Shown one piece after another: positions 1 to 64,000 of a stretch of 64,000 nt of DNA (positions within the stretch are counted from its first letter, which is position 1; the number at the start of each line of letters is the position of its first letter). Made by a program: the position numbers and the translations under genes. The notes beneath the pieces are model-generated. The model did not search any database and was not told where the DNA came from. It was given only the letters and a program-made list of their open reading frames with translations. This stretch comes from Elusimicrobiaceae bacterium (GTDB lineage: Bacteria > Elusimicrobiota > Elusimicrobia > Elusimicrobiales > Elusimicrobiaceae). The stretch is taken from the NCBI GenBank assembly GCA_017546175.1, contig JAFYXM010000007.1, positions 1 to 64,000 of the forward strand. The letters are read 5' to 3'.

Positions 1-1
1 G

Positions 2-2629
2 CATGCGAAAGAAACCGCCAGCTATCAACGCCAGGTAGACCAGTATGTAATGTCTCACACGACGGCACCGATTGTATTTAACCTTAACAACCGCGGTAGC
101 CGTGTAGTGGGAGCGCAGGATCAGTATGATTTTTGGCAGTTGCAGCAACGCGAGTTAAACTATCAGTTAGGCAAAGAAGCGACGAAAATGTACTGGGCAC
201 AGGCGGGCGCTCCGCTGATGGCTACGCTGCAAAACGGGCTTAGAACATTGACGGAAGGAACGTACTTAAACGTCATCGCCCCGATGCTGTTCTCCAAGAA
301 TATTCATTATTTAAAACATCAAGCCAAAATGCATAGCACGGTTTCTTCAGCAGAAGAATCTGCTTTGGCCGAAGCTATGCCGGGGGTAGATGCTTCAAAA
401 TTCTTTGCTTTCAAGAGTTTTTCATTAGAAAATGCTCCTGTTGAAAGCAAGATTTCTGTATCTCAAAAAGTTAAGAACTTTGCTAACCGTCTTTTAGGTC
501 GCTATAACAAGATTAAAGAAATCTCTCTGGAAGACCAAATCCGTCAAGTGTTGTGGGATGATTTGGGTGGTGCTTATTCCTTAGGTATTGTTTTCCGTAA
601 CCCGTTAATTGACAGATTAGAAACCAACCAAACGGCCAATAAATATACCAAAGAAACGGAAGCTTTGTTGGCGGAATCTCGCCGTCAAGCGCTTCAAGAA
701 TATATAGACACTTATGGCGATGATTTGGAAATTTTCAATAAAGACAAAAATTTCGTTAGAATTTATCAACAAAAAATTGAAGACAATGTAGGCAAATCTT
801 CTTTGCCTCAAAATGTACGGGCCATTGTGTTAAACAATGTTGCTTTGTCCTTTGAAAATAGCAGTATTTTACATGTGCCTGTTTTCAACAAGCAAAATCA
901 ATTGATCGGTACGGTGGCGATTGATCGTCCGGAAAAAATGAAAGTAAGAGATAATCAGTATTACTATATTATCTCTCAACCCGGCAGCAAGAAAGGGGAA
1001 ATGTTCCTTTGGGAAACCACGGTATCTGATGTAGGAAATACGACCGGCAAACAAATTTTGATTCGTTCTGACATTCCTTTGGAAGTGGTGGGCCGTCAGG
1101 TACGTACCACCGGTTTTGGTATGAAGAAAGTGGCAGAAGGGTTATTGATGATTAACAACCGTATTTGGCCGATGTTCGGTTTGTATCTGTTGGCCGGTAT
1201 GGGTAACGTGACAACCGTTATTTCCACTTTTGCCAAAGAATCTTTTGTAATGTCAAACATGGAAATGTACCTGATGGGCGGTGTTTCTTCTGTAGCCATG
1301 GGTATTGTGAGTTTGTTTGCAGGGGTATGGCAAAACAGATGGAGCTTTACTAAAGACGGAGGATACAACGAAAGAAGAGGCCGCTTGATTACCACCAATA
1401 TCGGTTTAATTTCTGCGGTGTTGGCTTTCGTTCTTCCGTGGCTTGCCGGCGGAATGGGCGGTATGTTGGGAGAAGCTGAAATTTATAAGAAATATTTGTT
1501 AATCAGCTCTTTCTTGCTCTTGGGTGTTTCGGGTGCTTTCTTAGATGTATCTATGAAGCCTACTTTGATGGCTGTGAGTCACCGCGGAGAATACCAAAGC
1601 CGCTTGGGCACTTTAAGCGTATTTAAACAAACCATCGGCAACGTGTCTAACTATGTGGTTCCTCCGATTGCTATGGCGGTGGCTATGATGATCGGTACTC
1701 AGTGGGACTGGACTATTTTCTTCCCGATTTACACGGTAGGAAGTATTGCTATTGCCAGCATGTATAACTTGTTTAAAATGCATGAGCAAACTTTGTCAGA
1801 AACAGAAGTAGTCAGTCCGAAAGAGGCGCTGTCTTTCAAAAAGATGTTCCAGGAATTTTCCGGTAAAAAGCAGTACAACAAACTCATTCGTCGCGGTGTT
1901 TTTGCCACTGCTTTCCACGGCGCAAACATGAGTATTTTCGGTATGTATGTGAACAACTTGATGAAAGATCATTTTGATGCTTTCAATCTTACCGCTTTGT
2001 ATGCCGATAATGTGACCAGCGTGGGAAAGATGATTGATATTATGGCACATTCTTGGTTGGGTTATTCTATGCTGTACTTTACGGTGCCTATCATTCTTGG
2101 ACGTATTGCAGGTACCCGTTTGATGAAAAAGGATAATTTCCTTGGTTTGCCTATTAAGAGAATGAATGGCGGAGATCTGTTGAAAGTAAGCATCGGATCT
2201 GTGGGTTTGGGTATTTTGTTACTAAATATGCCCAGCTGGCCTTTGCAAGTGGCCGGTGTGGTTACCTTGGCATTAGGGTTAACAAACATATCCCCTATTG
2301 TGGGCGGATATGTTACTGACCGCACTCGTCATGTGTCTGATGCTGTGTCTGCCTTGTTATCCGGTGCTTCTTTGGTTTCCTTTGCCATCAGTACGGTTTT
2401 TGGACTGACATTAGATTTGTTCGCTACAGGGTCATCCGCCTTTGCATGGGCACCGTTTATTATTCCGACATTGCTTTCCTTATATTTGTTCGGTTTCGGA
2501 AAAGCGATCAGCAGCGGTTCTTTGGAAACGAAAGAAACGGTGGAAGAAGAAACGGATAACATCAGAAAAAAAGATGTGGATTCTTCGTATAAGAAAAACA
2601 AAACGAAGAAAAACAAAAAAAGAAAATAA
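2..2629 (+). CDS. Large MFS-like multi-pass membrane protein (5' end outside the window)
   Basis: The reading frame is open from base 2 with no stop. The first ATG, at 50, is therefore probably internal and the gene begins upstream of the window. Visible residues 1 to about 300 (numbered from ATG 50) are soluble and mixed in character. After that come roughly 12 hydrophobic segments (from about residue 380 to 830), arranged like a major facilitator protein in two halves split by a charged linker near residues 580-620. The C-terminus is a Lys/Glu-rich tail. I see no substrate-specific motif, so transport function is an inference from the membrane topology. The long N-terminal extension is unusual for MFS carriers. 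A strong terminator follows at once, so this is the last gene of its unit. Confidence 0.6.
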   Translation, partial: HAKETASYQRQVDQYVMSHTTAPIVFNLNNRGSRVVGAQDQYDFWQLQQRELNYQLGKEATKMYWAQAGAPLMATLQNGLRTLTEGTYLNVIAPMLFSKNIHYLKHQAKMHSTVSSAEESALAEAMPGVDASKFFAFKSFSLENAPVESKISVSQKVKNFANRLLGRYNKIKEISLEDQIRQVLWDDLGGAYSLGIVFRNPLIDRLETNQTANKYTKETEALLAESRRQALQEYIDTYGDDLEIFNKDKNFVRIYQQKIEDNVGKSSLPQNVRAIVLNNVALSFENSSILHVPVFNKQNQLIGTVAIDRPEKMKVRDNQYYYIISQPGSKKGEMFLWETTVSDVGNTTGKQILIRSDIPLEVVGRQVRTTGFGMKKVAEGLLMINNRIWPMFGLYLLAGMGNVTTVISTFAKESFVMSNMEMYLMGGVSSVAMGIVSLFAGVWQNRWSFTKDGGYNERRGRLITTNIGLISAVLAFVLPWLAGGMGGMLGEAEIYKKYLLISSFLLLGVSGAFLDVSMKPTLMAVSHRGEYQSRLGTLSVFKQTIGNVSNYVVPPIAMAVAMMIGTQWDWTIFFPIYTVGSIAIASMYNLFKMHEQTLSETEVVSPKEALSFKKMFQEFSGKKQYNKLIRRGVFATAFHGANMSIFGMYVNNLMKDHFDAFNLTALYADNVTSVGKMIDIMAHSWLGYSMLYFTVPIILGRIAGTRLMKKDNFLGLPIKRMNGGDLLKVSIGSVGLGILLLNMPSWPLQVAGVVTLALGLTNISPIVGGYVTDRTRHVSDAVSALLSGASLVSFAISTVFGLTLDLFATGSSAFAWAPFIIPTLLSLYLFGFGKAISSGSLETKETVEEETDNIRKKDVDSSYKKNKTKKNKKRK

Positions 2630-2636
2630 TTTGTAA

Positions 2637-2668
2637 AAATAAACCCCAGCAGAAACTGGGGTTTATTT
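2637..2668. terminator. Bidirectional Rho-independent terminator
   Basis: A perfect stem AAACCCCAG / CTGGGGTTT (2641-2649 and 2656-2664) with a 6-nt loop is flanked by A-rich and T-rich sequence on both sides. It lies between two convergent genes and overlaps the stop codon of the PHP gene, so it can serve both. Confidence 0.85.
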
Positions 2669-3478
2669 ATTTAAAAGTTTTCGCAGCAATCTGTCTGAAT
2701 AAGGAATAGGGATATTAACCCCCAAAGAAGATATTCTGCCGGCATGAGGACCGTGATAATCAGAGCCGCCCGTGGCGAATAAATCATATTTTCGGGCAAT
2801 TTTGAGTAGCTCTTGTTTTAATGTGTAGCTATGAGAAGGATAAAAAACCTCTAATCCGTCCAAACCGGCTTCTTTCCACGCCGGAAAATTCCAAACATCT
2901 TGTACTAATCCCGGGTGTGCCATGACGGCCAAACCGCCGGCTTTTTTAATTTGGCAAATAGCCTCTATCACGCTTACTCCTGCAGAGGGAACGTAGCCCA
3001 CCTGACCGGGAATTAAAAATTTGCGAAAACCTTCTTGGCGGGAGGAAACGATTTTTTTCTTTTTTAAAGCATCTGCCACGTGCGCTCTTGATACTGTATA
3101 TGAAGCCAAAGAAAAAACATCTTCCTCGGTTAAATCTACCCCGCTGGCTGCAATTTGGCTGATAATTTGTCGGATGCGATTAAGCCGGTTTTGTCTGTTT
3201 TGAAATAAAAAGTTTTGAAATTCTTGATTATTTAAATCAATGTTATAGCCTAAAAAATGAAGGTGATCATGCTCGCAGGTGCTGATTTCTACGGCGGGGA
3301 CAAAATCTAAATTTCTTTTTGTACATGCTTCTTTGGCGGCTAATACACCGTCGGTGGTATCATGATCAGCCAAAGCAAATATTTTGACTCCGGCTTTCCA
3401 TGCCTCATAAGACACCTCTTCGGGAGAAGAGGTGCCGTCTGAGTAAAAAGAATGCGTGTGCAAATCAGCTTTGAACAT
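2663..3478 (-). CDS. PHP-domain phosphoesterase (TrpH/YciV-like)
   Basis: A 271-residue protein with all the hallmark metal-binding motifs of the PHP family: an N-terminal HTHSFYSDGT, then DHDTTDG, then VMAHPG, and a C-terminal GGSDYHG. Stand-alone PHP proteins of this size act on nucleoside 3',5'-bisphosphates or short RNA 5' ends (the TrpH/YciV group) or on histidinol phosphate. The motif set and the absence of histidine genes nearby favour the first group. The start codon overlaps the stop of the upstream Nfu gene by one base (TAATG), which indicates translational coupling. The exact substrate is not decided by the sequence. Confidence 0.85.
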   Translation of the reverse strand: MFKADLHTHSFYSDGTSSPEEVSYEAWKAGVKIFALADHDTTDGVLAAKEACTKRNLDFVPAVEISTCEHDHLHFLGYNIDLNNQEFQNFLFQNRQNRLNRIRQIISQIAASGVDLTEEDVFSLASYTVSRAHVADALKKKKIVSSRQEGFRKFLIPGQVGYVPSAGVSVIEAICQIKKAGGLAVMAHPGLVQDVWNFPAWKEAGLDGLEVFYPSHSYTLKQELLKIARKYDLFATGGSDYHGPHAGRISSLGVNIPIPYSDRLLRKLLNK

Positions 3479-3702
3479 TATACACGTTCAACAGCAGTTA
3501 CGCCGGGGACCACTTCTTTAATTTTACGTTCCACCACAGCTTTAAGCGTCATTTGGGCAGCCGGGCATCCGCCACAGCGGCCGCGCAAGCCTACGGTCAC
3601 GATACCGGTTTTTTCATCAACGCCAATCAATTGGATATCGCCACCGTCAGATTGCAAAATGGGACGGATTTGTTCAATCACTGCTTCTACTTGTTCTTTC
3701 AT
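3478..3702 (-). CDS. Nfu-type Fe-S scaffold protein (NifU C-terminal domain)
   Basis: A 74-residue protein that is just the NifU C-terminal domain. It has an SDGGDIQLIGV stretch and the CxxC motif GRCGGCPAAQ (Cys43 and Cys46), which carries a [4Fe-4S] cluster between subunits for delivery to apoproteins. The length is typical of stand-alone Nfu proteins. The start has a GGAG Shine-Dalgarno 8 bases upstream. It is the first gene of a two-gene unit with the PHP phosphoesterase and is divergent from the SH3 protein. Fe-S clients in this window include HemW, RfbH and the Cas4-like nuclease. Confidence 0.9.
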   Translation of the reverse strand: MKEQVEAVIEQIRPILQSDGGDIQLIGVDEKTGIVTVGLRGRCGGCPAAQMTLKAVVERKIKEVVPGVTAVERV

Positions 3703-3775
3703 GCTAAATTCTCCAAATCAAAGTTTTCTTTATTATATCTTTTTTCTTTTAGTTTCGGGGGGTATCGGATAGCTG

Positions 3776-3806
3776 TTGCAAAAACAGGCCTAATATTTGC
3801 TATACT
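3776..3806 (+). promoter_or_regulatory. Extended -10 promoter for the SH3 protein gene
   Basis: TATACT at 3801-3806 is preceded by TGC, making an extended -10 element. TTGCAA at 3776-3781 is a possible -35 at a long 19-bp spacing. It lies 46 bp upstream of the start at 3852. Confidence 0.5.
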
Positions 3807-3851
3807 TTTTGTTGCAGAGAGATGTACTTATTTAAAGGAGAAGATTTTGCT

Positions 3852-4319
3852 ATGAAAAAAATGACAGCTATTGCTTTGTTGCTTTGTTTTGTTTGCGCGC
3901 CGGTTTTTGCTCAAAAATATGCCAGCGTTAATACGGCTAAAGCCAATGTCCGCACCTGTGCCGGTAGCAAATGTGCCGTAAAATGGTATGCCTGGAAATA
4001 TACGCCGGTTATTATGGAAAAAACCAGTGATGATAAACAATGGGTATTGATAAAAGATTTTGAAGGTTTTAACGGTTGGATTTCTGCTTCTCTTTTAAGC
4101 CCCAACGGTGCCATGTCTGCCAAAGTAGATTTAAACGTCCGCAAAGGCCCCGGCGTAAGCAATGAAATTGTTTGCACTGTGGAAAAAGGCTATACCTTTA
4201 AATATTTGTCCAAAAAAGGCTCTTGGATTGAAGTGGAAGACTCCCCGGAAAATGCCAAAGAAGGCAAATGCCGCGGTTGGGTGTATAACCAAAATCTGTG
4301 GGGTTTCTTTAAACAATAA
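3852..4319 (+). CDS. Exported protein with two SH3-like (SH3b) domains
   Basis: A 155-residue protein starting MKKMTAIALLLCF with a clear signal peptide ending near VFAQ. The start at 3852 is chosen over an in-frame ATG at 3822 because AAAGGAG lies 11 bases upstream and the signal peptide begins exactly there. The mature part holds two bacterial SH3-like repeats: one around KANVRTCAG...VKWYAWKYTPV and a second around DLNVRKGPGVSN...GWIEVEDSP, each with the typical N-VR-x-G-x opening. Such domains usually bind peptidoglycan or protein ligands in the periplasm. There are four Cys in the mature domains. The ligand is unknown. Confidence 0.75.
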   Translation: MKKMTAIALLLCFVCAPVFAQKYASVNTAKANVRTCAGSKCAVKWYAWKYTPVIMEKTSDDKQWVLIKDFEGFNGWISASLLSPNGAMSAKVDLNVRKGPGVSNEIVCTVEKGYTFKYLSKKGSWIEVEDSPENAKEGKCRGWVYNQNLWGFFKQ

Positions 4320-4328
4320 GACCTTGTC

Positions 4329-4358
4329 TTGCGTTGTATCTTTGGAAAAAGATACAAT
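4329..4358 (+). promoter_or_regulatory. Promoter placed for a leaderless transcript of the CcmH-like gene
   Basis: TTGCGT (4329-4334) and TACAAT (4353-4358) are 18 bp apart. The -10 ends 6 bases before the ATG at 4365, so transcription would start at or next to the start codon. There is no Shine-Dalgarno sequence. An inverted repeat TTGTATC/GATACAA (4334-4340, 4351-4357) overlaps the promoter and could be a weak terminator of the upstream gene or an operator. Confidence 0.45.
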
Positions 4359-4364
4359 ATAGTT

Positions 4365-4835
4365 ATGAAAAAGATTTTAATCCTCATCACTTTAGTAAGC
4401 GTGGTTGCCTGCGTTTTTTGTGCAATGCGTAAGGTGCGTGAAGCTCGTTTTCATGTAACGGGTACGGTAACCGTGCCAGCTCGCTTGGCCAAAGTAGCCG
4501 AAGCAGACAATAACTCGTGTGCAATTATTGTTAAGAATGCTGCCGATGTGCCGGTGGCCATTAAGCGGGTTGTGAACCCGAAGTTCCCGTTGGAGTTTCA
4601 ACTGGGAGAAGATGATCTGCTGGCTTCTACATTGGAAGGGGATTTGAAATTGGAAGTGCAAATTAACAGCCACGGAAAATTGGGTGTTATTAAAGAAGGA
4701 GATATTTTTGGCGCAGCCGAAAATACCATTAAGTCCAATACAAAAGACGTGGTTGTACAAGCAGATAAAATGACGGGTATGCCCCGTTTAGCGCGTAGCT
4801 CTAGGGGAAACTTCTTCCGAACGGCTGCCCGTTAA
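4365..4835 (+). CDS. Small membrane-anchored protein resembling the C-terminal module of CcmH/CycH
   Basis: 156 residues. An N-terminal hydrophobic segment (MKKILILITLVSVVACVFC) looks like an anchor or an uncleaved signal. The remainder reads like the C-terminal domain of cytochrome c maturation protein CcmH (CycH/CcmI): HVTGTVTVPARLAKV, then a small hydrophobic strand, then VPVAIKRV, FPLEFQLGEDDLL, and LKLEVQINSHG followed by GDIFG. In CcmH this module follows TPR repeats; here it stands alone. The match is by eye to family motifs and is not searched. No heme-maturation genes lie nearby, so the role is open. The start is the ATG at 4365; an in-frame ATG at 4329 lies inside the putative promoter. 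Confidence 0.5.
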   Translation: MKKILILITLVSVVACVFCAMRKVREARFHVTGTVTVPARLAKVAEADNNSCAIIVKNAADVPVAIKRVVNPKFPLEFQLGEDDLLASTLEGDLKLEVQINSHGKLGVIKEGDIFGAAENTIKSNTKDVVVQADKMTGMPRLARSSRGNFFRTAAR

Positions 4836-4848
4836 TAAAGAAAATTTT

Positions 4849-4878
4849 AAACCCGCCTTTACGGCGGGTTTTGTTTTG
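4849..4878 (+). terminator. Rho-independent terminator
   Basis: The stem AAACCCGCC / GGCGGGTTT (4849-4857, 4863-4871) has a 5-nt loop and is followed by a T-rich tract. It closes the CcmH-like transcription unit. Confidence 0.85.
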
Positions 4879-4894
4879 CATAAATACGGAAGAC

Positions 4895-4923
4895 TTGACT
4901 ATTACTAAAATAAATAGCACAAT
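4895..4923 (+). promoter_or_regulatory. Promoter for the 227-residue exported protein
   Basis: TTGACT (4895-4900) and CACAAT (4918-4923) at the ideal 17-bp spacing, 27 bp upstream of the start at 4950. Confidence 0.6.
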
Positions 4924-4949
4924 GTGAGTAAAGATTTTAGGAGGAAAAA

Positions 4950-5633
4950 ATGAACAAGAATTTGCTTTTTTCGGTGCTTTTTTTTATGACCTGTGCTTTG
5001 AGTGCGCAAGAAGTTGCTAAAATGGGGCGAGAAGATGTTTTGAATGCTTTTAAACAATACAACCCCGCCGCTTTGCAAAAAGCTTCTTTAAATCAGCAAT
5101 ATGGTGATTTGTTGTATAAAGTGTCCTTGGCTTATTCTGCTCCTAAAACGGAAGAAAATGAAGTGGAATTGATTGCTTTGGTAAAAAATTTTGATAACTC
5201 TATTATTTTACAGAGCATTAAAGAGGAATATGAATCTGCTCGCACCTTGCAGTTGGTGTCCGGTGCAGATTTAAATGCTTTGGAAGAGAAAACGCAAGAA
5301 AAACTCTTAAAATTGGTGAAAGATATTTATAAAAACACGTTAGATGTGAAAGAAATTCAAATTGACCGCTATAAACAAGATTTAAAAGCAGCCAAAAAGA
5401 ACAAAAATCTTTCTTCCGAACAAAAAAATACGCTTTCTCAAGAGATTGAAAAGAGGATAAAGCAAGTCAAGAAAGAGATAAATGTTTTGAAGAAAAATCG
5501 CAAACAGAAAATACAAGACAGCGCCAGAGTCTATTTTGTAGATATCAAAACTGCCTACGAAGCAAAGCAAGAAAAGACCTTGCAGGCTAAACCTCAAGTA
5601 AAATCTAACCCCCAAAAAACCGCTGCCCAATAA
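4950..5633 (+). CDS. Exported coiled-coil protein of unknown function
   Basis: 227 residues with a strong Shine-Dalgarno (TAGGAGG) and a clean signal peptide (MNKNLLFSVLFFMTCALSAQ). The mature protein is rich in Lys, Glu and Gln. From about residue 115 to 200 it has long heptad-like helices, for example DRYKQDLKAAKKNKNLSS and KRIKQVKKEINVLKKN, so a periplasmic coiled coil is likely. It is monocistronic, with its own promoter and a following hairpin. I do not recognise a family. Confidence 0.65.
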   Translation: MNKNLLFSVLFFMTCALSAQEVAKMGREDVLNAFKQYNPAALQKASLNQQYGDLLYKVSLAYSAPKTEENEVELIALVKNFDNSIILQSIKEEYESARTLQLVSGADLNALEEKTQEKLLKLVKDIYKNTLDVKEIQIDRYKQDLKAAKKNKNLSSEQKNTLSQEIEKRIKQVKKEINVLKKNRKQKIQDSARVYFVDIKTAYEAKQEKTLQAKPQVKSNPQKTAAQ

Positions 5634-5652
5634 TTTTTGGTCTCAATCTATT

Positions 5653-5683
5653 GCAAATCTGGCTTTATACGGCCAGATTTTGC
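5653..5683 (+). terminator. Possible terminator hairpin
   Basis: GCAAATCTGGC / GCCAGATTTTGC form a long hairpin with a 7-nt loop between the coiled-coil gene and secA. The 3' side carries only a short T stretch inside the stem, so termination strength is uncertain. Confidence 0.4.
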
Positions 5684-5773
5684 ATGTAAAGGTTGCAGCA
5701 GATCGGCATAAATTGATTTAATGTAAGAGTAGTGTTTTCTAAGAATATATTTTTTATTTTTTAAGGAATTTTT

Positions 5774-8377
5774 ATGATTAGATTAGTAATTGATAAAGTG
5801 TTTGGTACTAAGAGCGAGAGAGATCTTAAAAAAATTCAACATTATGTGGACAAAGCAAATGCTTTTTCCGCAGAAATAGAAGCTCTAAGCGACGAACAAT
5901 TAAAAGAAAAAACACAGGAATTTAAAAACAGATTGGCTCAAGGTCAAACTTTAGATGATATTTTGTCGGAAGCTTTTGCCGTTGTGCGAGAAGCCGCCAA
6001 GCGTGTGATTGGCCTTAGACCGTATGACGTACAATTTTTAGGCGGTATTGTTCTTCATCAGGGAAAGATAGCCGAAATGGGTACCGGTGAAGGTAAAACT
6101 TTGGTGGCAGTGCTACCCTCTTACTTAAACGCATTGACGGGAAAAGGGGTGCATGTAGTAACCGTCAACGACTATTTGGCCCGTCGTGACCGCCAGTGGA
6201 TGGGCCCCATTCATGAGTTTTTGGGTTTGACGGTAGGTTATATTAAGCATGATATGCCTAATCACGAACGTCGCGAAATGTATGCCAAAGATATTACCTA
6301 TGTTACCAACAACGAGTTAGGTTTTGATTATCTGCGCGACAACATGGTCATTACCAAAGAAGAAAGAGTATTGCGTCCGTTAAATTATTGTATTGTGGAC
6401 GAAGTGGACTCTATTTTGATTGATGAAGCCCGCACGCCTTTAATCATCTCCGGTCCGTCTGAACAAAGTACGGATAAATATTATATCGTCAATCGTTTGA
6501 TCCCTGCCTTAAAAGTGCGTTTAATTACTGAAAGTGACGAAGTAAAAGCAAAATACGAACAAATAGATTTAGCGGCCGGCTATGATGCTATTGTTGATGA
6601 AAAAAATCATACCGCTACATTAACGGAGGCCGGTATTGCCAAGGCGGAAAATTTCTTAAATGTAACCAACTTATATGATGATGTGCAATCTGAGTGGGTA
6701 CATCATATCAATCAAGCCTTGCGTGCGCACCATTTATACGAAAAAGATGTAGATTATGTGGTCAAAGACGGCGAGGTGGTCATTGTGGACGAATTTACGG
6801 GCCGTCTGATGCCGGGACGCCGTTGGAGTGATGGTTTGCACCAAGCTGTAGAGGCGAAAGAAGGCTTGCAAATCAAAGAAGAAAACCAAACCTTGGCTAC
6901 CATTACTTTCCAAAATTTCTTCAAGTTGTATCAAAAACTTTCCGGTATGACGGGTACCGCCATGACGGAAGCAAATGAATTTTGGCAGATTTACAAATTG
7001 GACGTGGTGGAAATCCGCCCGAATCGCCCTTCCAAAAGACAAGATTACCCAGATTTGGTTTTCTTAACGGAAAAAGATAAATTTAACGCCATTGTGGCGG
7101 AGATTGAAGAGCTGTGGAAGCATGGGGCTCCGGTGCTGGTGGGTACTCGTTCTATTGAGAAATCAGAAAAGCTGGGCCATATGCTGCGCGCCAAAGGTAT
7201 TCCGCATAAAGTATTAAATGCCAAATACCATGAAATGGAAGCCCAAATTATCAGCCAAGCCGGCAGAAAGGGTGCTGTAACCATTGCCACCAATATGGCC
7301 GGTCGCGGTACCGATATTGTGTTGGGTGGAAGCCCGGCAGAAAAGTCTGAACAGGAATATGTAGTGGCTCAAGGCGGTTTGCATGTAATTGGTACCGAAA
7401 GACACGAAAGCCGCCGCATTGACAATCAGCTGCGCGGCCGTTGTGCCCGTCAGGGTGATCCGGGTTGCTCCCGTTTTTACATTTCTTTAGAAGATGAATT
7501 GATGCGTTTGTTTGCCAATACCGTCAAAATCAGCTCTATTTTAAGTACATTGGGCATGAAAGAAGGAGAAGCCATAGAATCTCGTCTTATGAGTCGCCAA
7601 ATTGAAGGAGCCCAGCGTATGGTGGAGGGACATAACTTTGACATTCGTAAACATTTATTAGATTATGACAAAGTAATGAACCAACAGCGCACCGCTATTT
7701 ATGGCTTACGTAATGCTATTTTAGACGGAGAAGACATGACAACCACCGTTTTGCGCATGATTGAAGAGGTGGTAGGTGAAATTGTGGAAAGTCACTTCTT
7801 CCCGCGTGATCCGGCCAAATGTAATTTTGAAACCTTAAACATAACCTTGCGTTCTCTTTTTCCGTATGCGTTTGAATATAACGAACAAAATACAAAGAAT
7901 AAAACGCAGGAAGAATTGGCCGGTGAAATTTTAAATATTGTAGAAAAGCTCTATCATGAAAGAGCGGATTTCTTTGCCTCTCAGGGTGTCAGTTTCCCAG
8001 AGTTAGAGCGCATGCTTTTGCTCCAAATTATTGACAACGCATGGAAGCAAAATTTGTATGAGTTGGATCAGTTAAAGAGCAGTGTCAGTTTGCGCGGTTA
8101 TGCCCAAAAAGATCCGCTGATTGAGTACCAAAAAGAAGCTTATAAATTATACGCAGCCATGATGAATAAAGTGCGTGACTTGATGGTGGGATATATTTTC
8201 CGCTTACAGTTGCCGCCGGTTCGTCAGGCCGTTTCTGCTAAAAGACAGACCAATGAAAATGCTGCGAAATCGTCTGCCGATCAAGAAACTCCGTCCTCTC
8301 ATAAAATCGGACGCAATGACCCTTGCCCGTGCGGCAGCGGTAAAAAATATAAAAAATGTTGTGGAGCTGAAAAATGA
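5774..8377 (+). CDS. secA: Preprotein translocase ATPase SecA
   Basis: 867 residues, full length. SecA drives polypeptides through SecYEG using ATP. The nucleotide-binding domain has Walker A GTGEGKT at 103-109 and the DEAD-like motif VDEVDSILIDEARTP at 208-222. The second half has TIATNMAGRGTDIVLGG and the QLRGRCARQGDPG motif of helicase domain 2. The C-terminus ends in the zinc-binding SEC-C motif DPCPCGSGKKYKKCCG, which binds SecB or ribosomes in other bacteria. The start has AAGGAA upstream. It is the first gene of a seven-gene operon running to mscL; the next ATG overlaps the secA stop (ATGA). Confidence 0.97.
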   Translation: MIRLVIDKVFGTKSERDLKKIQHYVDKANAFSAEIEALSDEQLKEKTQEFKNRLAQGQTLDDILSEAFAVVREAAKRVIGLRPYDVQFLGGIVLHQGKIAEMGTGEGKTLVAVLPSYLNALTGKGVHVVTVNDYLARRDRQWMGPIHEFLGLTVGYIKHDMPNHERREMYAKDITYVTNNELGFDYLRDNMVITKEERVLRPLNYCIVDEVDSILIDEARTPLIISGPSEQSTDKYYIVNRLIPALKVRLITESDEVKAKYEQIDLAAGYDAIVDEKNHTATLTEAGIAKAENFLNVTNLYDDVQSEWVHHINQALRAHHLYEKDVDYVVKDGEVVIVDEFTGRLMPGRRWSDGLHQAVEAKEGLQIKEENQTLATITFQNFFKLYQKLSGMTGTAMTEANEFWQIYKLDVVEIRPNRPSKRQDYPDLVFLTEKDKFNAIVAEIEELWKHGAPVLVGTRSIEKSEKLGHMLRAKGIPHKVLNAKYHEMEAQIISQAGRKGAVTIATNMAGRGTDIVLGGSPAEKSEQEYVVAQGGLHVIGTERHESRRIDNQLRGRCARQGDPGCSRFYISLEDELMRLFANTVKISSILSTLGMKEGEAIESRLMSRQIEGAQRMVEGHNFDIRKHLLDYDKVMNQQRTAIYGLRNAILDGEDMTTTVLRMIEEVVGEIVESHFFPRDPAKCNFETLNITLRSLFPYAFEYNEQNTKNKTQEELAGEILNIVEKLYHERADFFASQGVSFPELERMLLLQIIDNAWKQNLYELDQLKSSVSLRGYAQKDPLIEYQKEAYKLYAAMMNKVRDLMVGYIFRLQLPPVRQAVSAKRQTNENAAKSSADQETPSSHKIGRNDPCPCGSGKKYKKCCGAEK

Positions 8378-8826
8378 ACCAAGTAAAAGGGATTCTTTTG
8401 TTAATTTGTGCCGGTGCGGCCATTGTACTATCGTTGGTTTTTTATTCTCGCCGCAGTTTGATTGATGTGCAGATGCCGTTGGTAACCAAAAAAATGGTGG
8501 CAGAGCGTCAAGAAGAAATCCAGAAAAAAGAAAAACGCCGCCAAAATGCTCAACAAGCGCGCCGCCGCGCAGAGTTAGAAGAAAGACTTGTTTCTTGTAA
8601 CGTTGATGAAGATTGTATTATCGTGGATAAAGATCCTTGCGGTTGTTTAAGAGGACCGGAAGGTGTAACTGCTATTAATTCTTCTTTATCTTTGGAATTT
8701 TCCCGTTTGATGGAGCCTGTGTTTGCGCAAGCGACCTCTTGTCCTTCCGTGGCTTCAGCAGAGAAGGAATGTTCTGCTTCTGCCAAAGCGGTTTGTCAGC
8801 AAAATATTTGTAAAATCGCTTATTAG
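8374..8826 (+). CDS. Single-pass membrane protein with a Cys-rich C-terminal domain
   Basis: 150 residues, overlapping secA by 4 bases. One transmembrane helix (about residues 5-24) is followed by a charged, Arg/Lys/Glu-rich helix (residues 35-75), probably a coiled coil. The C-terminal domain has Cys pairs spaced like a disulfide-rich extracytoplasmic module: SCNVDEDCIIVDKDPCGC, then SCPSV, EKECSAS and AVCQQNIC. The D-x-D-C ... N-I-C pattern recalls small Cys-rich repeats of secreted proteins in other Gram-negatives, so the domain is probably periplasmic. Function unknown. The coupling to secA and lnt suggests an envelope role. Confidence 0.7.
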   Translation: MNQVKGILLLICAGAAIVLSLVFYSRRSLIDVQMPLVTKKMVAERQEEIQKKEKRRQNAQQARRRAELEERLVSCNVDEDCIIVDKDPCGCLRGPEGVTAINSSLSLEFSRLMEPVFAQATSCPSVASAEKECSASAKAVCQQNICKIAY

Positions 8827-8834
8827 GTTGGTCA

Positions 8835-10457
8835 ATGAGTCCGATTCGCCGTCCTTTTTTAAATGAACAAAAAGCCGAAAAAGAGCCCTCCCGTTTTTTG
8901 GCTTTTTTGGCATTTATGGGAAAAACAATTTTGCATATATCTTTTTTGTCCATTTGTGCGATCGGTTCTGCTCTCTTATTTAAATATTCCTATCCGCAAG
9001 AGTCGCATAGTTTATTAGCTTGGTTGGCCTTGGCACCGTTTGTGTGTGCTTTGTTGCGTTTAAAAGGGTTTTGGAGTTGTTTTTCTTACTCTTGGGTAAC
9101 GGGTATCTTGGTTTATGCGGGGTTGTATCGCTGGATCTATATTACCTGTGTAGATGGTGGCGGTTTAAGTGTTTGGTTGGGAATATTTTGTTGGATAGGT
9201 TTAAGCGCTTTAATGGCTATTCAGTTTGCCGTCTTTGGCGCAAGTTGTTTTTATTTAAAGAAACTCAATGGGGCTTTTGCTTTTATGGCGGCGCTTGGGT
9301 GGGCTGCGTTGGAGTGGGCCCATGAAATGTTGGCTACGTATGCCTTGGGCTTTCCGTGGTTTTCTTTAGGCTATTCTCAGTGGAATGTAACGCCTGTTAT
9401 TCAGCTGGCCTCTTTTACCGGTACAACGGGTATCAGTGCTTTAATCGCTTTTTGTTCTATTAGCATTGGTTATGCTTTTGCCATACCGTCTTTTAAACGG
9501 GCCGTTTTTCAAATGTTTTTAGCGGCGGCAGTCTTTTTGGGCACGTATGGATATGGGTCTTACGTGCTCTCTCGTCCGGAGCCTCGCTCTCTATTGCGTC
9601 TGCAAGCGGTGGTGATGCAGCCTAATATTGACCAGTACAAAAAATGGTCAGCCGAATATGAACAAGAAATTTTAGATACGATTGCCCAAATGGGGGCAGA
9701 ACTGGAAGGGAAAAACTTGATGCTTACCGTTTGGCCGGAGAGCGTAAGCCCCGGACCGGTACAAGAAGAGCCTTATTTTTCTTTGTTTAAGGAATTGGCC
9801 CAGTTTTCGGGAGCTTGGCAATTGGTGGGCAGTAATCGTTCCGAAGAAAACCAACAGTATGTAAGTGCTTTTTTGTTTTCTGCTCAGGGGGAAGAAGTTT
9901 CTTTCTATGATAAAGTACACTTGGTCCCTTTTGGAGAGTATATTCCTTTACAAAACACGTTACAAGAATTATTACCTCAAGTAGAAGTTTTGGGTGCTTT
10001 GGGCGGTTTTTCCGCCGGAAAGTGGGAGCAGCCTCTTTTGCAAGTTTCACAGGTCCCCTTCGGTAGTACTATATGTTATGAATCTGTTTTTTCTTCCCGT
10101 TGGAGAGGACAGGCCCGCAATGGAGCAAAGTTTTTTGTCAACATTACCAACGATGCTTGGTTTTTTGATACGGATGCTCCGTATCAGCATTTGGCGGTTT
10201 CCGTATTGCGTGCGGCGGAGTTAGGCCGCCCTGTATTGCGTGCGGCTAATACGGGTATTTCTGCCGTTATTTCCGCTAAAGGAGAAATTTTGTCCCGTGC
10301 AGAACTAAATACCAAAGATATCCTCTTGGCAGATGTAGCGCTTGCGCTGAATAATGATAATACCTTTTATGGCCGTTGGGGAGATTGGTTTGCTTGGGTA
10401 TGTGCGGCTATTTATTTTACTATTTTACTTTCGGTAGTGGTTTTTTCTTATGAATAA
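8835..10457 (+). CDS. lnt: Apolipoprotein N-acyltransferase Lnt
   Basis: 540 residues, the usual length. Lnt adds the third acyl chain to the N-terminal Cys of lipoproteins in the inner membrane. The N-terminal half has several membrane helices. The C-terminal half is a nitrilase-fold domain with the catalytic triad in context: Glu302 in TVWPESVSP, Lys360 in [11 protein letters not shown] and Cys414 in STICYESVF. The enzyme implies a Gram-negative lipoprotein system, consistent with the LTAC and LGAC lipobox proteins in this window. The coding sequence overlaps prfB by 8 bases. The Shine-Dalgarno is poor; coupling to the preceding gene (8-base gap) may drive translation. Confidence 0.93.
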
Positions 10458-11568
10458 TATTGAATTTAAAGATATAGAAAATATGCTTTTTGCCCTGACG
10501 GAGCGAGTGAAAAAAATCGGGCAAATGGAAAATATTCCCGTAAAAGAAAAGGAATTGGCCGAGCAGGAAGCTTTGGCCGCGGATCCCAATTTTTGGAATG
10601 ATAATCAAAAGGCAAAGACGGTTACCCAAAAGATAGACGGACTAAAAAATTCTATTGAAACTTACAAAAGTTTGCAAAAACAATTGGAAGATAACCAAAC
10701 TTTATATGATTTGGCTCGTGAAATGCAGGACGAAAAAGAATTATCCGGATTAAATGAGTCTTTGCAAGAGTTGGAAAAACAAGTTGAAAAAAAAGAGTTT
10801 GAAATTACCTTGTCTCATCCACACGATAAATTGCGTGCTATTTTGACCATTCATGCCGGAGCAGGCGGCACGGAGTCTTGTGATTGGGCACAGATGCTCT
10901 TGCGTATGTACACTCGTTGGGCTGAACAACACAATATGAAAGTATCAATTACAGATGCTTTGCCGGGGGAAGAAGCCGGCATAAAAAACGCTTCCATTAT
11001 TGTGGAGGGCCCTTATGCTTACGGTTATTTAAAAGGCGAAAACGGAGTGCACCGTTTAGTGCGCGTTTCTCCTTTTGATGCCAATGCGCGCCGTCATACC
11101 TCTTTTGCTTCGGTAGATGTGTTGCCTGATATTGAGGAAGAGATTAATATTGAGATTCCCGAAAAAGATATTGAGTTGGAAACCAGCCGCGCTGGCGGAC
11201 ACGGCGGTCAAAACGTAAACAAAGTGGAAAGTGCCGTTCGTTTACTGCATAAACCCACAGGTATCGTGGTTTCTTGCCGCATTGAACGCAGCCAATTGCA
11301 AAACCGCCAAACCGCTATGAAAATGTTGAAAGCACGTTTGTATGAGATGGAGTTGGATAAAAAACGTGCCGAAGCAGAAAGGCGATATGGGCAGAAAGGG
11401 GAAATTGCGTGGGGACATCAGATCCGCTCTTATGTATTTATGCCGTATCAATTGGTCAAAGATTTGCGCAGTAATTATGAAAGTGCCAATATTACAGGTG
11501 TTATGGACGGAGATTTGGACCCTTTTATCTTTGCTTATTTGCGTCATGAGGCAGAACGTAAGGTATGA
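10450..11568 (+). CDS. prfB: Peptide chain release factor 2
   Basis: 372 residues. RF2 terminates translation at UGA and UAA. The stop-codon-recognition tripeptide is SPF (207-209, in [14 protein letters not shown]), which distinguishes RF2 from RF1. The peptidyl-tRNA hydrolysis motif GGQ is at 252-254 ([14 protein letters not shown]). The N-terminal helical domain is complete in one frame, so the classical programmed +1 frameshift that autoregulates RF2 in many bacteria is absent here. The gene overlaps lnt upstream (8 bases) and hemW downstream (ATGA). Confidence 0.95.
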
Positions 11569-12662
11569 GCGGATTATATATCCATGTTCCTTTTTGTCGC
11601 CAAAAGTGTCACTATTGTGATTTTGCTTCTTTTGCTTGCAAAGAAGATTTGATTGATTCTTACCTGTGTTGTTTGGATAGGGAAGCTTCTTTTTTCCCTC
11701 ATCAATCTTTTAATACGCTTTATATCGGTGGGGGTACCCCCAGTATTTTGTCGGTTAATCAGTTAGATGTTTTGTGTGAGATTATCAGCCGTCGTTTTGC
11801 CCCAATCAATACATTTGCAGAAAGTACGATAGAAGCCAATCCGGAAAGCCTCTCTTTGGAAAAATTAAAACTACTTAAACAAAGGGGTGTCAATCGTTTA
11901 AGTTTGGGTCTTCAAAGCATGAACGATGAAGTGCTTAGATATATCGGGCGCGTCCATGATACAAAAACTTTTTTATCAGCTTATGAACAAGCCCGCAAAG
12001 CAGGATTTGAGAATATTAGTATTGATTTGATTGCTGGGCTGCCCAATCAAAGTGAAGAAGATTTTTTGCAAGGTTTGAAAAAAGTATTGGCTTTGGATCC
12101 TCAGCATCTTTCGGTATATGGCTTGCAAGTAGAAGAAGGGACCCCTTTTTACCGTCAGGGAATTCAAACCGATGACGTGTTTTTAAGAAGAGAATTAGAG
12201 CAAATTCATTTTGTATTGAAAGACGCCGGATTTGTACATTATGAAATTTCTAATTTTGCCCGCAGCGGCTATGAAAGCAAGCACAACCTGTCCTACTGGC
12301 AAAATAAAGAATATTTGGGGTTGGGCTCTGCGGCGGCCTCTTTTCAAAAAGGAGAGCGAAGAAGCAACACCGCTGATTTAGCGGAATATTTACGTCGCAT
12401 GCGTTATGGAGTGTCTGCGGTAGAGTTTTCGGAAAAATTAACGGGAAAGGCCAAAGAAGGCGAACAAATTATGCTGGGGTTAAGAATGTTGGGCGGGGTA
12501 AAGCTAAGCCCGTCTCAAAAGACTCTTTTTGCTGCTGAAATAGAAGATATTTGTAAACGTGGACTTGTGAGCTTGGAAGGTGATTTACTAAAATTAACTT
12601 TTGAAGGAATGTTTTTGGCCAATCAAGCTTTTATGGCTTTTGTAGGGCCTTTTGACGTATGA
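11565..12662 (+). CDS. hemW: Radical SAM protein HemW (heme chaperone; HemN-like)
   Basis: 365 residues. The radical SAM CxxxCxxC motif is at Cys11, Cys15 and Cys18 ([12 protein letters not shown]), next to the N-terminus as in HemW. Other family motifs follow: [28 protein letters not shown] and [11 protein letters not shown]. HemW-type proteins bind heme and hand it to membrane proteins rather than acting as coproporphyrinogen III oxidases. The short N-terminus fits HemW rather than HemN. It overlaps prfB and the cofE-like gene by 4 bases each. Confidence 0.88.
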
Positions 12663-13378
12663 AAATAACACCCTGCCGCACCAGAATTTTTAAGGAGAAA
12701 GAAGATCTTATTTCTTTTATTGCCGGTTATGTGCCGAAATTAAAAGAAAAAGATATTTTAGTGATTTCTTCTAAGCTAATCAGTTTGTGGAAAGGGCTGT
12801 CTGTTCCTTATAAAAGCGCTCGGCAAAAAGAAGCATTGATTCGTCAAGAAAGTGTGGCTTGTCTGAAAACAAAGTTGGCTTATTTGAGCATTAAATCAGG
12901 TATGGTGATGACCAATGCCGGTATAGATGAGTCCAATGCTTATGGAAAACTGCTTCTGTTGCCAAAAGATTTATATGCTTGTGCCGATGAAATACGCGCA
13001 GCTCTTTGTAAAAAATACGGTCTTAAAAAATTAGGTGTTATTATTACCGATAGCATGATATTGCCTCTTCGTGCCGGAGTGATAGGGGCCGCTTGTGCCT
13101 ACAGCGGATTTCAAGGAGTCCGTGATGAAAGAGGAAAAAAGGATATTTTTGGAAAGCCTCTGTCGGTAACGCAAGTAAATCTGGCAGATGCCTTGGCCGC
13201 AGCGGCCTCGGTAACTATGGGGGAAAGAAAAGAGCAAAGACCTCTTTGTGTAATAGAGGAAGCCCCTGTTCGATTTGTAGTAAAAACAAACCCGTCGGAA
13301 ATTATCTATCCGCCGGAAAATGATTTGTACGCACCGTTATTTCAAGCGGTCGGACTAACAAAAAGGAGAAAAAAATGA
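12659..13378 (+). CDS. CofE-like F420-0:gamma-glutamyl ligase family protein
   Basis: 239 residues with the landmarks of the CofE fold: ILVISSKLISLWKG, GMVMTNAGIDESNAYG (GTP/metal site), GVIITDSMILPLRAGV (the conserved TDS-x-R segment) and ADALAAAASVTMGE. In archaea and actinobacteria this family adds glutamates to coenzyme F420-0. No other F420 gene is in the window and the organism type is not known for F420, so the true substrate may differ (for example another gamma-glutamyl acceptor). It overlaps hemW and mscL by 4 bases each, so it is certainly expressed as part of the secA operon. Confidence 0.75.
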   Translation: MKITPCRTRIFKEKEDLISFIAGYVPKLKEKDILVISSKLISLWKGLSVPYKSARQKEALIRQESVACLKTKLAYLSIKSGMVMTNAGIDESNAYGKLLLLPKDLYACADEIRAALCKKYGLKKLGVIITDSMILPLRAGVIGAACAYSGFQGVRDERGKKDIFGKPLSVTQVNLADALAAAASVTMGERKEQRPLCVIEEAPVRFVVKTNPSEIIYPPENDLYAPLFQAVGLTKRRKK

Positions 13379-13836
13379 TTAAAAATGTGTTAGGTGAGTT
13401 CAAGAAATTTGTGATGCGCGGCAATGTTATTGATATGGCTGTCGGTATCATTATCGGTGGTGCTTTTACCAAAATTGTAAATTCCATGGTAGCTGATATT
13501 TTGATGCCGCCTTTGGGTTTGTTACTCGGAAAGGTAGATTTTTCTAACTGGTTTGTGGTGCTTAAACAGGGTGCTACCGAAGGGCCGTATGCTTCTTTGT
13601 CTGCTGCTCAAGCCGCCGGAGCCACCACGCTTAATATCGGAAATTGTTTAAACTCTGTGATTAGCTTTTTAATTGTAGCTGCTTGTATTTTTTTCTTGAT
13701 TAAAATGATCAACAAATTGAATGCCCCCAAAGAAGAAGCCCCCGCTCCGGTAACCACCAAAAAATGCCCGTACTGCTGCAGCGAAATCGCTTTAGAAGCC
13801 ACCCGCTGTGCGCATTGTACTTCTGAATTGAAATAG
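13375..13836 (+). CDS. mscL: Large-conductance mechanosensitive channel MscL with C-terminal zinc ribbon
   Basis: 153 residues. The MscL core is typical: N-terminal helix FKKFVMRGNVIDMAVGIIIGGAF, first transmembrane helix, a periplasmic loop and a second helix VISFLIVAACIFFLI. The usual cytoplasmic helical bundle is followed, and partly replaced, by a four-Cys zinc ribbon, KKCPYCCSEI...TRCAHCTSEL, at the extreme C-terminus. A ribbon on MscL is uncommon, though it recurs in some lineages. Last gene of the secA operon, translationally coupled (ATGA), with a strong terminator after it. The channel releases solutes under hypo-osmotic shock. Confidence 0.93.
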   Translation: MIKNVLGEFKKFVMRGNVIDMAVGIIIGGAFTKIVNSMVADILMPPLGLLLGKVDFSNWFVVLKQGATEGPYASLSAAQAAGATTLNIGNCLNSVISFLIVAACIFFLIKMINKLNAPKEEAPAPVTTKKCPYCCSEIALEATRCAHCTSELK

Positions 13837-13851
13837 CAGAATTTTAAAAAG

Positions 13852-13887
13852 AAAAAAGCACAAGATAAACATCTTGTGCTTTTTTTG
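13852..13887 (+). terminator. Rho-independent terminator of the secA-mscL operon
   Basis: AAAGCACAAGAT / ATCTTGTGCTTT stem with an AAAC loop followed by a T run up to 13887. It ends just before the -10 of the next gene. Confidence 0.9.
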
Positions 13888-13888
13888 T

Positions 13889-13894
13889 TACAAT
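13889..13894 (+). promoter_or_regulatory. -10 element placed for a leaderless transcript
   Basis: TACAAT ends 6 bases before the ATG at 13901. There is no Shine-Dalgarno in the short gap. A -35 is not convincing (TAAACA at 13866-13871, inside the terminator). Confidence 0.4.
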
Positions 13895-13900
13895 GAGTTT

Positions 13901-14683
13901 ATGAGAATTTTTGCACATAGAGGCGCCAGCGCTTTTGCTCCGGGTAATTCTTTGGCGGCTTTTGCCAAAGCCAGAGAAATGGGCTGTACTTGTTATGAGT
14001 TAGATGTCCATTTAACCAAAGACGGACAACTGGTGCTGCATCATGATTACAACTTATCTTCCGATACCACGTGTATGCGCGATATTAAAGATGTGACGCT
14101 GAAAGATTTAAACCAGTGCCGTTTGGTGCATTCTTTTGACCCGTCTATTAATGAGCGTCCTCCCTTGTTGCACGAAGTTTTGCCTATTGTGGTGGAAGAG
14201 CTAGAACTGTTGAATATTGAAATTAAAAATGATGACAATGTCTATCCCGGAATTGAAGAAGTTTTATGGAAACAATTAAATTTATTCGGTCCCGAAGCGC
14301 TGACAAAAATTTTCTTTTCCAGCTTTGATTACCTTACATTGCAACGCTTGCGCAAAATAGCTCCGGCGGCGCAAATCAGTATATTGACCCGTTTGTTTGA
14401 ACCGCAAAAAGCACGCAATTTAGATGCTTGTAGCGTGCATATGAACAAAACGCGCATTACCAAAGAAATTGTGGATATTTGCCATAGTGAAGGGCGGGAA
14501 GTGTTTGTTTATACCGTCAATGACCAATATACCATGCGCTCTTTGGAACGTATAGGAGTGGATGGTATTTTTACCGATTGTCCCAATTTGTTTTTGCAAC
14601 AAAAAGAGAGGCTGCCTAAAGATTTAATAGAAAAATACACACCGCTCAAACTATCCAAAAAGACCCGTTTCCCACAAGTATAA
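13901..14683 (+). CDS. Glycerophosphodiester phosphodiesterase
   Basis: 260 residues. Family motifs are complete: IFAHRGASAFAPGNSLAAF at the N-terminus, YELDVHLTKDGQLVLHHD, and LLNIEIKND. The C-terminal half has SFDYLTLQRL and the VFVYTVND ... GVDGIFTDCP signature of the UgpQ/GDPD TIM barrel. It hydrolyses glycerophosphodiesters to glycerol 3-phosphate and an alcohol. No signal peptide is seen, so it is cytoplasmic. The start at 13901 is chosen because HRG motifs sit at about residue 6 in this family; an upstream in-frame ATG at 13874 lies inside the terminator. Confidence 0.9.
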   Translation: MRIFAHRGASAFAPGNSLAAFAKAREMGCTCYELDVHLTKDGQLVLHHDYNLSSDTTCMRDIKDVTLKDLNQCRLVHSFDPSINERPPLLHEVLPIVVEELELLNIEIKNDDNVYPGIEEVLWKQLNLFGPEALTKIFFSSFDYLTLQRLRKIAPAAQISILTRLFEPQKARNLDACSVHMNKTRITKEIVDICHSEGREVFVYTVNDQYTMRSLERIGVDGIFTDCPNLFLQQKERLPKDLIEKYTPLKLSKKTRFPQV

Positions 14684-14714
14684 AAAACCCGCTCTGTAAA
14701 AGAGCGGGTTTTTT
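14682..14714. terminator. Bidirectional terminator
   Basis: AAAAAACCCGCTCT / AGAGCGGGTTTTTT with a 5-nt loop between convergent genes. It is a perfect 14-bp stem with A and T tracts on either side. Confidence 0.9.
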
Positions 14715-14726
14715 GTCAATAAAAGA

Positions 14727-15164
14727 TTAGTAGTCAAATCCGTCGCTTGAGTAGCTGTCGTAGGAAGAGGTATCTTCCGTGTTGGCAGGAGCGGCAGCAG
14801 CTGCTTGTCCCCCATAATATTCATCCGGAGAATAGCGACGCGGCCTTTCCCATAAGCGTTTTGTGTTTTTGTATTCGCGCTCGCTGGGTTCACCGGGGAC
14901 CATGGGTTGGGTTCTCTCATCAAAGAAATACACGTTCTTTTGTGTTTCGGGCTGTATTTCAAAAATATAATTAGATTCCGTGTTCGGTTTAGCTTCGCGG
15001 CGCTCTGCGTAAGCTTGTTTATCCAAATCTTCCAGATAATCTTCTTCTGTCAGATAAATTTTTTTGCGGTTATAATTTTCATCTTGTTTTTTAGAACTGC
15101 CGGCACAGGCGGTCAAACCCAAGCAAATAACGGCGCATAATAAAAAATGAATTAAGTTTTTCAT
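14727..15164 (-). CDS. Small lipoprotein of unknown function
   Basis: 145 residues with a signal peptide and lipobox LTAC (acylated Cys20). The mature protein is very polar, rich in Asp, Glu, Tyr and Arg, with a low-complexity end (AAAAAPAN, then repeated Ser/Tyr/Asp residues). No domain is recognised and it is probably largely disordered. It lies 9 bases downstream of folD and is likely co-transcribed with it. It ends at a strong bidirectional terminator. Confidence 0.7.
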   Translation of the reverse strand: MKNLIHFLLCAVICLGLTACAGSSKKQDENYNRKKIYLTEEDYLEDLDKQAYAERREAKPNTESNYIFEIQPETQKNVYFFDERTQPMVPGEPSEREYKNTKRLWERPRRYSPDEYYGGQAAAAAPANTEDTSSYDSYSSDGFDY

Positions 15165-15173
15165 AAAAGCTCC

Positions 15174-16040
15174 TTAGATTTTCTTCTCTCCTGATAATAT
15201 AATGTTTTCCAGCAGACATGCAAGCGTTACCGGCCCTACTCCGCCGGGTACGGGGGATACGCGGCATCCGTGTTGTAGCAAAAGTTCAGTTTTGCAGTCT
15301 CCGCACAAATTTCCTTCTTTATCTAAATTGGTGGCGATGTCTATGACAATGCTGCCTGCTGGTGTATTTTGTGGAGTTAATAGTTCCGCTTGTCCGGCAG
15401 CGCTGCAAATCAGCTGTGTGTTTTGCAAAGAAACTTTCAAATCTTTTGTAAAAGTATGGCAGGTTTTCACGGTTGCGTTTCGGCAACTAAGCAAATGTGC
15501 CAAAGGACGCCCCACCGTGGAAGAACGCCCGATCACGGCCGCCTCCATGCCTTGAGGATCTATTTGATGAAAATCTAATAAGCGGATAACCGCCATGGCG
15601 GTGCAGGGAACAAAAGTATTTAGTTTTTTAATTTCTTCCCACGTTTTGCACAAAAATAAATTACCCAAAGAGATATTAGACATACCGTCAATATCTTTTT
15701 CAGGAGCAATAAATTGGGCGTATCCGCTTTCAGCCAAGGCGTCCGGTAAAGGACGGGGAATCAAAATAGCATCTACATCGCGATTGGAAGAAGCTTGTTT
15801 TAATAAATCTAAAAAATCAGATACGGGGGTATGGTTATTTACTTCGTGTACTTTTGCCACAACGCCTAATTTTTCGGCGGCCTGTACCTCTTTTTTAAGA
15901 TACACATACGCCCCATAGTCCTCAGTAGATCCGATGGCACATAAAGAAATAGGTCTTCCTAATTTTTTCTGTACCTGTTGGGCTCTTTGGGCTAAGGGGG
16001 CACGCAATTGGGCGGCAAAAGTTCTTCCTTCTAAAATCAT
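15174..16040 (-). CDS. folD: FolD-like methylene-THF dehydrogenase/cyclohydrolase (divergent)
   Basis: 288 residues. FolD interconverts 5,10-methylene-THF and 10-formyl-THF with NADP. Motifs present: AYVYLKKEVQAAEKLGV with the catalytic Tyr-x3-Lys, APEKDIDGMS, AVIGRSSTVGRPLAHLLS and SPVPGGVGPVT. Two conserved spots are altered. The canonical VQLPLP reads IPRPLP (the substrate-binding Gln is Pro), and the PCTPxG motif reads PCTAMA. The enzyme is recognisable but may have altered kinetics. The start at 16040 has no Shine-Dalgarno and sits 6 bases after an extended -10. Confidence 0.85.
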   Translation of the reverse strand: MILEGRTFAAQLRAPLAQRAQQVQKKLGRPISLCAIGSTEDYGAYVYLKKEVQAAEKLGVVAKVHEVNNHTPVSDFLDLLKQASSNRDVDAILIPRPLPDALAESGYAQFIAPEKDIDGMSNISLGNLFLCKTWEEIKKLNTFVPCTAMAVIRLLDFHQIDPQGMEAAVIGRSSTVGRPLAHLLSCRNATVKTCHTFTKDLKVSLQNTQLICSAAGQAELLTPQNTPAGSIVIDIATNLDKEGNLCGDCKTELLLQHGCRVSPVPGGVGPVTLACLLENIILSGEKKI

Positions 16041-16046
16041 ACGTAT

Positions 16047-16055
16047 ATGATATCA
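16047..16055 (-). promoter_or_regulatory. Extended -10 for a leaderless folD transcript
   Basis: On the minus strand TGATATCAT is an extended -10 (TG-N-TATCAT). The hexamer ends exactly 6 bases before the folD ATG. Confidence 0.4.
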
Positions 16056-16089
16056 AATTTACGGGCTGCTCTGTTTTTTAAATACTCTT

Positions 16090-16118
16090 CTGACAAATAG
16101 CCCGCAGAATGATAAAAT
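16090..16118 (+). promoter_or_regulatory. Promoter of the PIN-TRAM/ispDF/cysS/dnaJ operon
   Basis: CTGACA (16090-16095) and TAAAAT (16113-16118) at 17-bp spacing. A transcript would begin near 16125, about 54 bases ahead of the chosen start at 16179. Confidence 0.6.
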
Positions 16119-16178
16119 ATATACATACTTTATTTTATGTGGCTTGGTGGCCTTGGTTGCCGAGCAATGGAGGGCAGA

Positions 16179-17123
16179 ATGCCTATTTGGATTTTTCGTT
16201 TTTCGACGCTGATAGCATTTCCGTTTTTGACGTATGACTTTATTGATAAAGATCCCGTCTATTTGGTGGGCGGTTTGCTGTGTGCTTTGATTGTGATTAT
16301 TGCCGAGGCCGTTTTTAAACGTTTACGTTTGATTAAAATCATGATTGCCTGTTCGGGCTTTTTGTTGGGATATTTGTTATTTGTATTCACGGAATATGCC
16401 GTGTTGAACTTCTCTGCCGGCTCGGACTCTTGGTGGCAGGATTATAGCCGCTATACAGAAATAGGGCTCATTATCTTTGGTGTTTTGGCCTGCTTGTTTA
16501 AATCTCGCGACTTAGAGGGTCTTTCTTACAAAGGCCGTCATTTAAAAATTGCCGATGAGAGTGCTTTGATGGACGGACGTATTGTAGATTTGTGTGAAAT
16601 CAATTTCCTCTCCGGCATTATCGTATTGCCTGTTTTTGTATTGGAACAGCTTAACAAAATGGCATCTTCCAAAGATCCTTTGGAAAGAGCCAAAGGACGC
16701 CGCGGTTTAGATGTAGCCACCAGATTGCAAGAAATGAAAGAGATTACGGTGCGCGTAACCTCTAAAACGCCGAAAGCGGAAGATGATACGGAAAGAATTA
16801 TTAAGTTGGCCAAAAGCTTAGATGCCGAGGTGGTAACCTTGGACTTTAATGCCAACAAAATCGGTTCTTTGTATGATGTGGTGGTTCTGAATATTGCTGA
16901 TTTGGCTACCGCCTTAAAACCGGTCGTTTTACCGGGAGAAACCATGTCTTTGTTTATCATGAAAGACGGGAAAGAAAAAGAGCAAGGTATCGGTTATTTA
17001 GATGATGGCACCATGGTGGTGGTGGAGGACGGACGTAAGCATATCGGCAAACGCACGGAAGTATCCGTTTATTCCATTTTGCAAACTTCTTCCGGCCGTA
17101 TGATTTTTGCCAAAGTAAAGTAG
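16179..17123 (+). CDS. Membrane-anchored PIN-TRAM domain protein (YacL family)
   Basis: 314 residues from the ATG at 16179, chosen for the GGAGGG at 16169-16174. Earlier in-frame ATGs at 16137 and 16167 lack one. About four N-terminal transmembrane helices are followed by a PIN nuclease domain with acidic residues in context: SALMDGRIVDL, LPVFVLEQL, VVTLDFNANK and a final DVVVLNIADL. A C-terminal TRAM RNA-binding domain follows, starting VLPGETMSLFIMKDG and ending SSGRMIFAKVK. Proteins of this architecture are thought to act on RNA at the membrane; in other bacteria they often neighbour ispD, as here. The next start is 2 bases after the stop. Confidence 0.82.
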   Translation: MPIWIFRFSTLIAFPFLTYDFIDKDPVYLVGGLLCALIVIIAEAVFKRLRLIKIMIACSGFLLGYLLFVFTEYAVLNFSAGSDSWWQDYSRYTEIGLIIFGVLACLFKSRDLEGLSYKGRHLKIADESALMDGRIVDLCEINFLSGIIVLPVFVLEQLNKMASSKDPLERAKGRRGLDVATRLQEMKEITVRVTSKTPKAEDDTERIIKLAKSLDAEVVTLDFNANKIGSLYDVVVLNIADLATALKPVVLPGETMSLFIMKDGKEKEQGIGYLDDGTMVVVEDGRKHIGKRTEVSVYSILQTSSGRMIFAKVK

Positions 17124-17124
17124 T

Positions 17125-18273
17125 ATGGAAGAAAAACTAACATACGCAGGAGCCGTTATTGTAGCGGGTGGGCTTGGCAAAAGAATGGGCCGCCCCAAGC
17201 AGCTGTTGCCTTTGGCGGGCAAGCCCGTTTTGGTACGCTCGGTGGAAGCCTTTAAAAAAATCCCCTTTATCAAACAAATTGTCGTGGTAACTTCTGCTGA
17301 AAACCGCGAAGTACTCAAAAAATATTTTTCCGATTTGATTTATGCTCTGCCGGGGCAAACCCGTTTGGCTTCCGTAATGAGCGGGGTAGCTGCTTTGGAC
17401 CCTAAAATTCAAGCCATTGCCGTACATGACGGAGCCAGACCTTTGGTAAGCCCGTTAGCGGCTCAAAGATGCTTGTTAAGAGGTTTCTGGGAAGAAGCGG
17501 CCGTACTGGCTACTCCTGTAAAAGATACGGTCAAGCAGGTACGTCACGGTCAAGTGCAGCAAACGTTGGAACGGTCTTCTTTATGGGCGGCACAAACACC
17601 GCAATGTTACCGCGCCAACGTATTGCGCAAAGCCTTGGAGCGCTTTGGTCATTTTCAAGACGCGACGGACGAGTCACAATTGGTAGAACGATTGGGCGTA
17701 AGCGTAAAAATAGAAGAATCTGATTATAAGAATTTAAAAATTACAACACCTGAAGATTTAGTAATGGCGGAGGCCTTTTTAGAAGGAGGGACTCAGATGC
17801 GTACCGGTTTTGGTTTTGATTTGCACCGCATGGTGGAAGGACGTAAATTTATTATCGGCGGAGTAGAAATTGAGCATAGCAAAGGTTTTTTGGGGCATAG
17901 TGACGGAGATGTGGTTCTTCATGCTATTTGTGATGCTATTTTAGGCGCTTTGTGTTTGGGAGAAATCGGTTTATTATTTCCTCCTTCCGATCCAACCATA
18001 GAAGGCATAGACAGTAAAGATATTGCCAAAAAAGTTTTGCAAATGGTGCGCCAATATCCGGCGCGTTTGGAGCATATTGATGCCACTTTGGTTACGCAAG
18101 AGCCCAAAATCAGTCCGCATTATGATTTAGTGCGCAAGTCTTTGGCGAAAGTTTTTGAAATAGATGAAAAAAATGTAAGTTTTAAGTCTAAAAGCCATGA
18201 GCATGTGGGTGAAATCGGCCGTGGAGAAGCGGCCATGTGCCATGCAGTGGTCAGCTTGAAACTGGGAGAATAA
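17125..18273 (+). CDS. ispDF: Bifunctional IspD-IspF enzyme (MEP isoprenoid pathway)
   Basis: 382 residues, a fusion of two MEP-pathway enzymes. The N-terminal IspD part (about 1-226) has AVIVAGGLGKRMGRPKQLLPLAGKPV, IAVHDGARPLVS and ATPVKDTVKQV, and makes CDP-methylerythritol. The C-terminal IspF part (from about 228) has TGFGFDLHRM, the zinc-site GHSDGDVVLHAICDAILGA and SHEHVGEIGRGEAA, and forms the cyclodiphosphate. The IspE kinase that acts between them is not in the window. It lies 2 bases downstream of the PIN-TRAM gene in one operon. Confidence 0.95.
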   Translation: MEEKLTYAGAVIVAGGLGKRMGRPKQLLPLAGKPVLVRSVEAFKKIPFIKQIVVVTSAENREVLKKYFSDLIYALPGQTRLASVMSGVAALDPKIQAIAVHDGARPLVSPLAAQRCLLRGFWEEAAVLATPVKDTVKQVRHGQVQQTLERSSLWAAQTPQCYRANVLRKALERFGHFQDATDESQLVERLGVSVKIEESDYKNLKITTPEDLVMAEAFLEGGTQMRTGFGFDLHRMVEGRKFIIGGVEIEHSKGFLGHSDGDVVLHAICDAILGALCLGEIGLLFPPSDPTIEGIDSKDIAKKVLQMVRQYPARLEHIDATLVTQEPKISPHYDLVRKSLAKVFEIDEKNVSFKSKSHEHVGEIGRGEAAMCHAVVSLKLGE

Positions 18274-18276
18274 GAA

Positions 18277-18888
18277 ATGAAGAAGTCTGTCTTGTTTTGT
18301 TTGTCTTTGATTTTATTTTTAGGTGCTTGTAGCAGTGTAGATTATACGGCGCGTAAAAAATTTACCGGTATTGATTATTCTGCTTATGAAAATCCGGTTA
18401 TTTTGCCGACGGATACTCTTGCCGCCAATGAAGATTTTATCGGTTCTTTGCCAGATCCCAGTGTGTTGGTAGAAGGAAATGCACAAGCTGGCGAAAACGG
18501 ACAAGAGGTTTTGCCCGGCGAAGATGAAGATTTTACTTCCGAAGAAATTGCCGCTTCTTACGGTCGCTACACGGATGTAACGGTTGTTGCCGCGGCAAAA
18601 CGGGTAAAACTGGGCAGTGCGGCCAATTCCAAAAATATGGCATTGTTTCAAAAAGCCTTAGACGCTGCGTATAAGAAAGCTCTGCGCACGTATCGTCCTG
18701 CCGGATTTACTTATTCTATTGCCAGCGTTGGAGCGGTCAATCCGCTTTCGGACATTGAAGTCAGCTGTATCTTGTCCGAACAAGCCGCCAACGAAATCGG
18801 TCAACCCACCTGCAACCTTTTTTTCCAAACGATTGTAGAACAATATAACAATTTGCTCAGAGAGGCTAAAGAAAATGCAGCTTTATAA
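18277..18888 (+). CDS. Lipoprotein of unknown function
   Basis: 203 residues with lipobox LGAC (Cys18). The mature N-terminal part is an acidic, probably flexible linker (residues 40-95). The C-terminal half has a compact-looking region ending CNLFFQTIVEQYNNLLREAKEN. Two Cys (in EVSCIL and PTCNLF) could form a disulfide. No family recognised. It sits 3 bases after ispDF and overlaps cysS by 14 bases, so it belongs to the same operon. Confidence 0.65.
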   Translation: MKKSVLFCLSLILFLGACSSVDYTARKKFTGIDYSAYENPVILPTDTLAANEDFIGSLPDPSVLVEGNAQAGENGQEVLPGEDEDFTSEEIAASYGRYTDVTVVAAAKRVKLGSAANSKNMALFQKALDAAYKKALRTYRPAGFTYSIASVGAVNPLSDIEVSCILSEQAANEIGQPTCNLFFQTIVEQYNNLLREAKENAAL

Positions 18889-20275
18889 CAGTGAAAGCAG
18901 ACAAAAAGTAGAATTTGCTCCTTTAAACTCCGCTCAAGTGACGATGTACTGCTGCGGACCTACGGTGTATAACTTTGCCCACATCGGCAATATGCGCACC
19001 TATATTTTTGAAGATTTATTGGGAAGAACCATTCGTTTGCGTTATCCGCTCAAACACGTGATGAACGTAACGGATGTGGGTCACTTAGTGTCCGATGCCG
19101 ACGACGGCGAAGATAAAATGGAATTAGGTGCTGCGCGTGAGGGGAAAAGCGCGTGGGATATTGCCAAGTTTTACGAAACGAAATTTTTTGAAGATTATGA
19201 TGCCTTGCATTGTACTCGTCCGACGGTTATCAGCCGCGCTACGGAGCATATTCAGGAAATGATTGCCTTGGTAAAGACCTTGGAAGAAAAAGGTTTTACG
19301 TATCGCACTTCTGACGGAATTTATTACGACACCTCTAAGTTTGCGCGCTATGACGCCTTGGTCGGCCGCAGCCGCTTGGAGGGTTTAAAAGGCGGCGCGC
19401 GTGTGGAAATGAGTGACGAAAAGAAAAACCCGACCGATTTTGCCTTATGGAAATTTTCCCCCAAAGACAAACAACGCCAAATGGAATGGGACAGCCCGTG
19501 GGGTGTCGGTTTTCCGGGGTGGCACGTGGAATGCTCTGCCATGGCGATGAAATATTTGGGAAATACCATTGATATCCACTGTGGCGGTATTGACCACGTA
19601 TCGGTGCACCATACCAATGAAATTGCCCAAAGCGAAGCCGCTACGGGGCAGAAATACGTCAATTATTGGGTACATGGTGAATTTTTGGTTTTGCGCGCGG
19701 GTAAAATGTCTAAATCAGGCGGTACTTTTGTAACCTTGCAAACTTTGCGTGACAAAGGCTATGACCCGTTAGATTACCGTTATTTGTGTTTGACGGCGCA
19801 TTACCGCACTCAGTTGGAATTTACCTATGAATCTTTGGACTCGGCACGCAAAAGTTTGCAAACTTTGCGTAAAGAAGCCGTGAAAGCGGCCGAAACCGCC
19901 CAAAGACAACAAGGTCTTATTACGGATCGCTTAAACGAAACGAAAAACAAGTTTCAAGCGGCTATGGAAGACGATTTGAATGCCCCCAAGGCTTTGGCTA
20001 TCGTATGGGAAACCGTACGCGGAGCGGAGCTGAATGCGGCTGAAAAAGTAGAATTTTTGAAATTTGCCGACGGTGTACTTTCCTTAGATTTGTTCCGCGT
20101 GGAAGAAATCAAGGAAGAGGCTTTACCCGCTGAAGTGGAAGAGCTGTTGCAGGCCCGTGCTGCCGCACGCGCTGCGAAAGATTATAAAAAATCTGATGAA
20201 CTGCGTGATGCCTTGCGCGCTGCCGGTTACGCCGTCAAGGATACACCGCAAGGCCAGCAAGTAGAAAAAATATAA
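18875..20275 (+). CDS. cysS: Cysteinyl-tRNA synthetase
   Basis: 466 residues, class I synthetase. The HIGH motif is FAHIGNMRTY near residue 30. Zinc ligands lie in MYCCGPTVYN, GWHVECSAMAMKYLG and IDIHCGGIDHVSVHHTNEIAQSE style segments. The KMSKS loop is AGKMSKSGGTF near residue 270. The C-terminal DALR-type helical domain is present, with an Ala/Lys-rich end typical of CysRS (KDYKKSDELRDALRAAGY). It overlaps the upstream lipoprotein gene by 14 bases. Confidence 0.96.
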   Translation: MQLYNSESRQKVEFAPLNSAQVTMYCCGPTVYNFAHIGNMRTYIFEDLLGRTIRLRYPLKHVMNVTDVGHLVSDADDGEDKMELGAAREGKSAWDIAKFYETKFFEDYDALHCTRPTVISRATEHIQEMIALVKTLEEKGFTYRTSDGIYYDTSKFARYDALVGRSRLEGLKGGARVEMSDEKKNPTDFALWKFSPKDKQRQMEWDSPWGVGFPGWHVECSAMAMKYLGNTIDIHCGGIDHVSVHHTNEIAQSEAATGQKYVNYWVHGEFLVLRAGKMSKSGGTFVTLQTLRDKGYDPLDYRYLCLTAHYRTQLEFTYESLDSARKSLQTLRKEAVKAAETAQRQQGLITDRLNETKNKFQAAMEDDLNAPKALAIVWETVRGAELNAAEKVEFLKFADGVLSLDLFRVEEIKEEALPAEVEELLQARAAARAAKDYKKSDELRDALRAAGYAVKDTPQGQQVEKI

Positions 20276-20292
20276 GTTGATTTGGTTGGTAT

Positions 20293-21396
20293 ATGAAAGA
20301 AGATTATTATCAAGTTTTAGGTGTTTCTCGCACTGCCAGTGAAAGTGAAATTAAATCTGCCTATCGCCGCGCCGCGATGAAATGCCACCCCGATCGTTGC
20401 CCCGGAGACAAAGAAGCCGAGGAACGCTTTAAAAAAGTGAACGAAGCTTTTACCGTTTTATCTGATCCGCAGAAAAAACAAATGTATGATCAATACGGTC
20501 ACGACGGCGTCAATGCCGGCGCAGGCGGTTTTGGCGGGTTTAATGCCTCCGGATTTGGAGACGTAGGCGATATTTTTGGCTCTGTGTTTGGCGATATTTT
20601 CGGCGGCGGCTTTGGCGGCCGCGGTGGCGGAAAACCCCGCGCCCAACGCGGTGAAGATTTGAAAGTAGATGTAGATTTAACCTTAGAGCAAGCCTATGAG
20701 GGTATGGAAAAAGAGGTTTCTTACCACCGCGTGGAGCGTTGCGCCGCGTGCGACGGCTCCGGTGCCGAAGAGGGAAGCTCGGTTAAAACCTGCCGTTCCT
20801 GCGGAGGTCGCGGCAGTGTGGTCTATCAACAAGGCTTTTTCAGTATGCGCCAAACCTGCCCCGATTGCGGCGGCAAAGGAACCGTGGTGGAGAAACCATG
20901 CAAAAAATGTCGCGGCAGCGGTGTGGAGCGTGTGAAAGAAAACATCACGGTCAAAATTCCGTCCGGTGTGCGCACAGGGGTCACTTTGCGCGTGTCCAAC
21001 GGCGGAGACATTGGCACCAATGGCGGCGGCTACGGAGATTTATATGTAGAAATGCACGTCAAAGAGCATAAGATTTTCAAACGCGACGGAGATAACTTGG
21101 TCATTGATGCTCCGATTACCTATCCGCAGGCCGTATTGGGCGGCAGCATTAAAGTGCCGACGATTGAGGGAAAAGAAGTGGAAGTGGAGATCCCGAAAGG
21201 GACCCAATTTGCTGACGTCTTAAAAATGCAAGGCTGCGGCATGCCGAAGCTGGGCAAAAAAGGCTTTGGGGATCTGCTAGTAAATGTGAAAATTGAAGTT
21301 CCCAAAAAGACAACTTCCCGTCAAAAAGAACTCTTGGAAGAGCTGGCCAAAGAAACCGGCGGAAAGAAAAGTTTATTTGAAAAGTTGTTTGATTAA
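20293..21396 (+). CDS. dnaJ: Chaperone DnaJ
   Basis: 367 residues, full type I J-protein. The J domain at 1-70 contains the HPD motif ([10 protein letters not shown]). A Gly/Phe-rich linker follows (residues 75-115). Four CxxCxGxG zinc repeats follow: [24 protein letters not shown] and CKKCRGSG. The C-terminal substrate-binding barrels end the protein. It stimulates DnaK ATPase; dnaK is not in the window. Last gene of the operon starting at the PIN-TRAM gene, with a terminator just after. Confidence 0.96.
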
Positions 21397-21415
21397 AAAT
21401 TACCGTTGTTTTTGT

Positions 21416-21451
21416 ACACCGCATGAGCCTTTAGGTTTATGCGGTGTTTTT
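21416..21451 (+). terminator. Rho-independent terminator after dnaJ
   Basis: ACACCGCAT / ATGCGGTGT stem (21416-21424, 21439-21447), extended inside by AGCCT/AGGTT pairing, then a T5 tract. Confidence 0.85.
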
Positions 21452-21486
21452 ATGTTGTTGTTTGCCGGCGGAAAAAGTGTTAGGGC

Positions 21487-21514
21487 TTGACACGTTTTTT
21501 TTTTTTGGTACAAT
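21487..21514 (+). promoter_or_regulatory. Pilin promoter with a T12 homopolymer in the spacer
   Basis: A perfect -35 TTGACA (21487-21492) and -10 TACAAT (21509-21514) are separated by 16 bp made of CG, twelve T and GG. Slippage in the T tract would change the -35/-10 spacing by single bases, so promoter strength could switch. Confidence 0.75.
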
Positions 21515-21554
21515 TTTTGCGTAGTAAAAATTGGACCAAAAAGGAGTCTTATGT

Positions 21555-22073
21555 ATGAAAACATCATTTAGACGTAATATTAACGGCTTTACATTGATTG
21601 AACTATTAGTTGTTGTGCTGATTATCGGCATTTTATCTGCGGTGGCTTTACCGCAATATACCATGGCGGTGGAAAAAGCACGTGCTACGGAAGCTTTGAC
21701 TAATATTGCCACTATTAAGCAACAAATAGAGCTATATATGTTAGAAAATGAGTTACCTCAGTCATCTTCAGTTTCTTATAGAGACTTTGCCACTGTAGAA
21801 CTTTCCGGAGCCCAGTGGACTAGCGCGACTTTTTGTGAGACGGAAAACGTGGATTATAGTATATTTGTTGGCGACGGTTATGCAGATATAGAAGCAACTC
21901 TAAAACGAAGTGGAGTAACTTTTTACAGTGACACAAGACCTAATTCTACTTACAACGCAGACAACCCTATAGGAATTTGGTATAACTCATGCGTCACGCA
22001 AGGAAGCGATCTTGGAAAGCTTTGTAAACAATATGAAAATATGGGTTGGAAATATGTAGAAGGAGATCTATAA
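21555..22073 (+). CDS. Type IV pilin-like protein (type IVa prepilin)
   Basis: 172 residues. A short basic leader ([11 protein letters not shown]) is cleaved before Phe by prepilin peptidase. The mature N-terminus [20 protein letters not shown] has the conserved Glu5 and a hydrophobic helix. The rest is a small globular head with four Cys, ending [19 protein letters not shown]. The start at 21555 is chosen because AAGGAG lies 8 bases upstream and the leader length fits; an in-frame ATG at 21531 overlaps the transcription start region. Could be a pilus subunit or a competence/secretion pseudopilin. It is monocistronic, with its own strong promoter and terminator. Confidence 0.9.
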
Positions 22074-22098
22074 AAACCCCCGCGAAAGCGGGGGTTTT
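22073..22098. terminator. Bidirectional terminator
   Basis: AAAACCCCCGC / GCGGGGGTTTT with a GAAA tetraloop, between the convergent pilin and lepA genes. Confidence 0.92.
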
Positions 22099-22099
22099 A

Positions 22100-23929
22100 T
22101 TATTCTTCGTCAATTTTTAGCATGGCCACAAATGCTTCTTGCGGAATGTTTAAGCTGCCGATGCTCTTCATGCGTTTTTTACCCTCTTTCTGCTTTTCAA
22201 GCAGTTTGCGCTTACGGGTAATATCACCGCCGTAACACTTGGCAATTACGTCCTTGCGGAAAGCAGGAATGGTTTCCCGCGCGATTACTTTTCCGTTAAT
22301 GGCGGCCTGTACGGCCACTTCAAACTGTTGCCGTCCGATTAATTCCTTTAACTTGGCACACAAGGCGCGGCCTTGGGTTTGGGCTTTATCTTTGTGCACC
22401 ACTACAGACAAAGCATCTACCGGCGTACCATGTAGCAAGATTTCCATCAGCACTACGTTGGAACTGCGGAAACCGGCCACTTCATAGTCAAAAGAGGCAT
22501 AACCTTTGGAAACAGATTTGAGCTTGTTATAAAAATCAATTACCATTTCGCCCATCGGCATTTCATATTTAATAATGACGCGCTGATTGGACAAATGGTC
22601 CATGCTCATATAAGTGCCGCGTTTTTCTTTAAGCAGGGTCATCACACCGTCCATAAATTCCACGGGGGTAACAATGGTAATGTGAATAACGGGCTCTTTG
22701 ATATCTATAATATCGCCATGCGGCGGGAAATTGGCCGGATTATCAATAATTTTATAACCCGGATCGTCAGGAGCATCAGGCAGTGCTGCCAGCTCCTGCG
22801 GGTGATTTTTACGCGAAGTAAATTTCACGTGATAGACTACGTTGGGTGACGTGGCAATTAAGGATAAATTAAACTCACGTTCCAAACGCTCTTTCACAAT
22901 TTCAATATGCAAAATACCCATAAAACCCAAGCGAAAACCAAAACCCAAGGCTTTGGACGTTTCACTCTGGTAATGGAAAGAAGAATCGGATAAATTCAGC
23001 TTTTCCAAAGCGGTGCGTAAGAGCGGAAAATCGGTCGTTTCCACAGGGAAAATACTGGCAAAGACCACCGGTTTGGCATCTTCATACCCCGGTAAGGGTT
23101 CTTTGGCGGGGTTGTCGGCCAAAGTAATGGTATCTCCTACTTTTACTTGGTGAATATCTTTAATACCGGCCACCAAATAGCCCACTTCCCCTGCGCTTAG
23201 AGATTGTCCTTTATGCAACTGTTTAGGAGTCATAAAACCCACTTCTTCGGTTTTATAGGTAGCTCCGGAGGCCATAAAACGAATGTTTTGCCCCGCTTTA
23301 ATAGTGCCGTCCACAATGCGAATATACATGATGACACCGCGGAACGGATCATAGAAAGAGTCAAAAATCAAGGCGCGCAGCGGTGCTTTGGGGTCGCCTT
23401 GCGGGGCGGGAACATCTTCAATAATGCGGTCTAATAAATGCTCAATACCGGCACCGGTCTTGGCACTGACGCGTTCTGCCTCAATGGGGTCATGCAGAAT
23501 GTCCCATAATTGCTCCTCAGAGGCGTCGGCATCAGATTGGGATAGATCCACCTTGTTCATGACCGGAATAACCTTTAAACCAAGGCTTTGGGCCAAATGC
23601 GCATGGGCTACGGTTTGAGCCTCCACCCCTTGGGAAGCATCCACCAGCAAAAGCACCCCCTCACAAGCACGTAAAGAGCGGGCCACTTCGTAAGAAAAGT
23701 CCACATGTCCCGGCGTGTCAATGAGGTTTAAAATATAGTCTTTGTATTGGATACGTACGGCTTTGGCCTTAATGGTAATACCGCGCTCACGCTCCAAGTC
23801 CATACCGTCAAGCAGTTGGGCTTGCATTTTGCGTTTGGGCACGGTGCCCGTATCTTCCAAAATTCTGTCTGAAAGGGTGGTTTTGCCGTGGTCAATATGA
23901 GCCACGATGGAAAAATTACGAATCTTCAT
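22100..23929 (-). CDS. lepA: Elongation factor 4 (LepA), ribosome back-translocating GTPase
   Basis: 609 residues, typical length. G1 is AHIDHGKTT near the N-terminus, G3 is DTPGHVDFSYEV and G4 is MNKVDL. The LepA-specific C-terminal domain is present, including the YGGDITRKRKLLEKQKEGKKR segment near the end and ALCAKLKELI. Last gene of the PTS operon; it overlaps ptsI by 14 bases. Its placement behind a sugar-PTS cluster is unusual in the well-known model bacteria. Confidence 0.96.
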   Translation of the reverse strand: MKIRNFSIVAHIDHGKTTLSDRILEDTGTVPKRKMQAQLLDGMDLERERGITIKAKAVRIQYKDYILNLIDTPGHVDFSYEVARSLRACEGVLLLVDASQGVEAQTVAHAHLAQSLGLKVIPVMNKVDLSQSDADASEEQLWDILHDPIEAERVSAKTGAGIEHLLDRIIEDVPAPQGDPKAPLRALIFDSFYDPFRGVIMYIRIVDGTIKAGQNIRFMASGATYKTEEVGFMTPKQLHKGQSLSAGEVGYLVAGIKDIHQVKVGDTITLADNPAKEPLPGYEDAKPVVFASIFPVETTDFPLLRTALEKLNLSDSSFHYQSETSKALGFGFRLGFMGILHIEIVKERLEREFNLSLIATSPNVVYHVKFTSRKNHPQELAALPDAPDDPGYKIIDNPANFPPHGDIIDIKEPVIHITIVTPVEFMDGVMTLLKEKRGTYMSMDHLSNQRVIIKYEMPMGEMVIDFYNKLKSVSKGYASFDYEVAGFRSSNVVLMEILLHGTPVDALSVVVHKDKAQTQGRALCAKLKELIGRQQFEVAVQAAINGKVIARETIPAFRKDVIAKCYGGDITRKRKLLEKQKEGKKRMKSIGSLNIPQEAFVAMLKIDEE

Positions 23930-25658
23930 CTTGGTTTAACTCTTCTACTAAACGCCTTATTTCTTCTGAATTGCTGGCCAATAAGGTGGCTTGCGCGGCG
24001 TCTGAACAGGTTTCAAATTTTAAATTGCGAATGCGGTTTTTAATACGTAAATACATGCGTGGCGGAACCGATAAAATATCCGTCCCCAGCCCTAATAAAA
24101 GCGGCACCATTTTGGCATCAGAGGCAATTTCACCGCAAATGCTCACTTCCTTACCGCGCCCATGGGCGGTTTGGATAATTTGGTGAATGGTACGCATGAC
24201 AGCCGGATGGCAAGGGTCATACATGTGGGCCACTTCCGGATTTACGCGATCTACCGCAATTAAATATTGTATCAAGTCATTGGTGCCTATGGAAAGAAAA
24301 TCTAAATCTTGAATCATGGTGTCTAAGGCAATGGCGGCCGAAGGCACCTCAATCATGCCTCCCAATGCAATACGATTAATAGGCTTTTTCCCTTCTTTTT
24401 CAAATTCTGCCAATACTTGGTTTAAGGCGTCTTTTACATGGCGTACTTCTTCTACGGAAGAAATCATGGGAATCATGATTTTTACTTGAGCAGGTACTTC
24501 GCACGCCATGCGTACAATGGCGCGTAGTTGCGTGAACATTAAATCGGGATTTTTCAAAAACAAACGTATGCCGCGGCAACCCATAAAAGGATTGTTATCT
24601 TTGTCAAATTCGTCTAACGGAAAATCGGGCATTTTATCGGCGCCGAGGTCTGCTAAGCGAATGGTAACGGGGCGGCGGTCAAACATTTTGGCCGTAGCCA
24701 GATAAGCGCGGTATTGTTCCTCTTCCGTAGGCGGCTGAGGAATATCCATGTATAAAAATTCCGTGCGCAAAAGCCCCAAGCCGTCGGTGATTAATTTTTT
24801 ATTGTCTTTGGTGTAGGTGCGCGGGTCAAAATTAACCATGAGTTTAAAGTTTTTTCCGTCGGAAGTGACGGTAGGCAGCGGATTAATGGTCTGTAGCAGA
24901 GATTCCGCTTTTTTCAGCTCACGTTGGGCTTTTTTATAATGAGAAAGGGTATGTTTGTCCGGGTTGATAATTAAAAGGCCGTTCTCTCCATCTACAATGA
25001 CGGTATCTCCGTCTTTGGTATGGCGCAAAGCATTGGAAAGACCTACCACCGCAGGCAACTTTAAGCTTTGTGCCAAAATGGCCGTATGGCTGGTTTTACC
25101 GCCTAAATCTGTACAAAAAGCGATAATTTGATTTTCATGCAGATTAATAGTGTCTGAAGGAAACAAATCATGTGCAATCAATACCGAAGGACGTTTGACC
25201 GAAGACAAAAAGGCGGCTTTTCCTTCTACCAAATTGCTGGCTAAACGCTTGCCCACGTCAAAAATATCATTACGTCTTTCTTGAAAAAATTTATCTTCTA
25301 TTTTAGAGAAAGAATCTGAAATTTCTTTTAAGGTCAAAAATACGGCCGCTTGCGCAGACATATGCTCTTTTTTGATTTTGGCCATGGCGGCATCTTTGAG
25401 CATAGGGTCTTGCAGGAGCATTTTGTGCATGGCCATTAAATTGGCATATTCGGGGCCTAATGTATCACGCAGGCGTTGCTCACAAAGATCTAAATCTTGA
25501 GATGTTTTTTCAATGGCACGGCTAAATTTAACGAGTTCCGCCTTTACTTCCGTCACATCAATGTACTGGTTGCCTACTGCAAAATCTGCCGTAGGCAATA
25601 AAACGGCCGGTCCGATAGCGACTCCCGGGCTGGCGGCAACCCCTGTAATAACAAACAT
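23916..25658 (-). CDS. ptsI: PTS enzyme I (phosphoenolpyruvate-protein phosphotransferase)
   Basis: 580 residues. EI takes phosphate from PEP and passes it to HPr. The swivelling domain has the active His in GGKTSHTAILAQSL. The C-terminal PEP-binding barrel has LGLLRTEFLYM, GCRGIRLFL, IMIPMISSVEE, FLSIGTNDLIQY and the Cys-containing SICGEIASDA. The length equals that of other enzyme I proteins. It starts directly after the HPr stop, so HPr and EI are coupled. Confidence 0.96.
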   Translation of the reverse strand: MFVITGVAASPGVAIGPAVLLPTADFAVGNQYIDVTEVKAELVKFSRAIEKTSQDLDLCEQRLRDTLGPEYANLMAMHKMLLQDPMLKDAAMAKIKKEHMSAQAAVFLTLKEISDSFSKIEDKFFQERRNDIFDVGKRLASNLVEGKAAFLSSVKRPSVLIAHDLFPSDTINLHENQIIAFCTDLGGKTSHTAILAQSLKLPAVVGLSNALRHTKDGDTVIVDGENGLLIINPDKHTLSHYKKAQRELKKAESLLQTINPLPTVTSDGKNFKLMVNFDPRTYTKDNKKLITDGLGLLRTEFLYMDIPQPPTEEEQYRAYLATAKMFDRRPVTIRLADLGADKMPDFPLDEFDKDNNPFMGCRGIRLFLKNPDLMFTQLRAIVRMACEVPAQVKIMIPMISSVEEVRHVKDALNQVLAEFEKEGKKPINRIALGGMIEVPSAAIALDTMIQDLDFLSIGTNDLIQYLIAVDRVNPEVAHMYDPCHPAVMRTIHQIIQTAHGRGKEVSICGEIASDAKMVPLLLGLGTDILSVPPRMYLRIKNRIRNLKFETCSDAAQATLLASNSEEIRRLVEELNQDEDS

Positions 25659-25928
25659 TTAAAACTCCTCGTTAAAGTTGCTGGCAAATAAATCTTTCAT
25701 GGCTTGGCAGGCGGCTTGTTCATCTTCTCCGTCAAACTTAAGCTGCAAGGTGGCTCCGTATTCGGCAGCCAACATCAAGACGCCCATAATGCTTTTGGCA
25801 TTGGTTTCTATTTGGTCTTTGGTAATAAAAATATCACACGCAAATCCGGAGGCCGTCTCAACCACCTTTGCGGCAGGTCTGGCATGCAACCCTAAGCGAT
25901 TTGTTATTTTAATATCCGTTGTAATCAC
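25659..25928 (-). CDS. ptsH: HPr phosphocarrier protein
   Basis: 89 residues. The catalytic His15 lies in RLGLHARPAAK. The regulatory Ser46 lies in NAKSIMGVLML, the target of HPr kinase. With hprK a few genes upstream, this HPr is likely regulated by Ser46 phosphorylation as well as used for phosphotransfer. It lies 15 bases after EIID and immediately before ptsI. Confidence 0.96.
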   Translation of the reverse strand: MITTDIKITNRLGLHARPAAKVVETASGFACDIFITKDQIETNAKSIMGVLMLAAEYGATLQLKFDGEDEQAACQAMKDLFASNFNEEF

Positions 25929-25943
25929 AATACAGAAACCTCT

Positions 25944-26762
25944 TTAAAATAGACATACGGCAGTGAAAATAACCACAGCCGATAAATACAAATAAATATT
26001 CGGAATACGCAAACGACGCGTTACAAAAGAAATAATGATAAAAAAGAGTACCAATAAGGCTCTGGCCAAGAAATCTAACCCTACATGGATTCTGCCAAAA
26101 TAGTGATAGACGCCAAACAAAATAAGCCCTACAGAGAAGAAAATGCCCAAGCGCTTGGCTTTGTAAATAGTGCGGTTCCAATCAAAACGAGTAAGACCAA
26201 AGCAAGAGGACTCATCGCTGTCATAGCCTATTTTGATTCCTTCCCACCGTACAAACAGGGCAATAGCATTATAGAGCAAAAAAGCCATAATAGCGGCAGA
26301 GAAAGCCGTAAAATAAGAAATACTTTGAAGAGAGGAAGTTTCAAAGAAATTTACGCCCAACAGCATCCAAATAAATAAAGCCAACAGCAATGTCAGCGGT
26401 TTTATGGTTCCCCAAAATAAACGGTCTCCGATAGAAGCTGCCGTGATGGAAAGCCCTCTGCGTGCCCCGTTCCACTCAGCCACTTGCTCTTTGTATTCTG
26501 TAATAGAATGAGCTTTGGCTACGGTTTCTTCTTTTTTAGCCATGGCGCCAAAACAGAAAGAAGCCATCACAGGGTGCGTGTTGAATGTTTCTAAATAGCG
26601 CACTAATACGGTGGGCAACATTTCAGGGTCATATTGATAGAGTTTCCGCAAAAAAGGAACCATTACAAAGGCAAAGCCTAAGTTTTGGTATTTCACAAAG
26701 TTCCACCCGGCTTGCAGGAAGAAAGAACGGAAGAACATATTAAATCTAAGCCAAAAAGACAT
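25944..26762 (-). CDS. Mannose-family PTS EIID component
   Basis: 272 residues. EIID is the second membrane subunit unique to mannose-class (Man/Sor/Levan) permeases. Family features: FRSFFLQAGWNFVKYQNLGFAF near the N-terminus and NTHPVMASFCFGAMAKKEE in the middle. The C-terminal part is hydrophobic, ending in closely spaced helices. Together with EIIC (4 bases upstream) it forms the sugar channel. The substrate cannot be told from sequence alone. Confidence 0.88.
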   Translation of the reverse strand: MSFWLRFNMFFRSFFLQAGWNFVKYQNLGFAFVMVPFLRKLYQYDPEMLPTVLVRYLETFNTHPVMASFCFGAMAKKEETVAKAHSITEYKEQVAEWNGARRGLSITAASIGDRLFWGTIKPLTLLLALFIWMLLGVNFFETSSLQSISYFTAFSAAIMAFLLYNAIALFVRWEGIKIGYDSDESSCFGLTRFDWNRTIYKAKRLGIFFSVGLILFGVYHYFGRIHVGLDFLARALLVLFFIIISFVTRRLRIPNIYLYLSAVVIFTAVCLF

Positions 26763-26765
26763 TTT

Positions 26766-27371
26766 CTACCTCGTTTTCAACCGGAATGTGGGAATCAATG
26801 TGGCCAACCCAATCCAAGGTACAGCCATATAGGCTAATTGGAAAGCAAAGTGCACTTTGGGCTTGAGGTACGGCAGTAACAAGAATACCGTTTGCGCTCC
26901 CAACCAAGAAGCCGCCGAAAGGAAAATGAATGTCATCAAAAAAGACAAAAGCAAAGACAAACCGATAATTCTCCATAAATCGGTGGGTTTTTTACCGATT
27001 TTTGCTTCTAAAAAGACAATCCATTTAAAGCGTGTTTTTCGCAATAATGTATCAAATAAAGAATATACGATGCCGGCCAAAACCCCTAAGAAGAAACCAA
27101 AGTATAAGTCAATACCCAAAGAGTATAAAATAATGGGCAAGGCCGTTGCCACTACACCGCTGGGAGGAATAATCCCGCCAAGCGGAGAAATGTCAATAAA
27201 CAAAAGCTCCACAAAGATGCCGATTTGCACACCGGCCATTACGTCTCCGATGCAGAGCCCAAATAAAGGGCCGGCAATAATCGGGCGCGAAATGAGGGTT
27301 TGGAACGCATAAGTAACATCCAGTTCCAAAACAGAGGCAAATAAGCTGAGCAAGATCATGGTGGTGGTCAT
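26766..27371 (-). CDS. Mannose-family PTS EIIC component
   Basis: 201 residues, shorter than the roughly 250-260 of enterobacterial ManY. Multi-pass membrane protein with the family segment ISRPIIAGPLFGLCIGDVMAGVQIG and ELLFIDISPLGGIIPPSG. The C-terminal helices are abbreviated. Overlaps EIIB by 4 bases. Short EIIC subunits occur in Man-PTS loci of non-enteric lineages that also carry hprK and rapZ. Confidence 0.88.
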   Translation of the reverse strand: MTTTMILLSLFASVLELDVTYAFQTLISRPIIAGPLFGLCIGDVMAGVQIGIFVELLFIDISPLGGIIPPSGVVATALPIILYSLGIDLYFGFFLGVLAGIVYSLFDTLLRKTRFKWIVFLEAKIGKKPTDLWRIIGLSLLLSFLMTFIFLSAASWLGAQTVFLLLPYLKPKVHFAFQLAYMAVPWIGLATLIPTFRLKTR

Positions 27372-27832
27372 AAAATTTCCTTAATGGAAAACGATTTGGA
27401 GCTAGGCACCGCTCTGGTTTCGATATCTATTCCCAAATCATTTAATATGCGTAAAGTTTTTTTATCTTCTTCGTCCAAAAATACATTTTCTGCCAGTTTC
27501 TCAGCTCCTTCTTTAAAGTGCATTCCGCCGATATTTAAAGAAGAAATTTGCAGTCCGTCTTCTAAAAGAGGATTTAAATCTTGCAGAGAATTTAAAAGCA
27601 GTAAAATGCGCTTTTCTGACTCTGCCATATAACCTACGCAACGGGCCGGCTCCAATACCGCCAGCTCATATTCAAACGGCAGGGACAAACGCAAGAGATT
27701 CTTATTGAGGTGGCACGCATTTTCCTTTGGACAAGGAATCACTACTTCATCTATATTTAGTTCAGGCAGCCACGCTTGCACCACTTGTCCGTGGATCAGG
27801 CGGTCATCTACCCGTGCAAAAACAATGGGCAT
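27368..27832 (-). CDS. Mannose-family PTS EIIB component
   Basis: 154 residues. The phospho-accepting His14 is in the signature VDDRLIHGQVVQAW. The rest is the EIIB Rossmann-like fold. It receives phosphate from EIIA, the neighbouring gene, and passes it to the sugar at EIIC/EIID. It starts one base after the EIIA stop. Confidence 0.92.
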   Translation of the reverse strand: MPIVFARVDDRLIHGQVVQAWLPELNIDEVVIPCPKENACHLNKNLLRLSLPFEYELAVLEPARCVGYMAESEKRILLLLNSLQDLNPLLEDGLQISSLNIGGMHFKEGAEKLAENVFLDEEDKKTLRILNDLGIDIETRAVPSSKSFSIKEIL

Positions 27833-27833
27833 A

Positions 27834-28238
27834 TTAGAATCCTTTAATCAAAAGCTCCGTTGCATTGATAACGGCACGTTTTCCGTCAGCTTCTATTTTT
27901 TCGGCCAGCTCTTTCACCGAGAGTTTCTTGCGGCTGTTAAGAGCGGTAAGCAACATGCTTAAATTTAGTCCGGTAATTACATAGCATTTGGGGTAATCTT
28001 TCGTGGCCGTCAAAGCAATATTGGTAGCGCTGCCGCCAAAGATGTCTGTTAACACGATAGCCCCCTCTTGAGCATCTGCAAGTAAAGTTTTAAGCTCATT
28101 GGCGCCTTGTTCAATAGAGCTAGACGTCGTGACGGAAAGAGTCTCCACCCCTTCGGCCGTTTTTCCCAAAATTTGGGCGGCGGTTTCCAACATATGTTTT
28201 GCTAAACTTGCATGTGTTACTAAAATGAGTTTTACCAT
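27834..28238 (-). CDS. Mannose-family PTS EIIA component
   Basis: 134 residues. The active His9 is in LILVTHASLAKHM. The second signature, AIVLTDIFGGSATNIA, matches EIIA of the fructose/mannose class. Separate EIIA and EIIB genes occur here, unlike ManX of enterobacteria where both are fused. It is 2 bases downstream of rapZ. Confidence 0.93.
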   Translation of the reverse strand: MVKLILVTHASLAKHMLETAAQILGKTAEGVETLSVTTSSSIEQGANELKTLLADAQEGAIVLTDIFGGSATNIALTATKDYPKCYVITGLNLSMLLTALNSRKKLSVKELAEKIEADGKRAVINATELLIKGF

Positions 28239-28240
28239 AA

Positions 28241-29095
28241 TTATAATCCTATGTCCCTGTGAAATTCTGAGGCGTTAACCCCTTGTTTTTTGAGTGTTTC
28301 TGCCAGTTGGTGTGCCATAAATACACTACGGTGTTTGCCGCCGGTACACCCCATGGCGATGGTTAAATAACTTTTTCCCTCTTTGATGTATTTGGGTATC
28401 AGATATTTAATCAAATCTGCTATTTTGTCGGCAAATTCTTGCGATTCTTTGAAAGATAAAATATATTCTTGCACTTCTTTATCAAGGCCGGTTTTTTCTT
28501 TCAGCTCCTTAACGTAATACGGATTTGGTAAGAAGCGCACGTCCATCACAATATCGGTGTCTTTTAAAATGCCGTTTTTAAAGCCAAAGGAAACCACCGA
28601 AATTTGCATTTCTCCTTCTTTCTTAATTTCCAATAAGGCAGAAATCTTTTCTTTCAGTTCCCCTAATTTTAAATCGGTGGTGTCTATTACTTTGTCGGCC
28701 GTAGCTTTGATAGGTCTTAAAAAATCATGTTCGTGAGCAATTGCCGCGGCCAATTTTTTATGAATAGGGTGCTTGTGTTTGGTTTCGGAAAAACGGCGAA
28801 TTAAGCACTCGTCGGAAGCGTCCAAAAATACCACCTTGGAAGTAAAATCTTCCCGCGTTACTTTTTTAAGCATAGCCGGCAATTGGCGCAATCTTTCTCC
28901 TTCTCTTACGTCCATGCCTAAGGCTACATTTTGTAACTCCGGTCTTTCTTTTACGTATTCGGCAAATTGGTTAAATAAAGCTAAGGGTAAATTATCTACG
29001 CAATAAAAGCCGAAGTCCCCGAATATTTTCAACGCTTGGGACTTGCCTGCTCCGCTCATACCGGTAATAATAAAAAGTTTACGCTTTTGTGTCAT
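28241..29095 (-). CDS. rapZ: RapZ-like nucleotide-binding protein (YvcJ/YhbJ family)
   Basis: 284 residues. The P-loop GMSGAGKS is at residues 12-19; YCVDNLP and the Walker-B-like [23 protein letters not shown] follow. The C-terminal domain has [10 protein letters not shown] and [11 protein letters not shown]. In enterobacteria RapZ controls glucosamine-6-phosphate synthase through small RNAs; in most other phyla the role is unclear. Its position between hprK and the PTS genes is a recurring arrangement and suggests a role in sensing sugar status. It overlaps hprK by 17 bases. Confidence 0.92.
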
Positions 29096-30035
29096 TCTTT
29101 TTTACCTTTGTTGTACGATTCAAAATCTTTTGGCTGAATTGTTGGGCGGTAAAAATACCTTGTTGTTTGAGCTGCTGATTTAATACAGCCACTTCCAAAA
29201 GTACCGCCAAGTTTCTGCCGGGAGTAACGGGAATACTCAGAGTTGGAATTTCCACACCCAAGATTTCCGTTGTTTTTTGCTCTACGCCCAAACGGTCAAT
29301 GCTTTTGACGGGAGGGGTAAGCTCTACTACCATGTCAATGGAAGTTTCGTCCATGGTAGATTGCACTCCAAAAAGCAGTTCTACATCTAAAATACCCAAG
29401 CCACGCACTTCCATATAGTGTCTTAGCATTTCGGGGCAAGATCCCACTAAATAGCGGCCCCAGCGTTTTTGCACTTCCACCATATCGTCAGCCACCAAAA
29501 TATGCCCGCGTTTAATCAGTTCCAACGCACATTCGCTTTTGCCGATGCCTGCTTCTCCTTTGATAAGTACACCGCTGCCGCTTACGTTAAGCAAGACTCC
29601 GTGTAAATGGGTAACGGGAGAAAGTTTTTCATCTAAAAAGCGGGAAAAGGCTGCCACAAAAGCAGAAGATTCCATCGTGGTCTTAAGTACCGGCACATCA
29701 GAAGCCAAACAAGCTTTTTTAATGGCCGGCATGGGATCTAAATCAGCAGCCATGATGATACAAGGTACATTTCCTTTAGCCAACATTTTAATGATGTGAG
29801 CTTTTAAAGCGGCTTGTTTCTGCTTGGTGCAAAAAGCATACTCGCCCCGTCCGAACACTTGGATAGAGTTGGCTCTAAAAAGATCCATGTGTCCGCACAG
29901 CGCAAGCCCCGGGCGGTTGACGCTCGGAGAAGTGATTTCTCTATGAATGTATCTTTTGCCGCAAACCAACTCCAAGTGAAGAGATTTCACTTGGAGTAGT
30001 TCGCTGACAATCACGGATTTCGTAAACTGCTGCAC
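29079..30035 (-). CDS. hprK: HPr kinase/phosphorylase
   Basis: 318 residues. The Walker A motif is in [19 protein letters not shown] (about residues 155-165). The HPrK signature region follows: [14 protein letters not shown], then [16 protein letters not shown]. It phosphorylates HPr at Ser46 and removes that phosphate depending on metabolic state. HPr here has the cognate Ser46. The neighbourhood (hpf-hprK-rapZ-PTS) resembles that of Gram-negative lineages with a compact PTS rather than of Firmicutes with CcpA. Confidence 0.95.
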
Positions 30036-30044
30036 CGCTAATCC

Positions 30045-30596
30045 TTATTTCTTTTTGACCGGTTTAATTAAACCGTAGGTGCCGTCCAAACGTTTGAAAA
30101 TCAAGTTGATTTGTTTGGAATCTTCGTCTAAGAACATCCAGAAAGAATAGCCCAAGCGTTCCATCTCATAGGCAGCATCTTCCGGGTTCATGGGGGTTAC
30201 TTCCACTTGTTTGATGACGGAGAATTTGACGTCCGTCGTCGGCAAGAGAATATTGTCGCTAAAGGTGGCAATTTCTTCCACTACGGCCGCTTTTTTGGTA
30301 GCGCGTTTAGATTTGGTTTTTTCTTTCGCTTTTTTCATTTGCGCTTCAGCTTTAGTGGCGGCTGCATCAATGGCTTTGTAAAGATCGGTTTCCACGGCGG
30401 TGGCAGAGATATTGTTTTTGCTGCCGGTGTGGATAACGATTTCGGCACGTTGGTTGATTTTCTTCTCTACAGAGAGCAACACTTGCGCCCAAACGATATG
30501 ATCAAAATTTTTCTCCATTTTGCTGACGCGGGTCTGCACGAATTGTTTAATGGCAGGCGTCAGTTTAATATTTTTAGCGGTAACTTTAATTTCCAT
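30045..30596 (-). CDS. hpf: Long-form ribosome hibernation promoting factor
   Basis: 183 residues. The N-terminal RaiA/YfiA-type domain (about 1-105) has KNIKLTPAIKQFVQTRVSKMEKNFDHI. The C-terminal dimerisation domain ends in the characteristic MNPEDAAYEMERLGYSFWMF ... DGTYGLIKP segment. Long HPF forms 100S ribosome dimers in stationary phase. Between the domains lies a Lys/Ala-rich linker. First gene of the PTS operon, with an upstream TTGACA / TTTAAA promoter-like pair and a palindrome in the leader. Confidence 0.95.
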   Translation of the reverse strand: MEIKVTAKNIKLTPAIKQFVQTRVSKMEKNFDHIVWAQVLLSVEKKINQRAEIVIHTGSKNNISATAVETDLYKAIDAAATKAEAQMKKAKEKTKSKRATKKAAVVEEIATFSDNILLPTTDVKFSVIKQVEVTPMNPEDAAYEMERLGYSFWMFLDEDSKQINLIFKRLDGTYGLIKPVKKK

Positions 30597-30618
30597 AATT
30601 TCCTCCGTGTAGTCTTAA

Positions 30619-30631
30619 ACGGGTAACCCGT
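30619..30631. promoter_or_regulatory. Perfect palindrome in the hpf leader (possible operator)
   Basis: ACGGGT-A-ACCCGT is a perfect 6-bp inverted repeat with a single central base. It lies between the likely promoter (minus-strand TTGACA, complement of 30662-30667; TTTAAA, complement of 30639-30644) and the hpf start. No known operator is recognised. Confidence 0.4.
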
Positions 30632-30853
30632 ATAGACATTTAAACATTAATGCTTTGTCGGTGTCAACGGCGTTTTCAGGCGAAAAAAAGATTAGTTTTT
30701 CTTGAGCTGATATTTTTTTTCGCAAAAGAGCCATTGGCAGGGCTTTTCCTCCTTGTGTATATGAGATTTTTCCGTCGGTATTTAAGTATAAGGGGGAAAA
30801 GAATAAAAAACAAGGGAGAATTAAAAAAGCGCGGAAAACTTTTCCGGGAAAAT

Positions 30854-30908
30854 AAAAAAGCAACTTCTCGGACTTACCCTACACCAAGTAGGAACCGAAC
30901 GAAGTTGC
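30854..30908 (-). terminator. Structured terminator of the smc operon
   Basis: On the minus strand the stem GCAACTTC / GAAGTTGC (30901-30908 with 30860-30867) is followed by T6. Inner stems CCGA/TCGG-type (30868-30871 with 30895-30898) and CCTA/TAGG (30878-30881 with 30889-30892) fill the loop, giving an unusually long terminator hairpin of about 49 nt. The rest of the 30597-30949 interval holds the hpf promoter and nothing else I can support. Confidence 0.75.
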
Positions 30909-30949
30909 CTATAAATAGTATAAACAATTCAAAAAGTACGGTCAAAAGT

Positions 30950-31693
30950 TTACATTCCTAAACCTAAGCTGTCTATTAAGAAAGTCGGCAGCCCTGCTGC
31001 ACGCATTTTTTCTTGTGTTTTGGCAAAATCATAAGACTCACGTAAAAAGCGGAAAGTATTGGTTTTTGTATCCCAAATTCCAAAGGAAGCACGGGTGTCA
31101 TTATCGCGCGGTTTTCCTACGGAGCCGGGGTTGACCACATAGCGTAAAATAGGGTGGAAATTGACGGAGGGTTCTTTGTGCGCCACCGATACGTGGCAAA
31201 TATTTTCGTCCCCTTCCATATAAAAGGGCAAATGTGTATGCCCCACAAAAAGGACTTGTCCTTCCCATAAAGAATAGGCCGTGCGATACTGGCCGCAGTT
31301 GGCGAAATATTCTTTAATGGGGTCCATGGGGGTGCCGTGCACAACGGAAAAGTTTTTACCGCGGTATATTTCCGGCAGGAAAGACACACAACGAATGGAA
31401 CGGGCAGAAAGCTGTTGCTCGGTCCAGTCTAATACTTGCAAAGCTTCAAAATTGAAATACATGCGCAATTCGGGGTGAGTGAACACGGCATCATGATTTC
31501 CCATAACCCCGATGGCAAGCCCTTCTTCTTTTAATTTGCTGTATTTTTGGACGCACTTTTCCGGATCGGGTCCATAACCGATTAAATCTCCGCAGAAAAT
31601 ATATTTTTCCGCTCCTTCCGCTTTTAGGCGCTTTAAAGCCGCGTTAAAAGCTTCCAAATTGCCATGGATATCGGAAAGGACCCCGTATTTCAT
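30950..31693 (-). CDS. Calcineurin-like metallophosphoesterase
   Basis: 247 residues. The metallophosphoesterase motifs are in order: LSDIHGN, CGDLIGYG, VMGNHDA, VVHGTPMD, FVGHTHLPF and NPGSVGKPRD. This form is close to the YfcE-like and Ap4A-hydrolase-like branches; the substrate is not determined. The start ATG overlaps the smc stop codon (TAATG), so it is translationally coupled to smc. Both end at the structured terminator downstream. Confidence 0.88.
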   Translation of the reverse strand: MKYGVLSDIHGNLEAFNAALKRLKAEGAEKYIFCGDLIGYGPDPEKCVQKYSKLKEEGLAIGVMGNHDAVFTHPELRMYFNFEALQVLDWTEQQLSARSIRCVSFLPEIYRGKNFSVVHGTPMDPIKEYFANCGQYRTAYSLWEGQVLFVGHTHLPFYMEGDENICHVSVAHKEPSVNFHPILRYVVNPGSVGKPRDNDTRASFGIWDTKTNTFRFLRESYDFAKTQEKMRAAGLPTFLIDSLGLGM

Positions 31694-34600
31694 TAGCGTA
31701 CCGCCATATTTTCCACTTGCTCTTTTTTGACGGCGTCGGCGCGGTCAGCCAAGTTGACGGACATGGTTTTGGATACGCCGCTTTCTTCCATGGTAATGCC
31801 GTAGAGGCGGCGGGCCGCTTCCATGGTGCGTTTGTTATGGGTAACCACAATAAATTGCGTAGAGGCGGAAAATTCTTTGATTAAGTTCACAAAGCGTTCT
31901 ACGTTGGCTTCGTCCAAAGCAGCATCGGCTTCGTCCATGATACAGAACGGAGAAGGATTATGCGTAAAGAACGCAAACAAGAGCGACAAAGCCGTCAGCG
32001 TTTTTTCTCCGCCGGACATGGAAGAAATATTTAACAGTTTTTTGCCGGGGGGTTGGGCATAAATTTCTATACCGGTTTCCAGTAAGTTTTCAGGGTCGGT
32101 AAGCACCAAATCACATTCGCCGCCACGGAATAAAGACTGGTACGTGTTTTTAAAATGCATCTTTACCTGTTCAAAGGTATATTTAAAATTATCGCGCGTT
32201 GTGACGTTAATCTTATGAATGGCGGAGCGCAAATCTTTTTTGGCTTCTTCCAAATCGTTGATTTGAGATTTCAAAAAGTCATGTCGTTGGCTCAAAGCAT
32301 CATATTCTTCCGGAGCGGTCATGTTGACTGCGCCCATATTTTCAATGCGTTTGCGTATCATTTTCACGCGCTCATAATCTACCTGTTTGTCTCCAAAGTT
32401 CAGCTGGGCTTCTTCGGGGGTGATGTTCCAACTTTCAAACAAATTGTTGACCACCGTAGTACGTTGGCGGCGTGCATTGGCTAAAGCATTTTCTAAATCA
32501 TTTTGTTTGATGTGCAGTTCGCTCAAGGTTTTCTTGTTGGCATTGAGTGCGGTCATTTTGTCATCAAATTCTTTCTTAAGTGCTTCTAAAGATTGACGCA
32601 ATTTGTACTCGTCTGTTTCCAGCTTGGCCAGGCTGTCTCTTTCGGTGGAAAGTTTGGCTTGGGTGGATAATTTTTCTTCAGCTAAAGCTTGCAAACGGGC
32701 ACTGGCAGTTTTGGCCGCTTCGGCTCGTTTTCCTTCGTTTTGGAGCAACGTATTGTATTCAAATTCGGTAGATTTTAAATCTACTTCTACATTGTTTTTA
32801 CGGATTTTTAATTCATACAAACCGCCGTTTAAGTTGTTTAAACGCGTTTTAGATTCTTCTGTCTGTTTTTGTAAGTCTGTTTTTTGCGTTTTTAATTGTT
32901 CGGTTTTGTTTTTGATTTCTTCTTGTTGTTGCAAAAGAATCTGTAAATCGGACTGTAATTTTTGTACGTTTTGCTTTCGATTTTCCACGCGCAACATCAG
33001 TTGGCGTTTTTGCTCTGCTATACGGGCCAAAGCTTCTTGGGCTTGTTTAAGCTCTCTTTCTTTGGAGGAAAGGTCTCCTTGCACCGCACCTACGGCTACG
33101 GCGGCCTCTTGGGCAGCGATTCGCAGCGCGCGCAGGGTTTCTTCGGCTTTGGTTAATTGGTCGTAATTAGAGATAATTTCTTTAGAAATATTTTCTTCCG
33201 TTTCTGTTTTTTGGGCCAAAGATTCTTGTACCGATTCTTCCTCTCCCCAATAAGCTTCCGGTGCAGACATACCTGCCGCACCGGCACTTAAGAAAAAGTC
33301 ACTTTGTACAGTGTCTTCTTCCTGTGCGTGGTAAGAACCGACGAGCAGAGAAATCAAATTTTCAAGGTCTGCGGCATATTTTAATTCTTTCATCAAAGAA
33401 CCCGTGGCTTTCGGCGCGGGAGGGACTTTATTGAGCAAGATAAATTTGCAGCGGGCTTTGCCGTGTTCTTTGAGTTTGGACACAGCCTCTTGCGCAGCGT
33501 TTTCATTGTCACACAAAACGGCATCTAAATATTTGCCGAAGGCTTCTTCCACCGCTGTTGCCAAAGAGGCGGGGAATTTTAAGGCTTTGCGCAAAGTGCC
33601 TTTGACACCGTTGATTTTTGCCTGAGAAACCAAGTTGACCCCGACCCAATAAGGATTGTTTTTTCCTTGTGTGCGAATCATCTCTAACTTAGCATTTAAA
33701 GCGGCTTTTTCAGATTTTAAAGCGGATAATTGTTCGTTTAATCCGGCGCGTTTTTGTTGTAAATCTTTTAACAAGGTTTCTTGTTGGCTGATTTGTTCTT
33801 TGGCTTCTTGAGCGGCTTTTTGTTTATTCTGCAACTTAGTGCGTATTTCTTCTAGCAATTTTTGCAGTTCTTCTACACCGCTGCCGGCTTGGCTGCTTTT
33901 TTCTAAGGTGATTAAATCTTCATTTTCGCGTTGTACATTGGCCTGTTCCAAAGAAATTTTATTTTGGCATTCCATTTGGCTTTGTACCAAACGCATTAAA
34001 TCATTGCTGGCGCGTTGAATTTGAATATCGCTCTCGCGCAATTGTTGCTCTTGCTGTTGGGCTTTGGCAAATTCTTCGTTATATTGTTTTTGTAAGGGGG
34101 ACAGTTGTCCGTCTAATTCCATAAGCTGTGCTTTGAGCTTTTCAATAGCGGGGGCAATTTCTTTAATGCGGTTTTGCCCTCGTTCAGATTCGCTGCCGGC
34201 AGCGGTTAATTGTGCGGTAAATTCTGCCGTTAAGTTATCACAGTTTTTAATAGCCCCTTCCAAAAGACCCACTTGATATTTGCTGGCGGCAATTTTTTCG
34301 TTAAAATCAGCCATTTCTTTTTGTTTGTGAGTTAGATTTAAATCCATGGCCGCAGTTTGCCCTTCTTGCGCAGAAATTTGGTTCTCCAAATCTTTACAGC
34401 GGCTGAGTACCGGCTCTAATTCTGCTCCGTGTTTGGCAATCAGACCGTCTGCTTCTTTTATGGAATATAAAGAAATGGCAATTTCGCTTTCTTTAAGTTC
34501 TTCGCGATATTTTTGGTACAAACGGGCTTTGCGTGCTTCAGCGTCTAATTTTTTAATTTGTTCGGAAATCAAAGCCACCGTATCGGATAGACGGGCTAAG

Positions 34601-35160
34601 TCTAAATCTACGCGCTCCAAACGGCGGATACATTCTTCTCTTTTTGATTTATATTTGGAAACACCGGCCACTTCTTCAAACATTTCACGGCGTTGTTCCG
34701 GCGTGGCGGAAAGGACGCTTTCTACGCCGCCTTGGTCAATAATGGCATATCCTTCCCCGCCGATACCGGTATCTAAAAATAAATCACGGATATCGCGTAA
34801 GCGGCATTGAACTTTGTTTAAATAATATTCACTTTCACCGGAGCGGAAGATTTTGCGCGTAACGGTAATTTCGTTAAAATCAAGCGGTAAGTTGCGCGTG
34901 GAGTTGTCAAAAATCATACTCACTTGCGCCATATTAAGCGGAGCGCGTTTGGCAGTACCGTTAAAAATAATATCCACCATGGAGGCAGAACGCAACGCTT
35001 TCCAGCTCATTTCCCCAATCGTCCAACGCACAGAATCAATCACGTTAGATTTGCCGCAACCGTTTGGCCCTACCACACAAGTGATGCCCGGTTCAAAGTC
35101 CAGACGTACTTTGTCGGCGAAAGATTTAAAACCTACGATTTCTATGGCTTTTAGGTACAT
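31693..35160 (-). CDS. smc: Chromosome segregation protein SMC
   Basis: 1155 residues from the ATG at 35160. The longer frame reaching 35454 runs through the promoter; the true N-terminus is MYLKAIEIVGFKSFADKV, with GAGGATCATC just upstream. Walker A is GPNGCGKS at 31-38. A hinge domain (about 505-640, NPYWVGVNLV to the EDTVQSDFF region) separates two long coiled coils. The C-terminal head has the signature SSMSGGEKTLTALSLLFAF and Walker B PFCIMDEADAALDEANV. It condenses and resolves chromosomes together with ScpA/ScpB, which are not in the window. Confidence 0.96.
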   Translation of the reverse strand: MYLKAIEIVGFKSFADKVRLDFEPGITCVVGPNGCGKSNVIDSVRWTIGEMSWKALRSASMVDIIFNGTAKRAPLNMAQVSMIFDNSTRNLPLDFNEITVTRKIFRSGESEYYLNKVQCRLRDIRDLFLDTGIGGEGYAIIDQGGVESVLSATPEQRREMFEEVAGVSKYKSKREECIRRLERVDLDLARLSDTVALISEQIKKLDAEARKARLYQKYREELKESEIAISLYSIKEADGLIAKHGAELEPVLSRCKDLENQISAQEGQTAAMDLNLTHKQKEMADFNEKIAASKYQVGLLEGAIKNCDNLTAEFTAQLTAAGSESERGQNRIKEIAPAIEKLKAQLMELDGQLSPLQKQYNEEFAKAQQQEQQLRESDIQIQRASNDLMRLVQSQMECQNKISLEQANVQRENEDLITLEKSSQAGSGVEELQKLLEEIRTKLQNKQKAAQEAKEQISQQETLLKDLQQKRAGLNEQLSALKSEKAALNAKLEMIRTQGKNNPYWVGVNLVSQAKINGVKGTLRKALKFPASLATAVEEAFGKYLDAVLCDNENAAQEAVSKLKEHGKARCKFILLNKVPPAPKATGSLMKELKYAADLENLISLLVGSYHAQEEDTVQSDFFLSAGAAGMSAPEAYWGEEESVQESLAQKTETEENISKEIISNYDQLTKAEETLRALRIAAQEAAVAVGAVQGDLSSKERELKQAQEALARIAEQKRQLMLRVENRKQNVQKLQSDLQILLQQQEEIKNKTEQLKTQKTDLQKQTEESKTRLNNLNGGLYELKIRKNNVEVDLKSTEFEYNTLLQNEGKRAEAAKTASARLQALAEEKLSTQAKLSTERDSLAKLETDEYKLRQSLEALKKEFDDKMTALNANKKTLSELHIKQNDLENALANARRQRTTVVNNLFESWNITPEEAQLNFGDKQVDYERVKMIRKRIENMGAVNMTAPEEYDALSQRHDFLKSQINDLEEAKKDLRSAIHKINVTTRDNFKYTFEQVKMHFKNTYQSLFRGGECDLVLTDPENLLETGIEIYAQPPGKKLLNISSMSGGEKTLTALSLLFAFFTHNPSPFCIMDEADAALDEANVERFVNLIKEFSASTQFIVVTHNKRTMEAARRLYGITMEESGVSKTMSVNLADRADAVKKEQVENMAVR

Positions 35161-35190
35161 GATGATCCTCTTTTTGGGGTATATATAAGT

Positions 35191-35221
35191 ATTATAACAT
35201 TTCCCGCGCGTACGGAAATGT
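35191..35221 (-). promoter_or_regulatory. smc promoter with adjoining inverted repeat
   Basis: On the minus strand TGTTATAAT is an extended -10 (hexamer at 35191-35196). Directly upstream lies a perfect 8-bp inverted repeat ACATTTCC / GGAAATGT (35197-35204 and 35214-35221) covering the -35 region, a possible operator. Confidence 0.55.
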
Positions 35222-35331
35222 GTAAAATGTCCGTCGGAGCCCGACGAGATAAAGCTTTCTTTTTCTTCTATACGCGTACTGAAAGTAAGTTTTCCTAAAA
35301 ACTGTCGAGGAGACACCGAGGAAAAAAACAC

Positions 35332-35360
35332 TTGCAAAAGCGTGTAATATTTATTAGACT
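35332..35360 (+). promoter_or_regulatory. Promoter for the 74-residue repeat protein
   Basis: TTGCAA (35332-35337) and TAGACT (35355-35360) at 17-bp spacing. It is placed so that the transcript would begin just before the folded leader at 35370. Confidence 0.4.
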
Positions 35361-35369
35361 TTTTCGGTA

Positions 35370-35450
35370 AGGGACTTCGGACCTTTCTTTCGCTTGAAAG
35401 TTCGTTCGGTACGCGAAAGATAAAATTTTTTTTATTAAAATCCGGACCCT
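35370..35450 (+). promoter_or_regulatory. Structured 5' leader with possible attenuator
   Basis: An outer pairing AGGG + TTCGGA (35370-35381) with TCCGGA + CCCT (35441-35450) encloses an inner stem TCTTTCGC / GCGAAAGA (35386-35393, 35413-35420). The inner hairpin is followed by a T8 tract, like a terminator. The segment CTTTC can also pair with a nearer GAAAG (35396-35400), giving an exclusive alternative fold. No known riboswitch family is recognised. Confidence 0.4.
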
Positions 35451-35486
35451 GCAATAAAAGAAGATTCCTTAAGGAGGAACATTCAA

Positions 35487-35711
35487 ATGGCTGAAAGAGT
35501 ATTGAAAATCGGTGTAGAACGCGAAGACGGTTTCTTGTACTATATTGACAAAGACGGCGACGTGGCCCGTGTACAAATGGCTCGCGGCGGCAAAAAAGGT
35601 GGCAAACCTAAAAAAGTAGAAAAAACCGGCATCAAAAAAGAAAAAGGATATCTCTATTTCTTGGATAAGAAAGGCGATATCTCCAGAGCCAAAATGGTCA
35701 ACGCCAAATAA
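35487..35711 (+). CDS. Small basic protein with an internal duplication
   Basis: 74 residues with a perfect AAGGAGG Shine-Dalgarno. Two 23-residue repeats (about 9-31 and 48-70) share G-x-x-[RK]-E-x-G-[FY]-L-Y-x-x-D-K-x-G-D and end in R-x-x-M; a Gly/Lys-rich linker (RGGKKGGKPKK) joins them. Each repeat reads as two short beta strands with a turn. It is Lys-rich and cytoplasmic, so nucleic-acid or ribosome binding is possible, but I recognise no named family. Strong ribosome site, own leader and strong terminator suggest high expression. Confidence 0.75.
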   Translation: MAERVLKIGVEREDGFLYYIDKDGDVARVQMARGGKKGGKPKKVEKTGIKKEKGYLYFLDKKGDISRAKMVNAK

Positions 35712-35726
35712 GTTGACTGATAATTT

Positions 35727-35754
35727 AAAAGCCCCGCGCAAGCGGGGCTTTTTT
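35727..35754 (+). terminator. Rho-independent terminator
   Basis: AAAAGCCCCGC / GCGGGGCTTTTTT with a GCAA tetraloop, 16 bases after the 74-residue protein. Confidence 0.93.
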
Positions 35755-35940
35755 GTGGTAATAAAAATGAAAAAATTTTTTAGGCACAAAAAAACAGGGA
35801 AAAATACCAGTTTCTCCTCATCATGGAAACTCATATTTCCCCTGTTTTCCCCCATTTTATCCCCTTTCTAGGCAAGTTCCTTTTCGGAACAAAATCGGTT
35901 TTGGCGGGGCATCTGGGTTTTACAGTATCCTACTTTCTAT

Positions 35941-36367
35941 ACTCTTATTATAAATGTTGTTTGTGGACATCGGCAAGCAAAAAAAGTAATTAGATTGGGG
36001 CTTATTCCCAACGGGGAAACTAATGCTGATGTTTTTGAGACTGTAAAAAATGCTTCTTCGTTTGCTTGTGATTGTGTGGGCAAACAATTTCTTCTTACTT
36101 TGCAAATATTTTAGGTATCAGACTCATAAAGATATTTATGTGAGCGCAACTAGCCTTAATTCTTCTTTCCCCTATGTCATTTCAAAAACCTTACGTTATG
36201 GTAGTAATATTCCAGAAAGTTGGCGTAAAAGAGGTCTTACCTGTCATTTAAGTAATGTGTCTGATGGCACTTCTTCTAAGGCGGGTAAATTATGTAAAAG
36301 TTTGTGTGGAACTTCGGAGTTGGTGGCAGTGTGGGGAAGTGGTAATTTGGGATCTGAAATAAAATAA
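35941..36367 (+). pseudogene. Decayed pilin-like or secreted-protein gene (frameshifted)
   Basis: Two overlapping frames read as protein-like halves. Frame 1 (to the TAG at 36112) gives VIRLGLIPNGETNADVFETV and then KNASSFACDCVGKQFLL. Frame 2 (from about 36080 to the TAA at 36365) gives QTHKDIYVSATSLNSSFPYV, ... ESWRKRGLTCHL ... and ends near AGKLCKSLCGTSEL. The final Cys...GKLCKS pattern resembles the C-terminal end of the intact pilin at 21555-22073 ([14 protein letters not shown]). A one-base frame change near 36080-36112 and the lack of any start or hydrophobic N-terminus indicate decay. The remainder of the 35755-36502 gap holds no other gene I can support. Confidence 0.45.
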
Positions 36368-36463
36368 AATATAATGCTGTTCCCAACGTGTGACCTCTCC
36401 AATCGAGACGGCACGGCAACGCGCCTGCCTTGTGTGTAAGTATTTACGTGTTTCCCTTTAAAT

Positions 36464-36488
36464 AAAAAACCCACTCTTTCGAGTGGGT
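36464..36488 (-). terminator. Terminator of the tRNA-Ala gene
   Basis: Minus-strand stem ACCCACTC / GAGTGGGT with a GAAA loop followed by TTTTT, 15 bases after the tRNA 3' end. Confidence 0.88.
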
Positions 36489-36502
36489 ATATTTTATTCA
36501 AA

Positions 36503-36578
36503 TGGTGGACCCGACAAGGATCGAACTTGCGACCTCCTGCATGCCATGCAGGCGCTCTCCCAGCTGAGCTACGGGCCC
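36503..36578 (-). tRNA. tRNA-Ala (anticodon GGC)
   Basis: 76 nt including an encoded CCA. The acceptor stem GGGCCCG/CGGGTCC carries the G3-U70 wobble pair that identifies alanine tRNAs. The D arm contains AGCTGGGA, the anticodon loop is ATGGCAT (anticodon GGC, reading GCC and GCU) on a CCTGC/GCAGG stem, and the T loop is TTCGATC. It has its own promoter and terminator. Confidence 0.95.
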
Positions 36579-36590
36579 GTCTATGTATAT

Positions 36591-36619
36591 AGTATAGCAA
36601 TTTTTTTTCGGTTTGAAAA
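36591..36619 (-). promoter_or_regulatory. tRNA-Ala promoter
   Basis: Minus-strand TATACT (36591-36596) lies 12 bases upstream of the tRNA. TTTTCA (36614-36619) is a weak -35 at 17-bp spacing. Confidence 0.5.
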
Positions 36620-36699
36620 GTTTTTTTTGCTACACCAAAAATTTTCAAAACTGACTATGTATTTATTTTAGCATTTTTTTTTACATAAGAAAAGAGGAA

Positions 36700-36731
36700 A
36701 AAGAAAACCCCGAGTTTGTCCTCGGGGTTTT
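36700..36731 (-). terminator. Terminator after the PPi-PFK gene
   Basis: AAAACCCCGAG / CTCGGGGTTTT with a 6-nt loop. On the minus strand it is followed by CTTTTTCC, 16 bases past the stop codon. Confidence 0.88.
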
Positions 36732-36746
36732 GAAAGTCAAAGAGAC

Positions 36747-38435
36747 TTATTTTTTGCTGCCGCGTTCAAAAGCTAACGTGCAGGTGACCATGTCGGTTAC
36801 TTCGGCAGGTCCGAACAATTGAATCGGTCCGGGGAAGAAGTAAGATTCGCTCATAGCCCACAATTCGCGTTTTTTGGCAAATTGCTTAAACGGTTCTCCG
36901 TTGAGTTCTACCAACGCTTTGCGGATCACCGGTTTTTCTTTACCTTTGCGGCGTTCAATATTCATCATCATGGTCAAAGGTACACCACCGCATTCCCAAG
37001 CTTGCGGTTTGCGGGTCAGTTTGCGTACAGAAGACAAATAACCGCTGCAGCCGTTTAAAGCCAACACGGCAGCATTATAACCCAAAGCGTAGGTGTAGTT
37101 AGCATCAAAAGTGGACGGAGCGCCACAGCGGCCTTCGTAACCAAAGAAGTGAGTAATGCTGTTGAATTTGCCGACGAATTTTTTGGCTTTTTTCATATCA
37201 GCTAGTTTCGTGCGCAACATTTCAATGAGCAATTTTTCCGTTTCAATTAAAGAAACTTGTACGTTGCCGTGCGGATCGCGGTCCAACATAAGCTGAGAGG
37301 CGATGCCGGCCGGCAAAGATTTCATCAAAGCAGCTAATTTAGCCGGCAATTTGGAAATGATAAAATCTTTCTTTTCCACAATGCTGTTCATTTTAGACAG
37401 TTCAGCTTCGTGATCGGCCAACAAGTCATTCAAAGCGGCAATCAAAGCTTTCATTTCGGGGATAAACTCAATCAAACCTTCCGGTACGAGCACCACACCA
37501 AAGTTTTTGCCGTTTTTAGCACGGGCGGCGATGATGTCGGCCAAGTAATCAATGATTTGTTTTAAAGTCATTTTTTTGGCTAAGACTTCTTCGCCTACTA
37601 AGGTAATGTTCGGGTGGGTTTTGTGGGCTACTTCCAAGGTGATGTGGGAAGCGCTGCGGCCCATCAAACGTACAAAGTGCCAATATTTTTGAGCAGAGTT
37701 TACGTCGCGGCAAATGTTGCCCACAAGTTCGGCGTAAATTTTGGTGGCGGTGTCAAAACCGAAAGAGGTTTCAATTTTGTCGTTCTTCAAATCACCGTCA
37801 ATGGTTTTGGGTACGCCGATAACATTGATGTTAGATCCGTTTTTCTTGAAGTATTCGGCCAAGACGCCGGCATTGGTGTTGGAATCGTCGCCGCCGACAA
37901 TAACCAAAGCATCTACTTTGTTTTTCTTCAAGGTTTCTAAAGCTTGGGCAAGCTGTTCTTCGGTTTCAATTTTGGTACGACCAGATTGAATGAGGTCAAA
38001 ACCGCCGGTATTGCGGTAAGCTTCCATAAGTTTAGGGGTAATTTCTTTCCATTTGGCTTCCAAAATACCGCTGGGGCCGCCTAAAAAGCCGTACAATTTG
38101 TTTTTGGCATTGGCTTTTTTGAGCCCGTCCAATAATCCGGCAATAACGTTGTGACCACCGGGGGCTTGACCGCCGGAGAGTACGACTGCCATTTTGATGG
38201 CTTTTTTGCCAATGGCAGGGTTGGAGCCTTTCACAAAGGTAATTTCAGGCATACCGTAGGTGTTGGGGAAAATCTTTTTTACGGTAGCTTGGTCAGCGAC
38301 GCTTTGCGTGGCTTTGCCGGTTTTGGTTTTCACAAAGCAGGCGCCTTTTTTCAAAATTTCGGGCAACACCGGTTTAAATTTGCAACGGTGCTGTTGTAAG
38401 ACAGAACAAGTAGGGGTCTTGTTAGTTTTAGCCAT
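36747..38435 (-). CDS. pfp: Pyrophosphate-dependent 6-phosphofructokinase (long form)
   Basis: 562 residues, the length of the long plant/spirochete-type PPi-PFK. It phosphorylates fructose 6-phosphate reversibly with PPi, saving ATP in glycolysis. Motifs: AVVLSGGQAPGGHNVIAGLL, FLGGPSGIL, the PPi-specific GGDDSNTNAG (Asp where ATP enzymes have Gly), GVPKTIDGDLKN, the LMGRSASHI substrate segment, and GYEGRCGAPSTFD near the end. Monocistronic, with a promoter just upstream and a good AGGAGATAAC ribosome site. Confidence 0.93.
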   Translation of the reverse strand: MAKTNKTPTCSVLQQHRCKFKPVLPEILKKGACFVKTKTGKATQSVADQATVKKIFPNTYGMPEITFVKGSNPAIGKKAIKMAVVLSGGQAPGGHNVIAGLLDGLKKANAKNKLYGFLGGPSGILEAKWKEITPKLMEAYRNTGGFDLIQSGRTKIETEEQLAQALETLKKNKVDALVIVGGDDSNTNAGVLAEYFKKNGSNINVIGVPKTIDGDLKNDKIETSFGFDTATKIYAELVGNICRDVNSAQKYWHFVRLMGRSASHITLEVAHKTHPNITLVGEEVLAKKMTLKQIIDYLADIIAARAKNGKNFGVVLVPEGLIEFIPEMKALIAALNDLLADHEAELSKMNSIVEKKDFIISKLPAKLAALMKSLPAGIASQLMLDRDPHGNVQVSLIETEKLLIEMLRTKLADMKKAKKFVGKFNSITHFFGYEGRCGAPSTFDANYTYALGYNAAVLALNGCSGYLSSVRKLTRKPQAWECGGVPLTMMMNIERRKGKEKPVIRKALVELNGEPFKQFAKKRELWAMSESYFFPGPIQLFGPAEVTDMVTCTLAFERGSKK

Positions 38436-38469
38436 TGTTATCTCCTAGAGAATGGTAAATTACCTATAA

Positions 38470-38478
38470 ATTATAGCA
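38470..38478 (-). promoter_or_regulatory. Extended -10 of the PPi-PFK promoter
   Basis: Minus strand TGCTATAAT (hexamer 38470-38475), a full consensus extended -10, about 35 bases upstream of the start. Confidence 0.6.
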
Positions 38479-38500
38479 AACTCCGTACGCGTGGGAAAAC

Positions 38501-38533
38501 AAAAACCCCGACCTTGAGTAAGGTCGGGGTTTT
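38501..38533 (-). terminator. Terminator after the Nudix gene (inherited from a lost gene)
   Basis: AAAACCCCGACCTT / AAGGTCGGGGTTTT with a 5-nt loop; minus-strand reading ends in TTTTTG. It lies directly behind the outer-membrane-protein remnant at 38547-38630, so it was probably that gene's terminator. Confidence 0.88.
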
Positions 38534-38546
38534 GGATAAGACCAGA

Positions 38547-38630
38547 TTAGAACATATAGCGCAGTTTCAAAGAACCGGTATTGGAGTTGTAATCTTGGCG
38601 GAAGCTGCCGTCGTAAGAGAGGATTTTTAT
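38547..38630 (-). pseudogene. 3' remnant of an outer-membrane beta-barrel protein gene
   Basis: Between the Nudix stop codon and the terminator, one minus-strand frame reads as about 25 codons: SYDGSFRQDYNS followed by NTGSLKLRYMF and a stop. Alternating polar/apolar residues and a C-terminal Phe are the hallmark of the last beta strand of Gram-negative outer-membrane proteins. Its 5' part is gone; the frame is closed by a stop at 38631-38633 inside the Nudix gene end. This looks like a deletion that fused the Nudix gene to the tail and terminator of a former porin-like gene. Confidence 0.5.
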
Positions 38631-39172
38631 TTATTTTCTACAAAATTGCGGTACATTAAAAGGGCAATCAGCGTTTTGGCATCTTGGATTTTGCCGGTTT
38701 TAATCATTTGATAGGCCTTGTTTAACGGAAATTTTTTGACATTGACAAATTCATCCTCGTCTAAATCTTGGCTTACTTTCTTAAGGCCGCGTGCCAGATA
38801 AATGTGCAAATCCTCGTTGGAAAAAGCATTGCTGGGGTTAAAAACACAAAGTTTTTTCCACTTGCTGGCTTTTAACCCTGCTTCTTGTTCCAGTTCGGCT
38901 TTGGCGCAGGTCAAAAATGTTTGATGATCTTCACGTTTTCCGGCCGGCAGCTCCCACGTGGTACGTCCGATAGGGTAGCGGTATTGCTGTACCAGATAAA
39001 CACAATCATCTTCTATGGGCAGAACAGCACTGGCTCCTTTGTGCACCAAATACACGCGGGAAGCGGTTTTACCGTTGATTAATTGTACGGTGTCATAATT
39101 AAACCCCACTACTCCTGTATAGAGGGTTTTAGAGGAAAGCTTGGTTTCTTTTAATTTACTATAATGTGACAT
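38627..39172 (-). CDS. Nudix hydrolase (ADP-ribose pyrophosphatase-like, altered Nudix box)
   Basis: 181 residues. The fold markers of the ADP-ribose pyrophosphatase group are present: YRYPIGRTTWELPAGK, then the Nudix box, then NPSNAFSNEDLHIYLARGL. The box itself, GKREDHQTFLTCAKAELEQE, deviates from GX5EX7REUXEEXGU. The first Glu is Gln, the Arg is Ala and one of the paired Glu is Gln. Metal binding may be weakened, so activity or substrate may be changed. The start lacks a Shine-Dalgarno; a TAAGAT hexamer ends 6 bases upstream. It is divergent from dnaE with a 30-base gap. Confidence 0.82.
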   Translation of the reverse strand: MSHYSKLKETKLSSKTLYTGVVGFNYDTVQLINGKTASRVYLVHKGASAVLPIEDDCVYLVQQYRYPIGRTTWELPAGKREDHQTFLTCAKAELEQEAGLKASKWKKLCVFNPSNAFSNEDLHIYLARGLKKVSQDLDEDEFVNVKKFPLNKAYQMIKTGKIQDAKTLIALLMYRNFVENK

Positions 39173-39202
39173 AAGATTATCTTATAAAAAAGAGCCCTAT
39201 AT

Positions 39203-42200
39203 ATGAAAGATTTTGTCCATTTACATAACCATTCTGAATATTCTTTGTTAGACGGTATGTTGCGCGTTTCGGAGCGGCATAAACCCTCTCGCTTTTTGCG
39301 CGGTTTGGCTGAAAGCGGTGTCAAAGCTATGGCTATTACGGACCATGGAAATATGTATGGGGCTTTAGATTTTTACGACTGTGCCAATGCGGCAGGGCTT
39401 AAACCCATTGTGGGCTGTGAAGTTTATATTACTGAGGGGAAACATACCGAAAAAGATAAATCTCGCACGGGGCACCTGACGTTGCTGGCTAAAAATCATC
39501 AAGGATATTTAAACTTGATGAAGCTAAACTCTCACGCATGGGTAGAAGGGTTTTATTATCACCCGCGTATTGATAAAGAACTTTTGGCAAAATATTCCGA
39601 CGGACTTATTGCGTTGTCAGGCTGTTTAAAAGGGTTTTTAGCGCAAGACGTACTGCATAAATCTTTTGAGCAGGCCTGTGCTTTGGCTCAACAATATGAA
39701 GATATTATGGGCAAAGGTAACTATTATATAGAACTGATGGACCATGGTATCCGTGAGGAGCAGGAAGCTTTGCCTATTTTAAAAGAAGTAGCCAAAAAAT
39801 TAGGCATCAAAACCGTAGCCACCAATGACTGCCACTATGAAAAGAAAGAAGACTGGCAGGCACATGATGTAAACCTTTGTATTTCTACCGGTAAAACTTT
39901 GGCAGACCCTAACCGCTTAAAAATGACGACGCATGAGTTGTATTTCAAATCTGCTGAAGAAATGTACAACCTTTTTGCTCATACGCCCGAATCTTTGACC
40001 AATACGTTGGAAGTAGCGGAAAAATGTAATTTGGTTTTCCCTAAACACGGCTTTATCCTGCCTAATTTTGATATTCCGCCCCAATATCCCAACACCGCTG
40101 AATATTTTAAGGCACTTTGTCGGGAAGGGTTAAATAAAAAGATGAAAGGCAATGTGCCGCCGGAATATATCAAACAATTGGAATATGAGTTTGATGTTAT
40201 TATCAAAATGGGCTTTGACTGTTATTTCTTGATTGTGCAAGATTTTATCAATTGGGCACGTGCCAACGGTATCCCCATAGGGCCGGGGCGCGGATCGGGT
40301 GCAGGAAGCATTGTGGCCTACAGTTTAGATATTACGCGCGTGGACCCTATTCAAAGCAAACTGCTGTTTGAACGTTTCTTAAATCCGGACCGCGTGAGTA
40401 TGCCTGACTTGGATATTGATATGTCCGATACGGGCCGCGAACGCGTGATTGACTATGTGCGCAACAAGTACGGACAAGATAAAGTTTCTCAAATTATCAC
40501 TTTTGGTACCATGAAAGCCAAACTGGCTTTGCGCGATGTGGCCCGCGTGATGGGCATCAGCGTGGCCGAAACCAACCGCGTAGCCAAAATGATTCCCAAT
40601 GACCCTAAAATTACCTTAGACGGGGCTTTGGCGGATATTAAAGAACTGCAAAACGAAATTAATAATAATCCCACTTCTAAGCAGCTTTTTGATATGGCAC
40701 GCAAAATTGAAGGCTTAAAACGTCATACAGGCATTCACGCCGCAGGGGTGCTGATTACGCGTGATCCGGTGTCGGAATATATCCCGTTGGCCCGCGCCAA
40801 AGACGGATCCGTTACCACGCAATTTGAAGGGGAGCCCTGTTCTAATTTGGGACTGCTGAAAATGGACTTTTTGGGTTTGCGCACTTTGACGGTTATTGAT
40901 AATGCCGAAAAGATGATTCGCGCCCGACATAACCCTGATTTTGATATCAATACCATTCCTTTAGACGATAAAAAAACATATGAGCTTTTATGTGCCTGCC
41001 AAACGTTGGGCATCTTTCAGCTGGAAAGCGGCGGTATGAGAGATTTGATTAAAAAGCTCCAACCTACCCAATTTAGTGATATTTCCGCCTTGGTGGCCCT
41101 ATATCGCCCCGGTCCGATGGAATCAGGCATGATGGATATGTTCGTGCGTCGCAAAAGCGGGCAAGAACAAATCACTTATGAAACTCCCTTGTTGGAAGAT
41201 TTGCTCAAAGATACCTACGGTTGTATGGTCTATCAGGAACAAATCATGCAAATTTCTAAAACTTTGGGCGGTTTTACCCCCGGAGAAGCCGATACCTTGC
41301 GTAAAGCCATGGGTAAAAAGAAATTAGACGTCATGGAAGCTTTCGGTAAGAAGTTTGTAGAGGGGGCTAAAGTACATCAAATACCCGAAAAAGTGTCCAA
41401 CCATTTGTATGAACAGATGAAAGCGTTTGCCGGATATGGTTTTAACAAATCACACTCTTATGCATATGCCTTGGTGTCTTATCAGACGGCTTATTTAAAG
41501 GCCAATTATCCCATTGAATTTATGTGTGCTGCACTAACCAACGAAATCGGCCACAATGCCATTGGTTCTGACGATAAAGAAAATAAAATTGCCACTTACT
41601 TGGAAGAAGCCAAAAAAATGGGATTTGAAATTTTGCCTCCCGATATTAATAAATCTCAGCCGGAATTTTCCGTAGAAACAAAAGACGGCAAAGAGTGCAT
41701 ACGTTATGCGCTGGAAGCGGTAAAAAATGCCGGTACGGAAGGGTGTATCTCTATCGCTGAAGAAGCAGCCAAAAAGCCGTTTGAATCTTTGGAAGATTTG
41801 TGCGGACGCATAGACTTATTTCAAGCTAACAAGAAAACCATTGAAAGTTTGATTAAAGCCGGTGCGATGGATTGTTTGATGCCGGATAAAGAACCGCAAG
41901 AGGTCCGTGCCGTTTTGTTGGCTGAAATGGACGAGGCTGTGGATACGGCGCACTTAATTGCCAAAGAAAAAGAGAACTCTACCGCCAGCTTATTTGGTGA
42001 TGATTTTTCTTCTGTAATGAGCATTAAGAAATCAGAGAAAAAAGCTGTAGCTCCTTTAAGTCAAAGCGAACTTTTGGGTTATGAAAAAGAAGTGATGGGT
42101 ATTTATTTTAGCGGCCACCCCATTGCCAAATATCAAAATTATTTAAGCCGCTTAAACTGCGTATCCATACAAGATATTTTAGAAGGCAAAGTATCGGGCA

Positions 42201-42697
42201 ATTTAAATGTCATCGGTATTGTAACCCGTATGAAAAAGCGTCAGAATAAGCGCAAAGAAGAGTGGGCTCAATTTGTGATAGAAGACTGCACCGGCTCTAT
42301 TTTGGTCAATGCTTTTTCCCGTACGTGGAGCCAAGTGGGGCATAAAGTATCTCCCAATACCATTGCTTTCTTCTCCGGTGAAGTGCGCGTAGATGATGAA
42401 AGCGCGCGCGTGGAAATCAGTCTGCAAGATGTCGGAAGTGTAACGGAGCTGATAGCCAATATGGCTAAAAAGCTTACGATTCGGTTAACTGCCGGCTATT
42501 CTCAAGCAAATCTACAAAAACTTAAAGCGCATTTAGAGGCGGCAAAAGGGATAACCAAAGTATATTTGGAAGTGCCTTCCAAAGCTGACCCAACCAAAAT
42601 TCACCGCATCCGTACCGATAAATCTATTATGATACACCGCGGTCTTTTGGATCACTTGGAAAATACACTCGGTAATGATGCGTGGAGCTTTGAGTAA
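39203..42697 (+). CDS. dnaE: DNA polymerase III alpha subunit
   Basis: 1164 residues. The N-terminal PHP domain begins FVHLHNHSEYSLLDGMLRV. The polymerase core has GPGRGSGAGSIVAY and the catalytic Asp pair in MPDLDIDMSD; the third Asp is in LLKMDFLGLRTL. ALYRPGPMESGM and FNKSHSYAYALVSYQTAYLK follow. The C-terminal part has a helix-hairpin-helix region and an OB-fold (GIVTRMKKRQNKRKEEWAQF). It is the replicative polymerase subunit of the DnaE1 type. It ends 4 bases from the convergent glycosyltransferase gene. Confidence 0.97.
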   Translation: MKDFVHLHNHSEYSLLDGMLRVSERHKPSRFLRGLAESGVKAMAITDHGNMYGALDFYDCANAAGLKPIVGCEVYITEGKHTEKDKSRTGHLTLLAKNHQGYLNLMKLNSHAWVEGFYYHPRIDKELLAKYSDGLIALSGCLKGFLAQDVLHKSFEQACALAQQYEDIMGKGNYYIELMDHGIREEQEALPILKEVAKKLGIKTVATNDCHYEKKEDWQAHDVNLCISTGKTLADPNRLKMTTHELYFKSAEEMYNLFAHTPESLTNTLEVAEKCNLVFPKHGFILPNFDIPPQYPNTAEYFKALCREGLNKKMKGNVPPEYIKQLEYEFDVIIKMGFDCYFLIVQDFINWARANGIPIGPGRGSGAGSIVAYSLDITRVDPIQSKLLFERFLNPDRVSMPDLDIDMSDTGRERVIDYVRNKYGQDKVSQIITFGTMKAKLALRDVARVMGISVAETNRVAKMIPNDPKITLDGALADIKELQNEINNNPTSKQLFDMARKIEGLKRHTGIHAAGVLITRDPVSEYIPLARAKDGSVTTQFEGEPCSNLGLLKMDFLGLRTLTVIDNAEKMIRARHNPDFDINTIPLDDKKTYELLCACQTLGIFQLESGGMRDLIKKLQPTQFSDISALVALYRPGPMESGMMDMFVRRKSGQEQITYETPLLEDLLKDTYGCMVYQEQIMQISKTLGGFTPGEADTLRKAMGKKKLDVMEAFGKKFVEGAKVHQIPEKVSNHLYEQMKAFAGYGFNKSHSYAYALVSYQTAYLKANYPIEFMCAALTNEIGHNAIGSDDKENKIATYLEEAKKMGFEILPPDINKSQPEFSVETKDGKECIRYALEAVKNAGTEGCISIAEEAAKKPFESLEDLCGRIDLFQANKKTIESLIKAGAMDCLMPDKEPQEVRAVLLAEMDEAVDTAHLIAKEKENSTASLFGDDFSSVMSIKKSEKKAVAPLSQSELLGYEKEVMGIYFSGHPIAKYQNYLSRLNCVSIQDILEGKVSGNLNVIGIVTRMKKRQNKRKEEWAQFVIEDCTGSILVNAFSRTWSQVGHKVSPNTIAFFSGEVRVDDESARVEISLQDVGSVTELIANMAKKLTIRLTAGYSQANLQKLKAHLEAAKGITKVYLEVPSKADPTKIHRIRTDKSIMIHRGLLDHLENTLGNDAWSFE

Positions 42698-42701
42698 AAG
42701 T

Positions 42702-43628
42702 TTATTTCTTTCTGCGAAAGAAAGTGGTTATCCGCAAAAATACGCGTACCCAAAAAAATTGAAAACGTTGCCAAAGATTCATATTATTAATCATGAGCCT
42801 GACGTTGATTTTGCTGGAGTGGTATTTGATATAGTTTTGACGGAAAGCCCCTATCAAATACCCAAAAAAGCCATGTCTTCCTAAATGATTTTTAACATAT
42901 GTGCGTAATTTTTCATCTTCCAAGAGCTGTAAGGAGTTAAAAAACCCCGGAGTCCAAAACATTTCTCTGGCAGATTGCGGAGTATAAGTGGTTTTTTCCG
43001 TGCCTTTTAAACAATTATCTATATCCCCAACGGCGAGGGATGTGTCAGCAATAATATCTCGTTGAGGTAAAAAAATAGAACCTTTTTTGTTGATGATTTC
43101 ACATGATAGTGCCAAATGCGGAAACAAATTAGGTACATTGTTATACATATTGATTAATACAGTACCGGTAATAAATTTAGTGCGGAAAATTCCTGCCGGT
43201 ACAAATGTGAGTTGACGAATAATTTTGGCGATATCATTGGTCCCGCGCAATTGAGTCGTGCTGGTAAGCATAATATCATATTGGTCGCTTTCTAGGGCTT
43301 CTTGTATTTCGTGCCAGCTATCCCAACGAAAAGAATCATCATCACACACTGTCCACACAAACGGCGCGGTGGCTAACTCATAACAGCGGGCGATATTGGC
43401 GTTTCCACCGATATTTTTTGAATGGTGAATAACTTTGATGTTTGGAAATCGGGCGGTATATTCTTCTAAAAGTTCTTTAGTGCCGTCCGTACTGGCATTA
43501 TTTAAAATAGTCATACGGCAGCCGCGCACGGGGCTTTCGGGCGCGGTAAGCTGCGCTAGCGTATTAGCCAAAAACCGCTTGCGGTTATAAGTAGGCAAAA
43601 AGATTTCCAGTTGTTCTTGAATTTTCAT
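42702..43628 (-). CDS. Family 2 glycosyltransferase
   Basis: 308 residues from the ATG at 43628, two bases after the stop of the preceding gene; a 7-codon longer start overlaps that gene. GT-A fold: IFLPTYNRKRFLANTL, ILNNASTDGTKELL and the metal-binding FVWTVCDDDSFRWD. A basic C-terminus (FFRRKK) follows an amphipathic end. Last gene of the sugar operon. It probably transfers a sugar during assembly of the O-antigen-like glycan whose precursor is made by the upstream genes; donor and acceptor are unknown. Confidence 0.85.
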   Translation of the reverse strand: MKIQEQLEIFLPTYNRKRFLANTLAQLTAPESPVRGCRMTILNNASTDGTKELLEEYTARFPNIKVIHHSKNIGGNANIARCYELATAPFVWTVCDDDSFRWDSWHEIQEALESDQYDIMLTSTTQLRGTNDIAKIIRQLTFVPAGIFRTKFITGTVLINMYNNVPNLFPHLALSCEIINKKGSIFLPQRDIIADTSLAVGDIDNCLKGTEKTTYTPQSAREMFWTPGFFNSLQLLEDEKLRTYVKNHLGRHGFFGYLIGAFRQNYIKYHSSKINVRLMINNMNLWQRFQFFWVRVFLRITTFFRRKK

Positions 43629-43629
43629 T

Positions 43630-44538
43630 TTATTTAAAACATAAGGCAATGAAAAGCAAAATTGCTACCACTGCCAAAATGCGCGTATAAAGTAAATACT
43701 TTAAATATTTTTGTTGATATCTGTTTTGAATATTCATTAACTTGAGGGAATTTATTAGTAAAAACGAAAACTCTTCGGCTGATTTTTTTAGAAACCCTTT
43801 CACCAGCGGATTTTCGCGCTCGGATACTAACAGGTTTAAAAATTCTAAAGAAAAAGAAGCCGCTTTAGCCGGATTGTCCTTCCAGTTACTTTCCGTTCCG
43901 GCAGAGGCATAGCGAATAAACGGCTGGGGTAAAAATTTGGCCTTTCCCGTCGGCGGGAAATGAATAATTTTATCAAATAAAATCCAGCTGGGAGAGGAAT
44001 AAGGTGCATTTTTTAGCAAATCGGTTTTCGCCACGTTACAGGACATATAAGTCACTTGGTCATTGGGAATGTGGATTATTTCTTCCAAGGATGCTGTATA
44101 TTCTTGCGTTTCTTTTTTTCCTAATTTATATTTAGAGCCGTGCGGATACTCACAATTTAGAAAAAGTACGTCTAAATTTTCAGTTTCCAAATTTTTTATA
44201 ATTGTGGGCAAAGCTTCCGGTTTATATATATCATCATCGCCTACAGTCCATATATAAGGGGTTTGGCAATTCTCTAGCAGCCAAAGGACATTGTTGGCAT
44301 AGCCCACATTTTCGCTTTGGCGGTGGCAGGTAATAAGAGAAGGATAAGTCTGTTTTATTTTGGCTAATTCTTCCCCTGTGTTGTCCGGCGAGGCATTATC
44401 TGATACTAATAGAGTTACTTTGTCTTGTAAGTTGTTTTCCAAAATGTTTTGAATAAAAAACAAAACGGTTTTTGGCAAAACATGACCCCTATTGTATGTA
44501 GGAATAGCTATCGTCAGCAACGGATGTTTTTGGCTCAT
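43630..44538 (-). CDS. Family 2 glycosyltransferase with C-terminal membrane helix
   Basis: 302 residues. TIAIPTYNRGHVLPKTVLFF, LLVSDNASPDNTGEEL and PYIWTVGDDDIYKPEAL are the GT2 landmarks. The C-terminus is a hydrophobic helix (about 282-300) that would hold it at the inner membrane. It overlaps the TPP-enzyme gene by 4 bases. It is distantly similar to the next gene (both share the WTV-x-DDD arrangement), so the pair may be an old duplication. Confidence 0.85.
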   Translation of the reverse strand: MSQKHPLLTIAIPTYNRGHVLPKTVLFFIQNILENNLQDKVTLLVSDNASPDNTGEELAKIKQTYPSLITCHRQSENVGYANNVLWLLENCQTPYIWTVGDDDIYKPEALPTIIKNLETENLDVLFLNCEYPHGSKYKLGKKETQEYTASLEEIIHIPNDQVTYMSCNVAKTDLLKNAPYSSPSWILFDKIIHFPPTGKAKFLPQPFIRYASAGTESNWKDNPAKAASFSLEFLNLLVSERENPLVKGFLKKSAEEFSFLLINSLKLMNIQNRYQQKYLKYLLYTRILAVVAILLFIALCFK

Positions 44539-46316
44539 TTGACAGTGTCCTCAATTATGTCTGCCAGTTCCTTAGGGTCTAAATAAGGGAACATGTCTTC
44601 AAAATTACGTGATACCAAAGTACCGTCTTCTTTCTTTTCGGAAGATACACGCGGAATAATCAGCTGCCATTTGGGGATTTTGACATCACAAATAACAGGT
44701 CCGTCATAAGAAAGAACTTCTTTGATTTTTTCTTGTACAGAATCTTTTTCGGTAATAGATACAAATTTGATACCATAGGCGGCGGCAATTTTTTCATTTT
44801 CGGGACACCAAACCCCTGTTTCCGGTCCTTCTCCGAATAGTCTGCCTTCCATGAAATTACGTTGGGTTTGGCGGATTAAAAGATAGCCGTCATTGTTCAA
44901 TACAAAAGTTTTAATCGGTAATCGGTTATGTTTGATGGTGGCAAATTCTTGAATATTCATTTGCAGACTTCCGTCACCGGTGATAACTACCGTATTGCAC
45001 CGGTTAGAAGCTACACACGCACCGATACCGGCCACCCACCAACCCATGGAAGAAAGACCTCCGGTTGTTAAAAAGCGTTGCCCTTCTTTTACCTTCCAAC
45101 TTTGGCAAGCCACGTGGAAGCAGGACCCTGTATCTACCACAACCATGGTGTCTTTGTCACATTGTTTGCTGAGTTCATCTACAAAATAGTAGCTGTTAAT
45201 TTCTTCCAATTCTTGATAGTCTTTTGTGACAACGGGATATTTTTCTTTCCACGTTTGGCAGTTTTTAAGCCATTTAGAGCTGTCTTGCATTTTGATTTCT
45301 TGCTTATTTAATTCTTCTAAGAACAAAGAGGCATCATCGCATACTTTTAGATCAATGGCAAAGATAGGTTTGTTGAGTTCTTTTTCATCTATATCTACTA
45401 CAATCTTTTTGGCGCGACAGCCGAATTCCTTGCTGTTATGACCGATAGAAGCCGTAGATAAACGGCTACCGATAGATAAAATCAAATCTGCGGTTTGGGT
45501 GGCAAGGTTGGCACTGCGTTCCCCATAGTTTCCGGGGCGTCCGATATATAAAGGATGATCCGAAGCAATGATATCAATGCCCAAACGTGTAGTAATAAGT
45601 GGCAAATTGTATTTTTCAATAAAAGCTTTGAGTTGATTTTCCGCTTTAGCCAAGCGAATCCCTTGCCCTGCTACCACTAGCGGGCGGCGGGACTTCTCCA
45701 AAAGTTTTACTACTTCTTGTACTTTCTTTTTGCGTTCTGAAATGAGTAAGGATTTTTCTTCGGGATGATAGGAAGAAATCAAATGATCAGGCACTTGCAT
45801 GCGTTGCACATCTAAAGGTACATCAATCCATACCGGTCCGGGGCGGCCGGTGGTGGCTTTGTGATAGGCTTTTTGCATGTAATACTCTATTTTGGCCGGG
45901 TCATCTACGGTCACGAAATATTTAGTGCCTTTTTCAACAAAAGGTTTTACAAAAATGCCTTGGATTCCGTATTGTCTGATGCCACTTTCTTCTTGATATT
46001 TGACACAGTTCAAGGCTGATTGTCCCGAAATAATCATCATAGGGGCAGAATCGCACCAACCACCTACCAAACCGTTGACCACGTTCATACTGCCGGGGCC
46101 GGCAGTTACAACCGCTACACCTAATTTGTTGGTAATGCGTCCGTAGGCATCGGCAGACATACCACATGTTTGTTCGTGATGGGTAAAAATAGGTTTAATT
46201 TCTTTACGTCTGGCCATGGCATCGTTTAAAAACATAGCCTGTCCGCCCGTAACGACGAAAGCATCGGTCACACCTTTTTTAATCAAAAAATCAAAAATAT
46301 AATCGGAAACGTTCAT
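44535..46316 (-). CDS. Acetolactate-synthase-like TPP enzyme in a deoxysugar cluster (YerE-like role proposed)
   Basis: 593 residues. The three domains of TPP-dependent decarboxylases are present: the N-terminal domain with the cofactor-activating Glu in FTHHEQTCGMSADAYGR, a central Rossmann-like domain, and the C-terminal TPP-binding motif GDGSLQMNIQEFATI ending in LNN. It resembles acetolactate synthase, but its operon holds sugar-nucleotide genes instead of branched-chain amino acid genes. In yersiniose synthesis a similar enzyme (YerE) decarboxylates pyruvate and adds the acetyl unit to C4 of a CDP-4-keto-3,6-dideoxyhexose. I infer the same chemistry here, perhaps with 4-hydroxy-2-oxovalerate as donor. 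Confidence 0.8.
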   Translation of the reverse strand: MNVSDYIFDFLIKKGVTDAFVVTGGQAMFLNDAMARRKEIKPIFTHHEQTCGMSADAYGRITNKLGVAVVTAGPGSMNVVNGLVGGWCDSAPMMIISGQSALNCVKYQEESGIRQYGIQGIFVKPFVEKGTKYFVTVDDPAKIEYYMQKAYHKATTGRPGPVWIDVPLDVQRMQVPDHLISSYHPEEKSLLISERKKKVQEVVKLLEKSRRPLVVAGQGIRLAKAENQLKAFIEKYNLPLITTRLGIDIIASDHPLYIGRPGNYGERSANLATQTADLILSIGSRLSTASIGHNSKEFGCRAKKIVVDIDEKELNKPIFAIDLKVCDDASLFLEELNKQEIKMQDSSKWLKNCQTWKEKYPVVTKDYQELEEINSYYFVDELSKQCDKDTMVVVDTGSCFHVACQSWKVKEGQRFLTTGGLSSMGWWVAGIGACVASNRCNTVVITGDGSLQMNIQEFATIKHNRLPIKTFVLNNDGYLLIRQTQRNFMEGRLFGEGPETGVWCPENEKIAAAYGIKFVSITEKDSVQEKIKEVLSYDGPVICDVKIPKWQLIIPRVSSEKKEDGTLVSRNFEDMFPYLDPKELADIIEDTVK

Positions 46317-46325
46317 TTTTCTCTC

Positions 46326-47375
46326 CTATAACAAAGATTCCACCATATAATTTTCGGCTTCTTCTTTTTTCTTTTGTTTTAAATTGATAGCCACGTCAAT
46401 AATCATGTCTTCTTGTCCGCCGACAACTTTTCTTTTTCCCAGTTCCATAAAAATATCTCTGGGGTCAATATCATAGATTTTAGCCGCTTCAAACACCTTT
46501 TCTTTAAAAGCACTGAAAACCCCTGCAATACCCGATATAATAGATACTTCTTTAATACCTTGAGTATATTTCAATTTTTTCTCAATAATGTTTTCAGCCA
46601 CGTCCATGATTTGGTACAAATTGATGTTTTTGGCCATGCCCATTCTCTGCAGAATAGCTACGATGGCTTCTATTTGGCAGTTGCCTGCTCCGGCTCCAAA
46701 TCCCATTAAAGTGCCGTCTATGATTTCTGCTCCGGCATTTAATGCTACTAATGTATTTCCGACGGCCATGCCCAAATTGTTATGTCCGTGGTAGCCTATT
46801 TTCAGTTTGGTGTTTTGCTTTACCAAGCGGACCAAATCTTGTACTTTGTCTGGAAGTAAAGCACCGGCAGAATCCATAAAAACAATTCCGTCTGCTCCGT
46901 AGGATTCTATCTTTTTAGCTTCTTCTAACAAACGGTTGTTTTCTGCCATGTGGGTGGACATAAGTACGCCATAGACGTCTTTGTCTTTGTTTTTCAGAAA
47001 TTCTATATGTTCTTTTAAAACATCGGCTTCCGTGCAGTGCGCGCCTACTTTGAAAATATCTGCCCCCCATTCTATAGCAGGAATCAGTTGGTCCTGTATT
47101 GTGCCGAAGCCGGGGATCATGTAAATGCCTAACGGCGTATGCACGAGGGCTTTTTTGGCGGTGGTCAGCATTTCTTCATCGGTGTGTTTGGAAAGACCGA
47201 TTTGAATAGAGCTTGCCCCTAATCCGTTGCCATGTCCTACAAAGACGGCATCAACGCCGGAATTATCAATTCCCTTACAATACGCTTCAATAGTAGATAA
47301 ATCTAACTGATGTTTAACGGCATGAGAGCCGTCTCTTAACGTGGCATCAAATATAGTAATCTTTTTATTTTCCAT
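46326..47375 (-). CDS. 4-hydroxy-2-oxovalerate aldolase (DmpG/MhpE-like)
   Basis: 349 residues from the ATG at 47375, overlapping the dehydrogenase by 11 bases; a start 6 codons earlier is possible. The DRE-TIM barrel signature is TIFDATLRDGSHAVKHQ; the metal-site motif is YHGHNNLGMAVGN, and IDGTLMGFGAGAGNCQIEA follows. In aromatic degradation this enzyme splits 4-hydroxy-2-oxovalerate to pyruvate and acetaldehyde, channelled to the dehydrogenase partner encoded next door. No aromatic catabolic genes are present. In this sugar operon the reverse aldol reaction is more likely, making the keto acid for the TPP enzyme. Confidence 0.88.
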   Translation of the reverse strand: MENKKITIFDATLRDGSHAVKHQLDLSTIEAYCKGIDNSGVDAVFVGHGNGLGASSIQIGLSKHTDEEMLTTAKKALVHTPLGIYMIPGFGTIQDQLIPAIEWGADIFKVGAHCTEADVLKEHIEFLKNKDKDVYGVLMSTHMAENNRLLEEAKKIESYGADGIVFMDSAGALLPDKVQDLVRLVKQNTKLKIGYHGHNNLGMAVGNTLVALNAGAEIIDGTLMGFGAGAGNCQIEAIVAILQRMGMAKNINLYQIMDVAENIIEKKLKYTQGIKEVSIISGIAGVFSAFKEKVFEAAKIYDIDPRDIFMELGKRKVVGGQEDMIIDVAINLKQKKKEEAENYMVESLL

Positions 47376-48240
47376 ATTTCTTTTCCATGGCATACATTTC
47401 TGCTAATTTTACCGCCGAAGAAGTGATAATGTCTAAATTTCCGCTATATTGGGGCAAATAGTCTCCGGCACCTTTCACCTGCACCATGACAATCAAAATA
47501 TTGTTTTGCAATACAGGGCCTTTAATTACGCGGTAGCCTTTGATATAATGGCGCATTTTTTCTTCGGTTTCTTTGACGGTTTGTTCAATAGCGGTCATAT
47601 CCGGATTTTTGATAGAAAAATAAATGGTATTGTGCATCATGATCGGTGGTTCTGCCGGATTTAAAATAATAATGGCTTTGGTGTTTGCCACATTGGAAAA
47701 GTTCTTTAGTGCCAATTTGGTGGTTTGGGTAAATTCGTCAATATTGGCACGCGTACCGGGACCGGCGGAATTGGAAGAAATAGAAGCGGCAATTTCTATA
47801 TAGTCAATTTCTTTTTCAATATTGCAAACCGCGTTTACAATAGGCAAGGTAGCTTGTCCTCCACAGGTGATCATGTTCACATCCGGTTCTTTTAAACATT
47901 CTTTTCCGTTGATGACGGGTACGCACATTTTGCCAATTAGAGAAGGCGTTAAATCTATGGAATAAATGCCGTGTTTTTTTAAAATCTCAAAGTGTTTGGC
48001 ATGAGCAGAGGCCGTAGTGGCATCAAACACAATGTCACAAAGGGAAGGATTTTCGTCTAGCGCTTGTATGGACTTGTCCGTTACAGTTATCCCCATTTTT
48101 TGAGCAAATTGCATCCCCTTGGAGTCTAAATTTCTGCCCATAAACAGACTGCATTGCAAATAGGGGCTTTGCGTGACCTTGACCAATAAGTCACACCCGA
48201 TGTTACCACTGCCGATGATGCCTACTTTCACTTTTTCCAT
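47365..48240 (-). CDS. Acylating acetaldehyde dehydrogenase (DmpF/MhpF-like)
   Basis: 291 residues. NAD-binding GIIGSGNIGCDLL is at the N-terminus; the catalytic Cys126 lies in VNMITCGGQATLPIVNAV. Further signatures are SISSNSAGPGTRANIDEFT and VQVKGAGDYLPQYSGNLDI. It interconverts acetaldehyde and acetyl-CoA and forms a complex with the aldolase encoded downstream. In the proposed pathway it would reduce acetyl-CoA to acetaldehyde for aldol addition to pyruvate. It starts 3 bases after the SDR gene. Confidence 0.92.
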   Translation of the reverse strand: MEKVKVGIIGSGNIGCDLLVKVTQSPYLQCSLFMGRNLDSKGMQFAQKMGITVTDKSIQALDENPSLCDIVFDATTASAHAKHFEILKKHGIYSIDLTPSLIGKMCVPVINGKECLKEPDVNMITCGGQATLPIVNAVCNIEKEIDYIEIAASISSNSAGPGTRANIDEFTQTTKLALKNFSNVANTKAIIILNPAEPPIMMHNTIYFSIKNPDMTAIEQTVKETEEKMRHYIKGYRVIKGPVLQNNILIVMVQVKGAGDYLPQYSGNLDIITSSAVKLAEMYAMEKKYGK

Positions 48241-48243
48241 AAA

Positions 48244-49095
48244 CTAAATCCGAGAATCTCTTAAATAAAAATTGTAAAACTTTTCCAATCCTTCTTGCAA
48301 AGGTGTAAATTGAAAATCACCGATTTGTTTCAACAAGGCTTTATTGCTACCGGTATATTCGTAATGCAATGTTTGGTCTTTTAATAAGACTTTTCCTTGA
48401 CTCTTGGTAATTTTTTGAAGCATAAGAGCCATTTCATGCAAGGAAATACTTTGGCTTGGCGTCAGATTAAGAATATTTTGAGAAGGTTTATGCTCAATAA
48501 AATGGGCTATTATTTTGACTAAGTCTTCAATCCATAAATAGTCAAAAACAGCATTTTTCTCAATGATAACATCTTCATGACGGAGCATTTTTTCCATAAC
48601 ATGAGTGGGGAAACGAGTCGGTTTTTCATAGTATCCGTAACAGGAAAAAATATTCAAACATAACAGTTGCGGATCTTTTTTGGCATATTGGCTGGCCAAC
48701 ATTTTGGCTTTTCCGTAAGGTTCGGTGGGAATATGAAGCCCGATTTCTTCTTCACTTACTTTATGCAAATGGCGGAAGCGGTTATACATTGCTCCCGAGC
48801 CGAAAAACAGCAGGGGGACTTCTTTTCTTTTGGCCTGTAACAGATTGTCCAACATGCACAAATTTTCAGAAACAATGCTTTCTTGGTCCGTTTGTCCTCT
48901 CATACCACCGATAGAAGCACAATGAATAATATAATCTATTTGATGATTTTTAAAAAAATCACTCACAGAACCTTGCACCTTTAAGTTTAGCTCAAAGGAG
49001 CGCGGGGTATGTAAAATGTAGCGGTTTTCTAGGGCATTTTTGAGATTTTTGCCAATAAATCCGCCTGATCCCGTGAGGAGTATTTGTTTAATCAT
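48244..49095 (-). CDS. NAD-dependent epimerase/reductase (extended SDR)
   Basis: 283 residues. The nucleotide-binding motif LLTGSGGFIGKNL and the catalytic TEPYGKAK (Tyr-x3-Lys) place it with sugar-nucleotide epimerases, dehydratases and reductases. NIFSCYGYYEKPTRFPTHV and DYLWIEDLVKII are typical of this branch. By position it could be the reductase that reduces the new keto branch on C4 (the YerF-like step) or a CDP-sugar 4-reductase. Overlaps rfbH by 4 bases. Confidence 0.82.
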   Translation of the reverse strand: MIKQILLTGSGGFIGKNLKNALENRYILHTPRSFELNLKVQGSVSDFFKNHQIDYIIHCASIGGMRGQTDQESIVSENLCMLDNLLQAKRKEVPLLFFGSGAMYNRFRHLHKVSEEEIGLHIPTEPYGKAKMLASQYAKKDPQLLCLNIFSCYGYYEKPTRFPTHVMEKMLRHEDVIIEKNAVFDYLWIEDLVKIIAHFIEHKPSQNILNLTPSQSISLHEMALMLQKITKSQGKVLLKDQTLHYEYTGSNKALLKQIGDFQFTPLQEGLEKFYNFYLRDSRI

Positions 49096-50450
49096 TGCTT
49101 GGTATGTTCTTTCACAAAAGAGTGAATGACCTCTGAAGTTTTAGATAATTCCTTCTCCGTAAGCGCTGGGAACGTGCCCACCCAGAAAGTATTGTTCATA
49201 ATAAAGTCTGTATTGGGCAGCAGGGCATATTCTTTTTCGGTCAAGTCACAAGATTTTAGGATTTCCGAATCGCCGATGCGTAAAGAAACTTCATTATCTA
49301 CCATCATGGGTTGGCGCAGTAAATTGCCGGCGAATAATTGGCGGGTGCCAATGCCGTGCTCTTCCAAATATTCCACCAATTGTTGTTTGGTAAAAGGGGC
49401 ATCGGGTTTGACGGAAATTAAATACCCAAACCAAGAAGCTTTTACATCTTCGGCTACTTTGGGCAAGATTAAATAGTCCGTCAAATCTGCCAGTCCTTTG
49501 GTTAAGAAAGCGGCATTTTCTGTGCGTTTTTGGATATAAGCAGGCAGTTTTTTCACTTGGCTGACGCCTAAGGCGGCCTGCCAATCTGTAATTTTTAAGT
49601 TAAAGCCGATATGAGAGTAGGTGTATTTGTGGTCGTAACCAAAAGGCAAATTGCCTAACTGCATATTAAAGCGATTTTTGCAGGTATTATCCACACCGGG
49701 TTTGCACCAGCAATCACGTCCCCAATCGCGGAAAGATAAAATAATGCGGTAAAGCTGAGGGTCATTGGTTACCACGGCACCGCCTTCTCCCATGGTTAAA
49801 TGGTGGGCCGGATAAAAACTGTAAGTACCGATGTGGCCGATGGTGCCGGCTTTTTTGCCTTTCCATTCAGCGCCCAAAGCGTCACAAGAGTCTTCAATGA
49901 GCCATAAATTGTATTTTTCGCACAGGGAAAGAATTTTTTCCATATCAAACATATTTCCCAATGTGTGGGCTACAAAGATGGCTTTGGTCTTAGGGGAAAT
50001 GGCTTTTTCAATTTGATTGGCATCAATATTGTAAGAGCCGATTTCGCAATCTACAAATACAGGCACCAATCCTTGCTGTAAAATGGGGTTCACCGTGGTA
50101 GGAAATCCCGCCGCCACAGAAATTACTTCGTCTCCTTTTTTGAGGCGTTTTTCGCCTAATTTGTGAGAAGTTAACGCAGACAAAGCCAGCAAATTAGCCG
50201 AAGATCCGGAATTGGTGGAAAGAGCATATTTGACACCCAAAAACTCGGCAAATTCTTTTTCAAATTGGTCGTTAAAGCGGCCCGCTGTCAGCCACATATC
50301 TAAGCTGGCATCAATCATATGGAGTAAATCGTTTTCGTCCAACAATTTACCGGAGGGCGGAATATATTTAAATTTCTTTTTACCGCCGTGTACTTGGCGG
50401 AAATATTGGCTGGCGGCTTCTTTGACGGCTTGTCTTAATTCTTTTTCCAT
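49092..50450 (-). CDS. rfbH: RfbH: CDP-4-keto-6-deoxyglucose 3-dehydratase (E1)
   Basis: 452 residues from the ATG at 50450 (AGAGAGAA upstream); the longer frame to 50531 runs inside rfbG. It is an aminotransferase-fold PMP enzyme in which the usual PLP-binding Lys is replaced by His: SFYPAHHLTMGEGG. The [2Fe-2S] ligands that define E1 are present in DCWCKPGVDNTCKNRF. It removes the C3 hydroxyl of CDP-4-keto-6-deoxyglucose to give a 3,4-glucoseen intermediate that needs an E3 reductase to become the 3,6-dideoxy sugar. No E3 gene is in this window. Confidence 0.95.
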   Translation of the reverse strand: MEKELRQAVKEAASQYFRQVHGGKKKFKYIPPSGKLLDENDLLHMIDASLDMWLTAGRFNDQFEKEFAEFLGVKYALSTNSGSSANLLALSALTSHKLGEKRLKKGDEVISVAAGFPTTVNPILQQGLVPVFVDCEIGSYNIDANQIEKAISPKTKAIFVAHTLGNMFDMEKILSLCEKYNLWLIEDSCDALGAEWKGKKAGTIGHIGTYSFYPAHHLTMGEGGAVVTNDPQLYRIILSFRDWGRDCWCKPGVDNTCKNRFNMQLGNLPFGYDHKYTYSHIGFNLKITDWQAALGVSQVKKLPAYIQKRTENAAFLTKGLADLTDYLILPKVAEDVKASWFGYLISVKPDAPFTKQQLVEYLEEHGIGTRQLFAGNLLRQPMMVDNEVSLRIGDSEILKSCDLTEKEYALLPNTDFIMNNTFWVGTFPALTEKELSKTSEVIHSFVKEHTKQ

Positions 50451-51499
50451 AAGATTCTCTCTTCGTATTCGTGGATTTGCTGCAGGGTGAAAGCCAGCAT
50501 CGGCTCCCCTTGATAAAAACGTTTGTACCAAGCGATAGTTTTAGCTACAGCTTCTTGGGCTGTGTAAGTAGGCACCCAACCTAATACTTGTTCTGCTTTG
50601 GTAATATCTAACATCAGTAAATTTGCTTCGTGCAAATCATCTTTTTTATGCACTTTTACCGAGCCGCGGCCATATTCTTTAACGGCCAGTTGAGCTACTT
50701 CAGCTACGGTAAGCACGCTTTCTGCGTTGGGACCTAAGTTAAACCCTTCGGCATATTTGCTTCCTTGCGTGTAGAGAAGGTGGCCTAAAAGTAAATAACC
50801 CGAAAGAGGCTCCAACACGTGCTGCCACGGGCGAGTGGCTACAGGGTTTCGGATTTCAATTTCTTCTCCGGCTTCAATAGCGCGTACACAATCGGGTATT
50901 AAGCGGTCCAAAGCCCAGTCTCCGCCTCCGATCACGTTTCCCGCGCGGGCAGTCGCCATGGCATAACCGTCTTTCAGGAAACTGCGACGGTAGGAAGAAG
51001 ACAAAATTTCTACACAACCCTTGGAAGAGGAGTACATATCATACCCACCCATAGGCTCGTCTTCTTTATAGCCGCGGTTTATTTCTTTGTTCTCGTAGCA
51101 TTTATCGGTAGTTACATTGACAAAGGCTTTTACGGAGGCTGTTTTTCTGGCGGCTTCCAATACGTTTAAACTGCCGATCACATTGGTTTGGTAAGTAAGC
51201 ACCGGCTCAGCATAGGATAAGCGCACCAAAGGTTGGGCTGCTAAGTGAAAAACAATTTCCGGTTGGAAATCTTGAAAAGTTTTGTTTAATTTTTCTGTGT
51301 CTAAAATATCACCAAATACATTGACGATACCGTCAGCAACTTGGGCAGCATCAAACAAAGAAGGTGTGGTGTTGGGCTCCAATGCATAACCACACACCTG
51401 CGCGCCTAATTCTTTGAGCCACAAAGTAAGCCAACTGCCCTTAAAGCCTGTATGCCCCGTGACCAATACTTTTTTACCTTTATAGGTGTTTTTCCACAT
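50435..51499 (-). CDS. rfbG: CDP-glucose 4,6-dehydratase
   Basis: 354 residues from the ATG at 51499, which is 2 bases after the rfbF stop and has GGGAG upstream. The NAD-binding motif is VLVTGHTGFKGSWLTLWL; HLAAQPLVRLSY, VNVTTDKCYEN and the catalytic YDMYSSSKGC (Tyr-x3-Lys) follow. ARAGNVIGGGDWALDRLIPD is a signature of this dehydratase. It makes CDP-4-keto-6-deoxy-D-glucose from CDP-glucose. Overlaps rfbH by 16 bases. Confidence 0.94.
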   Translation of the reverse strand: MWKNTYKGKKVLVTGHTGFKGSWLTLWLKELGAQVCGYALEPNTTPSLFDAAQVADGIVNVFGDILDTEKLNKTFQDFQPEIVFHLAAQPLVRLSYAEPVLTYQTNVIGSLNVLEAARKTASVKAFVNVTTDKCYENKEINRGYKEDEPMGGYDMYSSSKGCVEILSSSYRRSFLKDGYAMATARAGNVIGGGDWALDRLIPDCVRAIEAGEEIEIRNPVATRPWQHVLEPLSGYLLLGHLLYTQGSKYAEGFNLGPNAESVLTVAEVAQLAVKEYGRGSVKVHKKDDLHEANLLMLDITKAEQVLGWVPTYTAQEAVAKTIAWYKRFYQGEPMLAFTLQQIHEYEERILWKKN

Positions 51500-51501
51500 G
51501 C

Positions 51502-52281
51502 TTATTTCTCCCACTTTTTCCAAGGGGCTTTTTCTTGTTCCCAAAGTTCGGTTAAGTGTATTTTATCTTTTAGCGTATCCATGGGTTGCCAAAAGCCTTC
51601 ATGTTTGTAGGCGTGAAGTTGGCCGTCAGCGGCTAGTTTTTCCAAAGGGTCTCTTTCAAAGATAACACCGCTTCCTTCGGCAATATAATTCATTACCTCG
51701 GGTTGGCAGACAAAAAATCCGCCGTTAATCCAAGCACCGTCTCCCTTGGGTTTTTCAATAAAAGAAGTAATGGTATTTTGACCGTCAATGACCAAAGCAC
51801 CAAAACGTCCGGTAGGTTTAACAGCCGTCATGGTAATGAGTTTGCCAGATTTTTGGTGAGCATCAATTAAATCTTTAATATTCACATCGCTGACACCGTC
51901 CCCGTAAGTTAAAAGGAAAGGCTCATTTCCGATGTATTTGGACGCTTTTTTGATACGTCCTCCCGTCATGGTGTTTTGGCCTGTATAAAGCATGGTTACT
52001 TTCCAAGGTTCTTGGCGGGTTTTATGTACGGTGACGGAATTATCGGTCATGTCAACCGTGATATCGGAGTAACGATGATAATAATTGACAAAAAACTCTT
52101 TAATGATATGAGATTTATATCCGGTAAGAATAATAAAATCATTAAACCCGTAATGAGAATAAATCTTCATGATATGCCATAAAATGGGATACCCGCCGAT
52201 TTCTACCATCGGTTTGGGTTTCAAATTGGTTTCTTCGCTTAAACGAGAACCGAGTCCGCCTGCCAAAATCAGTACTTTCAT
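51502..52281 (-). CDS. rfbF: Glucose-1-phosphate cytidylyltransferase
   Basis: 259 residues. The nucleotidyltransferase motif LILAGGLGSRLSEETNLKPKPM begins at residue 4; LLTYGDGVSDVNI carries the metal-binding Asp; FIEKPKGDGAWINGGFFV follows. It makes CDP-glucose, the first committed step of CDP-deoxysugars. First gene of the nine-gene sugar operon, with an AGGAG ribosome site and a TATAAT (minus strand, 52324-52329) about 43 bases upstream. Confidence 0.94.
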   Translation of the reverse strand: MKVLILAGGLGSRLSEETNLKPKPMVEIGGYPILWHIMKIYSHYGFNDFIILTGYKSHIIKEFFVNYYHRYSDITVDMTDNSVTVHKTRQEPWKVTMLYTGQNTMTGGRIKKASKYIGNEPFLLTYGDGVSDVNIKDLIDAHQKSGKLITMTAVKPTGRFGALVIDGQNTITSFIEKPKGDGAWINGGFFVCQPEVMNYIAEGSGVIFERDPLEKLAADGQLHAYKHEGFWQPMDTLKDKIHLTELWEQEKAPWKKWEK

Positions 52282-52323
52282 TTTTATGCACTCCTAAAAA
52301 CTTAAAGCTTTTCCCATAGATTT

Positions 52324-52329
52324 ATTATA
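52324..52329 (-). promoter_or_regulatory. -10 of the sugar operon promoter
   Basis: Consensus TATAAT on the minus strand, 43 bases upstream of rfbF and overlapping the stop of the preceding gene. The -35 is weak, so read-through from the island is also possible. Confidence 0.45.
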
Positions 52330-53053
52330 GTATATTTTTGTTAAAAAACATTCCTATTTCATGATCGTAGCGGAGTCTAAAGCTTTTTGTTTTTTTTCTA
52401 TTGGTGAGGGAGAGAAACAGAGGGGTTTTTTCTTCCGCTGCTGTTTGAGGTGGCAAAACCTCTAAGTATCCTACAGTTCCTAACAGACCTTTTATTTTTT
52501 CCAAAGGAGTTCTTTCTCTGGCTTCCTCTTCAATAAAACCCAAAACAGTATTTCCTTCTTTTTTCATTTTTTTCCAATCAGCAAGCGTTTGGATCCTGCG
52601 TTGAGACAGCAAACTGATAAATGCCATTACGGGTTTAGAGAATTTGGGGAGAGCGTCTGCTTCCTCTTTCCAAAAAACAGGATATTTTTCTAAAGAACAG
52701 AGGTAATGGGCTAGATTCTCTTTTTCTGTTTTTTTCAAAAGGAATTGTCTTAATCTGTGCTTTGGAATTTTACTTTCTAAAGAAAGCAAACTCAAAAAGT
52801 CTTTTTCCGCTTGTTTTTCTCCACCCCACACAAGCACAGTTTGCCCTTGTTTGCATACTTGCCATAACATGTAACTGCGCCAAGCCTGCAAGATCCCCGC
52901 TTTGGAGGAGAGAAAGGAGAGACTCTCCTCCAACCGTAAATCAAAAATAGCTTCTTTGCCCGTTTGTCCAAACTCCTCTCGCTCGTTTTTTATAAATTCT
53001 AGGAGTTGGCATTTTGCTCTAAACAAGGATGCTTGTTCTTTCATTGTTATCAT
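52325..53053 (-). CDS. Degenerate DnaB-helicase-like protein lacking a P-loop
   Basis: 242 residues, start ATG at 53053 or 53044. The order of segments follows the DnaB C-terminal domain: a TVLVWGGEKQAEKDFLSLLS strand-helix in the place of the FSLEM motif, then IPKHRLRQFLLKKTEKENLAHYL, and a C-terminal end LFLSLTNRKKTKSFRLRYD recalling the KNRNG...L-x-F end of replicative helicases. There is no recognisable Walker A or B. It pairs with the tandem AAA+ gene upstream (16-base gap). The family call is by eye and could be wrong; a structural search would settle it. Confidence 0.4.
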   Translation of the reverse strand: MITMKEQASLFRAKCQLLEFIKNEREEFGQTGKEAIFDLRLEESLSFLSSKAGILQAWRSYMLWQVCKQGQTVLVWGGEKQAEKDFLSLLSLESKIPKHRLRQFLLKKTEKENLAHYLCSLEKYPVFWKEEADALPKFSKPVMAFISLLSQRRIQTLADWKKMKKEGNTVLGFIEEEARERTPLEKIKGLLGTVGYLEVLPPQTAAEEKTPLFLSLTNRKKTKSFRLRYDHEIGMFFNKNIL

Positions 53054-53069
53054 ACTTCTTTCTCCTTTT

Positions 53070-55061
53070 TTATCTGGGGCAAAAGCCGATTTGGCCGGTG
53101 GTATGTTGCGTTTTTACCTTTTGTTCGGCCTGCAAGAGTTCTTTTAGTTTTTCGGGTTGTTTGAGTACCCCCAAAATTTCGGCTTTATTTTTAACCAAAG
53201 CAAAATCTCCGGGGGTCAGCGCGGCTAAAGAGGCCACGTCTTGATTAGATACTTTTACTCCGAAAAAATGTTCAAAAGCCGTTTGTACCTGAGGCGTATT
53301 TAAAAACTCATACTTTACCTTAAAACTAAAACGGCGCAAACTGGCAGGGTCTAATCTGTTCATTAAATTGGTGGTACAGATAAAGGGATAGGGATGGCTC
53401 TCCATCCACGTCAGCATTTCGTTAACGCTGGACACTTCCCACGAGCGCTGGGCATATTTTCGGTCTTGCAAGAAGCTGTCCGCCTCGTCAAAAATCAGCA
53501 AGGCCTTATTTTCTTTGGCCTCTGCAAAAGCCCGGGCAATATTATGCTCTGTTTCTCCTACATAAGCACCAAGCAGGTCCGAGGCGCGTTTGTGCAGTAC
53601 TTTTAAGCCTAGTTCCTCCGCCAAATATCGCCCATAGGCCGACTTACCCGTGCCGGGAGCACCGTACAAACAAAGTGAAAAATTCAGCCGCCCCAATTTC
53701 TTTAACTGCTCTGACAAGGCCGCCAAATCTGTATCGGCATTGATAAGCAGAGGGTTAAACTTTTCGTTCTTCACCTCTTTCGTTTCCTCCTTTTTCTTTC
53801 TCTTAAACCCGTAATTAAGTGCCTGTTGCATAATTTCAATATGATTGCGCACGGTGTCTAAATCTCCGTTTACTATATGTGCCGCTTTGGCTGCACCGCT
53901 AATCATAGACGGAGGGACAGAAAACTCCTTGGCTAGCGCCATAGTTTGGCAGTAGGAATGAGGCAAGGAGTTTTCCTTTAAATGCTTTTGCCATATCTTG
54001 CGTTGCACTTCCACAGGAGGTTTTTTGAAATAAATAGCCAATGAAAAACGGCGAATAAATGCCGGGTCCATACGGTCAATGCGGTTAGTGGTCCAAATGA
54101 CCGGCACTTTGTTCTTCTCCAGCAAACGATTGATTTCCACCTTGTCACACTTGGTTTGGGAACTGGAAAACAAATCTTCTGCCTCGTCAAAAAGAAGGCA
54201 AGAGTCCGGAGCCTTTTTCAAAAAATCATTTTTAAGGTATAAGGATCGTAGGCGGTAGTTATCCTGAGATTCTCCCTCGTTAGTTTCCCCGACAACATAT
54301 AATTTTTTACCGGTTTCTTTAGCCAACATTTGTGCAAAACTGGTTTTGCCCGTTCCGGCCATACCATAGAGCAAGATATTAAACCCTTTTTGCCCTTGAT
54401 TGTTTTTTAATAAATTGACGGCAAAATCGGTCTCGGGAATATATTCAAAATCTTTGCTCCGTAAATTTCCACAAAGAGGACTTCCCATTAGCCAAGATTT
54501 TCTTTCTTCTTCATTTTCAAAAATACTTTCTAAAAAGTTAGAAATATTGCTTCCAACGCTATAGTCCTTATCAAAACGATCCCTTATTAGAAAAGAATAT
54601 CGGAGTAAACTGCTTTGAGGATTGAGTATTTTTTTCATGGCTCGTTCGGTAGTATTTGCTAGCTCTACACAATAATCAAGGGTTAAGTCGGAGTTGCAAA
54701 TTCTTCGACGAGAGAGATCTTTTAAGAATTTATTATTTTTCCATAAAAATGCTACCTCCAAAACAGCAATTTCTTCTGAAGATAAATTAAGAAAGTTCTT
54801 AAGAAACATAAGATTGAGGTAAAAAGGATTTTCCTCCGTCTCAGCAGGAATAATAGCCATTTGTTTTAATTTTTTTCTAAATTTCTTATAAACAGATTTC
54901 AAACGCCTGTTAGTACGTTCTCCTTTGCTAGAGTCTTTATAAAGTTGTAGTCTTTCACTCCAATCCATAAAATAATCCATACTGTCTTCACTTTCTATAA
55001 TCACATCTAACAGTCTATCCATGTAGAAAAATGCTCTTCTGTCTTCGTATGTGTATTTCAT
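53070..55061 (-). CDS. Tandem AAA+ ATPase (two active-looking modules)
   Basis: 663 residues. A helical N-terminal region (about 1-210) is unlike the AAA domains. Module 1 has Walker A GMAGTGKT (233-240), Walker B LLFDEAEDLF (289-298), sensor TTNRID and an Arg pair in PAFIRRFS. Module 2 has GAPGTGKS (467-474), LLIFDEADSF (521-530), CTTNLMNRLDP and SLRRFSFK. Both modules keep all catalytic residues, as in Cdc48- or SpoVK-type remodelling machines, but the protein is smaller. It starts with AAAAGGAGACATTACT and is preceded by a promoter with the island's operator. Partner and substrate are unknown. Confidence 0.85.
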   Translation of the reverse strand: MKYTYEDRRAFFYMDRLLDVIIESEDSMDYFMDWSERLQLYKDSSKGERTNRRLKSVYKKFRKKLKQMAIIPAETEENPFYLNLMFLKNFLNLSSEEIAVLEVAFLWKNNKFLKDLSRRRICNSDLTLDYCVELANTTERAMKKILNPQSSLLRYSFLIRDRFDKDYSVGSNISNFLESIFENEEERKSWLMGSPLCGNLRSKDFEYIPETDFAVNLLKNNQGQKGFNILLYGMAGTGKTSFAQMLAKETGKKLYVVGETNEGESQDNYRLRSLYLKNDFLKKAPDSCLLFDEAEDLFSSSQTKCDKVEINRLLEKNKVPVIWTTNRIDRMDPAFIRRFSLAIYFKKPPVEVQRKIWQKHLKENSLPHSYCQTMALAKEFSVPPSMISGAAKAAHIVNGDLDTVRNHIEIMQQALNYGFKRKKKEETKEVKNEKFNPLLINADTDLAALSEQLKKLGRLNFSLCLYGAPGTGKSAYGRYLAEELGLKVLHKRASDLLGAYVGETEHNIARAFAEAKENKALLIFDEADSFLQDRKYAQRSWEVSSVNEMLTWMESHPYPFICTTNLMNRLDPASLRRFSFKVKYEFLNTPQVQTAFEHFFGVKVSNQDVASLAALTPGDFALVKNKAEILGVLKQPEKLKELLQAEQKVKTQHTTGQIGFCPR

Positions 55062-55088
55062 AGTAATGTCTCCTTTTGCGTTAGATTA

Positions 55089-55116
55089 GATATAGTGTAA
55101 AACTTGCGTGCGACAA
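55089..55116 (-). promoter_or_regulatory. Promoter of the tandem AAA+ gene (inside operator site A)
   Basis: Minus strand TTGTCG (55111-55116) and TATATC (55089-55094) at 16-bp spacing. The -35 is one arm of the inverted repeat. Confidence 0.6.
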
Positions 55117-55129
55117 CATCTTGTCACAG
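55108..55129. promoter_or_regulatory. Operator site A (inverted repeat TGCGACAA-N4-TTGTCACA)
   Basis: GTGCGACAAC followed by ATCTTGTCACAG. The core CGACA-N6-TGTCA is shared with sites B and D. It sits in the short gap between the AAA+ start and the deiminase-like gene's stop. Confidence 0.65.
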
Positions 55130-55137
55130 TAAAAACT

Positions 55138-56058
55138 TTAAAATCGGAGTTTTTGAGAGAAGACCCATTTATACTTGTTCAGGGAAAAACTATACTCCCT
55201 TGTCAGCCGATACACCGCTCCCCCAGAATGAGAAAATGCACTGCAATCTACCGGCACTATGGGCTTTTTGGTGTACTCTTGGATAATGGTTAAAGCTCTC
55301 TTATCTTCCGGCGAGTTAAGCTGGGGTACAAAAACAGCACGGGAAGTTTCTAAAAAATTCACATAGCAACCGCCACTGAAACGGGTATGCTCCCGATTAG
55401 TAGTAAAACAAAGAAGGTGTACAATATCATCGTGATAGTCATCGTAATAGTTTAGATTTTTCATATAATCATAAAACATACCTCTGTCCTCTAAAAAAGA
55501 TCCCGTAGTTGTTCCCTCGTAATCTAATGAGCCCTCCATTAAAAAATTGCCTAAAAATTGCACATATTCACTCATCCTGCTATACGACAGAAAGTTTTGT
55601 TTAGGTATCCAAAAAACTCCTTCTACACCCAATGCTTGTTTTAACTCTTTTTCCACATATTCTTTTTTGGTGGGGTTAGATTTGGGGAAGATAGAACGCT
55701 TTTCAAGGCAAAAAGCATATTTTTTATCGGGTGTGATTACAATATTTCCGCCTTCTATACATACATCACAAAATTTAGCATGAGGGAATACTCCCCGAAT
55801 TTGGTTGCGAATAGCGGCTGCGAATTTAGCTTTATAATAAGAACCACGCAGGTCAAAGAAATGCTGATATAGTTCCCCTGTTTTTACGTTTTGCAAGGGG
55901 AAGAAATCGCGTACCCAAATATCCGGCAGCTCCAATGCACGTACCTCATGATACTGAGCAAGTTGAGGGTAAAATTTTTCAAAAAATCGTCTATGGTTTG
56001 GATATAATTTTTCCGTGTACCAAGTCGGCTTGGCAATATAGATTATTTCATTTGTCAT
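55138..56058 (-). CDS. Agmatine/peptidyl-arginine-deiminase-fold protein lacking the catalytic Cys
   Basis: 306 residues. The pentein fold landmarks are in order: PDIWVRDFFP (48-54), IEGGNIVI (from 101), the His-Asp segment DDYHDDIVHLL (His209), CYVNFLETSRAVFVPQ, and the last conserved block SHSGGAVYRLTREY. In active agmatine deiminases and bacterial PADs the last block reads GG-x-H-C-x-T; here the His-Cys pair is Tyr-Arg (Arg284), so the nucleophile is missing. The protein may bind a guanidino ligand without turning it over, or use another residue. It starts with AAAGGAGATCTT and is divergent from the WYL regulator. Confidence 0.75.
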   Translation of the reverse strand: MTNEIIYIAKPTWYTEKLYPNHRRFFEKFYPQLAQYHEVRALELPDIWVRDFFPLQNVKTGELYQHFFDLRGSYYKAKFAAAIRNQIRGVFPHAKFCDVCIEGGNIVITPDKKYAFCLEKRSIFPKSNPTKKEYVEKELKQALGVEGVFWIPKQNFLSYSRMSEYVQFLGNFLMEGSLDYEGTTTGSFLEDRGMFYDYMKNLNYYDDYHDDIVHLLCFTTNREHTRFSGGCYVNFLETSRAVFVPQLNSPEDKRALTIIQEYTKKPIVPVDCSAFSHSGGAVYRLTREYSFSLNKYKWVFSQKLRF

Positions 56059-56077
56059 AAGATCTCCTTTATGTCTT

Positions 56078-56132
56078 TCTTTATCCTAACAATATGGCAC
56101 GACAGCCCCGTGTCGGTCTTTTGTGCTATGAT
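56078..56132. promoter_or_regulatory. Divergent promoters and operator site B
   Basis: The inverted repeat CGACA-N6-TGTCG (56100-56104, 56111-56115) lies between the deiminase-like and WYL genes. On the minus strand CTGTCG (56100-56105) and TAAAGA (56078-56083) are 16 bp apart. On the plus strand TGCTATGAT is an extended -10 (hexamer 56127-56132) with its -35 region inside the repeat. A bound repressor could block both. Confidence 0.6.
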
Positions 56133-56159
56133 ATAGGTATCTTTGAAATGGGGTTTATT

Positions 56160-57077
56160 ATGCAAAAAGAAATGCAAAATAAAGTAACACGGCTTTTACT
56201 AGAACTCAATGAACTGGATAAAGGGGAAATTTGCCTAACTGATTTCGCAGCGGAATTAGGCGTATCCACCCGCACTTTACAACGCGATATGCGTACGATA
56301 CAAGAGGCGGACTTTCCGCTTTATTGCCCCACACCCGGTACATATGCATTTATGGAGGGGTTTTCATTGGAGAAAATGAAACTTTCTGATAAGGAAGCCA
56401 GCATGCTCGTGTTTATGAGTGAAATTGCCAACTCTTTGGGAAACAATTTCGGCATGTCCTTTGATATGCTGAAAAAACGCCTGTTGGGAACAACAGAGGA
56501 AAGTCCGTTTTTTGTTAAATTTTCTACCGGAGAGGAATACCCCGATACGCCGATTACGCGGGAACTTTTTGCCTGTATCCGTGCCCGCGAGAAAGTGACC
56601 GTTTGTTATGAAGGCGGCAATAGGGCCTGCTACCCCGTGCGTCCTCTAAAAATGCTGTGGGTGGACGGGTTTTGGTATTTGTTGGCGCTTACCGAAGATG
56701 ACAAGTTGCTCAAATTCCGCTTGGAAAAAATATCTTCCGCAACCCCTTTAGGCAAGTTTTTCAAATACACCGCCGATATTGAAAAAATTATCCGTGAAGG
56801 CACCAATATTTGGTTTGATAAAGAGCGGAATTTGGAAGTGAAAATGGAAGTCTCCCCCGTGGTAGCCAAGTATTTCAAAGCGCGCAGTTATTTCCCATTG
56901 CAAAAGATTAAAGAGGAACTGCCCGACGGACGCCTGATTATCGCTTGCCGTGCCTCTAACACCGAAGAAATTATTCACACCATTTTCCATTGGATACCGG
57001 AAATCAAGGTACTTTCCCCCAAAGAACTGGGCGAAGAAGTAAAAAATAAATTAAAAAATTATTTGGAGGGAAAGTGA
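56160..57077 (+). CDS. WYL-domain transcriptional regulator
   Basis: 305 residues from the ATG at 56160; earlier in-frame ATGs at 56094 and 56148 lie in or near the promoter. The N-terminal helix-turn-helix is of the DeoR/HTH_11 type: LTDFAAELGVSTRTLQRDM. The WYL domain follows with YPVRPLKMLWVDGFWYLLAL and LLKFRLEKISSA. A C-terminal extension (KMEVSPVVAKYFKARSYF onward) matches the WCX domain. WYL regulators respond to nucleic-acid-type ligands and commonly control phage-defence or DNA-damage loci (BrxR, CapW, PafBC). The operator repeats in this island, including one in its own promoter, make it the probable regulator. Confidence 0.88.
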   Translation: MQKEMQNKVTRLLLELNELDKGEICLTDFAAELGVSTRTLQRDMRTIQEADFPLYCPTPGTYAFMEGFSLEKMKLSDKEASMLVFMSEIANSLGNNFGMSFDMLKKRLLGTTEESPFFVKFSTGEEYPDTPITRELFACIRAREKVTVCYEGGNRACYPVRPLKMLWVDGFWYLLALTEDDKLLKFRLEKISSATPLGKFFKYTADIEKIIREGTNIWFDKERNLEVKMEVSPVVAKYFKARSYFPLQKIKEELPDGRLIIACRASNTEEIIHTIFHWIPEIKVLSPKELGEEVKNKLKNYLEGK

Positions 57078-57078
57078 G

Positions 57079-57273
57079 ATGGAAATTAAAGATAAATTCT
57101 ATTTAGAGTCTGATGAATATGCAGAATTATGTGTAGGACAAGAGTTAATGAATTTACTAAAAGGAGCAGCTGTCTTTTTCTCCTTAAAGAAAAATCAAAA
57201 AAACATTGATTTTATTATAAAAGATTCCAATAACCGCTTAACCTGTCAATATGTTGTCGCACCTCCCTGTTAG
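57079..57273 (+). CDS. Small protein of unknown function, possibly truncated
   Basis: 64 residues, starting one base after the WYL stop with GGAGGG upstream, so it is translated with the regulator. The N-terminal 50 residues look like an ordinary small alpha/beta protein (EYAELCVGQELMNLL, FFSLKKNQKN). The last dozen codons (LTCQYVVAPPC) run through operator-like site C and into the terminator stem, so the original C-terminus may have been replaced by the junction. No family recognised. Confidence 0.5.
   Translation: MEIKDKFYLESDEYAELCVGQELMNLLKGAAVFFSLKKNQKNIDFIIKDSNNRLTCQYVVAPPC
57243..57262. promoter_or_regulatory. Site C: degenerate copy of the operator sequence
   Basis: Minus strand GTGCGACAACAT followed by ATTGACAG. 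It matches site A except for one substitution and a 2-base deletion in the second arm, which breaks the symmetry. It lies in the end of the small gene after the WYL regulator. Confidence 0.45.
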
Positions 57274-57292
57274 AATAATGGGGAGGTGTTTT
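57260..57292 (+). terminator. Terminator of the WYL operon
   Basis: CACCTCCC / GGGAGGTG (57260-57267, 57281-57288) with a 13-nt loop, followed by TTTTATTA. Confidence 0.75.
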
Positions 57293-57346
57293 ATTATGAA
57301 AATCAAAAGACTTTCTTTTTAAGGCAGATGTTGCAGAGAATTATGT

Positions 57347-58225
57347 TTAATCCGCTTTTGCAGAAGTTTTTTTCTTCTTTTTGGATCGTTCAATCAAGTG
57401 TCCTAATATTTCTTGTAGTTCATCATCTGAAAAATTTTCTTTTTGAGTTGCTAAAGAAATTTTTAGATTTCCTTCAAGAATTCTTGTTTCTACTTTTTTT
57501 GCTTCATTTGCATCAAATTCCTTATCAAAAGCTTTATAATTTGCGGCCTTTCTTGGCTTTTTTCTATATAAAGTGATTTTGTTGTCGGTTAGTATGTATC
57601 CTTTGAAATAATGCTCAAAGCCATATTGCCAAAAGGCCATATCAATTATTTTCATTTTAGGGTAAGAAAGATTAGGATGAGATTTGAATTTAAACTTTTC
57701 CAAATCTTTTTCAGTCAACTTTTGATAAATTTCTAGGATCTTTTCAAAACCTTTATCATTAAAAGAAATATTTTTTTCCGTTTCTATTTTGTACCCCTCT
57801 TTAAAAAACCTATCAAAAGCCGGCACGCAACCAAAAATACCCATTAAAATTTTGGTAATCAATGTTTCCGTAGATTCTTTAAAAGGGTCAATTTTTGTAA
57901 TAATCTTTTTTGCTTCTTCTATTTTGTCCCAACTAGGATTTTTAAACAAATCATTAAACTTATTCTCTTCAAATAATTCTTTTATAATGGGAATAAATAT
58001 TTTGTAGTCATATTGAAGTAAGAAAGAAGACCCGCGGTACATTCCCCAACTGGCCAAATAAAAAGCTAAGTTTAAAGCGGCTAAATCTATGGTTGCATCG
58101 TCATTTAAATTTTCCTTGTTGTTTAGAAAAAAGCTATAACAATGTTCCCACGATAAAAAACGGTGATTGTTTTCCGCTAACTTGTAAAATTTATCAGCTT
58201 TATCTTTTATAAAATTGTTTGTCAT
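57347..58225 (-). CDS. Conserved-looking hypothetical protein of the island operon
   Basis: 292 residues, mostly helical, Lys-rich, cytoplasmic. A distinctive segment reads LNLAFYLASWGMYRGSSFLL (residues about 50-70); IDMAFWQYGFEHYFKGY lies near 210. The C-terminus is a Lys-rich tail (RSKKKKKTSAKAD). I have a weak impression that proteins with the ASWGM-RGSS motif occur in accessory and defence loci, but I cannot name a function. Last gene of the island's long minus-strand operon, 11 bases behind the nuclease gene. Confidence 0.6.
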   Translation of the reverse strand: MTNNFIKDKADKFYKLAENNHRFLSWEHCYSFFLNNKENLNDDATIDLAALNLAFYLASWGMYRGSSFLLQYDYKIFIPIIKELFEENKFNDLFKNPSWDKIEEAKKIITKIDPFKESTETLITKILMGIFGCVPAFDRFFKEGYKIETEKNISFNDKGFEKILEIYQKLTEKDLEKFKFKSHPNLSYPKMKIIDMAFWQYGFEHYFKGYILTDNKITLYRKKPRKAANYKAFDKEFDANEAKKVETRILEGNLKISLATQKENFSDDELQEILGHLIERSKKKKKTSAKAD

Positions 58226-58236
58226 GTTTTACTCTC

Positions 58237-59700
58237 CTATCTTACTGCATCTCTCAGGGCTTCTACCAGTTTGACCATGGCCCAAGTGTCTTGCTTGCAG
58301 TAGGCTAGTAAATCTTTGCGCAGCTGCTCCAAATGTTCGGGTGGTAATTCCTGCGCGTACAAAATATCAAAAGCGTTCATCGCGTCCCCGCCATTGGCTA
58401 CGGGCATACCCTCGTAGGTTAGCTCCGGCACAACGGCAGGAAGCACTTTTTTAATCGTGGTACGGCATTTCATGGCGGGCAATAAATAGTCATGCCCGAA
58501 TGGTTCACGCGTATCTTCAAAGCGGTTTATCATGTTAAGCAGGCGGTCTTTTTCTTCTTCCGTCAACGGTAAATCATGGGCCATTTCCTTGATTCTGCTT
58601 TTTTCAAAACCGGCATTGTGGGCGATAATCGTCCCTTTGTCTCCAATGTACTCAAGCAAGGCTTTGGCACATGCAAGGCGGGGGTCGTCCTTGCCGGTGG
58701 AAAGATATTCGTAATGCTCATATTCCGCATTTGGTTTTCGTTGAACGTGGAGCGAAAACTGAAAGGGAATCTGCTGATACGGCTTAGAATTTTTCCACAA
58801 AGGCACGACAGATTGGGTCGTTTCAAAATCTAAATAATAGAGCGGATACTCCAAGCGGTTGAGCCATTGAGCGATACCCTCAGGGTTGATATACGGCTGG
58901 CCTGTGCGGTAAATATTTACCCAACGGTTGTGATTAGGGTTATCTAAACTGTCGGGCGGTATATCTTGCACGCGGGGCATACCGTCTTTGATGTATTGGC
59001 GCGCTTTTGCACTTCTAAACAGGTTAAAAACGGAATCTTCCGGTATATCACGCCAACAATAGTCGTGCGCTTCACACTCGGCGCAACCGGTTTTGTCCAG
59101 TTCCACTTCCGGCTCGTCTGCGGAAAGCATGGCATTGATGTTTTCTAAATCTTGCTCAATGTCCGCCAGCGGAGTAAGCTCGGGGTCGGCTAAAGTAAGC
59201 AAGAAAAATTGGTTTAAATCCGGCTCGTCGGTGGTTTGGTAATAATCTGTGTTGATGTGCATGAGATAACAACTTTGCACCGCCACTCCGCACTTACTCA
59301 GCACATAGTGCTGTATAGAAATATCGTCCCAATAAATAGGGTCTATGGTGTTGCCACTGCTTTTTACTTCGATAATGTTCCAGCCGTTCGGTACTTTTTC
59401 TAAAATGTCCACAAACACCAAAATATCGTTATAAATAAAGGCAGCCTCGTAGATGTACGGAACGCCCTTTTTCATGAGTTCTTGCGTGCGCAAGACGGCC
59501 TGTTGCGGGTTTTGATAGCCGTTTTCTACCCAAACTCCGTTGGGAAAGCGTTTCCACGCTAATTGGCCGATTTTTTGCCCTGCCGCCATACGCTTTTGTG
59601 CTGCTTCTCCCAAAGGGGAAAGAGCCTCTTTTTTATTACGCGTAAGCCACAGTTTTTTAGGGCAACTTTTGTATTTTGTATATTGTGATTTGGAAAACAT
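58237..59700 (-). CDS. Cas4-like nuclease fused to a DEDD exonuclease-like domain (DUF2779 family)
   Basis: 487 residues from the ATG at 59700. The N-terminal half reads like a Cas4/AddB-type Fe-S PD-(D/E)XK nuclease. The first Cys is in KYKSCPKKLWL; the nuclease core is LVFVDILEKVPNGWNIIEVKSS (Asp, Glu, Lys); three more Cys are in GCAECEAHDYCW. The C-terminal half is the DUF2779 domain with an RNase-H-fold exonuclease look: LYYLDFETTQSVVP (Asp-x-Glu), IIAHNAGFEKSRI and CKQDTWAMVKLVEAL. It would degrade or trim DNA ends. It overlaps nothing but lies 4 bases after the ankyrin gene. Confidence 0.8.
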   Translation of the reverse strand: MFSKSQYTKYKSCPKKLWLTRNKKEALSPLGEAAQKRMAAGQKIGQLAWKRFPNGVWVENGYQNPQQAVLRTQELMKKGVPYIYEAAFIYNDILVFVDILEKVPNGWNIIEVKSSGNTIDPIYWDDISIQHYVLSKCGVAVQSCYLMHINTDYYQTTDEPDLNQFFLLTLADPELTPLADIEQDLENINAMLSADEPEVELDKTGCAECEAHDYCWRDIPEDSVFNLFRSAKARQYIKDGMPRVQDIPPDSLDNPNHNRWVNIYRTGQPYINPEGIAQWLNRLEYPLYYLDFETTQSVVPLWKNSKPYQQIPFQFSLHVQRKPNAEYEHYEYLSTGKDDPRLACAKALLEYIGDKGTIIAHNAGFEKSRIKEMAHDLPLTEEEKDRLLNMINRFEDTREPFGHDYLLPAMKCRTTIKKVLPAVVPELTYEGMPVANGGDAMNAFDILYAQELPPEHLEQLRKDLLAYCKQDTWAMVKLVEALRDAVR

Positions 59701-59704
59701 AAAA

Positions 59705-60184
59705 TTATTCCTTTTCTCCAACATTTTTAGCTGCATTTTTTAAAAGATGAATTATTTCAGCACATGTTTCAGGTTTAATAATCCCAAATTTCACATGAGC
59801 GCTTTTTTGCCCAATTAACGCTAGCGATATCGCATCATCACCGAAATGATCTTTGGCTGTCACATCCGCTCCGGAGTCAACCAGCAATTTGACCTTTTCT
59901 AGATTTTGAATTAAACTTGCTTTCATTAAAGGCGTGCCTCCACAATGATCTCTTGCATTTATGTCGGCTCCTGCTTCAATAAGCATTCGAACGATCTTTG
60001 CACTATTGGCTAGCATCAGGGCTGATTCTCCAAAGAATTCTTCCTTTGCATTTACATCTGCACCAGAGTCAATAAGTTGCCTGACCTTATCAATTAACTC
60101 ATCATATCTTTTAAATTTTTCGGATTCTGTAGCAGATAGATTAACAAGTTTTTCTTCTTCCTGAATAGCATCTATTAGTGTCAT
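59705..60184 (-). CDS. Ankyrin-repeat protein
   Basis: 159 residues with three ankyrin repeats in the middle: LIDSGADVNAKEEFFGESAL, LIEAGADINARDHCGGTPLM and LVDSGADVTAKDHFGDDAI. The N-terminal 35 residues and C-terminal 35 are helical caps. No signal peptide, so it is cytoplasmic and probably mediates a protein-protein contact within the island's system. It sits directly before the nuclease gene (4-base gap), so the nuclease is a candidate partner. Confidence 0.85.
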   Translation of the reverse strand: MTLIDAIQEEEKLVNLSATESEKFKRYDELIDKVRQLIDSGADVNAKEEFFGESALMLANSAKIVRMLIEAGADINARDHCGGTPLMKASLIQNLEKVKLLVDSGADVTAKDHFGDDAISLALIGQKSAHVKFGIIKPETCAEIIHLLKNAAKNVGEKE

Positions 60185-60260
60185 TATTTTTTCCTATTTC
60201 TCGTCATTGTATGACAATTATATGATTTATATATTTATTTCACAGTTATTCTAACATTTT

Positions 60261-60415
60261 CTATTGGAAATCCTTCATTGATGAAATTTCTTTACCACAT
60301 TCCCATAAACCTTTTGCCGAAATATCTGCCTTGTCTGTCCATATTATTCTCCTTTTATAATCTTTCGTTATACAATTAAATATTTTTGAATCAAAATTGT
60401 TAATTGTCCTAAATC
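60261..60415 (-). pseudogene. Out-of-frame C-terminal tail of the upstream hypothetical gene
   Basis: In a second frame overlapping the end of the 60368-60820 gene, the sequence reads like a genuine protein end: NFDSKIFNCITKDYKRRIIW, then TDKADISAKGLWECGK and EISSMKDFQ before a TAG at 60261. Hydrophilicity and codon use look natural. A one- or two-base frameshift near 60400 would join it to the upstream gene, giving a product about 45 residues longer. The rest of the 60185-60367 gap holds nothing else. Confidence 0.4.
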
Positions 60416-60820
60416 TAAAATTTTATTATCTAATTTATCAGCAACTTCTTTACGAAAATTTTCATAATTATTAAACAAAACTAAATCATTAGACTTATCT
60501 ATTCTTTTTTCTCCATTATGATAATTAGAGTATGCTCTATCTAAAGATTTTGATAATACATTTAAATCTTCTCCATATTCTAAAAAATGTTCTATCATTT
60601 TCTTAGGAATCGATTTATTATTAGGTTTGAATTTTGTATCTTGAATCCAATCGCAAAAATCTAACATTTCTTGAATCCAATGATTAACATTTTGATTTTT
60701 AGGATTAGCCATAATTTTACAAGCATGACTATAAAATTGACTACTTTCTTTTCCAGAAATACGATTTTCTACTTCTTTTTTATTGCGCGCAAAAGAATAA
60801 ATTAATTTAGTCCACTTCAT
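60368..60820 (-). CDS. Hypothetical protein, probably frameshifted near its end
   Basis: 150 residues from the ATG at 60820 (an earlier TTG at 60859 is less likely). Helical, charged, with NVNHWIQEMLDFCDWIQDTK in the middle and a DNKILDLGQLTILIQKYLIV end. No family is recognised. The apparent stop at 60368 may result from a frameshift, because the next frame continues as a credible tail. Part of the island's minus-strand operon; the gap of 183 bases to the ankyrin gene is the only large gap in it. Confidence 0.5.
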   Translation of the reverse strand: MKWTKLIYSFARNKKEVENRISGKESSQFYSHACKIMANPKNQNVNHWIQEMLDFCDWIQDTKFKPNNKSIPKKMIEHFLEYGEDLNVLSKSLDRAYSNYHNGEKRIDKSNDLVLFNNYENFRKEVADKLDNKILDLGQLTILIQKYLIV

Positions 60821-60879
60821 ATCAAAACCCTGATAGATATTACCTATCCTCACTAACAAAATATGTTTTATGTGCTAAA

Positions 60880-61323
60880 TCAGCCATTATATCCTCTATT
60901 CATCCCTTGTTCTGTATCCCAACAAGAATCGAAAATTAATTCACATGGTTTGTTTTGTAAGTTAAATCTACTTTTTATCAGATCTAACAAAACATTAACT
61001 TCTTTTGCCCAAGAGCCAACTAATACTTCAAAAGTTTTAGATTTGGTATTATAAAAAACTCTACCTCTTGGATAATCCATATAATCGCCTTTCATACTAT
61101 TTTCAAGCCAAACTTTAGAATGGAGTTTTCTTGTAGTCTTCTTATTATCGAAAGAAGGAGCATCTTCAACCGGAATACTATTTACCAGAAACAGTTTTTT
61201 ATTTTTAAAATCATAAAATAAACTTCCTACTTCTGCAAAATCTTTTTTATGGTTTTGAGACATAAAATCCATCATGTCTTTTCTTTCTTCCAATTTTAAA
61301 ATTCTTGTCCATTTATTTGTCAT
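60880..61323 (-). CDS. Hypothetical protein of the island operon
   Basis: 147 residues, overlapping the DnaB-like gene by 4 bases. A mixed alpha/beta protein with KLHSKVWLENSMKGDYMDYP and GRVFYNTKSKTFEVLVGSWA segments. The second resembles a beta hairpin ending in a small helix. It ends KPCELIFDSCWDTEQGMNRG. No signal peptide. I cannot assign a family; an association with nucleic acid is only suggested by its neighbours. Confidence 0.6.
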   Translation of the reverse strand: MTNKWTRILKLEERKDMMDFMSQNHKKDFAEVGSLFYDFKNKKLFLVNSIPVEDAPSFDNKKTTRKLHSKVWLENSMKGDYMDYPRGRVFYNTKSKTFEVLVGSWAKEVNVLLDLIKSRFNLQNKPCELIFDSCWDTEQGMNRGYNG

Positions 61324-62516
61324 AATAAAACCTCTTGGAACAACAGATATTTGGGATAAAAATTAAATGCTATCTCAGCCACTTGTGTACTTGGATAGTT
61401 GGCTAAAACAAACACTCCTTTCTTTTCCCCTTGGTCTTCTTGGAGATTAATAAAAATAATATTATCCGATTGGATATCGCCCATATATTTCTCAAGCCAA
61501 TCAGCAGATTTAACAAAATCTTCCGGTAAATCGTTGTCTATTCTATCCATTTGACTTAAAAGAAGCACGGGAACATCAAGAGTTTTCGCCATTTGCTTCA
61601 ACAAAGATACAATTTTAGCCAATTCCTCCTTTCGTAGGAGTTTGGTGGGCCCTTGGCCATGCCTAATAAGTTGCAAGTAATCAATGATAATCAATTTCAG
61701 TTCTTTGCCCTGCTTTTGTAAGTTTTCAGCTAGTTCTTTGGAACGGGAGAATATCTCTCCCGCAAGAATACCAACCGAGTCATCAATTAAAAAGGGACTT
61801 TTCGCCAATTTTTGCATCTCTCGCATGACCTTTTTATGCTCTTGAGGATTTAAAGAGCCGTTTATCAATTTATTAATCTCCACTCGTGCAGATATAGCAA
61901 GTAATTTATTAAAAATAGCCTCTCTTGGTAATTCTAGCGAGAACAATGCTGTTGCCAACCCACCTTGGACGTATACATGGTGTAGTATATTAAGAGCGAA
62001 AGAAGTTTTTCCCTTAAAGGGACGACTGGCCAAAAGGGTGACTTCTCCTTTCTTTAAACCACCTGTTATCTTATTTATTTGCTCAAAACCAGTGATAATG
62101 GAATCAGTTTTCCCCTTAGTATTTGCAAAGGATTTTTCTTCTTTATCTTCCAATACAGGCTTTTTAACCTCTTCTTTTATTTTGGTATATTGGCATAAAT
62201 TAAACATCCACCAACCATTTTTCCTTTTAATGGTCTGAAGTACGGTAGAGGAATCAGCCATCATTTCGCTCATCTTTCCAAGAAAAAGTAAAATTTCCAT
62301 TTGGCTTGGACAATGAGTGAAATACGTGCTGTATTTTCCGGAAAGCAGATTGCAATACTTTCTTTCGCTTTTTTCCAAAACTTCACCGGAGAACAACCAT
62401 AAATCTACCGATTTGTCTTCCAGACAAAATTGATGTATTTTGGTTGCTAAATCTATGGGGTTGGAATTATAATTGTTTTTTCTTGTATGAAAAGCTGTTA
62501 TTGTATTGTATTCCAT
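61320..62516 (-). CDS. DnaB-like replicative-helicase-fold ATPase with an unrelated N-terminus
   Basis: 398 residues. The C-terminal part (from about 135) is a RecA-like domain of the DnaB type: TGFEQINKITGGLKKGEVTL, a modified Walker A ASRPFKGKTS (163-172; usual GGRPGMGKT), LATALFSLELPREAI, LLAISARVEINKL and Walker B LKLIIIDYLQLI. The normal DnaB N-terminal domain is missing; instead there are about 130 residues with no recognised fold. This argues against a replicative role. Probably a phage- or defence-related DnaB relative. It neighbours two unknown genes and shares the operon with a nuclease. Confidence 0.78.
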   Translation of the reverse strand: MEYNTITAFHTRKNNYNSNPIDLATKIHQFCLEDKSVDLWLFSGEVLEKSERKYCNLLSGKYSTYFTHCPSQMEILLFLGKMSEMMADSSTVLQTIKRKNGWWMFNLCQYTKIKEEVKKPVLEDKEEKSFANTKGKTDSIITGFEQINKITGGLKKGEVTLLASRPFKGKTSFALNILHHVYVQGGLATALFSLELPREAIFNKLLAISARVEINKLINGSLNPQEHKKVMREMQKLAKSPFLIDDSVGILAGEIFSRSKELAENLQKQGKELKLIIIDYLQLIRHGQGPTKLLRKEELAKIVSLLKQMAKTLDVPVLLLSQMDRIDNDLPEDFVKSADWLEKYMGDIQSDNIIFINLQEDQGEKKGVFVLANYPSTQVAEIAFNFYPKYLLFQEVLL

Positions 62517-62528
62517 ACTTCTCTCCTA

Positions 62529-62762
62529 CTATTCATAATCCTTCATATCATTAACTTTGTTGCCTTGTTTGTCATAAACATCTACTAAAGAGAAAACAAT
62601 TTTCATAGGCAATACATGATTTTGATTGGTACCTGTTAATCTTACCTCTCTATCATTTACTTTCTTTATTGTATATTCTCCACCTTCCGAATCCACTACT
62701 TTACCGATATTATCCCAACTAAAACCTGCCTTAACTTTTAATTCATTTTTGTTTGTTTTCAT
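62529..62762 (-). CDS. Small protein of unknown function, first in the island operon
   Basis: 77 residues, beta-rich in appearance (GGEYTIKKVNDREVRLTGTN, LPMKIVFSLVDVYDKQG). It starts 8 bases after a strong hairpin and has no Shine-Dalgarno. It is 12 bases upstream of the DnaB-like gene. It resembles a small barrel domain such as an SH3 or OB-like module, but this is only an impression. Confidence 0.55.
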   Translation of the reverse strand: MKTNKNELKVKAGFSWDNIGKVVDSEGGEYTIKKVNDREVRLTGTNQNHVLPMKIVFSLVDVYDKQGNKVNDMKDYE

Positions 62763-62769
62763 ATATTCT

Positions 62770-62799
62770 TAATGCCCCGAGGCAAACCTCGGGGCATTT
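62770..62799. terminator. Strong hairpin in the leader of the island operon
   Basis: TGCCCCGAGG / CCTCGGGGCA with a CAAA loop (62771-62780, 62785-62794). The T5 tract is on the plus strand, so it terminates plus-strand transcription. On the minus strand it lies between the site D promoter and the first gene and could act as an attenuator or block a ribosome site. Confidence 0.6.
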
Positions 62800-62821
62800 T
62801 TCCTCTATTTTTTAAATAAAG

Positions 62822-62869
62822 AGCCACAGCAAGACGGACATTTACAGCCGCATATTATAGAATAAACCA
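62822..62869 (-). other. Short Cys-rich reading frame in the operon leader
   Basis: One minus-strand frame between the site D promoter and the hairpin reads CGCKCPSCCGSLFKK before a stop. It has no start codon in frame. It may be the 3' remnant of a metal-binding protein gene, followed by that gene's hairpin, or chance. Confidence 0.25.
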
Positions 62870-62881
62870 TTGGTGCGACAA
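62854..62881 (-). promoter_or_regulatory. Promoter of the island's long minus-strand operon (in site D)
   Basis: Minus strand TTGTCG (62876-62881) and a perfect TATAAT (62854-62859) at 16-bp spacing, the same geometry as in sites A and B. Confidence 0.7.
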
Positions 62882-62894
62882 CGTATTGTCACAG
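62873..62894. promoter_or_regulatory. Operator site D (inverted repeat TGCGACAA-N4-TTGTCACA)
   Basis: GTGCGACAAC followed by GTATTGTCACAG, differing from site A at only two central positions. It lies between the divergent island operon and the choloylglycine hydrolase gene. Confidence 0.7.
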
Positions 62895-62914
62895 AAATCT
62901 ATCTAATCTAAAAT
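62886..62914 (+). promoter_or_regulatory. Plus-strand promoter for the choloylglycine hydrolase gene
   Basis: TTGTCA (62886-62891), the other arm of site D, and TAAAAT (62909-62914) at 17-bp spacing. Transcription would begin near 62921, giving an 80-base leader. Confidence 0.5.
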
Positions 62915-62961
62915 CAGACATTCCCAAAAAGTTTTTTTTCTTTCATACTAAGTGCAGGGGG

Positions 62962-63000
62962 AAGAGCGAAAACACTATATTTACCCGCTCTTGAAAAGAG
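62962..63000 (+). promoter_or_regulatory. Alternative leader hairpins near the ribosome site of the choloylglycine hydrolase gene
   Basis: CGCTCTT (62986-62992) can pair with the upstream AAGAGCG (62962-62968). Its CTCTT part can instead pair with AAGAG (62996-63000), which overlaps the ribosome-binding AAAGAGG. The two folds exclude each other; only the second hides the ribosome site. Confidence 0.35.
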
Positions 63001-63002
63001 GT

Positions 63003-64000
63003 ATGAAAAAACTAACAGCCTTAATGGCAGCAGTAACATTTACTGCTACGGCAGTTTCTCCGGCTTCAGCGTGTACAGGTATTTCTTTTATCGCCAAAGA
63101 CGGCACCCGTATCCAAGCTCGCACGATTGAGTGGAGCGGATATGATTTAAAAGCAAAGTTGGCGGTTTGGCCGCGCGGCGTGAAAAAAACATCTTATACG
63201 CCCGACGGAAAAAACGGCCTGAGCTGGACTACCCGTTACGGCGTGGTGGGGGCTACCACGGTGATGGACGAGTTTATCACAGAAGGCATTAACGAAAAGG
63301 GGCTTTCTGCGGGTATTTTCTTTTTTTCTCACTATGGAAGTTTGGCTCCGTATAATCCTAAAAAAGCCAAACAATCGGTCAGCGATGCAGAGCTTGTGCC
63401 TTGGATATTGACTAACTTTGCAACGGTAGATGAGGTATTAAAACATCTTAAAAAGATAGATGTTATTCCCATCGCCAAACCGGATAAAAATGGCAACTAT
63501 AATACTGGCCATTGGCGTATTGCGGATGCCAGTGGGCGGAGTGTGGTGTTGGAAATTACCAATAAAGGCGAGCGCAAAATTTATGAAAATAAAGTAGGGG
63601 TGCTGACGAATTCTCCGAGTTTTGCATGGCATTTGAGTAATTTAAACAATTACATTAATCTCATGCCGGGTACTGTACCGGAAAAAACATTCGGGGGTGC
63701 TAATTTGTTTTCGCTGGGATCCGGTTCGTCACTTTTGGGCATACCGGGAGATTTTACGCCTCCGTCTCGGTTTGTACGGGCCTTCTTTTGGTTGCACGGC
63801 TCTCGCACGCCAGAGGATAAATATGAGGCCGTTACACAAGCATTTCATATTTTAAATGCGTTTGATATTCCGATAGGGGCAGAGTTTGCGCCGGATCAGC
63901 CGATTCCGAATATCCCGAGTGCCACTCAAGTAACGTGTGTCAGTGATAATACTCATCCGACCTTTTACTACCGTACGATGTATAACTCTCAAATCAGAAA
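63003..64000 (+). CDS. Secreted choloylglycine hydrolase / penicillin V acylase family protein (3' end outside the window)
   Basis: The frame is open to the window edge (332 codons; the family is about 340-360). A signal peptide MKKLTALMAAVTFT... ends SPASA, leaving Cys24 as the N-terminal nucleophile (CTGISFIAKDGTR). Ntn-hydrolase motifs follow: ARTIEW, GINEKGLSAG, VLTNSPSFAWHLSNLNNYI and PSRFVRAFFW. These fit the Gram-negative, exported branch, which cleaves bile salts, penicillin V or acyl-homoserine lactones; the substrate cannot be decided here. A gut habitat makes bile salts plausible. A GAGG lies unusually close to the start codon. Confidence 0.88.
   Translation, partial: MKKLTALMAAVTFTATAVSPASACTGISFIAKDGTRIQARTIEWSGYDLKAKLAVWPRGVKKTSYTPDGKNGLSWTTRYGVVGATTVMDEFITEGINEKGLSAGIFFFSHYGSLAPYNPKKAKQSVSDAELVPWILTNFATVDEVLKHLKKIDVIPIAKPDKNGNYNTGHWRIADASGRSVVLEITNKGERKIYENKVGVLTNSPSFAWHLSNLNNYINLMPGTVPEKTFGGANLFSLGSGSSLLGIPGDFTPPSRFVRAFFWLHGSRTPEDKYEAVTQAFHILNAFDIPIGAEFAPDQPIPNIPSATQVTCVSDNTHPTFYYRTMYNSQIR

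Follow-up and report, generated by a model that had tools for sequence, protein, structure and literature searches.

The locus examined here raises the question of what a run of twelve thymines is doing between the -35 and -10 elements of a pilin promoter. The tract lies in a 64-kb stretch of DNA from an Elusimicrobiaceae gut genome (hereafter the window), and a preliminary description proposed it as a candidate phase-variation switch in which slippage at the tract alters promoter spacing. Comparisons within the genome, across the family, and with other bacteria were used to ask whether the tract is a solitary switch, one member of a larger set of length-variable promoters, or an element of fixed length.

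The pilin promoter between dnaJ and lepA

All elements of the promoter lie on the forward strand and were read directly from the sequence. The -35 hexamer TTGACA (21487..21492) matches the consensus at 6 of 6 positions and is followed by a 16-bp spacer (21493-21508) composed of CG (21493-21494), the T12 homopolymer (21495..21506), and GG (21507-21508). Next comes the -10 hexamer TACAAT (21509-21514), which belongs to an extended -10 element, TGG-TACAAT (21506..21514), with TG placed one base ahead of the hexamer. With 11 of 12 hexamer positions matched in total, both the promoter and the CG-T12-GG spacer of the preliminary description were borne out. An AGGAG ribosome-binding site (21542..21546, forward strand) is found 8 nt ahead of the in-frame ATG of a type IV prepilin-like gene of 172 aa (21555..22073, forward strand). 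Its earlier designation as a surface pilin also held up: the product is a prepilin by PF07963 (E=1.2e-8) and by TIGR02532 (above cut-off), it carries the GFTLIE cleavage/methylation motif and a hydrophobic helix at its N-terminus, and this N-terminus resembles those of solved pilins. The gene is set apart by two terminator-like hairpins on the forward strand, one 3' of dnaJ (21416..21447), standing between dnaJ and the pilin gene, and a GC-rich one 3' of the pilin gene (22073..22098), beyond which lies lepA on the opposite strand. In the relative G022, dnaJ adjoins lepA with one similar terminator between them and no pilin, indicating that the pilin gene was either gained here or lost in G022.

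Two other functions for the element were considered and rejected. A sigma-54 promoter (TGGCAC-N5-TTGCW, with fixed GG/GC spacing) does not fit, as TTGACA contains no GG, the TTGC-like part would have to lie about 6 bp closer, and the tract length is not constant. Transcriptional slippage or frameshifting at T12 was likewise discarded because the tract is 5' of the predicted transcription start and thus not transcribed.

A poly-T spacer is a genome-wide trait of pilin genes

The genome (1.34 Mb in 10 contigs) contains 75 PF07963 prepilin matches. There are also four matches to PilB/PilT/GspE-type ATPases, making the presence of a pilus or secretion machine plausible. When all pilin upstream regions were read, 43 of the 75 genes were found to have a promoter of the form TTGAN, 1-6 nt, a run of T's (Tn), and then a TA-type -10-like hexamer; we refer to this arrangement as the cassette. 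The poly-T spacer is a genome-wide trait of pilin genes rather than a single switch, and what the preliminary description overlooked is that the window promoter belongs to a group of about 43. Tract lengths, which were taken from metagenome-assembled genomes (MAGs) and may be in error by one T, ranged from 6 to 14 with a mode of 12, and the majority of promoters shared this one length: 6 (1 promoter), 7 (3), 8 (1), 9 (1), 10 (2), 11 (1), 12 (25), 13 (7), and 14 (2). Promoters with two flank bases, like that in the window, have a 16-bp spacer at T12, a subset whose flanks resemble TTGACA-AATCG reaches 19 bp at T12 (12 copies), and four copies have a 15-bp spacer, again with T12 as the mode. The more general pattern TTGACA-N12-24-TAYAAT occurs at 31 places in the genome, and those with a long poly-T spacer sit directly 5' of a pilin. 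Cassette pilins are also dispersed: 42 of 43 have no other pilin within 1.5 kb, versus 21 of the 32 pilins lacking a cassette.

Long T-runs are otherwise rare in this genome. Within the window, T12 is the sole T- or A-run longer than 9. Over 754 kb of the genome, counts of T-runs on one strand fall from 2318 at length 5 to 6 at length 9, and then rise to 12 at length 12. When both strands are considered, 29 of the 30 T-runs of at least 10 in the same 754 kb are within pilin upstream regions, and the remaining one resembles a terminator tail. Because of this second peak at length 12, and because 29 of 30 long runs fall 5' of pilins, where the 200-bp upstream stretches make up only about 1.7% of the sequence, the clustering of T-runs at pilin promoters is not due to chance. 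The pilin tracts have two features of phase-variable promoters of the simple-sequence-repeat type, namely a repeat beyond the genome background and a promoter position in which the repeat can alter the -35/-10 spacing.

Distribution of the cassette and conservation of spacing

Pilins were detected in all 90 Elusimicrobiaceae genomes, mostly by the dozens per genome. The pattern TTGAC-N1-6-T10, whose minus-strand counts are inflated by nested matches, was found in 68 of the 90, belonging to two of the six genera, and a reversed-pattern control gave zero or near zero matches in most genomes. The control, T10-N1-6-CAGTT, had several matches in G027, G033, G058, and G029 only. When 341 genomes from across the phylum were examined, one strict form of the pattern was confined to these two genera. 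In a scan of one genome per species (84,980 species), most of the matches listed came from Elusimicrobiaceae gut MAGs, with roe deer, yak, reindeer, horse, and others as hosts, and a pilin was located 3' of nearly all testable loci among them; the listed matches in other phyla were ahead of unrelated ORFs. No T12 cassette was present among 30 matches to a looser T7 pattern in viral contigs. In the literature searched, neither phase variation nor the promoters of pilin genes had been the subject of a study in Elusimicrobiota.

Comparison of lineages revealed that tract length tracks flank length, with the spacer being 16 bp in most of them. The commonest arrangement is 2 nt, T12, and 2 nt in G007, G008, G014, G042, G050, and G062. 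In G004 it is 3 nt, T11, and 2 nt (10 of 10 promoters), and in G085, which belongs to another genus, the commonest form (2 of 4) is T15 with no nucleotide before it and 1 nt after it. All of these total 16 bp. Such compensation is expected if total spacing is under selection. The 19-bp subclass and the four 15-bp copies in the genome studied here are off this rule, indicating that spacing is not the whole story.

Tract length in three ortholog pairs

A small sample of three ortholog pairs from sister species, all from MAG assemblies, could be compared, and two of them differ in tract length. In the first (G041/G062) the tract is T12 in one species and T9 in the other, in an alignment of 1206 bases that contains 42 substitutions and 2 gap runs; across the ~380 bp displayed on either side of and including the promoter, no indel other than the tract is seen. 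The second pair has T11 versus T13, with similar upstream and 5' gene regions and diverged downstream sequence. In the third, T12 is found in both members; their upstream flanks have diverged while the promoter and 5' gene region are conserved. Within the single genome G062, tracts range from 8 to 14. Taken together with the strong T12 mode, these sequence comparisons fit tracts that are mutable and held near a preferred length.

Loss of mismatch repair was rejected as a cause of the variation, since mutS1 scored above the cut-off in 86 of the 90 family genomes, this one included. The gene is intact here, and slippage should be lower as a result. In two relatives mutS is split into frames that do not join (G026:C5, with one TGA, and G064:C2, in three pieces), which may reflect either broken mismatch repair or assembly errors.

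Alternative explanations for the conserved tract

The most serious alternative is a fixed architecture, in which the T tract serves to co-regulate the pilin genes through its structure or as a regulatory site, either as rigid A-tract DNA or as a target for a dedicated regulator or sigma factor. Its length would be under stabilizing selection, and the observed variants would represent drift or decay rather than switches. The intact mutS and the persistence of T12 as the mode at 15-, 16-, and 19-bp spacers in this genome are in its favor, as is the prevalence of T12 in sets whose pattern required at least 11 T's: it is found in 24 of 26 paralogs with diverged flanks in G026, and G019 has it in 21 of 24. 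Interrupted tracts, moreover, are rare among the matches listed, and several of them retain a total of 12. Against a fixed length, however, two of the three ortholog pairs differ by 2-3 T's, the spread of lengths is wide both in G062 and in this genome, and lineages with different flank lengths have correspondingly different tract lengths. The stable alternative would be a spacer of mixed A/T, yet pure T is kept even though such runs are avoided in the rest of the genome. On balance we regard a fixed architecture as unlikely, though it deserves to be taken seriously.

A second possibility is that the tract has no role and is simply a by-product of copying, with the promoter core having been spread by recent pilin duplication and T12 being the founder state. 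The coding sequences lend this some credence, as the N-terminal part is conserved among cassette pilins: in the 33 that are comparable, the 35 N-terminal residues have a median identity of 83%, which falls to about 18% beyond residue 55. The missing pilin at the G022 site likewise indicates that pilin genes move or are lost. Nevertheless, the tract is retained by copies in one genome even where identity in the flanks beside the core is mostly below 70-85%, and lineages differ in their flanks and -10 elements but have the same spacing, making a mere by-product of copying quite improbable. Finally, although the assemblies are MAGs and contigs frequently end at cassettes, an assembly or sequencing artefact of the repeat is scarcely credible and is effectively refuted as to the presence of the tract (exact lengths being good to plus or minus one), given that dozens of genomes assembled independently of one another have the same element at the same place in the promoter and that the reversed-pattern control is near zero in most of them.

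A proposed set of independently variable pilin promoters

The reading we favor, and consider more likely than not, is that throughout the family the tracts allow each pilin promoter to vary independently of the others, with spacing set by slippage. The phase variation first suggested for the window promoter is plausible, and the case for it is made stronger by the comparative evidence, because the tract is kept family-wide yet avoided elsewhere in the genome, the 16-bp spacer recurs across most lineages, and orthologs differ in length. The window T12 is one copy of a promoter design common to the dispersed, single-gene type IV pilins of Elusimicrobiaceae. In this model the design is that of a sigma-70-type promoter whose -10 is extended and whose -35/-10 distance is fixed by the homopolymer. 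Slipped-strand mispairing is the presumed mechanism by which T's would be added to or removed from the spacer. Sigma-70 promoters are generally active with spacers of 16-18 bp, weak at 15 and 19 bp, and nearly off at 14 bp or less. The window promoter is thus predicted to be active with T12 (16 bp) and optimal with one more T (17 bp); one T less (15 bp) would leave it weak, and shortening by at least two T's, to 14 bp or below, should turn it off. Put in terms of the tract, T12-T14 should keep the promoter on, and T11 or fewer T's should leave it reduced or off. The extended -10 may soften the sensitivity of output to spacing. Since every pilin gene would vary its output independently, a population could come to include many pilin combinations. 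Slippage itself, an effect of tract length on transcription, reversibility of the length changes, and any benefit to the cell are inferred.

In its fullest form the model would amount to a combinatorial pilin phasome, conserved in two gut Elusimicrobiaceae genera, in which slippage would tune a separate poly-T spacer at every one of dozens of unlinked type IV pilin genes and so give each cell its own mixture of pilins. This extension is put forward tentatively, at slightly less than even odds. If the tracts do switch, the number of surface genes under homopolymer control would be unusually large for one genome. The system would belong to a gut phylum that is poorly cultured and would be built on type IV pilins instead of one or a few fimbriae. 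Switching would also help explain why small genomes (mostly 1.1-1.8 Mb) have dozens to over 100 pilin genes.

Relationship to known homopolymer promoters

Several precedents exist for variable tracts of this kind. Neisseria porA and opc have spacer tracts in their promoters, the Vlp lipoprotein genes of Mycoplasma hyorhinis have a poly-A promoter tract, and the Fim fimbriae of Bordetella are of the chaperone-usher type as opposed to the type IV pilins found here. The closest likeness is to fim2, fim3, and fimX of Bordetella pertussis, where a gene for a fimbrial subunit likewise has a homopolymer in its promoter (PMC1891110, PMC10172299). At fim3 the -35/-10 distance sets promoter strength, loss of one C from the poly-C run abolishes expression, and several tract lengths are encountered within one culture (PMC10172299). 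The fim system differs in comprising few loci, in its use of poly-C, and in requiring the activator BvgA, and switching has been demonstrated there while here it is a candidate from sequence; the Elusimicrobiaceae promoters would operate on a larger, dispersed scale. Like them, the Vlp genes form a surface-protein family in which each member varies independently through its own A/T homopolymer beside the -10, and their expression is combinatorial according to work cited in PMC11868660. The Vlp genes, in contrast, are few and linked and encode mycoplasma lipoproteins, as against dozens of unlinked pilin genes here, where the tracts lie between clear -35 and -10 boxes. Neisseria porA, opc, and nspA share with the pilin promoters a homopolymer that changes transcription of a surface protein, but they are single genes. 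The nspA promoter lacks a -35 consensus and its poly-A tract varies only from 5 to 6 A's, leading the authors to exclude an effect of spacing (PMC6389960). Compared with known homopolymer spacer promoters, those described here are distinguished by a tract of T's, by having type IV pilins as targets, by how many dispersed loci are involved, and by their conservation in two genera.

Variant loci

A few loci depart from the general pattern. In the genome studied here, a TTGAC...T9 element on the minus strand of L072 (contig C8, around 14719) precedes an ORF of about 430 aa that has many cysteines and begins with a signal-peptide-like sequence; its N-terminus is not that of a pilin. The T12 cassette at L144:70-97 (Reindeer_2_mag_101) is followed by a long ORF resembling lactate/malate dehydrogenase, with no pilin motif in between. 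Outside the family, the MAG RUG14215 (labelled Ruminococcus; L127, L128, and L175) has three TTGACG-T11/12/13-GATACAAT promoters before unrelated, non-pilin ORFs, and these may represent a poly-T spacer system of their own. In relatives, many contigs stop in or near a pilin cassette, as in G006:C96 (L300), G058:C1 and C9 (L363, L365), and G002:C40 (L372); the promoter core and the conserved 5' part of the pilin gene act together as an assembly-breaking repeat. At L129, L139, and similar loci of relatives, hairpin-like repeats (GTCATTGCGGGCGTGGACCCGCAATC) are located between the promoter and the pilin start.

Follow-up and report, generated by a model that had tools for sequence, protein, structure and literature searches.

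The window analysed here, a stretch of 64,000 nucleotides from an Elusimicrobiaceae bacterium, carries an island with a single WYL gene (56160–57077, plus strand), which encodes a transcription factor of 305 amino acids with the domain order HTH_11-WYL-WCX, the candidate regulator of the genes around it. These genes lie on the minus strand: the gene for an AAA+ protein with two AAA stretches (663 amino acids; 53070–55061), followed by that for a 242-amino-acid protein without a Pfam match (52325–53053); a gene for a PAD_porph (peptidyl-arginine deiminase-like) protein (55138–56058); and an operon that begins with an ORF of 77 amino acids (62529–62762) and continues with a DnaB_C-like helicase (61320–62516), two genes without a Pfam match (60880–61323 and 60368–60859), an ankyrin-repeat protein (59705–60184), a DUF2779/Cas4-like nuclease (58237–59736) and, as its last gene, another without a Pfam match (57347–58225). 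In PADLOC, the AAA+ protein shows similarity to IetA (2.6e-35) and the DUF2779 protein to Cas4 (3.1e-11); no complete defence system was found by this program. An Rfam search at gathering thresholds gave no match in positions 52000–64000 of the window or in the loci L129, L012 and L128.

A shared operator with a phased -10 element

Three sites, A, B and D, belong to the operator family CGACA-N6-TGTCG. Site A (TGCGACAACATCTTGTCACA; 55109–55128, minus strand) is the operator of the AAA+ unit, site D (TGCGACAACGTATTGTCACA; 62874–62893, minus strand) is that of the DnaB/nuclease operon and immediately precedes its 77-amino-acid ORF, and site B (56098–56117; core 56100–56115, CGACAGCCCCGTGTCG) lies between the divergent PAD-like and WYL genes. 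An earlier, sequence-only reading of this DNA had placed A and D correctly and had rightly assigned them to one family, and its proposal that a shared operator heads the AAA+ unit, the PAD-like gene, the WYL gene and the DnaB/nuclease operon is borne out. In the 1.34-Mb genome, no position other than A and D matches TGYGACAANNNNTTGTCRCA perfectly. Site B had been said to have the same core, and its core is indeed exact, but its fit to the 20-bp A/D form is poor: 6 of the 16 fixed positions deviate, and a genome scan for this form that allowed up to three mismatches did not return it. The PAD-like/WYL intergenic region in which B lies is where relatives have strong sites. A further candidate, the degenerate site C (57242–57261, plus strand), differs from the A/D form by three mismatches and has TAGAAT at +11 on the plus strand; it is located at the 3′ end of a 64-amino-acid ORF, without a clear target, and is regarded as weak because about 0.9 such matches are expected by chance in the window.

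At sites A, B and D, a -10 element of the form TAnnnT starts 11 nt past TGTCG: TACACT at A (55094–55099, minus strand), TAGGAT on the PAD-like side of B (56083–56088, minus strand), TATGAT on the WYL side of B (56127–56132, plus strand) and TATTCT at D (62859–62864, minus strand). When the operator with TAnnnT at 11 nt was searched with at most one mismatch, the window yielded exactly A, the left and right sides of B, and D, i.e., four matches against 0.03 expected, a number that none of 100 shuffles reached. Across 90 related genomes, there were 119 exact matches, four of them in this genome, against one for the reversed control. A distance of 16 bp between arm and -10, as had been read from the three sites, is not supported: the conserved hexamer starts 11 nt after TGTCG, and with 16-nt spacing the 90 genomes gave 21 matches against 4 in the control, none of them in this genome.

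The phasing was also counted on loci retrieved by a query that did not include the -10, which replaces an earlier count on loci fetched with it; of 78 distinct sites with an exact core, 74 show TAnnnT at +11 to one side or both. With one side taken per target gene family, offset 11 occurs in 40 of 57 families and any other offset in at most 7, although some of these families may be spurious, because the genes were called mechanically (longest ORFs with little overlap). On gene-less sides, with no gene within 300 bp, TAnnnT is found at +11 in 19 of 52, in a comparison that left sides with the nearest gene at 120–300 bp out of both groups, while the 57-family count includes them. Individual sides depart from the consensus: the sbcD-facing side has TTTAAT at +11, and the side of locus L035 towards AddB/AddA-like genes has CATAAT, so that the evidence for the AddB/AddA-like family is taken from L167. 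These counts bear on the suggestion that the palindromes serve recombination or attachment and bound gene cassettes, which we regard as very improbable. Sites do lie at module ends in several genomes and the modules are patchy among relatives, but a fixed 11-nt -10 in 74 of 78 sites and the proximity of the sites to start codons are promoter features, and the central six operator bases vary; the suggestion was dropped because of the -10 phasing.

One operator arm had also been taken for the -35 hexamer. The -35 position is instead held by the operator centre, where the likeness to TTGACA is 1.62 of 6 against 2.50 in shuffled sequence (sd 0.09, n = 97), i.e., below shuffled. A TG precedes the -10 in 43 of 97 cases, which is not decisive. 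This architecture is relevant to the direction of control. A WYL protein of the BrxR/CapW kind that shuts the island off, and releases it when single-stranded DNA (ssDNA) appears, is an unlikely explanation. It would be in line with the WYL regulators known at defence islands, which repress according to the available parts of the literature, and with an operator that covers the -35 region. It would also suit the ordinary promoter that overlaps D on the plus strand; such a promoter had been proposed, and a sigma-70-like TTGTCA-17-TAAAAT is present, but it does not obey the +11 rule. Repression, however, needs neither a -10 at exactly 11 nt nor promoters that lack a -35. Since the -10 phasing is invariant and the -35 is missing, an activator of the DriD/PafBC kind is favoured as the better fit to the sequence. 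Of the earlier idea that a WYL repressor switches the whole island, the shared operator therefore stands, whereas the repressor direction agrees less well with the -10 phasing and the absent -35 than activation would.

Genomic distribution and predicted targets

The bare motif GACA-N6-TGTC was rejected as a genome signature, as this genome has it at 14 places and the reversed control at 12. Over 90 genomes, the bare operator gave 78 matches against 57 in the reversed control, and the excess sits in the 19 genomes that have an orthologue of the WYL protein (53 against 8; 25 against 49 in the remaining genomes). With one mismatch and a shorter core, the whole of this genome gave 28 matches against 14 in the control, so weak sites are inseparable from chance. 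Two other readings were discarded: swapped arms, TGTCG-N6-CGACA with up to three mismatches, gave 110 matches against 145 in shuffles, i.e., fewer, and the operator is not taken for a LexA box, which in a LexA/SOS regulon would stand before both lexA and recA, as inspection by eye showed no such site ahead of either gene and the genome matches included none there.

It had been expected that hits in a genome-wide motif scan would be confined to the island, but additional sites are located outside it, at C5:171868, C5:175249 and C4:40285. Sites outside the island of this genome stand before a C5 methyltransferase, AbiE/ankyrin genes and sbcCD, and sites in relatives stand before HsdM, RlaP or an AddB-like nuclease; the predicted target products include a C5 methylase, SbcD, SbcC, AbiEii, HsdM and RlaP. 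Modules for defence and repair, some in the island and others elsewhere on the chromosome, make up the predicted regulon.

The WYL protein as candidate regulator

The motif RCGACAN6TGTCGY is present in 19 of 19 genomes with a WYL orthologue (at least 57% identity) and in 13 of the 71 others (Fisher p 2.4e-11), where the identity cut-off was chosen after the data had been seen and the genomes are related. At 18 of 19 orthologous loci, moreover, the 300 bp preceding the WYL gene contain CGAC-N8-GTCG, while CGAC-N7-GTCG, the N9 form and the reversed form occur there at none of the 38 loci examined (of 40; L200 and L207 were omitted for want of upstream sequence). The orthologue of genome G021 (77%; L168) has no exact operator in these 300 bp. 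The WYL protein is accordingly upheld as the best candidate for the regulator. That a different regulator binds the sites, and that the WYL gene is just one of its targets, appears improbable. In its favour, a WYL homologue at E ≤ 1e-10 is missing from four (G008, G023, G035 and G038) of the 34 genomes with operator and -10, and some islands encode an HTH+TPR protein. Against it are the position of the operator ahead of the WYL gene at 18 of 19 orthologous loci and the half-site CGAC, which is the DriD half-site; the HTH+TPR protein itself was rejected as the regulator, being found in 11 of 90 genomes and missing from this one.

The WYL protein has the features of the wHTH-WYL-WCX family, i.e., an N-terminal HTH, WYL and WCX domains, and the W-Y-L motif. 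Pfam matches are to WCX (2.5e-12), WYL (3.7e-8) and HTH_11 (3.5e-5; at 24 bits, slightly below the cut-off of 25). Among nine sequences, W172-Y173-L174 and the recognition-helix residues R38 and R42 are invariant, and the latter align with DriD arginines, in a weak stretch (7.5 bits). Of two residues that bear on a possible binding of ssDNA by the WYL domain, R187 is invariant as well, and K190 departs from DriD, which has its second WYL-domain arginine at this place. A profile search of PDB sequences retrieved DriD (1e-9), PafC (5.6e-7) and PafBC (1.6e-6), and neither BrxR nor CapW at E ≤ 1, which speaks against a repressor of their kind. Fold comparison likewise places DriD first (Z 13.9, rmsd 5.7, 185 aligned; and 12.5, 13.8, 250), yet it does not separate the WYL families: BrxR (Z 11.8, rmsd 10.8, 222 aligned), CapW (11.5, 10.6, 212) and PafBC (11.5, 14.8, 247) follow, the second structure comparison being restricted to Foldseek-ranked chains, and the nearness of the BrxR and CapW scores to those for DriD would suit a repressor. 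In viral contigs, 24 stretches matched the pattern of WYL relatives and none was confirmed.

We consider it fairly likely that a WYL activator of the DriD/PafBC type binds CGACA-N6-TGTCG and drives promoters without a -35, and that it thereby controls a mosaic regulon of defence and repair genes in response to ssDNA. The WYL factor, presumably as a homodimer, would bind the palindrome such that the operator centre occupies the -35 position and the TAnnnT element follows exactly 11 nt past TGTCG. Because these promoters lack an intrinsic -35, RNA polymerase may depend on the bound WYL protein, i.e., on sigma adaptation, and because the operator is symmetric, one operator could drive divergent genes, such as the WYL and PAD-like genes at site B. 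The signal is probably ssDNA that arises from DNA damage or phage infection.

Comparison with known WYL systems

Known WYL regulators are either repressors at phage-defence loci or activators of genotoxic-stress genes, as far as the available part of one account goes (PMC10693628), and no study of WYL regulation in Elusimicrobiota was found among the listed titles of papers naming both. The architecture described here, which is of the activator type, fronts mainly defence and repair modules, and in these gut bacteria, members of a phylum that has been little studied, the promoter design of scattered anti-virus and DNA-repair genes appears to match that of DNA-damage-sensing activators of quite different bacteria. 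If this is true, the two branches, repressors at defence loci and activators under genotoxic stress, would be joined, and the signature (119 against 1) would provide a nearly noise-free means of listing damage-linked defence genes. A more far-reaching reading, plausible but somewhat short of an even chance, is a LexA-independent “defence SOS” in Elusimicrobiota, in which a homodimeric, ssDNA-sensing WYL activator would use CGACA-N6-TGTCG-N11-TAnnnT as a plug-in code for mobile cassettes; any cassette with this promoter code (R-M, AbiE, AAA+, Cas4-like nuclease, SbcCD, AddB-like) would then join the regulon wherever it lands, and anti-phage defence would be under WYL activation instead of derepression.

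A sequence nearer to DriD and PafBC than to BrxR and CapW, a fixed TGTC-to-TAnnnT distance and a poor -35 are the features shared with the DriD/PafBC type. DriD of Caulobacter crescentus, also an HTH-WYL-WCX protein, is the nearest solved relative by sequence. The available part of its description gives the consensus ATACGAC(X)7GTCGTAT, a fixed distance to the -10, a -35 at the site centre, promoters with a poor -35 and a bidirectional driD promoter (PMC12340889). On this basis, the systems share the CGAC..GTCG half-site, the fixed -10 distance, the central position and poor quality of the -35, and a bidirectional promoter at the regulator gene, but differ in the number of bases between CGAC and GTCG, which is 7 in DriD and 8 here. 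Identity to the WYL protein is only 19–21% in structure alignments, and the regulator described here is patchy and island-borne, with many predicted defence targets. Its identification as a DriD orthologue was rejected, since ATACGAC-N7-GTCGTAT does not apply: N7 occurs at 0 of 38 loci and N8 at 18 of 19 orthologous loci.

PafBC, which acts at RecA-independent promoters in mycobacteria, activates by sigma adaptation and ssDNA. Its motif is given as TGTCGG-N10-TA-N3-T in the accessible portion of the source (PMC8151990), with a TGTC-to-TAnnnT distance equal to that found here; if the proposed mechanism is true, a distantly related phylum has the same distance, there combined with a palindromic operator. 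Unlike the present system, with its one WYL gene at the locus and its palindrome, PafBC is heterodimeric and its motif is not a palindrome; a PafBC orthologue, for which a pair of neighbouring WYL genes and such a non-palindromic motif would be expected, was rejected. SiwR of Mycobacterium smegmatis is, in the part of its description available, a homodimeric WYL activator that acts in genotoxic stress from a 19-bp imperfect palindrome upstream of the -10, primarily at one operon, whereas a multi-site regulon is predicted here (PMC10693628). BrxR and CapW, finally, resemble the present case as WYL regulators of phage-defence operons; in the accessible descriptions, BrxR binds inverted repeats and CapW responds to ssDNA. 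Both, however, are described there as repressors, and the BrxR repeats, whose 11-bp arms are 5 bp apart and which lie downstream of the predicted -10, differ in geometry from the operator found here.

Operator sequence and distance to the -10 box

The inverted repeats at 55109..55128 (site A) and 62874..62893 (site D) were found as the sequence-only reading had described them, and a scan of the 1.34-Mb genome gave perfect matches to TGYGACAANNNNTTGTCRCA at A and D only. With up to three mismatches, TGYGACAANNNNTTGTCRCA occurs in 18 places compared to nine for the reversed control, while the bare core GACA-N6-TGTC is unspecific (14 places in the genome compared to 12). Site B (56098..56117), the third of the inverted repeats (16-22 bp) proposed by that reading, shares this core, but differs from A and D in its outer bases. 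In relatives, sites upstream of WYL genes contain CGACA-N6-TGTCG with varied flanks (e.g., ACGACACCCCCCTGTCGC and GCGACAACACCTTGTCGC), and this sequence, which is exact in B and one base off in A and in D, was therefore taken as the working operator. A site of this type lies in the gap between the WYL gene and the PAD-like gene in one fetched locus (L132), and in three others (L036, L039, L046) the PAD-like gene is preceded by a 155-aa gene, with the site in the space separating that gene from the WYL gene. A degenerate candidate (site C, 57242..57261) is located in the 3' end of a 64-aa ORF (57079-57273), which starts just after the WYL gene, and beside a terminator-like hairpin.

For the spacing analysis, sites were picked by the operator alone, and the position of TAnnnT was then scored on either side. 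Where a gene starts no more than 120 bp away (73 distinct sides), TAnnnT begins exactly 11 nt after TGTCG (+11) in 53 sides, at 13 in 14 and at 16 in eight; it is at 11 in 19 of 52 sides without a gene within 300 bp. In a larger set (100 sites, 193 distinct sides), TAnnnT was at 11 in 97 of the 127 sides that have a gene no more than 300 bp away, and in 16 of the remaining 66. Counting one side per target gene family (n = 57), the 11-nt offset occurs in 40, and every other offset in at most seven. In the window and loci L001-L211, which were fetched by a query without a -10, 74 of 78 distinct exact-core sites carry TAnnnT at 11 on at least one side and 22 on both, and 15 carry it at 16 on some side. 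Across 90 whole related genomes, the operator with a -10 at 11 has 119 matches (60 forward, 59 reverse) in 34 genomes, compared to one for the reversed control. The 16-bp distance proposed previously yields 21 matches in 16 genomes (reversed control, four) and none in the window's own genome. At 16 nt, moreover, the -10 of the PAD-facing side of B would leave hardly any leader before that gene's ribosome-binding site, judging from the sequence. The 11-nt form, allowing one mismatch, matches A, both sides of B, and D in the window, and nothing else.

With the -10 at 11, the position of the -35 hexamer falls on the operator centre, and the best TTGACA match at spacings of 16-18 averages 1.62 of 6 (97 promoters) compared to 2.50 (sd 0.09) after shuffling. 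Part of this deficit stems from the operator's fixed bases; nevertheless, a -35 of the usual type is missing from these promoters. The proposal that the operator arm serves as a -35 hexamer is not supported.

Predicted targets inside and outside the island

Within the island, the predicted targets are the AAA+ unit (A), the PAD-like and WYL genes (B) and the DnaB/nuclease operon (D). PADLOC found related domains on the island, but no complete defence system. Contrary to the expectation in the sequence-only reading, the sites are not confined to the island: the genome scan gives further ones outside it, at C4:40285 (C5 cytosine methylase; -10 TATACT), at C5:171868, which has an ankyrin gene on one side and a DUF6088/AbiEii pair on the other (TATTCT and TATGTT at +11), and at C5:175249 (sbcD-sbcC). 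The last is the weakest regulon member, since its sbcD side carries TTTAAT at +11. The gene adjoining this site (L012:9695-11154, own genome C5), identified by eye as encoding a GHKL-like ATPase, is apparently split into two overlapping frames. One additional exact match lies at C10:96984. No operator site was seen by eye ahead of lexA or recA of this genome, and the genome hits include none there. In relatives, targets with TAnnnT at +11 on the gene-facing side include HsdM (L148), RlaP (L155), an AddB-like protein (L167; so called because it resembles L035:12419-15094, PDDEXK_1) and, by likeness, further AAA+ units (L150, L153, L160, L162). Another such target, in L157, is a P-loop kinase-like protein; no -10 is present towards the macro-domain gene that diverges from it.

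Site D is overlapped by an ordinary sigma-70-like promoter (TTGTCA-17-TAAAAT, 62886-62914), which precedes a choloylglycine-hydrolase family gene (63003-63998); binding of the WYL protein at D could block this promoter and activate the opposite direction. Between the D promoter and the operon's first gene, a strong hairpin of 12 bp is followed by a T-tail (62771-62798, + strand); no + strand gene was seen ahead of it. Elsewhere in the window, 44535-52281 resembles a nucleotide-sugar synthesis cluster, with a sugar nucleotidyltransferase, a dehydratase, an aminotransferase-fold enzyme, a thiamine-diphosphate enzyme, an aldolase and an aldehyde dehydrogenase (all by eye).

Association of the operator with the WYL protein

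The 305-aa WYL protein (56160..57077, + strand) contains HTH_11, WYL and WCX domains. Orthologues with at least 57% identity occur in 19 of the 90 genomes, including a fragment at a contig end (G037) and a match that breaks at residue 241 (G015). RCGACAN6TGTCGY is present in all 19 compared to 13 of the 71 others (Fisher p 2.4e-11, a guide only, because the cut-off was chosen after the data were seen and the genomes are related). Raw counts against the control are 53 vs 8 in the 19 genomes, 25 vs 49 in the 71, and 78 vs 57 overall. The full promoter occurs in 34 genomes, 30 of which encode some WYL homologue at E ≤ 1e-10; G008, G023, G035 and G038 have none at this threshold. Among relatives from named genomes, the 300 bp preceding the WYL gene contain CGAC-N8-GTCG in 18 of 19 orthologous loci (the exception is L168, from G021) and in six of 19 more distant ones, including one Endomicrobium; N7, N9 and reversed forms occur in none of these 38 regions. 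Some islands also have an HTH+TPR protein (11 of 90 genomes), which is absent from the window's genome. Of 40 WYL relatives in named genomes, 36 are labelled as Elusimicrobia-type bacteria, chiefly from rumen and gut metagenome assemblies, three are labelled just bacteria, and one is from a Sulfurimonas assembly (30%); in viral contigs, no relative was confirmed.

The window's own genome encodes a second WYL protein (308 aa, 41% identical; L129, C10:54001-64000). Its neighbours, as judged by eye, are a Cas9-like protein of 1185 aa on one side and an RtcB-like protein on the other, with an RlaP-like gene further along. Variant operators CGACAGCGTATGGTCG and CGACCTACTGTTGTCG lie 46 bp apart there (start to start), each with an outward-pointing TAnnnT at +11. 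Another palindrome, CGACAAACGTTTGTCG, flanked on either side by TAnnnT at +11, occurs in G024:C39, G025:C9, G043:C2, G063:C6 (one base pair off) and G076:C4, at most a few kb from more distant WYL homologues (38-42%), which suggests a second regulator-operator pair.

Resemblance to DriD and PafBC

Among proteins of solved structure, a sequence profile search ranks DriD (1e-9), PafC (5.6e-7) and PafBC (1.6e-6) as the closest, with BrxR and CapW absent at E ≤ 1. The predicted structure (mean pLDDT 76.9, pTM 0.37) matches DriD best, with Z 13.9 over 185 residues and 12.5 over 250, but this comparison is not decisive because BrxR (11.8), CapW (11.5) and PafBC (11.5) follow closely. Profile, promoter geometry and recognition-helix arginines lead us to read the WYL protein as a predicted activator. 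The sequence-only reading had made it a repressor, and it may, though less probably, repress from the same sites; the likeness to DriD and PafBC argues for activation instead. DriD recognizes ATACGAC(X)7GTCGTAT and activates promoters with a poor -35; its binding site keeps one fixed distance from the -10 and is centred on the -35, and the driD promoter itself is bidirectional (PMC12340889). The PafBC motif is TGTCGG-N10-TA-N3-T, in which the distance from TGTC to the -10 is identical to that of the operator promoters described here (PMC8151990). R38 and R42 of the WYL protein, invariant in nine sequences, are spaced four apart like the two arginines R44 and R48 in the recognition helix of PafB (PMC6789036), and arginines of DriD align with them, albeit in a weak stretch of the alignment. 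Both known regulators are activated by single-stranded DNA bound at their WYL domains (DriD, PMC12340889; PafBC, PMC11804915).
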